Source: an uncultured Acholeplasmataceae bacterium
GTDB taxonomy: Bacteria > Bacillota_I > Bacilli_A > Acholeplasmatales > Acholeplasmataceae
Assembly (NCBI GenBank): GCA_927439925.1
Contig: CAKMKF010000068.1
Location: forward strand, 1-39,815
DNA length: 39,815 bases
Reading direction: 5' to 3'
The notes beneath the pieces were generated by a model that saw only the letters and a program-made list of their open reading frames with translations, had not been told where the DNA came from and searched no databases. This document shows positions 1 to 39,815 of the stretch, piece after piece. The first letter of the stretch is position 1. Every line of letters begins with the position of its first letter. Both the position numbers and the translations under genes were made by a program.

Positions 1-652
1 CAGATCTAAAGTGTAGAGGAATTTCTAAATATCCACTTGTAGTACCTGCACCGCCAAGATCGTAAAAGTTTCTACCATCTGGTGAAGTAACATGACCAAA
101 TCTGAAAACATCAACACCATAAACTGATTCTGAAACACAAATCAATTGGACTGCATTTACTGGGAAACTAGAACCATTTGTTCTTGAAGTTCCTGAACTA
201 TCTGTAAATGTTACCCCAGTTGTAAAAGATGATGGTGTGCTTAATAAAGTAACTGCAGTCCAATTGATTTGTGTTTCAGAATCAGATCTAAAGTGTAGAG
301 GAATTTCTAAATATCCACTTGTAGTACCTGCACCGCCAAGATCGTAAAAGTTTCTACCATCTGGTGAAGTAACATGACCAAATCTGAAAACATCAACACC
401 ATAAACTGATTCCATATATGCATAAACATCTGATGTAGTAATTGTGTTCTTCCAAGTTAATGTTAGTGGGTCAGCAGTAGCTGATCCAATTGCAACTTCA
501 ATCCCTGTATCTGCTACGATTTGTGCATCAAATGGTTGAACTACTGATGTATTCGTAAGCGTAAACCACGCGAATGTTGTAGTCCCTAATGCTACAACTG
601 TTAAAACGACTGTTAATACTGATAATACTAATTTTCTTGCTAGTTTGTTCAT
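1..652 (-). CDS. SipW-type exported fibre-subunit-like protein, module 2 'C' paralogue (C2); partial, runs off the left edge
   Basis: Own minus-strand translation from the CAT at 650-652: MNKLARKLVLSVLTVVLTVVALGTTTFAWFTLTNTSVVQPFDAQIVADTGIEVAIG... Clearly homologous to the 319-aa ORF at 14254-15213. Same RBS context (ATAAGGAGACTAG-AAATG). Open to base 1; absent from the ORF track because it has no stop in the window. Confidence 0.85.
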   Translation of the reverse strand, partial: MNKLARKLVLSVLTVVLTVVALGTTTFAWFTLTNTSVVQPFDAQIVADTGIEVAIGSATADPLTLTWKNTITTSDVYAYMESVYGVDVFRFGHVTSPDGRNFYDLGGAGTTSGYLEIPLHFRSDSETQINWTAVTLLSTPSSFTTGVTFTDSSGTSRTNGSSFPVNAVQLICVSESVYGVDVFRFGHVTSPDGRNFYDLGGAGTTSGYLEIPLHFRS

Positions 653-725
653 TTTCTAGTCTCCTTATATTTCTCTTTTTTCTTTTTTCTCTATTTTTAT
701 TAACTTTCGTTAAGTTAATCCTTAT

Positions 726-1691
726 TTACTCAGCTTTTCTAGCTGCTTTAAACTGTAGTTGGATTTGGATTTGATCTTTATCAATTGCATCAAATGCATC
801 TGCATCCCATCCTTCAACCCAAATATTGATTCTAACTTTGCCTGTATAATATGTTCTATTCTTTAAATCTTTAGTTTCTGACTCTTGAAGCGTTGCTACG
901 AGTGATTCATTATCTAGAGCAAGGTATGGATTATGTGGATCCATTTCAGAAAGTCTATAACTTGTTGGTGGGTAATCAGTTGGAATATATTGATAAATTA
1001 ATGTTCTTTGGAAGAAATAACTAAATGCTCCGACTGGTGAACCATAACCTCTATTAGGATTTCCTGATGGGTCATAAATAAATGTTCTTAATTCGTCTAT
1101 TTCTCGTAAATCATTAGGATTGCTTTCGTCTTTTAATTCAACAATTGAAATTCTAATCGCATCATGTCCATAATAGACTCCAATATCTCCAGCTTCAACT
1201 GCATCCTCTAAGGTTGGTCCATTAAAGAATGTGTGTGGTGATCTCCATGTTACTCCTTTTGAAACAAAGAATGTACCATCTCTTTCATCACCAAATTCCA
1301 TTTCTTTTGAAACATCATTGATTAAGAAGATATCACGTTCTGCTTGAGCTGTTCTAATCCATAAATCAAATGAGAGATAATGTTCGTTTGCTATAGCTTC
1401 TCCAACTTTTCTTAGACCACCTGTCTGAAAGTTTATTCCATCAATTGATGTGACATCGTATAATCTGATGCCATCAACTGAGCCTTCCAAAGGTGTTGAA
1501 GGTAATACACTGTAGTACTCTATTCCATCGAATGAGAGTTCTAATTCATCTCCACTTGAAGCAGTTAGTGACAAGCCATCAATGTTATTGATTTCTGCTA
1601 ATGTCAACCATGCATAAGTTACTGTTCCAAACACCATGATAACCAATATGAATGTTAGAAGTGAAATATGTATCTTTTTCAAGTTTCTCAT
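726..1691 (-). CDS. SipW-type exported protein, module 2 'B' paralogue (B2)
   Basis: N-terminal TM plus VTYAWLTL motif; C-terminal NIWVEGWDADAFDAI motif; homologous to the ORF at 15289-16254. Confidence 0.85.
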   Translation of the reverse strand: MRNLKKIHISLLTFILVIMVFGTVTYAWLTLAEINNIDGLSLTASSGDELELSFDGIEYYSVLPSTPLEGSVDGIRLYDVTSIDGINFQTGGLRKVGEAIANEHYLSFDLWIRTAQAERDIFLINDVSKEMEFGDERDGTFFVSKGVTWRSPHTFFNGPTLEDAVEAGDIGVYYGHDAIRISIVELKDESNPNDLREIDELRTFIYDPSGNPNRGYGSPVGAFSYFFQRTLIYQYIPTDYPPTSYRLSEMDPHNPYLALDNESLVATLQESETKDLKNRTYYTGKVRINIWVEGWDADAFDAIDKDQIQIQLQFKAARKAE

Positions 1692-1700
1692 GATGTTATC

Positions 1701-2432
1701 CTACTCAAACTCTTCATAATCATCATCTATTGCGAAGTTCATCTGCATCTTAATTGATCCACCCATTAAATCATCTGTTGTGTCTGGGTCATATCCTTCA
1801 AGATAGATTATTACGGAAAACTTTATGATTTGACCTGGTCTGAAGTTTGGTACAATCTTTCTCATGACCATACTTTTTGAGAGGAAATGCTCAGCAACTG
1901 GCATTGTATCAGGATAGTATGAATCATTGTTTTTATCAGCTTTCATGAAGAGTGAAGTTTCTCCATCTTCAATAACAATGACTCTAACACCTTCATCTAG
2001 ATTGTTAAGTGGTTCCCCAACAATTTTAATATAATATCTTAAATCAACTGCTTCTGCTCCTTCGTTTTTAACATAGAAGGTATAAGCTACATAATCATGG
2101 TCTACATCTATATAATTTCCATCGGTTTCTTGAACTTCATCTAGTTTAACCCATGCAAATGTAATATCTTTCGCATCTTCAATTGGTTCACTCATTAATC
2201 TGGTTTGTGTGAATACAGCATCATCAGAACCATCAGTTGATATTCTTATACCTCTAAGTGCTGCACTTGGATCAACTGACATAATCATGTTTCCTGCATT
2301 TTGTCCATAAAATGTAATGACACCAAATGTTAAGGAGAGCATACCTGTGATAATGATTCCTAAACTGAAGATTCGATTTCTAATTTTAATGCGTCTTACT
2401 CCAAGAACTTTAGAAAGTCTCATCATCATCAC
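1701..2432 (-). CDS. Exported fibre-subunit-like protein, module 2 'A' paralogue (A2)
   Basis: N-terminal TM then ITFYGQNAGNMIMSVD; C-terminal IYLEGYDPDTTDDLMGGSIKMQMNF; homologous to the ORF at 16265-16975. Confidence 0.85.
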   Translation of the reverse strand: MMMMRLSKVLGVRRIKIRNRIFSLGIIITGMLSLTFGVITFYGQNAGNMIMSVDPSAALRGIRISTDGSDDAVFTQTRLMSEPIEDAKDITFAWVKLDEVQETDGNYIDVDHDYVAYTFYVKNEGAEAVDLRYYIKIVGEPLNNLDEGVRVIVIEDGETSLFMKADKNNDSYYPDTMPVAEHFLSKSMVMRKIVPNFRPGQIIKFSVIIYLEGYDPDTTDDLMGGSIKMQMNFAIDDDYEEFE

Positions 2433-2459
2433 TCCTTTAAATCAGTATTTTTAGTAAAC

Positions 2460-2490
2460 AAAAAGCCAGCGTCATCAATGACAACTGGCT
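2460..2490 (-). terminator. Intrinsic terminator that forms the expression platform of the c-di-GMP riboswitch
   Basis: Minus strand AGCCAG-TTGTCAT-TG-ATGACG-CTGGCT-TTTTTG, a hairpin with U-tract that overlaps the aptamer 3' end. Confidence 0.8.
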
Positions 2491-2551
2491 ACCTTTTATT
2501 AGGCCCTTTAGCTTTGCGTCCTTAGATTTCCCTAAGTTTGCCTTTAACATT
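2477..2551 (-). promoter_or_regulatory. c-di-GMP-I (GEMM-I) riboswitch aptamer
   Basis: Minus strand AATGTTAAAGGCAAACTTAGGGAAATCTAAGGACGCAAAGCTAAAGGGCCTAATAAAAGGTAGCCAGTTGTCATT. Conserved GGCAAAC, GAAA loop in P2, GGACGCAAAGC, GGGCCTAA and GGTAGCCAG. P1 closes between 2544-2551 and 2477-2484. Confidence 0.92.
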
Positions 2552-2579
2552 TCGTATCTATATTTTCCAATACACCTGT

Positions 2580-2608
2580 ATTTTAATTCATGTTGTAAAG
2601 TTTGTCAA
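2580..2608 (-). promoter_or_regulatory. Sigma-A-type promoter for module 2
   Basis: Minus strand TTGACA (2603-2608), 17-bp spacer, TAAAAT (2580-2585), just upstream of the riboswitch. Confidence 0.75.
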
Positions 2609-2740
2609 CACTTTTGTTCACTTTTTTTACATTATATTCATTGATTGTATGAAGATAGCAACCATTTTTTTGGCCTTACTAAAGTAAAGGGGAAAAATAA
2701 GGTTTTAAGAAAAATCAAAAAAATAACAATTAATATGGAA

Positions 2741-2776
2741 AACAGGGCACATTTTCTAATTAGCCCTGTTTTTTTG
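2741..2776. terminator. Terminator hairpin after the giant-protein gene
   Basis: ACAGGGC...GCCCTGT stem. Strong T-run on +, shorter TTTT on -, immediately downstream of the stop at 2785. Confidence 0.6.
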
Positions 2777-2784
2777 ATTACTTT

Positions 2785-5700
2785 TTATTCATTTTTTAGG
2801 ATTTCAACGATTTCTTGTTGTCCCCACTCGTAATCACTAGGAACATCAATGATTGTTAAGGTTACGTAATACTTTCTAGGTAATATCGAATTTTCTAAAT
2901 AAAACGCATTTCCGGTAATTGATACTTGCTGTACTTGAATCGTATAACCAAAACCTTTTGGAAGATTTGCAGTAATTGTATAAGTTCCATAACTTGTTGT
3001 TTGAAATTGATTGTTTGAGTATGTATCAGTTAGTGCATCATATGTTGAAAAGACAGCCATGGATAAAATCGATTGATCAACTGTACAAGCTTCATTATAG
3101 TTTTCACCCAATTGACACAAACTAATTTCTACAAAAACATTTTCAATTAACGTTGTTGTACTATTGATTACAGTTAAATTAAATCTAATATTGTTCGTAA
3201 CATCTTGAACTGCAACATAGTAATCTGTGTAATTCAAACTGTTTTGATCATAGTCCATCGCGTATACACGATATAAAATAAAGTTGAAAGTATCGCCAAT
3301 TGGTGAAAAATCTGCAGATAAATCTTCGGATTGAAAAGCATATCCAGGTTCAACAAAGTTTGTTACTTTTCTAATGATTGCTCCTTCTGGAAGTTTAAAG
3401 ACTGGTTGATAAACACTGGTATTGGTTTGCTGCACTTGTCCAATAATCCAATAAACTGAGTTATCATCATATTCGTTATAAATGATTCCCTTTGTTGGAA
3501 GAATATTAATTGTTCTTGCACTAGGTTGTTCAAGATAGAGTTCATAAGTCATAGGTGTTATTTCTTGATAATCCATTATCGTATTGAACCCTGCAAAAAC
3601 TGTTTCTGTAACAAATAAAATATCTTCAAGTAAACTGTTATCATTTTTCACCTTCGTTAAAGTCACTGATTGAAAGCTATAGCTCCAAGAAAGTGTTTGA
3701 TTCCAAATCAACACATCTTGTGAATAGGTTAATTGATATTGATAACTACCTAATGGAATATTTTTATTAAAATCAATCTCATAACCAACGCCAGGTATTT
3801 CTTGAATAAAGAAGTCAACATCCCTTAATGATACTTGTCCAACTTCATCTGGTATAAATAAACTCGTGACAGTTAACACTGTATCACCATGAAAATAAGT
3901 GTTTGAAAAATCATGTTCGATTCTTAATGTTGGTTGATCTTCATACCCAATTGTCAAGTTAGTCAGTGGTAAATCCAATTCTCCACCATTTAGATAAGCA
4001 GTATGAACTAATTCTGTCATCACATCTTCTAGTAATATATGAGTAAACTGTGACAATGTTCCATCTTCTGCTTGTAAGTAATAAGTGATTGTGTATTGAT
4101 GACGGTAAACTTCAATCAAAGATATCGTCAAATCCACAGATAGTAATGTAGAAAATGGCGAAATCTCTAGTCCATCTAGATAATTCGGTAAATTTAAACT
4201 CATTTGATCATAATAAACATTCGCTATAAATCCTAGATTGCTAAAATTAACAATTTCGGTTTGTTCATCTAGCACTTGATAATATAATCCATAAGGTATC
4301 ATGGTTGTATAAGTACTTAATATAGGACTTATGCTTATCTCATCATGTACAAAGGATAACACCTTAGCTTCACTACTTTCTGCTTTAGAAAAGTATACAC
4401 TATAAGTCTGTCCACTCAGTAGTTTGGTTTCCATGTAATAATCACCGCTAGGAAACAATTCAGTAATTGAAAATAAAATAGATACACTACCCATTCCCCA
4501 ACTACCAGTTAGATTATTGAAAGGTGAATCAGTATCCACGATACCATCCGTTAAATCATAATAAGATGAATGTACCTTAACACCTGTATTAAAATCATAA
4601 ATGGTAACACTCGGTAATAAATTATATAAATCAGGAAGATTTACTGTTTCATAAGTAATCTGTAAAGTACCTAAATCATTATCCTTCACATGATGTAAAA
4701 CTTCGGTTGATGTAATAGATTCTTTCGTATATACCAAAGGCATTGCATTGATGCCATTTGCGATCAATGATTCAATAGCATTCATCTCAACATCAGCGGT
4801 TCTAATAATTCTAATATCATAATCACTATAGGTTGAAGAATCTAGCGCATTGTATGACTCTGAATAAACTCTGATCATTCCATAATGGTCAGATACACTG
4901 TCAATATAATTACCAACGCTATCATACATCGCGTCATAGATACCAAAACTTCTTGGTATTGAAGCCATTGAATCTAATGATTCTTCTCCATAATTAAATG
5001 ATGCATTCTTTGATATTGTATAAGAACCACTCTCTAAGTTGACTTTAAAATAAGATGTTGATTCTTCATAGACTACAATGTTTGAAGTAATATCAGTTTG
5101 AATATATGTTACATTTTCCATTGATGGACCAACATATCGGTAAATCGGATTTGGATAACCAGATAAAGTAAATCGTTCATATGCAGCATATCCAGGAGCT
5201 GTAGTTTGATTAAGTGTTGCTCGATATCCTGAGGCTTGCCACCAGAAAAAGACAAAGGTGTGTGGGCTATGTTTCATGATTGGAGTGATGGTAGCATCCA
5301 TATCCATATTCGTTAACGTGTATACAGGCGTATTTCTATTATAAGAATCATAAGGTACTGTATCCAAAGTTATGACATCATATATACCAGATGTATGATA
5401 TGGTCCTATTTCTACATAGTCCAGTCCATCTTTCTTATAATCACCAACCCATGTATAAGTTTGTTCACCTGATAAAACGATGTCAGGCACTTTTCTACCT
5501 AGACCATCAGAGACTTCAACATAACTATATATATCCATCAATGAAAAAGTTTGCTGGTTTAAAATACTTGCATTGCTAGGGATATAATATGTTATCAATC
5601 CTCTTTTTTCATCAATAATTGGTGCTTTAAGTTTTAAACCATTTGAAACTATATTTCCAGAAATGTCACTTTCTAGTAACTCTAAATCATAAATAGTCGA

Positions 5701-8700
5701 TGCAAATGATGCTTGAATTTGTCTCATTTCACTATATAAATGATAACTGATGGAATCTATCGTCGCGATGTCACCTAACCAAGTTGCATCTATTGTAGAA
5801 CCATCTATATAAGGACTTAAACCTTCAAGATTAAAATTATCAGGAATAAAAATACCTTGCCCAATACCTGCACTTGAAGATAACGCATATATACCAGGAT
5901 ATGTATGTGCTGTATTTTCTTCTAGTGTTGAAAGGATTGAAGGGTTCACTTTTTCTCTTGGAATATATTCGATATAGTTTCTAATATACTGGTCAGTTCC
6001 AGAATAAACAGGTCTGAAGCTTCGAATAGGGAAGTTTTCATAAAACATACCATCTTCTGTTTCAGAGATATCAAAATAATCAATCACTTTACCCATATAT
6101 TGACCAATCCAACCACCTTGGAAAAAATAAGTGAATGGTTTAGCTGACTGATCATTTGGATTGGTAGTTGCCATATTTTTTAACATGTTTAATATCACAT
6201 CATTTGCTTCTTGAAGATTACCAAATCCATCTGCCCAAGTACTTGATAGTTCTGGAGCATTTGAAAACATATTTATTTTTTCATCAAAATTAATCAAATA
6301 TCCAAAATAGATACGGTCAATTGGATAAGTTACATCACCAGTAAAAGCCCAAGTTGATGTTCCTGTATGTATTTTACCTACCATCGCTCCATAAGCATTA
6401 TAAGTCGTTTTTGTGGGCATTACATTCATATCTATTGTATAGGTTTGATTGATTAAATCATAATCACCTATTGCACGTACTTTTCCGTAATTAATCGAGT
6501 TAGAAATATATACTTGATTTAAACCCAATGTCCCAAAGCGGTTCAAATAAACAAACCCAAAAATACCTGATGATAAATATTTACCATAGATATTGCCGTA
6601 ATTTACATTATTAATAACTGATAATACACCTAAAGATAATATACCAGAAGCTTTGGTTCTAGTCTCAGTTGTTATATCATAAGTCGTTTCTACAGATTCA
6701 CTCCACGCATAAATATCACCGTAATTGATCGTAAACATGATTTTTGCATATTGGTGATTTTCACCACCAACAATATAATTTCCATTTTCCAATCTTTCAT
6801 TACGAACAGCTATACCTGATGCATGAGCGATACCTGTAGCACTATGAGTGATTGCTTCAATTTTACCGTTATTAGCAGCATCTTTGATTTGTGCATAAGC
6901 ACCAATCATTTGATAAGTAATACCTGATACTTCGACTTCATGTGAAGCTGTTGTATTTTTGTTTTCAATACGTATATCTCCTAAATTGATTGCGTTAGAA
7001 ATCATTGAGTAATTGTATAAAATAATTCCTGATACATAAATATGAGAAGAGTATTTACCAGTAACTTGAATATCACCATGATTTAAGACGTGATCAACAT
7101 TACCATTTTGATTTTGAATATCAATGGATTGATAATCTATCTGATGTTCTAGATAGTGGTTTGTATTTAAATTTCTTAAGGCGATTCCTGATATCTTAAG
7201 TTGATATATCGACTCAAGTCCTTCATTTTGATTAACTGTAATTGACCCACCATTAAAGCCATTTAGAGCACTTTGATTCATACTCACTTCTTCTAGTAAG
7301 CCTGTAATCATTAAAGTGCCTTGTAAAAGTAAAGTTGATTCAAGATTACTCATGGATAAAAGAATATTTCCTTCATTTCTAAAATGCTCTATCGAAATAT
7401 TTTGTCCTAAAAGTAGTCCTGAAACTTTAATTAAATCTTTTGTCATAACATGACTAGAAGGTAGTGTAATATTTCCTTCGTTATAAGCTTGAAGAATGGA
7501 TAAACCACTAGATTGTTCCAAAATCAATACTCCAGCAACTTTATTAATCAAACTCAAATCTGTTGTTATACTTCTTTCATTGAATATACCTGTAATGTTT
7601 CCTTGCCCATTTTCAATCATTAAAACACCAGCAAGATTGATCTCCATAAGTGATAAATCAGATTCATCAAATATAGTGCCTAAGACCTTATAGATTGTTA
7701 TTGCTCCATTATTCGTTAAACTATTTAAATCAAGTGTTGAATTTGAATTGATAGTTCCTACACCAGAAATATTAATGGATTGACTTTGATTGATATTAGC
7801 TTGGATTTTACCAAGATTATAAAACCAACTTATATCATCAATAGAGTCAGTTAGTAAACCAAAGAAACCACCTATATTTAAGTGATTGATGTAACCTGTT
7901 TCTGCACTTGATAAAATATCATTTTTGTTAACAATTCTTCTAGCGCTAGTTATACTTCCTTTTCCAAGAATGCCACCAACATATGTGTATTGTGCAGCAT
8001 GTGTTGTATAACTCGCTCCTGTTATTATATTCGCGCCAATGATTTCCTGCATCGTGATAAAGTCAGCTTCTCCAATGATGCCACCTACTGTCGCGTTGTT
8101 CGAATCAATCGATAATAAATGAATACCTGCGTTTATATTCCCTATAGAAGAAACTCTAGTAAATGTTCCATCACCTGTTCCAACAAGACCACCAAGAAGA
8201 ATTCTTCCAATCGAGAAGGTAGAGTCAGTAACAGTGATGTCACCTTTAGTATGAACATTTTCAACAGTTCCATTATTCATTTGTCCAGCAACTAGACCAA
8301 TTGAAATATTTTTCTTCTCAGATGTATCAGAAAGATCATCAGTTATTATATTAAAATCTAAGAAATTTATATTTTTAACACTACCAAAAAGCGATGCGAA
8401 AAGAGCATAACTCGCATGTTTACCAAGTAATGTAGTTTGTTTTATCGATAGATTTATAATTGTATGATAATTAGGATCTCCACCTTGATTTACGTTTCTT
8501 GGATATAAAACATTATTTTCATTGACTAGATTGCTTTTTAGAACACCATTAAAACCAACAGGTGCCGCAACATATGCATCACTAGCTAATTGATTCATAT
8601 CGATATCATGCTTAATGACATATTCACTAGATCTAAAAAGTCCAGAAACCATTAGAAGCTCATTCATGAATAAAAGATCGAGTGCATCCATAATCTCTAG

Positions 8701-9774
8701 CTGAAATTGACTAACTGTTAGTCCTCTTAGAATTGGATAGTCTTGGTCTAACAGGACTTGATTTTGTTCAGATAAGTTTTCTGCTAAACCCAAATATGAG
8801 TCAAAGAAAAACCAATCATCTGAAAATAGTAAATGATTCTTGAAATCAATAGTTGCTATACCTTGACCTAATGTTGTTGTAGCATCCAAGTCACTATAAA
8901 CAGATTGATCATAGTAAATATTACTGATAATTCCAGTATTGGATCCAAGTATAGGACTTACTGAAATATTATAAACAACTGCTCTTGATTTAATATGTTT
9001 TGATACAATAAAAACATTTGAAATAGTACCAATATTCTTCGATACCAAACCGGCTATTTCAAATGCACCTTCAGCATGAAATCCAGAAGCATCTTCTCTA
9101 GTATCTAATAAATATGCATTTTCTAATAAACCGCTATTTTCTCCAACAAGTGACGAAACATATTGCATGTTTCCCCATTCAAGTGGTTGGATAATAATTG
9201 GATTGATTAACCCAATATTCTTAACAACTCCACTTAACCCAACTTTAGAAAACATTGAAAAGTATCTTAAGCCTGGGTATTCCAAATCATACATGTCTTG
9301 ATCAAGTATCGTCTGAAAATAAAGATTTGTAATCTCAAATCCTTGACCATCGAAAGTACCATTAAATGGTTCCATAAAGCCAATTGGATGAAATCTTTTT
9401 GTGATATCGTGTGACACAATATCGAAGTAGTCAATGTTATTTCCAAGTACGTAATCAAGTGATAAATAAATCAGTCTGTCACTACCCTTACTTAAAAGAG
9501 ATAGCATATATAGATCATCTGCATTTTCAATAACATAAGTCTTTGTAATATCAATATTCAATGCAGAAAGTGTAATGCTTGAAAAAGGTAGATACTCACT
9601 TTCATAAACTATTTCTTTTAACTCCGAAAAGGTAAGATCTTCACCTCTCCAAGTATTGGATAAATCAAAATCATACCCATGTATTTCTACAAGATTCTGA
9701 GGTCTGTAAAAAGAAAAAAAGAGCGCAGCAATAAAGCATATAATCAACGTTTTTTTGAGTATATTATTCTTCAT
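2785..9774 (-). CDS. Giant (2329 aa) secreted repeat-rich protein; beta-solenoid/GLUG-like N-terminal half, probable adhesin or fibre partner
   Basis: N-terminal hydrophobic segment. IGFMEPFNGTFDGQGFEITNLYF is typical of GLUG/beta-helix adhesins. Repeated G(L/I)(V/I)G and N-x-G-x-I rungs (NNGAITI, NEGNITL, NEGNILL, NGGSITV, NHGDIQV, NLGDIRI, NNGKIEA, NYGDIYA, NYGNIYG, NYGKVRA). Confidence 0.8.
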   Translation of the reverse strand: MKNNILKKTLIICFIAALFFSFYRPQNLVEIHGYDFDLSNTWRGEDLTFSELKEIVYESEYLPFSSITLSALNIDITKTYVIENADDLYMLSLLSKGSDRLIYLSLDYVLGNNIDYFDIVSHDITKRFHPIGFMEPFNGTFDGQGFEITNLYFQTILDQDMYDLEYPGLRYFSMFSKVGLSGVVKNIGLINPIIIQPLEWGNMQYVSSLVGENSGLLENAYLLDTREDASGFHAEGAFEIAGLVSKNIGTISNVFIVSKHIKSRAVVYNISVSPILGSNTGIISNIYYDQSVYSDLDATTTLGQGIATIDFKNHLLFSDDWFFFDSYLGLAENLSEQNQVLLDQDYPILRGLTVSQFQLEIMDALDLLFMNELLMVSGLFRSSEYVIKHDIDMNQLASDAYVAAPVGFNGVLKSNLVNENNVLYPRNVNQGGDPNYHTIINLSIKQTTLLGKHASYALFASLFGSVKNINFLDFNIITDDLSDTSEKKNISIGLVAGQMNNGTVENVHTKGDITVTDSTFSIGRILLGGLVGTGDGTFTRVSSIGNINAGIHLLSIDSNNATVGGIIGEADFITMQEIIGANIITGASYTTHAAQYTYVGGILGKGSITSARRIVNKNDILSSAETGYINHLNIGGFFGLLTDSIDDISWFYNLGKIQANINQSQSINISGVGTINSNSTLDLNSLTNNGAITIYKVLGTIFDESDLSLMEINLAGVLMIENGQGNITGIFNERSITTDLSLINKVAGVLILEQSSGLSILQAYNEGNITLPSSHVMTKDLIKVSGLLLGQNISIEHFRNEGNILLSMSNLESTLLLQGTLMITGLLEEVSMNQSALNGFNGGSITVNQNEGLESIYQLKISGIALRNLNTNHYLEHQIDYQSIDIQNQNGNVDHVLNHGDIQVTGKYSSHIYVSGIILYNYSMISNAINLGDIRIENKNTTASHEVEVSGITYQMIGAYAQIKDAANNGKIEAITHSATGIAHASGIAVRNERLENGNYIVGGENHQYAKIMFTINYGDIYAWSESVETTYDITTETRTKASGILSLGVLSVINNVNYGNIYGKYLSSGIFGFVYLNRFGTLGLNQVYISNSINYGKVRAIGDYDLINQTYTIDMNVMPTKTTYNAYGAMVGKIHTGTSTWAFTGDVTYPIDRIYFGYLINFDEKINMFSNAPELSSTWADGFGNLQEANDVILNMLKNMATTNPNDQSAKPFTYFFQGGWIGQYMGKVIDYFDISETEDGMFYENFPIRSFRPVYSGTDQYIRNYIEYIPREKVNPSILSTLEENTAHTYPGIYALSSSAGIGQGIFIPDNFNLEGLSPYIDGSTIDATWLGDIATIDSISYHLYSEMRQIQASFASTIYDLELLESDISGNIVSNGLKLKAPIIDEKRGLITYYIPSNASILNQQTFSLMDIYSYVEVSDGLGRKVPDIVLSGEQTYTWVGDYKKDGLDYVEIGPYHTSGIYDVITLDTVPYDSYNRNTPVYTLTNMDMDATITPIMKHSPHTFVFFWWQASGYRATLNQTTAPGYAAYERFTLSGYPNPIYRYVGPSMENVTYIQTDITSNIVVYEESTSYFKVNLESGSYTISKNASFNYGEESLDSMASIPRSFGIYDAMYDSVGNYIDSVSDHYGMIRVYSESYNALDSSTYSDYDIRIIRTADVEMNAIESLIANGINAMPLVYTKESITSTEVLHHVKDNDLGTLQITYETVNLPDLYNLLPSVTIYDFNTGVKVHSSYYDLTDGIVDTDSPFNNLTGSWGMGSVSILFSITELFPSGDYYMETKLLSGQTYSVYFSKAESSEAKVLSFVHDEISISPILSTYTTMIPYGLYYQVLDEQTEIVNFSNLGFIANVYYDQMSLNLPNYLDGLEISPFSTLLSVDLTISLIEVYRHQYTITYYLQAEDGTLSQFTHILLEDVMTELVHTAYLNGGELDLPLTNLTIGYEDQPTLRIEHDFSNTYFHGDTVLTVTSLFIPDEVGQVSLRDVDFFIQEIPGVGYEIDFNKNIPLGSYQYQLTYSQDVLIWNQTLSWSYSFQSVTLTKVKNDNSLLEDILFVTETVFAGFNTIMDYQEITPMTYELYLEQPSARTINILPTKGIIYNEYDDNSVYWIIGQVQQTNTSVYQPVFKLPEGAIIRKVTNFVEPGYAFQSEDLSADFSPIGDTFNFILYRVYAMDYDQNSLNYTDYYVAVQDVTNNIRFNLTVINSTTTLIENVFVEISLCQLGENYNEACTVDQSILSMAVFSTYDALTDTYSNNQFQTTSYGTYTITANLPKGFGYTIQVQQVSITGNAFYLENSILPRKYYVTLTIIDVPSDYEWGQQEIVEILKNE

Positions 9775-9786
9775 TGCTTCACCTTC

Positions 9787-10455
9787 CTATCTGTTATAAA
9801 AATCTCTTGAGAGTCCCCATAGTTCAACATATCGATTTGCTTGAATGACATCAATGATAAAACTCAATTTCAATATACAAGACTCTTCGAAAAACACATT
9901 ATTTCTAACTGAAAAATGGTCTCCTCCATCAACTAAATGATACTCTTTTAACTCGCCTTGAGCTAAAATCTCTTGACTATATGCATATCCATCAGATTCA
10001 AAAAATGGAGCAAAATTGGTTCCCATTTTTAATAAAGAAAATGGATAATAAGTGGTTTCCTTGTTTGTATGATAAATGGTTTCAACGGTTTGTCTATTAT
10101 CTTCTTTATAAGTTCTAGTCAATTCCCACTCATCCATCATTTTAACCCTTACTCTTGAGGCTAGAGACGCTTTGATCGTAATCGAAACATCTAGCTTCCC
10201 TATATAATTTAAACTGTCTGGATCATATGTATTGACGATTAGTACTTCTTTTACAGGATCATAATAAATGCTTTGTTCAGTAACATATAAATCATCAAAT
10301 GATATATATGCGACAATTTCGATATCACCTGTAGAAAGTGTAATACCATATTGTTTTTCAGTCACGTAATAAGCAAATGTTAAAACAACTGAAAGTAATA
10401 GTAACAAGATATATATCAAACTTACTAACACATATCTATTTTTAAATAATTTCAT
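9787..10455 (-). CDS. Exported protein with SipW/TasA-like N-terminus
   Basis: TM then VVLTFAYYVTEKQYGITLSTGDIEI; 222 aa, inside the same operon. Confidence 0.65.
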   Translation of the reverse strand: MKLFKNRYVLVSLIYILLLLLSVVLTFAYYVTEKQYGITLSTGDIEIVAYISFDDLYVTEQSIYYDPVKEVLIVNTYDPDSLNYIGKLDVSITIKASLASRVRVKMMDEWELTRTYKEDNRQTVETIYHTNKETTYYPFSLLKMGTNFAPFFESDGYAYSQEILAQGELKEYHLVDGGDHFSVRNNVFFEESCILKLSFIIDVIQANRYVELWGLSRDFYNR

Positions 10456-10456
10456 C

Positions 10457-11110
10457 TTAGCTCACCTCTTTTTTAGCTGATACAGAGCCAATAGTAACTG
10501 TCATTGAAAAAGTGTACTCTAAATAATTTGCAGGGATTTCAATTAAATCATAATCAACCCAAAACACAAGTTGGAATGATAATTCATCTCCAGGAAATAT
10601 CGTTATATTCGAAATATCATTGAGCACTGATGCATTATATAAATCAATCGCGTTCATAATATCTACTTTTGTAGTTAATGGTGAATATATGGTTTGAAGT
10701 AATAGATGATAAGCCGTATTCTTTTGATGATTGATATCTAAATTGATTCCTTCATAAACAACTAACATAATCATCGCATCATGACTAACGTCAACATTGA
10801 TTAAGTGTCTTGTTAATGGAGAATTACTACTTAAAACGACATCAATTTCAATTGAAGTTGCCATTTCATCAAATACATTGGACAAATCACTTACTAAGTC
10901 ATCTTCAAAATCAATATACGCGAGTTCATTTAATATAAACTGATCTAATATGAGTTCATCATTCGCCTTCATATCCACCAGGATCTCATTAGACACAAAA
11001 GTAGCTAATGATTTTCTTTGGACATAAGTAAACCATGCATGCGTAATCAATGCTGTTGAAACAGTTGTGAGTAATATAAGTAATACAATGATTAGTTTAC
11101 GCATAAGCAA
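10457..11110 (-). CDS. Exported protein with SipW-type N-terminus
   Basis: TM then ALITHAWFTYVQRKSLATFVSNEI; 217 aa. Confidence 0.65.
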   Translation of the reverse strand: MLMRKLIIVLLILLTTVSTALITHAWFTYVQRKSLATFVSNEILVDMKANDELILDQFILNELAYIDFEDDLVSDLSNVFDEMATSIEIDVVLSSNSPLTRHLINVDVSHDAMIMLVVYEGINLDINHQKNTAYHLLLQTIYSPLTTKVDIMNAIDLYNASVLNDISNITIFPGDELSFQLVFWVDYDLIEIPANYLEYTFSMTVTIGSVSAKKEVS

Positions 11111-11126
11111 GAACTCCTATTCTTTT

Positions 11127-11891
11127 TTATGTCAGTTCATTGGATATATACATAAATATATCTTCAACAGTGAACACCTGATTCATAAAAATATTTGAAT
11201 TTGTGTAAGGAACTTGGTTGATATCTGAACCATAGATAGTCGGATCAAAATAAAAATCAAAGAATACGATCATAGATGAACCCAGTTCCTGATCTACAAA
11301 GATTGGAACATTTCTAACGAGTGGATAAGTATATCCATCATCTTCATTAAAATAATTACTTGAATGAATAGTTGGTGATACTTCCTTCTTATCAATTGTT
11401 TCTACATCATTTTGGATATATACAATCTTCGTAACTTCATAATTGAATGCATTTTGAATCTTATTCTTGCTTAATACATAACCAGAGGATGTAACTCCAC
11501 CGATACTTAAATTTAAGTATGACTCAGAATTCCCTAATGCTAAAATTTTAATCGCGAATGAATATCTTTCACCAGGTGCAGCACTTCCATCCATTAAATG
11601 AGCAGATGTTGGATTTGGAATCAACTGATAACATAAATCTTCTTCATTTGTAGTACAGATGTTATTCGTAAGTGTTAAATTACTACTTCCATCTCTTAAC
11701 ATGTTTTGATAAATATAAAACTCATATTCTGCTTCAACATCTGATATCTGTGATATAAGATGAGAGTTATTTTCATTTGTGATAATAAACCATGCATAAA
11801 CAGTTACGGAAAGCAGCATAAAAGCGGATAGAAAATAGGTAACAGAAAGAATCATCATTTTTTGCATACTGTAAACTTTTTTCTGCTTCAT
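11127..11891 (-). CDS. Exported protein with SipW-type N-terminus
   Basis: TM then VTVYAWFIITNENNSH; 254 aa. Confidence 0.65.
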   Translation of the reverse strand: MKQKKVYSMQKMMILSVTYFLSAFMLLSVTVYAWFIITNENNSHLISQISDVEAEYEFYIYQNMLRDGSSNLTLTNNICTTNEEDLCYQLIPNPTSAHLMDGSAAPGERYSFAIKILALGNSESYLNLSIGGVTSSGYVLSKNKIQNAFNYEVTKIVYIQNDVETIDKKEVSPTIHSSNYFNEDDGYTYPLVRNVPIFVDQELGSSMIVFFDFYFDPTIYGSDINQVPYTNSNIFMNQVFTVEDIFMYISNELT

Positions 11892-11910
11892 GCGTTCACC
11901 TTCCTATATT

Positions 11911-13437
11911 TTAAAATTGTTTCTTAATATTAGTTAAGAATGCTTGACATTCTTCAAATTCACTCTTTCCAAATAGCTTTTCTAGCAATTTTGATAAATC
12001 ATTGATTTCTGTTTGTAAGAATGGAAGATTTAGTCCTTCAAACTTTCTAAATATCTTTCTAGCAACCATATAATCAAGTGCTTCATATTCAGATCCACCA
12101 CAAGCAACATATACAGGAACGAATGATTTAATCTGCTTCATAATACGATTACCAAACGTCACTTTAAAGTTTTTTGTGATAAAATTGTCAAGTTTTTCTA
12201 AGTTTTCAATTGCTGCTAAACTCATAGGATAATCTTTAAATGCACCTCTAAACAAGTCAGTCATATAATCATAACTAAACTGTACACCTTCTGTGATTGG
12301 AGCATCTATATATTGAGATTTTGTATTGATTTCAATTGGAGTGGCACGGTCATAGACCTTGTCAGTAATGATAAATGTTGAGTCATCTTTATTTGCAGTG
12401 CCGATAAACCATACATTTTGAGGAAGTAATATCTTACCTCTTTGGAAATTCTTAGGATCTCCAGCTTCTGTGTTAGGAACGATATCGATTAACCATTGGT
12501 CATGATCAGGCATTTCCAATAATGATAATAGTTCTGCGAAATAGTATTCTACACGCGCTAGATTCATTTCATCTAAGACAATAATATTGATATCATCTCG
12601 ATAAGTTGTTTCATAAATAGCTTTTAAAAAGTCTGTTTCATTAAATTTCTTTGTAAATTCATTTAAATATCCAATCATTTCAGCACGATCACGCCATGAA
12701 GGCTGTACTGCAATGATTGCTGCATCATGACTAAAGAATTTTCCCATAGCGTAAGGTAATGATGTTTTCCCTGTACCAGAAATACCTTCTAAAATCATTG
12801 TTTTAGATGCTGCCATACCGGCAAAAAATGCCGATATAATCTTACGATTGTAATAAAGACCTAATTTATTAGCAGAGAAGTTAATAAATCTTGTAACAAG
12901 ATCTTTCAAGCTAATCATATCTTCGTCTTTCATTCTAATGGTTGTGACTATATCTTGATAGTCCATATCGACTTGAATCAATTTAACAAATCTAGAATGA
13001 GGAAGATTTGGATCTTCTTCTTCAGGTTCACCATCAGGATAGTCTGGATTGATACCAAGGTTTGATACTTTAAGTGCTAATATTTTATTCTTTTCATCAA
13101 TTAATTCCATTGTTTTTTGATTTAAAAATGCAATTTCAGCAACCAATTCATCTTTTTCAATCTCTTGTTTGGAGAACTTGATATATCTTTTTATTGCTTG
13201 AGCTAGCTTCATCGTCAAAATGACAATAAAGACAATATTGATGATAAAGACAATGACTGTCATTACCCAATCTAACATAGAGAAATGGATAGACGATAGC
13301 ATAAAATCACTAAATAGATCTGAAAACCCATCTAGGAAAAATGCTCCGAATACTCCGATTAACCCTCTAAAAAAATCAAGGATCTTCTCAAAGAATTCTC
13401 TGATGAAGTTGATGTAATAACGTCCAAATTCTACCAT
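11911..13437 (-). CDS. Membrane-anchored McrB/MoxR-like (AAA_5-type) AAA+ ATPase
   Basis: TM near residues 50-80, charged linker, Walker A GISGTGKTS, Walker B INIIVLDEMNLARVEYYFAELLSLLE, sensor-like VWFIGTANKDDS. Confidence 0.85.
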   Translation of the reverse strand: MVEFGRYYINFIREFFEKILDFFRGLIGVFGAFFLDGFSDLFSDFMLSSIHFSMLDWVMTVIVFIINIVFIVILTMKLAQAIKRYIKFSKQEIEKDELVAEIAFLNQKTMELIDEKNKILALKVSNLGINPDYPDGEPEEEDPNLPHSRFVKLIQVDMDYQDIVTTIRMKDEDMISLKDLVTRFINFSANKLGLYYNRKIISAFFAGMAASKTMILEGISGTGKTSLPYAMGKFFSHDAAIIAVQPSWRDRAEMIGYLNEFTKKFNETDFLKAIYETTYRDDINIIVLDEMNLARVEYYFAELLSLLEMPDHDQWLIDIVPNTEAGDPKNFQRGKILLPQNVWFIGTANKDDSTFIITDKVYDRATPIEINTKSQYIDAPITEGVQFSYDYMTDLFRGAFKDYPMSLAAIENLEKLDNFITKNFKVTFGNRIMKQIKSFVPVYVACGGSEYEALDYMVARKIFRKFEGLNLPFLQTEINDLSKLLEKLFGKSEFEECQAFLTNIKKQF

Positions 13438-13471
13438 GGTCTTCTCCTAAAAAATCCTTAAAACTAAATTG

Positions 13472-14161
13472 TTAACCTTTTGTTAACTCTAATTCACGAA
13501 GTATTTCTCTACGAATTGCTTCGATTTCAGTTTCTAAACTTAAATTAACTTGTTCTACTTCTTTTTTAAATTTTTGTTCCATTTTCTCTTTATTCATCAC
13601 GAGAAGGAATCTGACTAAAAACGCACCTTCAAGTAATAGTAAAACTAGAACTGGAAGAATAACAAATAATGCAAACCCTGTTGGTGATTGTAAATAATCA
13701 AGCATATTCCCAACATTTGGAATCGTAGATCGATGCACTGAAAGTGCTTCTGATATATGAATGGGTCTATCAACATCTGACGCATTATCACCTTTTGTTA
13801 TTAAAAATGGTTGCCCATCTATATATTCAATATTCACGATACGATGTGTATTGTGACTTCTAATTCTTAAATCATAAAATGTAATGATATCTCCAACTTC
13901 TAATCGTGATCTAGATTGATCATCTAACATGCTGACAAGAATCACATCTCCTTGATTAAAGGAATCTTTATTGTCACCTGACATCGAATTCGATTGAACA
14001 GATAAGAAGCCTGTTTGAAAAACATTTGCGATATCAGAGGTTGTCTTTAATTTGATGCTAGCAACTGAAAATAACACCAAAAAAACTATTACAGTATAAA
14101 ATAATCCATTTAAAGAAATTTTTACTGCATGAATAACCTTGCTTCTAGTTCTTGGATTCAT
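13472..14161 (-). CDS. sipW: SipW/ER-type signal peptidase I
   Basis: Catalytic Ser region LSVQSNSMSG; general-base region SHNTHRIVNI carrying His rather than Lys; TMs at both ends. Confidence 0.88.
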   Translation of the reverse strand: MNPRTRSKVIHAVKISLNGLFYTVIVFLVLFSVASIKLKTTSDIANVFQTGFLSVQSNSMSGDNKDSFNQGDVILVSMLDDQSRSRLEVGDIITFYDLRIRSHNTHRIVNIEYIDGQPFLITKGDNASDVDRPIHISEALSVHRSTIPNVGNMLDYLQSPTGFALFVILPVLVLLLLEGAFLVRFLLVMNKEKMEQKFKKEVEQVNLSLETEIEAIRREILRELELTKG

Positions 14162-14194
14162 ATTAACCTCTCATTTTAAGTCACCAAATAGGTT

Positions 14195-14225
14195 GGTAAG
14201 TGCAACAGCTTGTGTTGCACTTACC
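14195..14225. repeat. Perfect 13-bp-stem hairpin between C1 and sipW
   Basis: GGTAAGTGCAACA-GCTTG-TGTTGCACTTACC; no U-tract on the transcribed strand. Confidence 0.85.
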
Positions 14226-14253
14226 TGACTAGTAATCTATTTTTTATTAACTA

Positions 14254-15213
14254 TTAAGCTCCTGTGAATCTGAATGAAGCAAGAATTGTTTTGCCTAGTA
14301 AAGCGTTGTAACCTTCTGCATCCCAACCTTCAAACCATACACGAACTGTAACTTGACCATAATATTCAGCATCAGCAATAAGAGATTGGTCAGCTGTCAT
14401 ATCAAGTATTAATGAACTTGTAATTGAAGTTAGAGTAGCTACTGTAGTAACTGCATCACTTCCACCAGGAAGGATCGCATTTGATTTGTAGAAATAGTTT
14501 TGAGCACCATTTACACCAACGTAAGTAGGAACTCCTTGTACATCTTCAGTTAGACCACGAAGGTCTGCTGCAGCAAGTCCACCAAGTACTGTATTTGTAG
14601 TTGAAAGTGCGTTTTCATAAGCAACAGTAGTATTTGTTGGTGTAAAAGTTCCAACTGGCTCTTCAATATTTTGATTACCTGTAATTGAAACTCTCATTGC
14701 ATCTGCTGGATTAACAGCTAATGCACTGTTTGCTGCATGAGAAACACCTTTACTATCTGTAAATGCAACTCTAGTTGTAAATGAAGTTTCAGTTCCTGTT
14801 AATGAAACATAACTCCAATTGATTTGGCTTGTTGAGTCTGATCTGAAATGTAATGGTAATTGTAGATATCCTGCAGTTGTACCATCACCAACACCAATTG
14901 TGCCTAGTGTGTAAAAATTTCTTCCATCAGGTGAAGTCACGTGATTGAATCTAAAAGCATCTGCACCATAAGTTGCTGTCATGTAATTAATGATGTCTAA
15001 TGTAGTAAGTGTCGATTTCCATTCTAATGCAAGTGGATCTCCAGTACCAATAGCAATTTGAATCCCTGAATCAGCAATAACTTCTGCTTGAAATGGTTGT
15101 ACTGTTGCTGTATTCGTAATAGTGAACCATGCAAATGTCGTAGTTCCAAGTGCGATAACTGTTAAAACGACTGATAATACGGATAATACTAACTTTCTTG
15201 TAATTTTTTTCAT
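14254..15213 (-). CDS. SipW-type exported fibre-subunit-like protein, module 1 'C' (C1)
   Basis: GTTTFAWFTITNTATVQPFQAEVIADSGIQIAIG; C-terminal VTVRVWFEGWDAEGYNALLGKTILASFRFTGA. Confidence 0.85.
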   Translation of the reverse strand: MKKITRKLVLSVLSVVLTVIALGTTTFAWFTITNTATVQPFQAEVIADSGIQIAIGTGDPLALEWKSTLTTLDIINYMTATYGADAFRFNHVTSPDGRNFYTLGTIGVGDGTTAGYLQLPLHFRSDSTSQINWSYVSLTGTETSFTTRVAFTDSKGVSHAANSALAVNPADAMRVSITGNQNIEEPVGTFTPTNTTVAYENALSTTNTVLGGLAAADLRGLTEDVQGVPTYVGVNGAQNYFYKSNAILPGGSDAVTTVATLTSITSSLILDMTADQSLIADAEYYGQVTVRVWFEGWDAEGYNALLGKTILASFRFTGA

Positions 15214-15288
15214 TTCCTAGTCTCCTTATATTTTTTCTTTTTATTTTATCTTCTATATCAATTAGCCATTGCTAAATGAATACCATAA

Positions 15289-16254
15289 TTACTCTGCTGG
15301 ATGTGCAATTTTAAATTCCAGCTGCATTTTAATTCGATCTGCAATGATGGAGTCAAATGCGTCTGCATCCCATCCCTCAATCCAAATGTTTACTCTAACT
15401 TTGCCTTGGTAATAAACTTTTCCTCCAGGCGTTGAGTAATTTGATTCTTGTAATACTGCAATGAGTGATTCATTGTCTAGGGCTTGATATGGATTCATAG
15501 GGTCCATTTCAGATAGCCTGTAACTTGTATTGGGTACTTCTGATGGGATTTGGATAAATACTCCAGTGTGTTGTGCAAAATAACTATATGCTCCGTATGG
15601 TTTTCCATATCCCCTTGATTCATCTTCTGATGGATCGTATATAAATACTTGTAAATCTTCTATATCTCTTACATCGAGTATGTTTTCTTCATCTTTTATT
15701 TCTTCTACTGAGATTCTAACTGCTTGACTTGCATAATAGAAGTTCACATCACCTTTATAAACCATGTTGCCAATATCATTTCCATTTAAGAAGTCAACGC
15801 TACTTTCCCAACTTCTACCTCTTGATACAACATAAGTGCCTCTAGCTGTTGTGTCATACATCACGTTTGGACTTACATTATTAATTAAGAAGAGTCCATG
15901 TTCAATCTTTGTTGTTCTAAACCATAATTCAAATGACATGTAATCTTGATTTGGAACTGCGACTCCATATTCTGTGAGTCCTCCTCTTCTAAAATCAATA
16001 CCATTTCTTGAAGTTACATCCTTTAGTGTAGGATTTCCAAAATAGACTTCAATGACATCAGAATCAATTTCGGTTCCGAAGTTAATTCCATCGAGTGATA
16101 TTTCTAATTCGGAAGTTGTTGTTGCTGTTAGTGAGAGTCCTTCAATGTTGTTAATGGTTGACATTGTGATCCACGCGTATGTGACTGTACCAAAGAGTAA
16201 GACGATGAAGAGGAGTGATAATAGTGAAATATAGAGTTTCCTTAGTTTTCTCAT
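15289..16254 (-). CDS. SipW-type exported protein, module 1 'B' (B1)
   Basis: VTYAWITMSTINNIEGLSLTA...VNIWIEGWDADAFDSI. The track start at 16278 overlaps A1; the internal ATG (MRKLRKLYIS) follows AGGAGGCAGCTG and is the better start. Confidence 0.85.
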   Translation of the reverse strand: MRKLRKLYISLLSLLFIVLLFGTVTYAWITMSTINNIEGLSLTATTTSELEISLDGINFGTEIDSDVIEVYFGNPTLKDVTSRNGIDFRRGGLTEYGVAVPNQDYMSFELWFRTTKIEHGLFLINNVSPNVMYDTTARGTYVVSRGRSWESSVDFLNGNDIGNMVYKGDVNFYYASQAVRISVEEIKDEENILDVRDIEDLQVFIYDPSEDESRGYGKPYGAYSYFAQHTGVFIQIPSEVPNTSYRLSEMDPMNPYQALDNESLIAVLQESNYSTPGGKVYYQGKVRVNIWIEGWDADAFDSIIADRIKMQLEFKIAHPAE

Positions 16255-16264
16255 CAGCTGCCTC

Positions 16265-16975
16265 CTACGGATTTTCAATCGAGAAGTTCATCTGAAGTTT
16301 AATCATTCCACCTAAGATATCATCAGTACAATCAGGATCAGTTCCTTCAATCCACATGACCACACTATATTTTCGAATCTGCCCAGGAGTAAAGTTTGAA
16401 ACTTTTTTTCTAGTTACTATCGTTTCTGATAAAAATTTATCTGTCTTCTGCAATTCATAAGGATAGCTAATTAGAACACCTCCACCAGGATTATTATCTG
16501 GTTTTTGGTAAATTGTCTCAACATCTTCTTCAATCACTAGCACTCGAATTGCTTCATCCATTCCTTTATATACATCAGTGATTCGAATGTGATAGATAAT
16601 ATCGACTGCCTCAATCCCGTTATTTTGAAGATAAAATGTATAAGCAACATAATCATAATCTGGGTCACTGTAATTTCCTGTGGTTGCTGATACCTCTTCA
16701 ATCTTTAACCAAGAGTAAGTCATATCTCTTGCTTCGCCAACAGGTTTTGTCATTAACCTTGCTTGTGCATTGTCAAATGTTTCATCATTGGATAAGACAA
16801 TTCCTCTTTTATATGCATCATGATCTACTGTCATGACGAAGTTTCCTGCTTGTTGTCCATAGAAAGTTATCAGAATGAAAATGATGGAAAGAATACCAGA
16901 TCCTAAGAAGATCAAGGACTGCATTCGTTTTTGCTTGATTGATTTTTGAACTTTTAGTACTTTGGATAGTTTCAT
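16265..16975 (-). CDS. Exported fibre-subunit-like protein, module 1 'A' (A1)
   Basis: ITFYGQQAGNFVMTVD; C-terminal MWIEGTDPDCTDDILGGMIKLQMNF; first gene of the long minus-strand operon. Confidence 0.85.
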   Translation of the reverse strand: MKLSKVLKVQKSIKQKRMQSLIFLGSGILSIIFILITFYGQQAGNFVMTVDHDAYKRGIVLSNDETFDNAQARLMTKPVGEARDMTYSWLKIEEVSATTGNYSDPDYDYVAYTFYLQNNGIEAVDIIYHIRITDVYKGMDEAIRVLVIEEDVETIYQKPDNNPGGGVLISYPYELQKTDKFLSETIVTRKKVSNFTPGQIRKYSVVMWIEGTDPDCTDDILGGMIKLQMNFSIENP

Positions 16976-17043
16976 TCAAAATCACTTCTTTCCTTTTCTA
17001 TAACTCGATACTATCACATCGGAAGACAAAATAACATTAATAA

Positions 17044-17073
17044 ATTATTATAAATTGCTTACGATTATGTCAA
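17044..17073 (-). promoter_or_regulatory. Candidate promoter of the A1-B1-C1-sipW operon
   Basis: TTGACA (17068-17073) with TATAAT (17047-17052), 15-bp spacer, or AATAAT at an 18-bp spacer. Confidence 0.45.
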
Positions 17074-17217
17074 TTCCCTTACGATACCTTAATTTTTATA
17101 ATTAATATGTTTTCGTTAAGATATTCGTAATTATTGATATTGAAATATACTTTTTTTTCTTAAGTTTAAAAAAATCGAAATATAAATAAATATATTTATA
17201 AGTGATGAAAATAAAAA

Positions 17218-17246
17218 AAACTGCCTGATTATCAAACAGTTTCATT
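17218..17246 (-). terminator. Intrinsic terminator of the EAL operon
   Basis: Minus AAACTGTTTGATAATCAGGCAGTTTTTTTT after the stop at 17263. Confidence 0.75.
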
Positions 17247-17262
17247 TCTTTACTATTTACTT

Positions 17263-18699
17263 CTATTTTTCAATGTCCTTCCAAGCTTCAGTTCCTATAT
17301 AGCCACGTAGTGCTTCTGCAGAAAGTGGTTTTGTGAAGTAGAAACCTTGCATTACTTCAATCTGATATTTCTTAGCTTCTAAAAGCATTGGATGATCTTC
17401 TATTGCTTCACAAATGACTGTGTACTTGTTCTTTTGAGCAAATTCAACCAAAAGTGATGCAAACTTCGCTTTCATGTAGGATTCTTCTTCTTTCAAGAAC
17501 TCGTTATCTAATTTGATGATATCGATATCTAGTGCTTCAGCTTTTGATAATGTCGCGTAATCTAGACCAAAGCCATCGATTGCAATTTGGAATCCCATTT
17601 TCTTTAAATCACTTAATGTTTTATTGATCTGTAAAGGTTTATCAAATACTGCGAACTCGATAATTTCCAATATAATATTTTCGGCATTCATTCTATACTT
17701 CTTCAATAACTTTTGGAACTCACCTGATAGGTTCTCATTCATTAACTGTTTAGGACTTAAGTTGATCGAAAATAGAATGTTTCGCTTAGGAAACTCTTGT
17801 TTAAGTTCTTGATACGTCTTGATGACTGTTTCTAATCCCCATAAACCAATCCAATTGATATCACCAGATTGTTCCATGATACCTAAAAACTTAAATGGTG
17901 ATAATAATCCGTGTTCAGGGTGATTCCAACGTATGAGTGCTTCAACACCATAAATGCTATTAGAAGTGATATCTATCATTGGATGATAAAATAACTGGAA
18001 TTCCTTATGCTGAATCGCATGTTTGATTTGATAGTAATACTCAACGTGTTCTCCACCTTCAGTCGTCATCTCATCAGAATAGACTCTAATTGCATTTCCA
18101 CCATTTCGCTTAATTAAATATGTAGCTAGCTTTAATGAAGTTAGCAAGTCCTTCAAATTAGAACCATGAATAGGAAAGAATGCAATTGATATTGATGCAG
18201 TCGAATTAATTGATGTGTCACCAAACAGTTTAATCGGACGACTTAATGCAATTTTAATCTTATTTGCTAAATCTACTGCTTCAGTTCGATCATAATCCAT
18301 TGACAAGAAGATTAAGAACTCATCATTTTGAAGTCTAGAAAGTTTTACACCTTTAGGAAGTGCATACTCGATATTTTTAACGATTTTTTCAATAATTTTC
18401 TCACTTTCATTTTGACCAAATGCGTTAATAAAGTCAGAAAATTTATCTAAATCAAGGTAAATCAGTGAGAATTGTCCATCTTTTCCTGCTCTAGCAATAT
18501 GAGAGGTGATGATTGATGTGATTTCAGCTCTTGTAAGTACCCCTTCAATCGTTAATGCTTTCTCTTCTTTAATTCTTCTGCGTTCAGAAAAATAGGAGCG
18601 TGCCAAAAAATAGATTGATGCAAGCATAATCAAAATTGCAAAAACAGATAATATAATTGTCAATTGATCACTAATCTGATATATGGTGAACCATCTCAT
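17263..18699 (-). CDS. Degenerate GGDEF + partly degenerate EAL protein, probable c-di-GMP effector or weak PDE
   Basis: RLQNDEF in place of GGDEF; EALIRW kept; DDFGTGYSSL replaced by DGFGLDYATL; QGFYFTKPLS kept. Confidence 0.88.
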   Translation of the reverse strand: MRWFTIYQISDQLTIILSVFAILIMLASIYFLARSYFSERRRIKEEKALTIEGVLTRAEITSIITSHIARAGKDGQFSLIYLDLDKFSDFINAFGQNESEKIIEKIVKNIEYALPKGVKLSRLQNDEFLIFLSMDYDRTEAVDLANKIKIALSRPIKLFGDTSINSTASISIAFFPIHGSNLKDLLTSLKLATYLIKRNGGNAIRVYSDEMTTEGGEHVEYYYQIKHAIQHKEFQLFYHPMIDITSNSIYGVEALIRWNHPEHGLLSPFKFLGIMEQSGDINWIGLWGLETVIKTYQELKQEFPKRNILFSINLSPKQLMNENLSGEFQKLLKKYRMNAENIILEIIEFAVFDKPLQINKTLSDLKKMGFQIAIDGFGLDYATLSKAEALDIDIIKLDNEFLKEEESYMKAKFASLLVEFAQKNKYTVICEAIEDHPMLLEAKKYQIEVMQGFYFTKPLSAEALRGYIGTEAWKDIEK

Positions 18700-21296
18700 C
18701 TCTTTATCTCCCTAGGTTTCACAAGTCTTTGTACATCAACTCGTTTCGTCTTGTCTATATTATATTCTATTAATAGCTTAATTGCTTCACTTTTTACAAC
18801 TGGTGGTGAAATCATATATCCTTGAATCACATTACAACCACTCTTATAAACGATTTGATTTTGTTTTTCATTTTCAATACCTTCAGCAATAACCTCTAAC
18901 CCAACGTTTTTTGCCAAACTTGAAATCATTGTAACAATCGCTCTAGAATGGGCATCTGTTTCCAGATTGATAATGAAAGCGCGGTCTATTTTAATCGTAT
19001 TAATAGGTAGGTCTCTTAAGTATTGGAGTGATGAATATCCAGTACCAAAATCATCTAGATGAATATCGAAACCATATTTTTGAAGTAATTTAAGTTTATT
19101 AATAACAAGTTCAAACGATCCAATTAAGAATGTTTCGGTAATTTCTAAGCTAATTGAATGTTTTTTCAAATCATATTGTTCAAATACCGTAATGATTTCG
19201 TTAACAAAACCAGCTTGAAGTATTTGAACTGGTGAAATATTTAACGAGATATGAACATTATATTTTTCCATTTCCTTAGCAATCTGACAAGTTTCATGAA
19301 GTGCAATACGTCCAATATCAATAATCATGTTATTGCGTTCAGCCATTTGAATAAACTTTAACGGAGACTCTGATGCGTACTTAGGGTTTTTCCAACGAAT
19401 TAAGGCTTCAAAACCTGTAATCATTTCTTTACTGTTATCGTATTGAGGTTGAAGAGCCATATAAAACTCTTGATTCTTAATCGCAACCGCTAAATCAGCT
19501 TCCATAAGTTGCTCACGAGAGGCAACCATACTCAAACTGACATCATAAATAAAATGTTTATGTGTATTCGATTCCTTTGCATGGTTTAATGCAAGATTGG
19601 CATTGTCATATGCCACATCTGCATTTAATATTTCATAACGCTCTGATTCAATATGGAACACACCAATCTTAACATCGATATTAATAAAGTTTTTATCTAT
19701 TGTAATCGGTTTTTCAAATATACTTAAAATTTTAGTAATCCATCTTGTAACCCAGTTAAAATTCTCAATATCTTTAAAGAAGATATAAAAACTATCTGCT
19801 TCTATATTATAAAGTGTTGCTGGATATCCTTCCAATGATTCATCAATAAGCTCAGAAATAATTACAAGAAATCTATCTCCACTCTTTTCGCCTAATAAAA
19901 TATTGATCTTTGAGAAAGATACGATATCAATAGCGAGTAGTGAATTCATTTTTTTAACCGCATCTAAATCAGTAAAGAAAGCGACAAGATCAGCTCTTAA
20001 GCTGTTATAATTTGGTAAATGCGTTACTTTATTGAATAAAGCTAATGATCTATATTCATCAAATCTACCTTCAATATTGGATATATCATCACCAACTAAT
20101 AAATATCCACCACCTGAACGCATTGGTATAAACCGAATATAAACTAATCTTAATAAACCAAGTTCGAAAATCGCTGTGAATGCTCTTTGACGATGTATAA
20201 CATCTTCAATGTTTTCCATATCAAATTCAGTCTTAATTTTAAAATCTTGTATCTTATCATAAATGTCATAATCACCTAAAAGCTTTTTAAAACTTTGATT
20301 ATAACTCTTGATTTTTCCCTTACCTGTAATCCATACGATATAAGGCTTCGCATAATAATGAGTAATTCTAGCATTTTCGATATCATTAATTTTTGTAACA
20401 AGAATCTTATAAATGACGACAAGTGCCAAGGCAAACAATAGGAAGATAACAAAGAATAGAGCCCATAAAATATTGGTTAGGTATGACATTGATACAATAA
20501 CATCACTCTCGTTATAGATAGTTACTAGATAAAATTGTTTAGCTGAGAACTCATTATTGAAAGGATTAAAAGTGATGAATGACGCTTCGCTTAAAAAATC
20601 TTCTTGAATAACATAAGTTGAACCAGACATTACATTTTCTTTAATATCATTGATTACAGATTCGCTTACAGATTCACTTCTGAGATAATCATAGAAAAAA
20701 CTTAACGTTCCATTATTAAAACTCTTGTAAGCAATCGTGTTATCGGCTGTCATAATCACATAATTTGTTGAAGTTGTACTTGATTCCATTAAAGATTCTA
20801 TATAAGGCTCAGCTTCAAAAAAAGCGATAATGTCATCAACTTTAAAAAATATATAGTTTGTTTGGTCTGCTACATCAAATGCATCCTCGAATGTATAGAT
20901 CGATACCATTTCTGAATAATCATCTAATTCATAGCCTATACCATATGTATACTCGATGCCGTCAACAGTTAGAACTCTTTGGTCAAGTGTTCCAAAACCT
21001 GAGTATGTAGACCCATGGATAGCAAACTGATTTATGTTTAAATTTAATGTAGCAACTGGATCTAATGATTGTGCTTCATATGATTCAATGGTATCTTTTA
21101 ATTTGTTATAATCAAAATCGATTTGAGCATTGATTCTTTCTACTAAAACATCACCTGAATTTACTAAATTATTTCTTGCTTGTCGTTCAATAAAGTTTTG
21201 TGAAATATTGATATAAGCAAAAACAACCACCAACATCAGCAGTATGTATGAAATAATAAATGCAATTGCAAGTTTCCAGGTGTAACGCTTCACCAA
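18696..21296 (-). CDS. Membrane sensor-PAS-degenerate GGDEF-intact EAL phosphodiesterase
   Basis: Two TMs flanking an extracytoplasmic sensor; EADSF in place of GGDEF; EALIRW, NISP, LEITET, DDFGTGYSSL, IKID, AEGIE and QGY all present. Confidence 0.9.
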   Translation of the reverse strand: MVKRYTWKLAIAFIISYILLMLVVVFAYINISQNFIERQARNNLVNSGDVLVERINAQIDFDYNKLKDTIESYEAQSLDPVATLNLNINQFAIHGSTYSGFGTLDQRVLTVDGIEYTYGIGYELDDYSEMVSIYTFEDAFDVADQTNYIFFKVDDIIAFFEAEPYIESLMESSTTSTNYVIMTADNTIAYKSFNNGTLSFFYDYLRSESVSESVINDIKENVMSGSTYVIQEDFLSEASFITFNPFNNEFSAKQFYLVTIYNESDVIVSMSYLTNILWALFFVIFLLFALALVVIYKILVTKINDIENARITHYYAKPYIVWITGKGKIKSYNQSFKKLLGDYDIYDKIQDFKIKTEFDMENIEDVIHRQRAFTAIFELGLLRLVYIRFIPMRSGGGYLLVGDDISNIEGRFDEYRSLALFNKVTHLPNYNSLRADLVAFFTDLDAVKKMNSLLAIDIVSFSKINILLGEKSGDRFLVIISELIDESLEGYPATLYNIEADSFYIFFKDIENFNWVTRWITKILSIFEKPITIDKNFINIDVKIGVFHIESERYEILNADVAYDNANLALNHAKESNTHKHFIYDVSLSMVASREQLMEADLAVAIKNQEFYMALQPQYDNSKEMITGFEALIRWKNPKYASESPLKFIQMAERNNMIIDIGRIALHETCQIAKEMEKYNVHISLNISPVQILQAGFVNEIITVFEQYDLKKHSISLEITETFLIGSFELVINKLKLLQKYGFDIHLDDFGTGYSSLQYLRDLPINTIKIDRAFIINLETDAHSRAIVTMISSLAKNVGLEVIAEGIENEKQNQIVYKSGCNVIQGYMISPPVVKSEAIKLLIEYNIDKTKRVDVQRLVKPREIKR

Positions 21297-21322
21297 ATTC
21301 CCTCTTTCGTTGTACTACTACC

Positions 21323-21351
21323 ATTTTATGTGATATTTGCCAATATTTCAA
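21323..21351 (-). promoter_or_regulatory. Candidate promoter of the EAL operon
   Basis: Minus TTGAAA (21346-21351), 17 bp, TAAAAT (21323-21328). Confidence 0.6.
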
Positions 21352-21470
21352 CCACTTACCTGAATTACACTTCATAATTGACTTAATAAGTCATGTATTT
21401 TAAGATGACATAACTTATTCTATATAATTTGATTATTTTAAGCTTTAAAATCATTATACCCTATATAGAA

Positions 21471-21499
21471 AAAATGGGTAACTTGATTTACCCATTTTG
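21471..21499 (-). terminator. Lysine-operon terminator overlapping the last codons of the aminotransferase
   Basis: Minus AAATGGGTAAATCAAGTTACCCATTTTTT. Confidence 0.75.
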
Positions 21500-22684
21500 G
21501 TTTGTTTTTAATGATATTAAGATGCTTTCGATAACATCTAGAAAAACTTTTAAATCTTTATAGGTCATGTTTAATGGCGGTAGTAATCGAATAACTGTTT
21601 GATTGGTCACATTGAGGAGCACATGTTTATTGAGTGCTTCACTCTTGATTTGGTCAGCGTACTTTCCAACCTCGAGGCCTATCATTAAACCTTTTCCACG
21701 TATTTCTTTTATGATTTCATATTTCAATTTAAGTTTGTTCAATTCTTCAAATAAATACGATGATTTCTCTTGAACCTCTAAAATCATCTTTGGGTTTGAT
21801 AGAATCTCGAACGTTGCTAATCCTGACGCAGCAGCAAGTGGGTTTCCACCAAATGTAGTACCATGATCACCTGCTTTTAAAACATTTTCTAACGACTTAC
21901 TTACTAACATAGCCCCAAGTGGTAGTCCTCCTCCTAATGACTTAGCAAGCGTTAAGACATCAGGTATGAGATTGGTGTGTTCATAGGCGAATAACTTCCC
22001 TGTTCTAAGAAGTCCTGTTTGTATCTCATCAGCAACAATTAAAACCTTGTGTTCTTTTGATAATCGAATCAATTCATCAACAAACTCTTTAGAAAGAACT
22101 TGAACACCACTTTCACCTTGAATCATTTCGATAAATACTGCACACACATCCTCTTTCACTGCATTCTTGAGTTCATTGATATTATTTCTTTCAACATATA
22201 TCACACCAGGAAGTAAAGGTAGGAAAGATTCTTGATATTTCGGTTGAGCAGTAAGAGATAATCCTCCCATGGTTCTACCATGGAATGATTCTGAAAGTGT
22301 AATGATTTTAAACTTATCTGGACTTATCGTTTTACCATATTTTCTAACCAATTTAATAGATGCTTCAATAGCTTCTGCTCCGGAATTCGTAAAGAAGACT
22401 TTGGAAGCGAAACTATGATTGACGAGTCCTTCAGCAAGACTTACCAAGGGTTTTGAAATGAAGTAATTGGATAAATGTAAGTTTTTTTTCATTTGTTTCT
22501 TCATTGCTTGTATCACTTTAGGATGTAAATGTCCTAGACTAGATACTGCAATACCTGAAAACATGTCGAGATACTTATTCCCTTTATCGTCGTATAGATA
22601 TGATCCCTTAGCTTTTTTAATCGTTAAAGGCATTCTTTTGTAAGTATTTAATATGTAGTTTTGGTCAAGATTGAATAAATCCAT
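21488..22684 (-). CDS. Class III (ArgD-family) aminotransferase, probable N-acetyl-LL-diaminopimelate aminotransferase by context
   Basis: TNSGAEAIEASIKLVRKYG, FHGRTMGGLSLT, VADEIQTGLLRTGKLFAYEH, LAKSLGGGLPLGA, HGTTFGGNPLA. Confidence 0.8.
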   Translation of the reverse strand: MDLFNLDQNYILNTYKRMPLTIKKAKGSYLYDDKGNKYLDMFSGIAVSSLGHLHPKVIQAMKKQMKKNLHLSNYFISKPLVSLAEGLVNHSFASKVFFTNSGAEAIEASIKLVRKYGKTISPDKFKIITLSESFHGRTMGGLSLTAQPKYQESFLPLLPGVIYVERNNINELKNAVKEDVCAVFIEMIQGESGVQVLSKEFVDELIRLSKEHKVLIVADEIQTGLLRTGKLFAYEHTNLIPDVLTLAKSLGGGLPLGAMLVSKSLENVLKAGDHGTTFGGNPLAAASGLATFEILSNPKMILEVQEKSSYLFEELNKLKLKYEIIKEIRGKGLMIGLEVGKYADQIKSEALNKHVLLNVTNQTVIRLLPPLNMTYKDLKVFLDVIESILISLKTNQNG

Positions 22685-22690
22685 AAATAC

Positions 22691-23401
22691 CTACTTTCTA
22701 AGATCATCTAGTATTTTAGTTTTTTCGATTGTTTTTTCGTCTTTATTTTTAATTATTCTTGCTGGTGAGCCAGCAACAACTACGTTTTCTGGAACATCTA
22801 CTGTGACAATAGCTCCTGCAGCTACAACTGAATTTCTGCCAACTCTTACCCCTTCTAGGATAACAGCGTTCGCACCGACTAAAACATCATCTTCAATGAT
22901 TACAGGCATTTTTGAAGGTGGTTCTAAGACACCAGCAACGACTGCACCTGCTCCAATATGACAATTTTTACCAATGACTGCTCTAGCACCAACGACCGCA
23001 TTCATGTCAATCATGGTTCTATCTCCTATGACTGCACCAATATTAATGGTTGAATTCATCATAATGACTGCATCTTTTCCAATTGTCGCATGTTCTCTAA
23101 TGACCGCACCTGGTTCAATTCTCGCTTGAATTTTAGTGATATCAAGTAAAGGGATTGCTGAATTTCTTCTATCATATTCAATGACATAATCTGTAATGTG
23201 TTCTTTATAGTCATTTAAGATTCTTTCAATCTCACCAATTTCACCAAAAACAATTTGGTGATTTTGATCACCGAATGCTTGAACATTTAAAAATTCGACA
23301 TTTAACATGTCTCCTTTTAAATATAATTTGATTGGTGTCTTCTTTTTAGCGTCTTTAATAAACTTCGCTATTTCATATGCATCTAATAAAAATTCGCTCA
23401 T
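22691..23401 (-). CDS. dapH: 2,3,4,5-tetrahydropyridine-2,6-dicarboxylate N-acetyltransferase
   Basis: Hexapeptide repeats ([52 protein letters not shown]) in a dap operon. Confidence 0.88.
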
Positions 23402-24141
23402 CAGTTTAGCTCCTTAAATATATCTTTCATCTTGTATAAACCTGGTTTTTTACCTATAATAAATTTCGCTGCTTTAATCGAACCATGTGCAAAGATAGCT
23501 TTCGATTGTGCAATATGAGATATCTCAATCGTTTCATCTTTGCCTAAGAATAACACCTGATGTTCACCAACGACTGAACCACCTCGTACTGCATGAATAG
23601 CAAGTTCATTTTTAGTTCTTTTTCCTTGATGTCCATTCACAATCTCTTTTTTTACTTTGAGTGATTCGTTAATTGTATTAGCGAGATGAAGAGAGGTTCC
23701 ACTCGGAGCGTCGACTTTTAAGTGATGATGTTTTTCTACAATCTCGATGTCGTAATCAGATTCTAGAAATGAAGAGATTTGTTTTAAGACTTGTGAGACA
23801 ACTTCAACACCAAATGAATAGTTTGAACTCTTAAAAACTGGAAGAACTTTACTTAATTCTAAAATTTCATTTTCTTGGTTTTCTGTATAACCTGTAGTCG
23901 CGATGACCAATGGAATTTTGTGGGTAGTTGCGAAATTCAATATGCTTGGTAAAAGACTTGGGTGTGAATAATCAATTGCCACATCAACACTCGGGACACT
24001 CGCTAATGAATCAAATGTGCTTACAGAATTTTCTTCATTTTGATCGAAACCATAGACTTTATCAACTGACGAATCAGCTTCTAAAATTGACTTAACCAAA
24101 GCTCCCATTTTACCCTTAGATCCTATCACTAAAACTTTCAT
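23401..24141 (-). CDS. dapB: 4-hydroxy-tetrahydrodipicolinate reductase
   Basis: [32 protein letters not shown]. Confidence 0.92.
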
Positions 24142-25025
24142 TTTTGTGCTCCGATCAATTGATATTTTGTGAGTACTTTTTTCAAAGTTTCAAGGTTTTT
24201 TTCTTCTAATTCGACAAGTGGCAGTCTGACATCTTTCTCTATAAAACCCATAAGGTTTAATGCAGCTTTTGCAGGAACAGGATTACTTTCTATAAACATC
24301 ACTTGATGTAACTCTCTCGTTTTTAACGCTGATTCAATCCATTTTTGTTCACCATTTAGATAACCAATAACTTGGTCATGGATAAGTCTTGGTGTTATAT
24401 TTGCAGTTACAGAAATTACACCTTTTCCACCTAGTGCTAAAATAGGCATTGTTTGATCATCATTACCAGAATAAACAATAAAATCTTTAGGAACAATTTC
24501 AATCACTTTCGCAATTTGACTGATATCTGCAGAGGCCTCTTTTATAGCCTTAATTTGTGAGATTTTAGATAACTCTAGGACAGTTTCTGGAAGTAGGTTA
24601 ACTCCTGTACGTGATGGAACGTTATACAAGATGATTGGAATGGTGACATGCTCTGAAATGGCCTTAAAATGCGTATATAACCCTCTTTGGGTTGGCTTGT
24701 TATAGTAAGGTGTGATTAGTAATAAACCATCAGCACCGACTTTTTCTGCATATTTAGAAAGCTCAATTGATACGCTTGTATCATTTGTACCAGTTCCTGC
24801 AATAATTTGTGTTTTTTTATTCGCAATTTTTACTGCAAATTCTACAACTTTTTTCTTTTCTTCAATAGATAAAGTTGCACTTTCTCCAGTCGTTCCAAAA
24901 ACGATTATCGCATCTGTTTTTTCTTCAATATGCCATTCAATTAATCTTTTAAATGCATCATAATCAACTTCATTTTTCTTAAATGGTGTAATGATTGCTA
25001 CACCTGATCCTGTAAATAAGTTCAT
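24138..25025 (-). CDS. dapA: 4-hydroxy-tetrahydrodipicolinate synthase
   Basis: GTTGESATLS, LLITPYYNKPTQRGLYTHF, ILYNVPSRTGVNL, IKEAS. Confidence 0.94.
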   Translation of the reverse strand: MNLFTGSGVAIITPFKKNEVDYDAFKRLIEWHIEEKTDAIIVFGTTGESATLSIEEKKKVVEFAVKIANKKTQIIAGTGTNDTSVSIELSKYAEKVGADGLLLITPYYNKPTQRGLYTHFKAISEHVTIPIILYNVPSRTGVNLLPETVLELSKISQIKAIKEASADISQIAKVIEIVPKDFIVYSGNDDQTMPILALGGKGVISVTANITPRLIHDQVIGYLNGEQKWIESALKTRELHQVMFIESNPVPAKAALNLMGFIEKDVRLPLVELEEKNLETLKKVLTKYQLIGAQK

Positions 25026-26011
25026 ATAAGATTCTCCTTAATTAAGTATTCTGCAATTTGAATTGCATTGGTTGCTGCACCTTTTCTAACATTGTCAGCA
25101 ACCGCCCATAAATGGATGCCATTTTCTGCGCTTAAATCTTTTCTTAATCTTCCAACATGCACTAAATCATTCCCATCAACATCCTTAGGTGTTGGATAGT
25201 TAGTTCCTTCATAAAACACGATATCTTTATGATTCTTAAAAGCAGTTGTTAATTGACTCATATCAATTGGTTTTATACATTCAACATTCATCGAAACACT
25301 ATGTCCTACAGTTACTGGAATTCTAACACAAGTTGCACTAACATTCAAGTCGCTTAACCCTAAGATTTTTCTAGTTTCATCCATCATTTTCTTTTCTTCT
25401 TTGGTGTAACCATTATCTAGAAAATCATCAATATGTGGAAAACAATTATCAAAAATAGGTTTCTTATAAAACACTGGAGCAATATTCTCATAACCATTTT
25501 TTAAATCCATAACACCCTTGTATCCTGATCCAGAGACTGCTTGATATGTCGAATAGATCACTCTTTTTAATCCAAAGAGTTCGTTGATTACATGAAGTGG
25601 AACAACCGATTGAATGGTTGAACAATTTGGATTTGCAATAATCAAATCGTCTTTGGTTAATACATGACTATTGACTTCTGGAACAACCAATTTAATATCT
25701 TCTTTCATACGCCATGCTGAAGAGTTATCGATGACCACTACACCTTTACTTGCAGCAATTGGTGCGAATTTTAAGCTTGTCTCTCCACCTGCTGAAAATA
25801 ATGCAAAATCAAATCCTTGATCAAATGAACTTTCATCAAGTTCTTCAACCACATAATCTAGTCCATTGAATAAGACTTTACTTCCAGCTGATCTTTTCGA
25901 TGCGAAAAAGACAACTTCAGATACAGGAAATTTCCGGTCTTCTAGCACTTTAATAAATGTCTGACCAACCATTCCGGTGGCTCCAACAACTGCAATCTTA
26001 TATTTTTTCAT
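25022..26011 (-). CDS. asd: Aspartate-semialdehyde dehydrogenase
   Basis: VGATGMVGQTFIKVL, IANPNCSTIQ, VSGSGYKGV. Confidence 0.93.
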   Translation of the reverse strand: MKKYKIAVVGATGMVGQTFIKVLEDRKFPVSEVVFFASKRSAGSKVLFNGLDYVVEELDESSFDQGFDFALFSAGGETSLKFAPIAASKGVVVIDNSSAWRMKEDIKLVVPEVNSHVLTKDDLIIANPNCSTIQSVVPLHVINELFGLKRVIYSTYQAVSGSGYKGVMDLKNGYENIAPVFYKKPIFDNCFPHIDDFLDNGYTKEEKKMMDETRKILGLSDLNVSATCVRIPVTVGHSVSMNVECIKPIDMSQLTTAFKNHKDIVFYEGTNYPTPKDVDGNDLVHVGRLRKDLSAENGIHLWAVADNVRKGAATNAIQIAEYLIKENLI

Positions 26012-26810
26012 GTTTCACAAATTCTCCTGTTGCTATTTTTTCTGCTGGTCCTTCAAGTTTAACATCTTCACCAACATATACATTTAGGACTCCACCAGGC
26101 ACTATACTTCTAACCTTGTTACCTACGAAACCAAGTTTATTAGAAACCACAGCACTTGCTGCAGTACCAGTACCACAAGATAACGTCCAACCTGCACCAC
26201 GTTCATAGGTTGTGACTTTTTGTGTATCACGATCTAGAACATCCACGAAATTAACATTTGTATGTTTCGGGAAAAAGTCACTTTTTGAGAGTTGTGGGCC
26301 AATTTTATTGATATTCATATCTGATGTTACATAAACGATTGTATGCAGTGTACCCATATTGATTGTATAAAACTTAATAATTTCTTCATCAAAACTTAGT
26401 GCTTGTTCTAAAAACTCATCGATAGGAGATGATACATTGGGTTCATCCAAAGTAAACTCAGGTTTCCCTAAATTGATTTTTATTAAATTCGTTTTTGAAT
26501 CTCTTTCGATTTCGATAATGCCAGCTAAGGTTTCCACTTTATATTGATTCGATTCAATCATCTGATTGTCGAATAAATACTGAACAAAGCATCTCATACC
26601 ATTTCCGCACATCGGAGCAATCGATCCATCACTATTATAATAATTGAATTTGATGTCAGCAATATTAGATTCACTAGCAAAAATTAAACCATCTGCACCA
26701 ATCCCAAAATGACGGTCACAAATACTTTTTGCTAAAGCTTCAGGATTTGAAGGTATAAATGAAACCATTATAAAATCATTACCTGTTCCATGATATTTTT
26801 GAAATTCCAT
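25998..26810 (-). CDS. dapF: Diaminopimelate epimerase
   Basis: KYHGTGNDFIMV, MCGNGMRCFVQY, YERGAGWTLSCGTGTAASAV. Confidence 0.94.
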   Translation of the reverse strand: MEFQKYHGTGNDFIMVSFIPSNPEALAKSICDRHFGIGADGLIFASESNIADIKFNYYNSDGSIAPMCGNGMRCFVQYLFDNQMIESNQYKVETLAGIIEIERDSKTNLIKINLGKPEFTLDEPNVSSPIDEFLEQALSFDEEIIKFYTINMGTLHTIVYVTSDMNINKIGPQLSKSDFFPKHTNVNFVDVLDRDTQKVTTYERGAGWTLSCGTGTAASAVVSNKLGFVGNKVRSIVPGGVLNVYVGEDVKLEGPAEKIATGEFVKHEKI

Positions 26811-26821
26811 GTAAATCCTCC

Positions 26822-28027
26822 TTATAAACCGAATTTTTCGGAAATAACTTCTACTGCTCTTTTCATCAATTTCTTATCAATCGTATATGAAATACTGATT
26901 TCAGATGTTGTAACTAACATAAAATCAATTCCGTTATCTGCTAAAAGTTTAAATAACTGAGCTGCAACACCAGATTGTGTTCTCATCCCAGTACCTACAA
27001 CTGATACTTTAACAACATTTATGTTTTTAACAGCTTCAACATCTTGATATTGACTCATGATATGCTCAATAACTTCATCGACTGCTTCTAAGTCATCAGC
27101 ACCAGCTGTAAAGGATAGATTGATAAACCCTACTTCCGTAGGTGTCTGGCTAATCATATCGACATTAACTTCATTTTCAGCAAGCGCTATAAATAGTTTT
27201 GCTATATCTGTTGCGTAACTTGGGAAATTTTTAATTGTCACCATCATTACTTTCTCACTAATTGATAAACCTGTTACACTTTTTTCTTCCACTTTGGTAT
27301 ACTCCTTAATTAATGTCCCTTCAATTTCATGAATTGAAGATTGAACATAGATCGGCACATGATAACGATGTCCGATTTCAATTGATCTTGGTTCCATAAC
27401 TTTAGCACCCAAGAATGCCATTTCTTTCATTTCTTCATAACTTATGATATCGAGTTTTTTAGCATTTGGATATAACCTTGGGTCCACTCCATATATACCA
27501 TCGACATCGGTATATATTTCTGCAGCACATTTTAATTTAGCAGCAATCGCTACTGCAGTCGTATCCGAGCCTCCACGACCAAGAGTTGTAATATCACCTT
27601 GCTCATTTAATCCTTGAAAACCTGCAACAACCGCAATTTTTCCTTGGCTTAAATGCTTTTCGATATTTGTCGTATCAATATCTAATATTTTATTTTTAGT
27701 ATGCAAACCACCTGTTTTTATACCTGCTTGAAAACCAGTTAAAGCTACTGCTTCATAACTATTTTCATTTAAAATCATCGTTAGCAGTGCAATTGATACT
27801 TGTTCTCCTGTAGAGATTAATAAATCAATTTCTCTTTTCGAAGGGTATTTAGCGGCTTGTTTAGCCATTTCTAATAAATGGTTAGTCGTTTTACCCATCG
27901 CAGACACAACAACAACTACATTTTCAAATGTTTCCTTCTTTTTGATGATTCGTTTCGCTATATTTTGCATCTTTTCGATGGTTTCAACTGACGATCCACC
28001 GAACTTCATTACAACTGAATTTTCCAT
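26822..28027 (-). CDS. lysC: Aspartate kinase
   Basis: VMKFGGSSVETIEKM, GRGGSDTTAVAIA, C-terminal ACT-like repeats. Confidence 0.93.
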   Translation of the reverse strand: MENSVVMKFGGSSVETIEKMQNIAKRIIKKKETFENVVVVVSAMGKTTNHLLEMAKQAAKYPSKREIDLLISTGEQVSIALLTMILNENSYEAVALTGFQAGIKTGGLHTKNKILDIDTTNIEKHLSQGKIAVVAGFQGLNEQGDITTLGRGGSDTTAVAIAAKLKCAAEIYTDVDGIYGVDPRLYPNAKKLDIISYEEMKEMAFLGAKVMEPRSIEIGHRYHVPIYVQSSIHEIEGTLIKEYTKVEEKSVTGLSISEKVMMVTIKNFPSYATDIAKLFIALAENEVNVDMISQTPTEVGFINLSFTAGADDLEAVDEVIEHIMSQYQDVEAVKNINVVKVSVVGTGMRTQSGVAAQLFKLLADNGIDFMLVTTSEISISYTIDKKLMKRAVEVISEKFGL

Positions 28028-28028
28028 T

Positions 28029-29327
28029 TTATTTTCCTAGTCTTAAATCATTTCTAATTAAATCTTGATATGTCTCTCTTTTAACAACAAGCTTTGTTTT
28101 TCCATTGGATGCAAAAACAACTGCTGGTTTTAATAGTCTATTATAATTTGAACTCATCGAATAGTGATATGCACCTGTAGAATAAACCACCAATATATCA
28201 TTTTCTTGTGGAATGGGTAGCATAATATCTTTGATAATGATATCGCCTGACTCGCAAGCTTTACCAGTAACTGTGTAATTCTTTTCTGCTTTATCATGAA
28301 TTCTATTACCGATTGCTGCATGATATTTAGCTTGATACAAAGCAGTCCTTAGATGATCAGCCATTGATCCATCAGTGAATATAAAGTTTTTTCCACCAAA
28401 TGTTTCTTTCGTTCCACTAATTGTATATAGTGTATAACCAGCTTCAGCAACAATCGCACGACCTGGTTCTATTAAAACTTTAGGTGTGCTAATATCTAAT
28501 TCTTTTGATGTTAGATCAATCGTGTCAAGGAGTTGTGGTAAAAATGACTCTAATGAGAATGGTTGATCTTCATTGGTATAATGTGCACCAAATCCTCCAC
28601 CAAGATTGAGTTCTTTAACTTCGATTCCTAATTGTTTCTTGATATGTGCTATATATTTTAAATTCGTAATCGCTAATTCTTTAAATGAATTGGTTTCAAA
28701 TATTTGTGAACCAATGTGACTGTGAAAACCGACAAATTCTAAAGACGGATGGTTATGAATAGATTGGATTAAAAATAAGGTCTTAGGATCGAAAATACTA
28801 ACACCAAACTTGGAGTCATTTTTCGTCGTACGAATGTATTCATGTGTATGTGCATCAATACCTGGATTAATTCTTAGCATAATTCTAATCTTTTGATTCT
28901 TTAAAATTATTGACGAAAGACGATCTAATTCATCTTTATTGTCTAAAACTATAGTTCCTATTTGATGATCTAACGCTAGTTTTAACTCATCAACTGATTT
29001 ATTATTCCCATGAAAATATATTTTAGATGCTGGAAAACCAGCAGATATAGCAGTAAACATTTCACCACCAGATACAACATCTAATGATAAACCTTCTTCA
29101 TGAATCAATTCTGCTATCGCTATATTTAAAAAAGCTTTGGAGGCATAGATCACTTCAGTACGAACACTTTTATGCTTAAAACTTGTCATAAAAGTTTGGC
29201 ATTGTTTTCTTATTTTTGACTCATCCATTACATATAGAGGTGTTTGGTAGTTCTTGACTAACTCAAGAACATCTACACCACCAATATTTAAATGATTTTG
29301 ATTGTTTAAATTCTCATTTTTACTCAT
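28029..29327 (-). CDS. lysA: Diaminopimelate decarboxylase
   Basis: YASKAFLN (PLP Lys), HSHIGSQ, LNLGGGFG, EPGRAIV, CESGDI. Confidence 0.93.
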   Translation of the reverse strand: MSKNENLNNQNHLNIGGVDVLELVKNYQTPLYVMDESKIRKQCQTFMTSFKHKSVRTEVIYASKAFLNIAIAELIHEEGLSLDVVSGGEMFTAISAGFPASKIYFHGNNKSVDELKLALDHQIGTIVLDNKDELDRLSSIILKNQKIRIMLRINPGIDAHTHEYIRTTKNDSKFGVSIFDPKTLFLIQSIHNHPSLEFVGFHSHIGSQIFETNSFKELAITNLKYIAHIKKQLGIEVKELNLGGGFGAHYTNEDQPFSLESFLPQLLDTIDLTSKELDISTPKVLIEPGRAIVAEAGYTLYTISGTKETFGGKNFIFTDGSMADHLRTALYQAKYHAAIGNRIHDKAEKNYTVTGKACESGDIIIKDIMLPIPQENDILVVYSTGAYHYSMSSNYNRLLKPAVVFASNGKTKLVVKRETYQDLIRNDLRLGK

Positions 29328-29350
29328 AAATTCGCATTCTCCTTTGGTAT

Positions 29351-29381
29351 AAAAATAAAAACCACAGCAAAAGCCAGTGGT
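29351..29381 (-). terminator. Lysine riboswitch expression-platform terminator
   Basis: Minus ACCACTGGCTTTTGCTGTGGTTTTTATTTTT. Confidence 0.8.
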
Positions 29382-29407
29382 TCAATAGAACAATGCTTTC
29401 GCCCTTC

Positions 29408-29556
29408 TACGATAAAGCGCAATCCTGTTGAGTTGGGCAACCCAATGGAACAGTCATATATTTATTCAATATATGCCCAGCATAATTTCAATGCTTCGGC
29501 GTCATTCCCTTTCCCTTTACGGTACTATTGATTTGACGCAGCCTCTTTAATCGTAG
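29408..29556 (-). promoter_or_regulatory. Lysine riboswitch (L-box)
   Basis: Minus CTACGATTAAAGAGGCTGCG...AGTACCGTAAAGGGAAAGGGAATGACGCCGAAGCATTG...GCTGGGC...GGGTTGCCC; P1 CTACGATTAAAG / CTTTATCGTAG closes the aptamer; directly upstream of lysA. Confidence 0.93.
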
Positions 29557-29574
29557 TGATTTAATTACGTGAAA

Positions 29575-29603
29575 AGTTTAACACAATCATTTTGAAATGT
29601 CTA
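29575..29603 (-). promoter_or_regulatory. Promoter of the lysine operon
   Basis: Minus TAGACA (29598-29603), 17 bp, TAAACT (29575-29580). Confidence 0.55.
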
Positions 29604-29694
29604 CACAAATGTAAAACTTTTTCATTTTGTTTACATTTCGATAAAAAAGATTTAGCTTAATTGGTAAAGTCATCTTTTCGTTAAGCCACTAAAG

Positions 29695-29703
29695 TGGTAT
29701 AAT
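29695..29703 (+). promoter_or_regulatory. Extended -10 promoter of the histidine kinase gene
   Basis: TGGTATAAT (TGnTATAAT) just upstream of the ORF. Confidence 0.5.
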
Positions 29704-29716
29704 TGGTATTAGCAAG

Positions 29717-31390
29717 TTGCAATCGATGAAAATGGTGAATGCTTTGAAAAACGATAAAGAAATGAATCAGAAAATAGATCAACCAAATCAAAAAGAAAAA
29801 AAGGATATTAAAAAGTCCTTTCTTCAATATACACACCAAGTTTCCAATACTGGTTTTTGGAATTTAGATGTATCTAAGAATCAATTGACATGGTCAGATG
29901 AAACCTATGAACTTCTTGGTATCCCAAAAGATCAAGCGATTACTGAACAAACATTTGTTGACTTAATTCATCCAGATGACAAAGAATACGTCATTAAGTA
30001 CTGGAACGATTATAAGGATATCGGTAAAGGATATACGATTACACACCGTGTGATTGTCAATAAAAATGTTATTTGGCTAGAAGCTAGATCTCTAGTTGAA
30101 CTTAATGACAGACAAGAAGTCGTTGCACTATTTGGTACACTTGAGGATGTAACAGAGCGCATCAATGAGCAAATTGATGCTGAATCCTATCGTGTAAAAC
30201 TAGAAGATATTATTCAAGAAAAAGCATTAGCTTTAGAAAAGTCAAAATTACAAGCTGAAGCTTCTAGTCAATTAAAAACAAGTTTTCTCTCCAATATGAG
30301 TCACGAAATCAGAACACCTATGAACGCGATTATTGGTTATGCGCATCTTCTTGAACAAAAGATAACAGATCCTGAGCAAAAAGAGTATATTGAAAGAATT
30401 AATGACGCTTCTAAACATCTTTTAGGAATTGTCAATGATATCCTTGATCTTTCTAAGATTGATGCAGGTAAAATGATTTTAGAAGAAAGACCATTCAAAC
30501 TCGATAAATTAATCGATGAGGTTAGATCCATCGTTATTGAGATGGTAAAATCAAAAAAATTATATATTGATATCGAAAAAATTAATTGTCCTGACATCTT
30601 GATTGGAGATTCCAATCGAATTCGACAAATACTCATCAATCTATTAAGTAACTCTGTTAAGTTTACCGATACAGGTGGAATTAGCTTAGTCATATCGATG
30701 GTCGATCGATTTGATCAATATGTCATGATGTCATTTAAAGTTAAAGACACTGGCATCGGAATGACTGAAGAGCAACAAAAAAGATTATTTCTAGAGTTTG
30801 AACAAGCTGATTCTTCAACAACTAGACTTTATGGAGGAACAGGACTTGGCTTATCCATCTCTAAAAAATTATCAGAACTGATGAAGGGCACTTTAAAAGT
30901 TGAAAGTAAGCTTAATGAAGGTAGTGAATTTATACTAACGATTCCGATGGAAGCCGATGAAGATGAATCGACATTAAAAACAATAGATTTAGAAGAATCT
31001 TTTGAAATGAAACCTAAACAAGGCTCTAAAATACTTTTAGCTGAAGATAACTTCTTAAGTCAAAAATTAGCACATAGAATTTTAACAAACATGGGTATGG
31101 ATGTAACAGTCGCGAATAACGGGAAAATCGCTGTAGATCTTGTAAAATCTAATCCATTTGATTTGGTTATATTAGATATTCAAATGCCAGTTATGGACGG
31201 AATTGAAGCTGCTAAACAAATAAGAACATTTAACAAGGAAACACCAATTCTAGCAATGACAGCTAACGCATTTTCTGAAGATAAAGCATTATGTATAGCA
31301 GCTGGAATGAATGACTATATTTCAAAACCTATTGACCCTAAATCGCTTAGTAGAGCACTTGCAAGTTGGATACCTGAAAATTTAGAATAA
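29717..31390 (+). CDS. PAS-HisKA-HATPase-REC hybrid sensor histidine kinase
   Basis: PAS region with VSNTGFWNLDVSKNQLTWSDE; MSHEIRTPMNAIIGY; GGTGLGLSISKKL; receiver VILDIQMPVMDGIEAA. No TM. Confidence 0.93.
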   Translation: MQSMKMVNALKNDKEMNQKIDQPNQKEKKDIKKSFLQYTHQVSNTGFWNLDVSKNQLTWSDETYELLGIPKDQAITEQTFVDLIHPDDKEYVIKYWNDYKDIGKGYTITHRVIVNKNVIWLEARSLVELNDRQEVVALFGTLEDVTERINEQIDAESYRVKLEDIIQEKALALEKSKLQAEASSQLKTSFLSNMSHEIRTPMNAIIGYAHLLEQKITDPEQKEYIERINDASKHLLGIVNDILDLSKIDAGKMILEERPFKLDKLIDEVRSIVIEMVKSKKLYIDIEKINCPDILIGDSNRIRQILINLLSNSVKFTDTGGISLVISMVDRFDQYVMMSFKVKDTGIGMTEEQQKRLFLEFEQADSSTTRLYGGTGLGLSISKKLSELMKGTLKVESKLNEGSEFILTIPMEADEDESTLKTIDLEESFEMKPKQGSKILLAEDNFLSQKLAHRILTNMGMDVTVANNGKIAVDLVKSNPFDLVILDIQMPVMDGIEAAKQIRTFNKETPILAMTANAFSEDKALCIAAGMNDYISKPIDPKSLSRALASWIPENLE

Positions 31391-31420
31391 AAAAGACAAT
31401 TTTGAAATTGTCATTTTTTT
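31389..31420. terminator. Bidirectional terminator between convergent genes
   Basis: AAAAAAGACAATTTTGAAATTGTCATTTTTTT. Confidence 0.75.
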
Positions 31421-31421
31421 G

Positions 31422-32549
31422 TTAAAATATATTGAGTAGTTTAGAAATTCTAATGTATAGCTCTACACCTTTAATCAAAACTTTTTCATCAAAATTGAAA
31501 TAGCAACTATGAAGTGGGTGTACGTAATTAAGTGTTTCATTCTTCGTCCCAAGCATCACGAACATTCCAGGAACTTTTTGTTGGTAGAATGCGAAATCCT
31601 CTGCAAACATCATCGGTTTCAACAGTTCATATTCATTAGGTTTCATACTTCCTTCTAACATATGAAAAAGCTTAGAATCGTTAACAACAGGTGGATAATA
31701 ATCAATAATGTCATTATGAACTTCAACATCGAATGATTTAGAAACTCCAGAATCAATATCCCTCATTTTCTTCTTAATCTTCTCATAGACTTCTTGATTA
31801 AAACTTCTAATCGTCCCAGTCATTTTAATATCTTGAGCGATGATATTTCTCGCTTCTCCACCATTGCTAGTACCCACAGTAATAACTGCTGGATCGAGTG
31901 GATCCAAAAACCTTGAAATAATTGAGTGATACTGTGTAACTAAATGGGATGCAGCGAGTAGTGCATCACTTCCTAAATGAGGTTGTGCACCATGCGCACT
32001 CTTCCCATGAACATGAACATTAAACTCACCATTTTGAGCCATCATTGGACCATTCACTAAACCGTATAGACCTTCATCAAGTCCAGGATATAAATGAATT
32101 CCGAATATTTTACTGATTTTATATTTCTCAAAAATACCTTCTTCGATAATGACCTTCGCTCCACCAGGTCCTTCTTCTGCTGGTTGAAAAATAAAGACGA
32201 TTGTCTGATTCAAGTCTTTAAGTTTTGAAACATATTCTGCAAATCCTAAAAGCATTGACATATGTCCATCATGTCCACATGCATGCATTTTTCCATCATG
32301 TTTTGAAGGAAAAGAAACATTGGTTAATTCAGTAACAGGTAGTGCATCCATATCTGAACGAAAAGCGATTGCTTCATCGCTTTTTCCATTTTTTACAGCA
32401 ATTAAACCTGTTTTTGCAGTCGATATCGTCTGATATCCCATTCTTTCAAGTTCTTTCTTAACATATGCACTTGTAAGATATAAGTCAAATGCCAGTTCAG
32501 GTATTTGATGTAGATCTCTTCGATAATTTTTTAGTTTTAAATCAGTCAT
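31422..32549 (-). CDS. M20-family amidohydrolase (hippurate hydrolase / N-acetyl-diaminopimelate deacetylase-like)
   Basis: RRDLHQIPELAFD, RSDMDALPV, MHACGHDGHMSMLLG, QPAEEGPGGAK. Confidence 0.85.
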   Translation of the reverse strand: MTDLKLKNYRRDLHQIPELAFDLYLTSAYVKKELERMGYQTISTAKTGLIAVKNGKSDEAIAFRSDMDALPVTELTNVSFPSKHDGKMHACGHDGHMSMLLGFAEYVSKLKDLNQTIVFIFQPAEEGPGGAKVIIEEGIFEKYKISKIFGIHLYPGLDEGLYGLVNGPMMAQNGEFNVHVHGKSAHGAQPHLGSDALLAASHLVTQYHSIISRFLDPLDPAVITVGTSNGGEARNIIAQDIKMTGTIRSFNQEVYEKIKKKMRDIDSGVSKSFDVEVHNDIIDYYPPVVNDSKLFHMLEGSMKPNEYELLKPMMFAEDFAFYQQKVPGMFVMLGTKNETLNYVHPLHSCYFNFDEKVLIKGVELYIRISKLLNIF

Positions 32550-33013
32550 GCGTTATCCTCATTTGCTTTCTCATGGTCTAATAATATTTTTTTAATGTGA
32601 ATATAGTTCTTACCGGAATATCCTGTTAAACTTCCGTCTTTACCGATAACTCGATGGCATGGAACAACTATCCCTATCGGATTTTTCTTACATGCTTGTC
32701 CAACGGCTCTAACTGCCTTAGGATTATCAATCAGATTTGCGATATCTTTATAGCTTTTTGACTTTCCATATGGAATCTTTAATAACTCATTCCATACTTG
32801 TTTTTGAAAAGTGGTTCCCTTCTCAAATTGTATAGGAATATCGAATTTTTCTAGTTTTTTGTCAAAATACATCTCAAGTTGCTTATTTATATTTTTTGAC
32901 ATTTCATTATTTTCCACAGTAACATCTAAATCATCTATCGTCATGGATACTAAAACACCATGATCTAAACGATAAGTGATCATCCCTAGTGGACTTAAAT
33001 ATTGATGATACAT
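32546..33013 (-). CDS. ogt: Methylated-DNA--[protein]-cysteine S-methyltransferase
   Basis: FQKQVWNELLKIPYGKSKSY, PIGIVVPCHRVIGKDGSLTGYSG. Confidence 0.93.
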   Translation of the reverse strand: MYHQYLSPLGMITYRLDHGVLVSMTIDDLDVTVENNEMSKNINKQLEMYFDKKLEKFDIPIQFEKGTTFQKQVWNELLKIPYGKSKSYKDIANLIDNPKAVRAVGQACKKNPIGIVVPCHRVIGKDGSLTGYSGKNYIHIKKILLDHEKANEDNA

Positions 33014-33024
33014 TTAATCACATC

Positions 33025-33531
33025 CTAAATTGATATACTGCTACGATTTTTACGTTCATGAAACATTCTATCGATTAAAATAACGAGTGCTAAATAAAAG
33101 GCTTCGTTTCGATCATCATTAATCGAAATTTGATAAGAATCACCCCATGATAACCACTTCTTTGTCACACTTGCAACTTCATTGGCATCATTAAAGATTT
33201 GAAATGAATGTGCATAGTAATTTCCTTCAATATTGAAGCTCATTCCTTCTTTTTCAACTAAAACTTTTGGTCTAAAGAAAGCGAATTTTCTTCTCACAGT
33301 TGCTATTACATTTAAATCTGCATCCAGCATTTCGTAAACCGGCATGATTCTAAATAATTTTCTTCTAAAATTATAGACGACCATGTCATTGGATTGATCG
33401 ATAAATTTCATTTTATTGCGAATTGAAAATGCCTTGCTTTTTACGTGAAAAATAATATTTTGGTTATCATCAAACACCTTGTATCGATCCGTTAAAGAAA
33501 ATACTTTTTGTTTCAAATAGAAATGTTTCAT
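33025..33531 (-). CDS. LURP-one-related (YxjI-like) family protein
   Basis: MKHFYLKQKVFSLTDRYKVFDDNQNIIFHVKSKAFS. The ATG after GAGGAGTCAT at 33531 is preferred over 33549. Confidence 0.7.
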   Translation of the reverse strand: MKHFYLKQKVFSLTDRYKVFDDNQNIIFHVKSKAFSIRNKMKFIDQSNDMVVYNFRRKLFRIMPVYEMLDADLNVIATVRRKFAFFRPKVLVEKEGMSFNIEGNYYAHSFQIFNDANEVASVTKKWLSWGDSYQISINDDRNEAFYLALVILIDRMFHERKNRSSISI

Positions 33532-33611
33532 ATGACTCCTCTTTTCCATTTAAAGACTATTACGTTTTTATTATACACCAATTTGAGATTGGTAATCATT
33601 GATGTGAAAGA

Positions 33612-33632
33612 AAAAACTGCCCATAAGCAGTT
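33612..33632 (-). terminator. Intrinsic terminator after the GGDEF gene
   Basis: Minus AAACTGCTTATGGGCAGTTTTTTC. Confidence 0.75.
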
Positions 33633-34762
33633 TATTCTTGTCTTTTCTTATTTTGATACATTCTATGATCAATGAATCTAAGAAAACGATCGATGCTCTT
33701 GAACTCTTCTGAGTAAAGTCCGTATCCAAAGCTACAAGATAATTGATATGGTTTAACTTTGTTTTCATTGAAGACAGAAAACGATAGTTCTATATCGGAA
33801 ATCAAATTTTTAAGTCTTTCAATACTATTTGAATCACTAATGATGATAAATTCATCTCCACCAAGTCTAGCAATCACTTCACCTGAAGTAATTAATCCTC
33901 TTACACGGTCAATCACTTCTTTAATCGCCTCATCACCTTCGGCATGTCCATATTCATCATTAATTGACTTGAGATGATCGATATCAAAGAAAATACCACC
34001 AAATGGTTCAACTACTTTTTGTCTAAGCTTTTTAGCAATATAATAATCAAATGATTTCCTAGTCCATGTTCCTGTTAAAATATCTAAATGTATTAATCTT
34101 TCTTGAAGATAAATATAAACAAATATTAAAGCGAATGCTGCACTACTCCACATGAGAAGCACACCATAATAAGCCCATTGAAAGACTCCACCTAATATAG
34201 GAATTACTGAGAATATGACAAGTAGTAAGAATTCTTGTGTGATAATACTTTTTTTATTGTGCATGATATAGAAAACACCTAATATCAAATATGCATAGGT
34301 GAAGATGACAGAAATAAAGAATTGTTCTCCTCTAGCGTATACATTATTAGAGTCAATTACAAAATAGAAATCAAATACAGGAGTTAATGCCGTAAAGATA
34401 AGATTAATCAAAACAGGCACGATGATCAGTGCTCTAATCTTATCACTTAATTTATCACCTACAGTTGTAAAATTACGAATAAGTAGATACCATGCACAAG
34501 AAAGTATTGGTGCAATAGCAAATAAAAGCATATGAAGACCATAAGATACAGGAATTAAAATTGGTTCGGGTCTTCTGTTAATAATGACAGTTAATGCTTC
34601 AACAAACAAAAGTGTCATAACAACTAAGATTGTTGTGAGATAGACTCTATTTAAGATGTTTTTTACATCTAGTCTTCTATAAGCTATTAGAAATACAAGT
34701 CCTAACATTAGCATAGATACCAGATTGATATCAATTCTTAAAAAAACGTCCAAACGATCCAC
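33632..34762 (-). CDS. Multi-TM GGDEF diguanylate cyclase
   Basis: About 7 N-terminal TM segments; FFDIDHLKSINDEYGHAEGD; ARLGGDEFIII. Confidence 0.92.
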   Translation of the reverse strand: MDRLDVFLRIDINLVSMLMLGLVFLIAYRRLDVKNILNRVYLTTILVVMTLLFVEALTVIINRRPEPILIPVSYGLHMLLFAIAPILSCAWYLLIRNFTTVGDKLSDKIRALIIVPVLINLIFTALTPVFDFYFVIDSNNVYARGEQFFISVIFTYAYLILGVFYIMHNKKSIITQEFLLLVIFSVIPILGGVFQWAYYGVLLMWSSAAFALIFVYIYLQERLIHLDILTGTWTRKSFDYYIAKKLRQKVVEPFGGIFFDIDHLKSINDEYGHAEGDEAIKEVIDRVRGLITSGEVIARLGGDEFIIISDSNSIERLKNLISDIELSFSVFNENKVKPYQLSCSFGYGLYSEEFKSIDRFLRFIDHRMYQNKKRQE

Positions 34763-34817
34763 CTCAATCTTTTATTTTATATATATTATATAACAATAAG
34801 TACAATTAATACCATGA

Positions 34818-36023
34818 TTATGACTGTTTCAGTTCTTTTCTTTGGTAGGACATCAACTTAAATAACATAATGATTGATAATACTTCCATAACTATTGAAA
34901 AGATGACAATAAATAGTATCGACTTCTCATAAGCAAGTCCAATAATCAAACTACCAATGAACCAAAACAATCCAAAAACAGAACTAAAGATTCCATATCC
35001 AGTCGCTCTTTTCTCTTTCGAAATCATTTTCGCAATGACTGCTTTTAACACAGATTCTTGTGCTCCCATACCTACACCCCATAATACAACACCTAAAATA
35101 ATGAAATAGATATCATCAAATAGAAATATGAAAGGAGTTGAAAAAAGAGCAATTGATATAGCTAATATAAGAGAATACAATCCTTTTTTATCAAATAAAT
35201 GACCAAATATTAAAGCTGCTATCGCATCTACTCCCATTGCTATTGAATAAAGTAACGGAATATAAATGACGTCGACTAAATTAGATGAATCCATATGATA
35301 TGCAAGAATTGGATAATCAATAAATCCCATTGCTAGAAAACTGATAGCAATCATGTATATCCAAAATTGTTTATCTTTTGTTAACTCTTTTGGCTTCAGT
35401 TTTGGTGCTTCAAATTGATCAGGATTCGGATATTTGAATCTTGCTACAAATAAGATGATCAATGTGATGATTGCAAATATACCTAAAAGAAGAAAACTCA
35501 TTTGATATCTAGAAAGTTCGTCTCCTTGCTGCGAACTAATCATAAAAAAGACCACAAGAGGACCTAGAAAAGCCCCGAATTGATCTAGTGCTTCATTTAT
35601 AGCAAAAGCCTTTCCTGCGCCTAAATGAGGGGCTGTAAATGAAGTTAATGCCGATTTAGCTGGTGCTCTGACTGCTTTACCAACACGTTCGACTAAAATT
35701 AAGACAACTGCTACCCACCAAAATGCAGGTTCTACAAATGCGAGTAAAGGAATTGCTAGAAGATTAACAGCATAACCAATAATCATCATTGTCCAATATT
35801 TTTTTGTTTTATCTGCAATAATACCTGTAAATATGCGTAAAGCTTGACCAATGAATTCACCTAGCCCTGCAGCTAGTGCAACAATAAAAGCACTAGCACC
35901 TAAAATATTTAAATAAGGTCCATAGATACTTCTAGCACCTTCATGCGTGAAGTCAGAGAAAAAACTGATAATGCCTAAAAAGAATATGAAGATTAGTGCA
36001 GCTCGTTTCATGTCTTTTTTCAT
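34818..36023 (-). CDS. MFS transporter
   Basis: About 12 hydrophobic segments; GGIIADK-type loop (FTGIIADKTKKYW). Confidence 0.85.
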   Translation of the reverse strand: MKKDMKRAALIFIFFLGIISFFSDFTHEGARSIYGPYLNILGASAFIVALAAGLGEFIGQALRIFTGIIADKTKKYWTMMIIGYAVNLLAIPLLAFVEPAFWWVAVVLILVERVGKAVRAPAKSALTSFTAPHLGAGKAFAINEALDQFGAFLGPLVVFFMISSQQGDELSRYQMSFLLLGIFAIITLIILFVARFKYPNPDQFEAPKLKPKELTKDKQFWIYMIAISFLAMGFIDYPILAYHMDSSNLVDVIYIPLLYSIAMGVDAIAALIFGHLFDKKGLYSLILAISIALFSTPFIFLFDDIYFIILGVVLWGVGMGAQESVLKAVIAKMISKEKRATGYGIFSSVFGLFWFIGSLIIGLAYEKSILFIVIFSIVMEVLSIIMLFKLMSYQRKELKQS

Positions 36024-36035
36024 AAGTTATATCCT

Positions 36036-37850
36036 TTACTTGTTTTCTTTTTCCATTTCATAGAGTAATCTTTGTTCAAGCTTTTGTAGCTCAAGTTTTA
36101 ATTGATTTGGGAGTTTATTTCCAATGGTTTCATAATAAACTTTTATGGATTCAACTTCTTCTAACCATTTTTTGTTATCGATATAGAGTAGTTCACTTAA
36201 AGCCTCTGCTTTCATTGGTAAACCTCTAATATCAATAGATTCTTCTGTAGGTACATTTCCAATTGGTGTCACATTGGCTTGAGCTTTCCCGTCACAACGC
36301 TCAAATATCCATTTTAACACGCGTGAATTGTGTCCAAAACCTGGCCATAAGTAAGACCCACTATCATCTTTTCTAAACCAATTGACATAGTATATTTTAG
36401 GTAACAAAGAGTCATTTGAAAGCTTACCCATATCTAACCAATGTTTTAAGTAGTCCCCTAAATGATATCCAATAAATGGTAACATCGCGAAAGGATCACG
36501 TCTAACCTTTCCATAGTCATTTGAAATTGAGGCTGCAGTTATCTCTGAACCCATCATAGAGCCCATAAAGACCCCGTGACTCCAATTGAAAGCTTCATGT
36601 ATTAAGGGGATTGTTGATGGTCTTCTACCACCAACTAAAATAGCGGATATTAATACACCTTGTGGATCTTCCCATTCTTTCGCAATCACTGGTGATTGTT
36701 TAGCAGATACACTAAACCTGCAATTTGGATGTGCAGCAAGTGTTCCCTTGGATGGAGTCCAATCTTCTTTCTTCCAATCCATTAAATGATCAGGAGTTGG
36801 TCCATCAATATCCTCCCACCAAACATCTAAATCATCTGTAATCGCGACATTGGTAAATATCGTGTTTTTTCTAATCGCCATCATCGCGTTTGGATTGGTA
36901 CGATAAGACGTCCCTCTAGCTACACCAAAGAATCCTGCTTCTGGGTTAATAGCGTATAGTCTTCCATCATCTTTCATCCAAATCCAGGCGATATCATCAC
37001 CAATAGTTTCAACCTTCCATCCTGGAAGTGTTGGAACTAACATCGATAAATTGGTTTTCCCACAAGCACTAGGAAAAGCTCCTAAAATATATTTAGAGAT
37101 CCCTTCAGGATTTGTTAATTTAAGGATAAGCATATGTTCAGCCATCCACATTTCTTCTTTTGCAATAACAGTAGCAATCCGAAGTGCTAAACATTTTTTA
37201 CCTAGAAGTGCATTCCCACCATAACCTGATCCATAAGACCAAATCAACTTTTCTTCTGGAAAATGAGAAATGAATTTATGCTCAATTGGTGCGGATGGCC
37301 ATGAAACATCTTCTACACCATCATTTAAAGGGTATCCCACTGAATGTAGACAAGGGACAAAAGAACCAATTCTTTCTAGTTCTTTCATAACATCTCTACC
37401 AACTCTAGTCATAATTCTCATATTGACTACTACATATAAACTATCTGTAATCTGAATTCCTATTTTTGATAATGGTGAACCAAAGGGTCCCATCATAAAA
37501 GGAATCACATACATAGTACGTCCCTTCATTGAGCCTTTATAAAGCTCTGTCATTGTTTCCTTTAATTCTTTAGGGTCCATCCAGTTGTTGGTAGGTCCTG
37601 CATCATCTTTATGAAGAGATGCAATAAACGTTCTATTTTCAACTCTCGCAACATCTGAAGGATCACTAAAAAAAGCATACGAATTGGGTCTTTTTTGAGG
37701 GTTTAACAATAACGCTTTTTTCTCAGCTACCAACTGATCTAAGAATCTTTGGTTCTCCTCTTCACTCCCATCCATAAAATGAATGTCCTTCGGTTGACAA
37801 AGCTCTGCCATCTTATCAACCCATTGATTCAATTCTTGAAATGAAATCAT
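36036..37850 (-). CDS. pckG: Phosphoenolpyruvate carboxykinase (GTP)
   Basis: FPSACGKTNLSMLVP, GDDIAWIWMKDDGRLYAINPEAGFFGVARGTS, FGHNSRVLKWI. Confidence 0.95.
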   Translation of the reverse strand: MISFQELNQWVDKMAELCQPKDIHFMDGSEEENQRFLDQLVAEKKALLLNPQKRPNSYAFFSDPSDVARVENRTFIASLHKDDAGPTNNWMDPKELKETMTELYKGSMKGRTMYVIPFMMGPFGSPLSKIGIQITDSLYVVVNMRIMTRVGRDVMKELERIGSFVPCLHSVGYPLNDGVEDVSWPSAPIEHKFISHFPEEKLIWSYGSGYGGNALLGKKCLALRIATVIAKEEMWMAEHMLILKLTNPEGISKYILGAFPSACGKTNLSMLVPTLPGWKVETIGDDIAWIWMKDDGRLYAINPEAGFFGVARGTSYRTNPNAMMAIRKNTIFTNVAITDDLDVWWEDIDGPTPDHLMDWKKEDWTPSKGTLAAHPNCRFSVSAKQSPVIAKEWEDPQGVLISAILVGGRRPSTIPLIHEAFNWSHGVFMGSMMGSEITAASISNDYGKVRRDPFAMLPFIGYHLGDYLKHWLDMGKLSNDSLLPKIYYVNWFRKDDSGSYLWPGFGHNSRVLKWIFERCDGKAQANVTPIGNVPTEESIDIRGLPMKAEALSELLYIDNKKWLEEVESIKVYYETIGNKLPNQLKLELQKLEQRLLYEMEKENK

Positions 37851-37864
37851 GTTTTTCTCCCTTT

Positions 37865-38359
37865 TTATTTAAACTTTTTGATCATTCTGATTTCAGTAAC
37901 TCTTTCCCCTAATATTTCCTCTTTAGTTTTACCATCTTTAATAAATCCTAAACGTTCGTAAAAAGAGATAGCATTTATATTCGTAGATAATACCCAAATA
38001 GAGATTCCTTTAAAATGATTTTTGATAAAATACGAAATTGCATGTTCCATCAATGTTCTACCAATTCCTAAATGTTGATGAGCTTTTAAGACGTAAAGCG
38101 CATAAACTGCTCCAAAATCAGTTAAATCTTCGTCATTTGATTTGTTATAACTGATAAATCCCACAACAATATGTTCATCTTCAGCAAGAAAAATGTTCTC
38201 ACAATGCGTTCTTCTAAACATATTGGCACTCATTTCAGGACTTCTTTCAGCCAAAAAAGAATCACTAATTAAACCTTTGTAGGTTTCAATCCATGATACA
38301 TAGTGTACATAACCAAGCTGCTCAGCATCTTCAATAACTGCTTTTCTAAAAGTAATCAT
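37865..38359 (-). CDS. GNAT N-acetyltransferase
   Basis: ALYVLKAHQHLGIGRTLMEHAI; NINAISFYERLGF. Confidence 0.88.
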   Translation of the reverse strand: MITFRKAVIEDAEQLGYVHYVSWIETYKGLISDSFLAERSPEMSANMFRRTHCENIFLAEDEHIVVGFISYNKSNDEDLTDFGAVYALYVLKAHQHLGIGRTLMEHAISYFIKNHFKGISIWVLSTNINAISFYERLGFIKDGKTKEEILGERVTEIRMIKKFK

Positions 38360-38362
38360 AAA

Positions 38363-38824
38363 CTACCTTTCTAGAAACACCTTTAAGTCATTTAATTTTT
38401 CTTGGTCTTTTAGTTTCTTTTCTTTTGATCTTCTTTTATCGTTTAGTAAAAATTGATATAGCTTTTCAAGATTTTTTGCTGAAAGTAGATAATATTTAGA
38501 TTCATTTTCTTGAATTAAGGTATTTTCATTTAAATCAATACCTGTATTATCAATCCATTTTTCTAAATTTGAAATTTCAATTTCGATTCCATTTTTTTCG
38601 AATGTTAGTACTTCTTGATTGATATAAGTAAAGCCTTTCATGACAAAAACCTTTGTTAATTCCACTCTATTTTTAAGAATGTCCTGTTCAATCAATAGAT
38701 CAATATCTCGTGCTTGATAATCTTTAAATAAAACCTTTTGAAGTGCATATGATCCATATAAAAGTGGAATTGTATTAAAATTCTTATTTAAAATTTCTGA
38801 AACCTCAATTAAAATATTTTTCAT
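38363..38824 (-). CDS. Small nucleotidyltransferase-fold protein
   Basis: LLYGSYALQKVLFKDYQARDIDLLIEQ (G-S plus DxD). Confidence 0.6.
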   Translation of the reverse strand: MKNILIEVSEILNKNFNTIPLLYGSYALQKVLFKDYQARDIDLLIEQDILKNRVELTKVFVMKGFTYINQEVLTFEKNGIEIEISNLEKWIDNTGIDLNENTLIQENESKYYLLSAKNLEKLYQFLLNDKRRSKEKKLKDQEKLNDLKVFLER

Positions 38825-38836
38825 GGATGAACTCCT

Positions 38837-39403
38837 TCATATGGATTTACGTATCTCTTTGATAACATCAAAAGCTTTAAGATAAATTGGTTTCATTCTA
38901 CTTTCTGATATATGATTTAATACATCATCAATATCAAACCATTTGACTCCACTGTTTTCAGCATGATTGATAGTAAGTGGTTCACTTTCATCAGCAATCA
39001 ATAAAAAAGTCGCATTCAAATGTAGGTGGTCTGGAACGTATTTATTTTTCTTAATATGATTTTTTACATAGATAACATCGATTGTAAAGATTTCTGAAGA
39101 ATATGGAATAACCGTTTGAATTCCAGTTTCTTCAATAGCTTCTTCGATCGCTACAGCTAATAAATCAGGATTACCATCATTATGTCCACCAACCCAACTC
39201 CAGGAATCGTAGATATTGTGATAAGCAAAAAGTATCTTTGTCATCTTTTGATTGACAACAAAAGCTGATGAAGTAATATGTGCTGTGAGATTAGTTCTAT
39301 ATAAAGCATCTGGATTTCGATCAATAAAGCTTAAGATGAGTTCTTGATCAAGTTTTTCTTGTTCATTTTTTGGAATGTATCTTCTAAATTGATCTTTATA
39401 CAT
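38837..39403 (-). CDS. NUDIX hydrolase
   Basis: WVGGHNDGNPDLLAVAIEEAIEETGIQ (Nudix box variant). Confidence 0.85.
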   Translation of the reverse strand: MYKDQFRRYIPKNEQEKLDQELILSFIDRNPDALYRTNLTAHITSSAFVVNQKMTKILFAYHNIYDSWSWVGGHNDGNPDLLAVAIEEAIEETGIQTVIPYSSEIFTIDVIYVKNHIKKNKYVPDHLHLNATFLLIADESEPLTINHAENSGVKWFDIDDVLNHISESRMKPIYLKAFDVIKEIRKSI

Positions 39404-39435
39404 AATTACCTCTTCTTTGTTTATGTTTTATTTAT

Positions 39436-39814
39436 TTAATATGTTGCATCATAGAGAAGTTCGTCAAAAACATATTCCCCTGACTTCTTATCTCTTCTAA
39501 CATTATTAGTTAATGAATGTTTTTTTAATCCTATTTTCTCCATGACTTTCATCGAAGCGATATTTCTAGAATCACAATGTGCTGTAATTCTTTTTACCTT
39601 TAACTCCATTATAGCAAATTCTTTCAAAGCTTTAGCTGCTTCTGTGATATATCCTTGATTCCAATACTCTTTTTTTAAGATCCATCCCATTTCTCCTTCT
39701 GTTAAATCATCTGTTAGATGAATGGATACAGCACCAATGACATGACCTTGAAGTTCTACAATCATCTCATAATGTTTTAATGGAATCTCTTTATACCATG
39801 TGTCTATTATTAGA
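39436..39814 (-). CDS. RimJ/RimL-like GNAT N-acetyltransferase, partial at the right edge
   Basis: GEMGWILKKEYWNQGYITEAAKALKEFAI, NIASMKVMEKIGL. The frame stays open upstream of the track Met (LIIDTWYKEIPLKHYEM). Confidence 0.85.
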   Translation of the reverse strand, partial: LIIDTWYKEIPLKHYEMIVELQGHVIGAVSIHLTDDLTEGEMGWILKKEYWNQGYITEAAKALKEFAIMELKVKRITAHCDSRNIASMKVMEKIGLKKHSLTNNVRRDKKSGEYVFDELLYDATY

Positions 39815-39815
39815 T

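Follow-up and report, generated by a model that had tools for sequence, protein, structure and literature searches.

Gene content of the locus

The window analysed here is a stretch of 39,815 nucleotides from an uncultured Acholeplasmataceae bacterium. All genes named in a first-pass annotation of this DNA are present, on the minus strand and at the same coordinates (Table 1), and the intergenic gaps are operon-like (X3 and the giant gene, for example, lie 12 bases apart). Since the SipW-AAA-McrC gene order is repeated throughout Bacilli and Clostridia, the cluster is more than chance: it is real, and its member genes belong together. The window holds copy 1 of a tandem pair, which lacks McrC, and the beginning of copy 2. 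This second, riboswitch-controlled copy carries McrC, whose DUF2357 orthologue lies on another contig (C44) of the same genome and does not adjoin the McrB gene of the window. What had been read as two swappable subunit modules instead reflects an entire locus that is duplicated in tandem, with the second copy just beginning; the DUF2357/McrC partner and a second signal peptidase are parts of the system absent from that reading. Note that the contig edge is unreliable, since bases 1-130 are an exact repeat of 283-412, an assembly artefact. No MraY was detected in the window genome or in any genome of its family, and the host, a mollicute, is probably wall-less.

Table 1. Features of the locus in the window, in order of position
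Feature	Position	Strand	Evidence or remark
C2	283..652	-	Runs into contig edge; artefact within bases 1-282 (130-bp exact repeat)
B2, paralogue of B1	726..1691	-	
A2, paralogue of A1	1701..2432	-	Opens second, riboswitch-controlled copy
Intrinsic-terminator-like hairpin	2464..2490	-	Folds; 5' arm is aptamer 3' strand
c-di-GMP-I riboswitch aptamer (RF01051)	2477..2552	-	65.8 bits, gathering score 35
Sigma-70-like promoter upstream of riboswitch (TTGACA-17-TAAAAT)	2580..2608	-	11/12; consensus match only
Giant secreted protein, 2329 aa	2785..9774	-	N-terminal signal/membrane helix
X3, accessory SipW-type subunit (LTFAYY), remotely TasA/camelysin-like	9787..10455	-	Profile match
X2, accessory SipW-type subunit (ITHAWF)	10457..11110	-	Orthologues in relatives
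X1, accessory SipW-type subunit (TVYAWF)	11127..11891	-	Orthologues in relatives
McrB-like NTPase with N-terminal membrane helix	11911..13437	-	Walker A GISGTGKT, Walker B IVLDEMN, signature GTANKDD
SipW/ER-type signal peptidase	13472..14161	-	NCBIfam TIGR02228, 66.4 bits, cut-off 51.85
C1, SipW-type secreted subunit, beta-rich	14254..15213	-	AF2 pLDDT 88.9, pTM 0.83
B1, SipW-type secreted subunit	15289..16278	-	Profile match to C
A1, A/B/C superfamily subunit	16265..16975	-	Membrane helix at N-terminus, canonical SipW motif absent; AF2 pLDDT 88
Sigma-70-like promoter upstream of A1 (TTGACA-18-AATAAT)	17044..17073	-	11/12; consensus match only
GGDEF-EAL protein 1, 478 aa	17263..18699	-	Pfam EAL E 2.4e-55; EAL motif intact, GGDEF degenerate (LQNDEF)
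GGDEF-EAL protein 2, 866 aa, membrane	18696..21296	-	Pfam EAL E 5.5e-63, GGDEF 1.1e-14

The short proteins, previously counted as eight with SipW-type N-termini, number nine; the canonical T-[FYH]-A-[WY] motif is present in seven of them and absent from A1 and A2, each of which does have a membrane helix. A1 is a possible anchor or initiator. Profile comparisons connected A with C (prob 98.7, E 1.7e-16) and B with C (prob 100, E 5e-47). Judged by these profiles and by the predicted structures, A, B and C are a single beta-rich superfamily. Its likeness to TasA is detectable in the signal peptide alone, the only part aligned when the C and TasA profiles were compared; moreover, the TasA fibre, which ranked second in a PDB fold search with C1, was not a significant match (E 0.058, TM-scores 0.20-0.26). 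For these two reasons, TasA membership of A/B/C, which we considered, is not claimed. The A1 fold gave just unspecific beta-sandwich matches in the PDB. AF2 confidence is low at C residues 23-38, the site of the TasA donor strand (28-38), which is at most suggestive of a donor-strand counterpart; TasA uses a donor-strand mechanism and depends on SipW (PMC9674648), and BsaA forms polymers (PMC7395162). X3 could be aligned with the TasA family over 183 columns (prob 91.9), a remote profile match. Among the homologous loci, an X3-like protein is above the PF12389 (TasA/camelysin) cut-off and one protein belongs to the BsaA family; a PF12389 major subunit had no match in the window genome.

The annotation of a SipW/ER-type signal peptidase was confirmed, as the protein exceeds the cut-off of the ER/archaeal-type model TIGR02228; its likeness to the SipW equivalog model (E 8e-19) is under that model's cut-off. 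The giant had been described as a GLUG-like repeat protein. Its size was upheld, and it carries degenerate NxGxI repeats (14 observed, compared to 1.4 expected in shuffles); Pfam found no GLUG in the giant itself, and a GLUG match in a distant homologue was below threshold. A solenoid fold is likely. Searches of the giant against the PDB gave weak, meaningless matches only. No C-terminal hydrophobic segment was found in it.

The NTPase had been annotated as a McrB/MoxR-like AAA+ ATPase with an N-terminal transmembrane segment. The McrB part is right: E. coli McrB was the best match in a PDB search (E 5.2e-4) and the sole molecule matched, and the protein is probably a GTPase, the name used from here on. 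The conserved GTANKDD fits NxD followed by D and, in an ungapped alignment, also NxxD. MoxR is unsupported, and a MoxR-VWA identity was rejected because no VWA match was obtained among the cluster proteins. The transmembrane segment is also there: residues 48-86 contain a hydrophobic helix, and basic residues come after it; by the positive-inside rule, the McrB ring would lie on the cytosolic side. The partner proteins encoded in relatives match DUF2357 (McrC N-terminal-like; E 6e-11 to 1e-13) and have a lysine/glutamate-rich tail that, judged by eye, is coiled-coil-like. The partner profile had no match in the PDB.

Because the 3' strand of the aptamer is also the 5' arm of the terminator, an ON switch is predicted. 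The two promoters in Table 1 are the two best matches across 17.3 kb. A 'greA leader' match at 2673-2775 was discarded, being on the opposite strand and far under the gathering score. Among the Acholeplasma-type and related Bacilli loci examined, c-di-GMP-I aptamers precede gene A in all 20 that bear McrC, and none of the nine McrC-less copies has a riboswitch. The McrC-bearing loci have one to three aptamers, arranged in tandem in an ON-type layout, and the overlap with the terminator is common to all 21 aptamers. No riboswitches were found in four more distant loci, nor in the two SipW-less loci searched. GGDEF-EAL protein 2, with an intact EAL motif and a degenerate GGDEF, is kept upstream of gene A across many relatives; its sequence suggests that it is probably a c-di-GMP phosphodiesterase.

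Neighbourhoods and co-occurrence in relatives

The first-pass annotation had proposed a neighbourhood search for the co-occurrence of SipW, the ATPase and the giant, and this search showed conserved neighbours. In a sample of 80 named loci, 78 of which had a readable GTPase, every readable locus (78/78) had a SipW-family gene no more than 8 kb from the GTPase, and in 58 this gene was directly upstream. A DUF2357/McrC gene lies directly downstream in 68, and A/B/C subunits are nearby in 60. Near-full-length orthologues of the giant occur near the GTPase gene in at least four genera, and by this sequence evidence the giant is a true operon member in them. Across the order, 99 of 160 genomes keep the GTPase: 90 have it with McrC and 9 alone, one has McrC alone and 60 have neither (Fisher p 5e-33, a value that ignores genome kinship). 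That the ATPase and the giant are unrelated to the SipW genes is contradicted by these neighbourhood counts and by the co-occurrence of GTPase and McrC, has nothing found in its favour and is hardly credible: with ATPase, peptidase(s), subunits and giant conserved together, chance neighbourhood is refuted.

A derived clade inside the SipW-type tree (L043, L045, L047 and L153) has lost SipW and the subunits from the locus. These loci keep a giant protein, a degenerate GGDEF-EAL protein, McrB and McrC, and their giant has a C-terminal membrane helix and is cadherin-like where scanned. They could mean that the giant surface protein is the main client of the GTPase, for adhesin display, anchoring or release, the SipW subunits being a separable add-on. 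However, SipW and subunits accompany the pair in most clostridial loci and in many bacillar ones where the stretch examined has no giant gene, and we consider this explanation very unlikely.

An anti-phage (conflict) system, in which the surface subunits would serve a membrane relative of McrBC/CoCoNuT as its sensor or its effector, is also unlikely. McrB and McrC are known as DNA-restriction machines, and their families are for the most part restriction systems. Moreover, the CoCoNuT relatives are a predicted RNA-targeting defence (PMC11090510), and the PADLOC model PDC-M26A, a defence candidate, matches the GTPase domain (E 2.4e-39). However, that match is restricted to the generic GTPase domain, so PDC-M26A membership is not claimed, and the GTPase has a membrane helix and no specificity domain. 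Pfam found no PD-(D/E)xK or other nuclease domain in the McrC partner, and no HEPN or other nuclease genes among the scanned proteins of the window cluster. The genes that constantly accompany the GTPase encode signal peptidases and secreted subunits, the operon is under c-di-GMP riboswitches, and the genome already has a clearly separate second McrB/DUF2357 pair on contig C51. Finally, most genera of the order have the system, and sequence identity drops with taxonomic distance, which suggests vertical inheritance.

A candidate c-di-GMP-induced surface system

The gene set matches CoCoPALM, a name given in 2024 in a single paragraph (Bell et al., eLife; PMC11090510) to a membrane McrB-like GTPase with a McrC homologue and signal peptidases, the latter thought to act in pilus assembly. 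The association itself is thus not new, and the system cannot be called undescribed, as first proposed; in the literature searched we found no further analysis beyond the naming paragraph. We consider it probable that the locus is a tandem CoCoPALM-type surface system for the c-di-GMP-induced biogenesis of a fibre or adhesin, and a role of the GTPase in assembly or regulation is a fair inference.

In the mechanism that we propose, high c-di-GMP would let transcription run through the riboswitches, so that module 2 is expressed along with McrC and the second peptidase, while the GGDEF-EAL pair would lower c-di-GMP and turn the system off. Once SipW had cleaved B, C and X from their signal peptides, the free N-termini of these subunits would polymerise as fibres on the bare membrane, perhaps via TasA-like donor-strand exchange; A would be the base held in the membrane and the giant the long adhesive part. 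The cytosolic McrB ring, stimulated by McrC, would spend GTP on organising, gating or recycling the export/assembly site. With McrC encoded solely in the c-di-GMP-induced copy, activation of the ring would be c-di-GMP-gated and common to both copies. Tentatively, then, the restriction-type McrB/McrC pair may have been recruited as a c-di-GMP-gated membrane machine that drives or gates the assembly of peptidase-released fibres, the activator from the riboswitch copy serving two rings. Such a machine would make this a separate class of fibre biogenesis, one that is energised. Against this mechanism, canonical TasA and BsaA fibres assemble, to our knowledge, without any GTPase, so by present knowledge a ring is not required.

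Alternatively, instead of driving assembly, the McrB-like ring could be a membrane quality-control machine or unfoldase that clears mis-inserted preproteins at a SipW-type secretion locus. In other AAA+ families, hexameric enzymes are known to extract mis-inserted proteins, and both the strict adjacency of the GTPase and signal peptidase genes and the absence of a nuclease partner suit such a role. However, extraction ATPases have no known McrC-type activators, and McrB/McrC stays with a giant protein where SipW is lost, which fits a broader surface role; we regard quality control as rather unlikely.

If this McrB/McrC branch does build the cell surface, it would show the reuse of a defence NTPase, and SipW-type fibres, which in all known cases assemble without NTP, would gain an NTP-dependent step. 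Wall-less mollicutes are among the hosts, and any surface structure of theirs has to function on a bare membrane. From the riboswitch arrays the trigger can be predicted, namely a rise in c-di-GMP. Since the carriers include cultured Acholeplasma species (A. granularum, A. laidlawii PG-8, A. palmae and A. brassicae), the question is testable in the laboratory.

Comparison with known systems

The locus shares with CoCoPALM the membrane-anchored McrB-like GTPase, the coiled-coil McrC homologue (here a DUF2357 protein) and the association with the signal peptidase family. The McrC gene is missing from copy 1 and encoded in copy 2. CoCoPALM GTPases are further marked by an NxD-type signature and an FtsB-like N-terminal transmembrane region with coiled coil, against which stand here the GTANKDD motif and the hydrophobic helix described above. 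Subunits and their fold, a giant protein, a riboswitch and a mechanism are all absent from the main text of the CoCoPALM paper. New here are the A/B/C superfamily, the remotely TasA-like X3, the giant as an operon member and the link of the riboswitch to McrC, together with the tandem-pair layout, the SipW-less derived form and a complete, single locus (L163) in Acholeplasma laidlawii PG-8.

As in the tapA-sipW-tasA operon of Bacillus subtilis and sipW-bsaA of Clostridium perfringens, a SipW-type peptidase accompanies small SipW-type secreted subunits, and the likeness extends to X3 and to the BsaA-family and PF12389 members of some homologous loci. Those operons have neither GTPase nor McrC, whereas our locus has a separate A/B/C sequence family, the giant protein and c-di-GMP riboswitches. 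In one genome of the Acholeplasma family (G004), a CoCoPALM locus (L044) coexists with a SipW-TasA-like locus (L162) that has no GTPase.

With E. coli McrBC, a type IV restriction system, the locus has in common the McrB-type NTPase domain and the DUF2357 partner, but here a membrane helix replaces the DNA-binding domain, the neighbours are secretion genes and the partner has no nuclease domain that we could find. CoCoNuT represents a related GTPase branch with coiled coils (PMC11090510); here, signal peptidases stand in place of HEPN or other nuclease genes, none of which were seen. Finally, the three tandem c-di-GMP-I aptamers present at two of the homologous loci (L038 and L040) resemble the Bc3-5 riboswitch of Bacillus thuringiensis (PMC4759541), but here they control another gene set and are joined by a further, internal aptamer ahead of the accessory subunits.

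Gene layout of the window

The genes form a single minus-strand block: two GGDEF-EAL genes, the subunit genes A1-B1-C1 of copy 1, a signal peptidase of the SipW/ER type, an AAA+ protein that carries a membrane helix (the GTPase), the small accessory SipW-type subunits X1-X3 and the giant protein of 2329 aa. Downstream of the giant come a c-di-GMP-I riboswitch, A2 and B2; C2 then begins and is cut off by the contig edge. Since the best two promoter-like sites within the 17.3-kb stretch, which are consensus matches only, precede A1 and the riboswitch, two transcription units are suggested. Note that window bases 1-130 exactly repeat 283-412, with added fold-back sequence, and that the contig stops there. 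Because this exact 130-bp repeat sits where the contig ends, the C2 tail is an assembly artefact and bases 1-282 are not to be trusted. Elsewhere in the window, the gene at 28029-29327 has a lysine riboswitch (29407-29555) upstream, with lysine/DAP genes of the DapH type close by; MraY was not found in this genome.

Coordinates of cluster features and of the derived SipW-less loci
Feature	Position	Strand	Remark
GGDEF-EAL gene	18696-21296	-	
GGDEF-EAL gene	17263-18699	-	
Promoter-like site	17073-17044	-	just before A1; 11/12 consensus matches
Promoter-like site	2608-2580	-	just before riboswitch; 11/12 consensus matches
c-di-GMP-I riboswitch	2477-2552	-	
Derived SipW-less form	L043 9999-20000		
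Derived SipW-less form	L045 1-11968		
Derived SipW-less form	L047 1-12591		
Derived SipW-less form	L153 6586-20000		

The GTPase neighbourhood and its McrC partner

By its sequence, the ATPase is McrB-like. E. coli McrB was the only molecule in the PDB matched by the AAA+ profile (E 5e-4), and the Walker A (GISGTGKT), Walker B (VLDEMN) and GTANKDD motifs are invariant or nearly so. Judging from the family, GTP would be preferred, and because basic residues come after the membrane helix, the positive-inside rule would place the ring on the cytosolic side.

The AAA+ protein is present in 99/160 genomes of the order, which is Acholeplasma-like (62/88 among the good ones), many of its named matches being Acholeplasmataceae, and the GTPase was found at E <= 1e-60 in 79/392 sampled genomes of the phylum. 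Of 80 named bacillar and clostridial loci, 78 had a readable GTPase. All 78 carry a SipW-family gene within 8 kb, directly upstream in 58, with gaps mostly below 60 bases. The genes of the cluster belong together. The linkage of ATPase and SipW proposed in the first-pass annotation thus held. Directly 3' of the GTPase in 68 of these loci comes a gene which that annotation missed; it encodes DUF2357, the N-terminal domain of McrC, with a lysine/glutamate-rich tail. No nuclease was recognisable in this partner by domain scan, sequence inspection or PDB profile search. A shorter second SipW-like peptidase (SipW2) usually follows McrC.

Eight related genomes (G027, G029, G031, G032, G034, G039, G040, G043) have two GTPase loci and one McrC. 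Gene order in the upstream copy is A-B-C-SipW-GTPase-X1-X2-X3-giant; McrC and SipW2 are additional in the downstream one. The window shows the McrC-less member of such a pair, and in its genome the McrC and SipW2 of the downstream copy lie on contig C44 (L031). Since nucleotide-binding motifs are intact in all McrC-less copies examined, these GTPases are probably active, and a single McrC may be common to both.

A separate McrB-like/DUF2357 pair on contig C51 of the same genome (about 4387-6271; open frames of about 907 and 530 aa) is perhaps an ordinary McrBC-type system. A third layout occurs: at locus L048 (8331-12925), as in the tandem pairs G138:C1, G114:C20 and G115:C1, one McrC-like gene stands between two McrB-like genes with no SipW nearby; both GTPase domains of L048 are identical in the alignment.

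c-di-GMP control

One to three c-di-GMP-I aptamers precede gene A in 20/20 McrC-bearing loci examined from Acholeplasma-type genomes and related Bacilli (L033, L035, L037, L038, L040, L041, L042, L044, L046, L049, L050, L067, L068, L069, L071, L074, L081, L151, L163, L164), against 0/9 McrC-less copies examined (window copy 1, L032, L034, L036, L039, L060-L063), counts that come from related sequences and not from independent trials. A further aptamer often precedes the accessory genes of McrC-bearing loci. Triple-tandem riboswitches stand before gene A in L038 (17183-17506) and L040 (16480-16806), with one more within each operon.

In 21/21 aptamers, the 3' strand (mostly GCCAGUUG...) doubles as the 5' arm of a hairpin with a U-run behind it. 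Because the aptamer shares this strand with the terminator hairpin, ligand binding should block termination, making a predicted ON switch. The upstream GGDEF-EAL pair has degenerate GGDEF motifs and retains its EAL motifs, fitting phosphodiesterases. Another GGDEF-domain protein, encoded on the cluster's own contig (33632-34762), is a possible c-di-GMP source.

Subunits, giant protein and relation to known systems

Profile comparison united A, B and C in one superfamily (B-C: probability 100, E 5e-47; A-C: probability 98.7, E 1.7e-16), with a common C-terminal W-x-EG-x-D signature. Their AlphaFold2 models are confident and beta-rich (pLDDT 88.9 for C, 88.2 for A). The sole very-low-confidence stretch of C, residues 23-38, is placed where TasA has its donor strand (residues 28-38; PMC9674648). 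In a fold search of 350,542 chains, the TasA fibre ranked second, without significance, and the TasA profile matched the subunits in the signal peptide only. X3 is closer to TasA (probability 91.9 across 183 columns), and its counterpart in L151, a homologous locus from another family, exceeds the PF12389 cut-off. L151 also has a third small SipW-like peptidase gene (13240-13755) amid its accessory subunit genes, and L044 has a comparable small one at 13846-14292. Genome G004, of the window's family, additionally carries an ordinary SipW-TasA-like locus (L162) with no GTPase adjoining, so it is the A/B/C type, rather than SipW as such, that the GTPase travels with.

The giant has 14 NxGxI repeats, compared with 1.4 in shuffles. 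Its proposed co-occurrence was borne out in part: in the window's genus and in three further genera (g10, g13, g15), near-full-length orthologues sit close to the GTPase and share its strand, and more distant loci have different long proteins or none. In a GTPase tree built by a quick method, four loci with no SipW or subunits adjoining the McrB/McrC pair nest within the SipW type. Their order is a giant with a C-terminal membrane helix, a GGDEF-EAL protein lacking the EAL signature, McrB and McrC; the two such giants scanned have cadherin-like domains. Because these loci nest inside the SipW type yet keep the giant and the GGDEF-EAL protein, the McrB/McrC machine outlasts SipW, and its connection to c-di-GMP is kept along with a giant surface protein. 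The logic is reminiscent of LapD/LapA, although the genes are unrelated.

Beyond the observed gene content, co-occurrence, homology and riboswitch presence and layout, we infer that the subunits would form fibres, assembled via a donor strand, that the ring would have a GTP-driven role in the cytosol, that McrC would be gated by c-di-GMP, and that one McrC would serve two rings. No MraY was found in genomes of the host family, as expected of wall-less cells, and any fibres would therefore need to be held by membrane proteins. The best candidate holder would be A, since it belongs to the subunit superfamily yet lacks a canonical SipW site.

Finally, the system had been annotated as a candidate undescribed one, but its kind, McrB/McrC with a signal peptidase, was already named CoCoPALM by Bell et al. 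2024 (PMC11090510). The literature searched gave no later account of it. The system is a detailed, partly new form of this CoCoPALM-type kind, named but unexplored.
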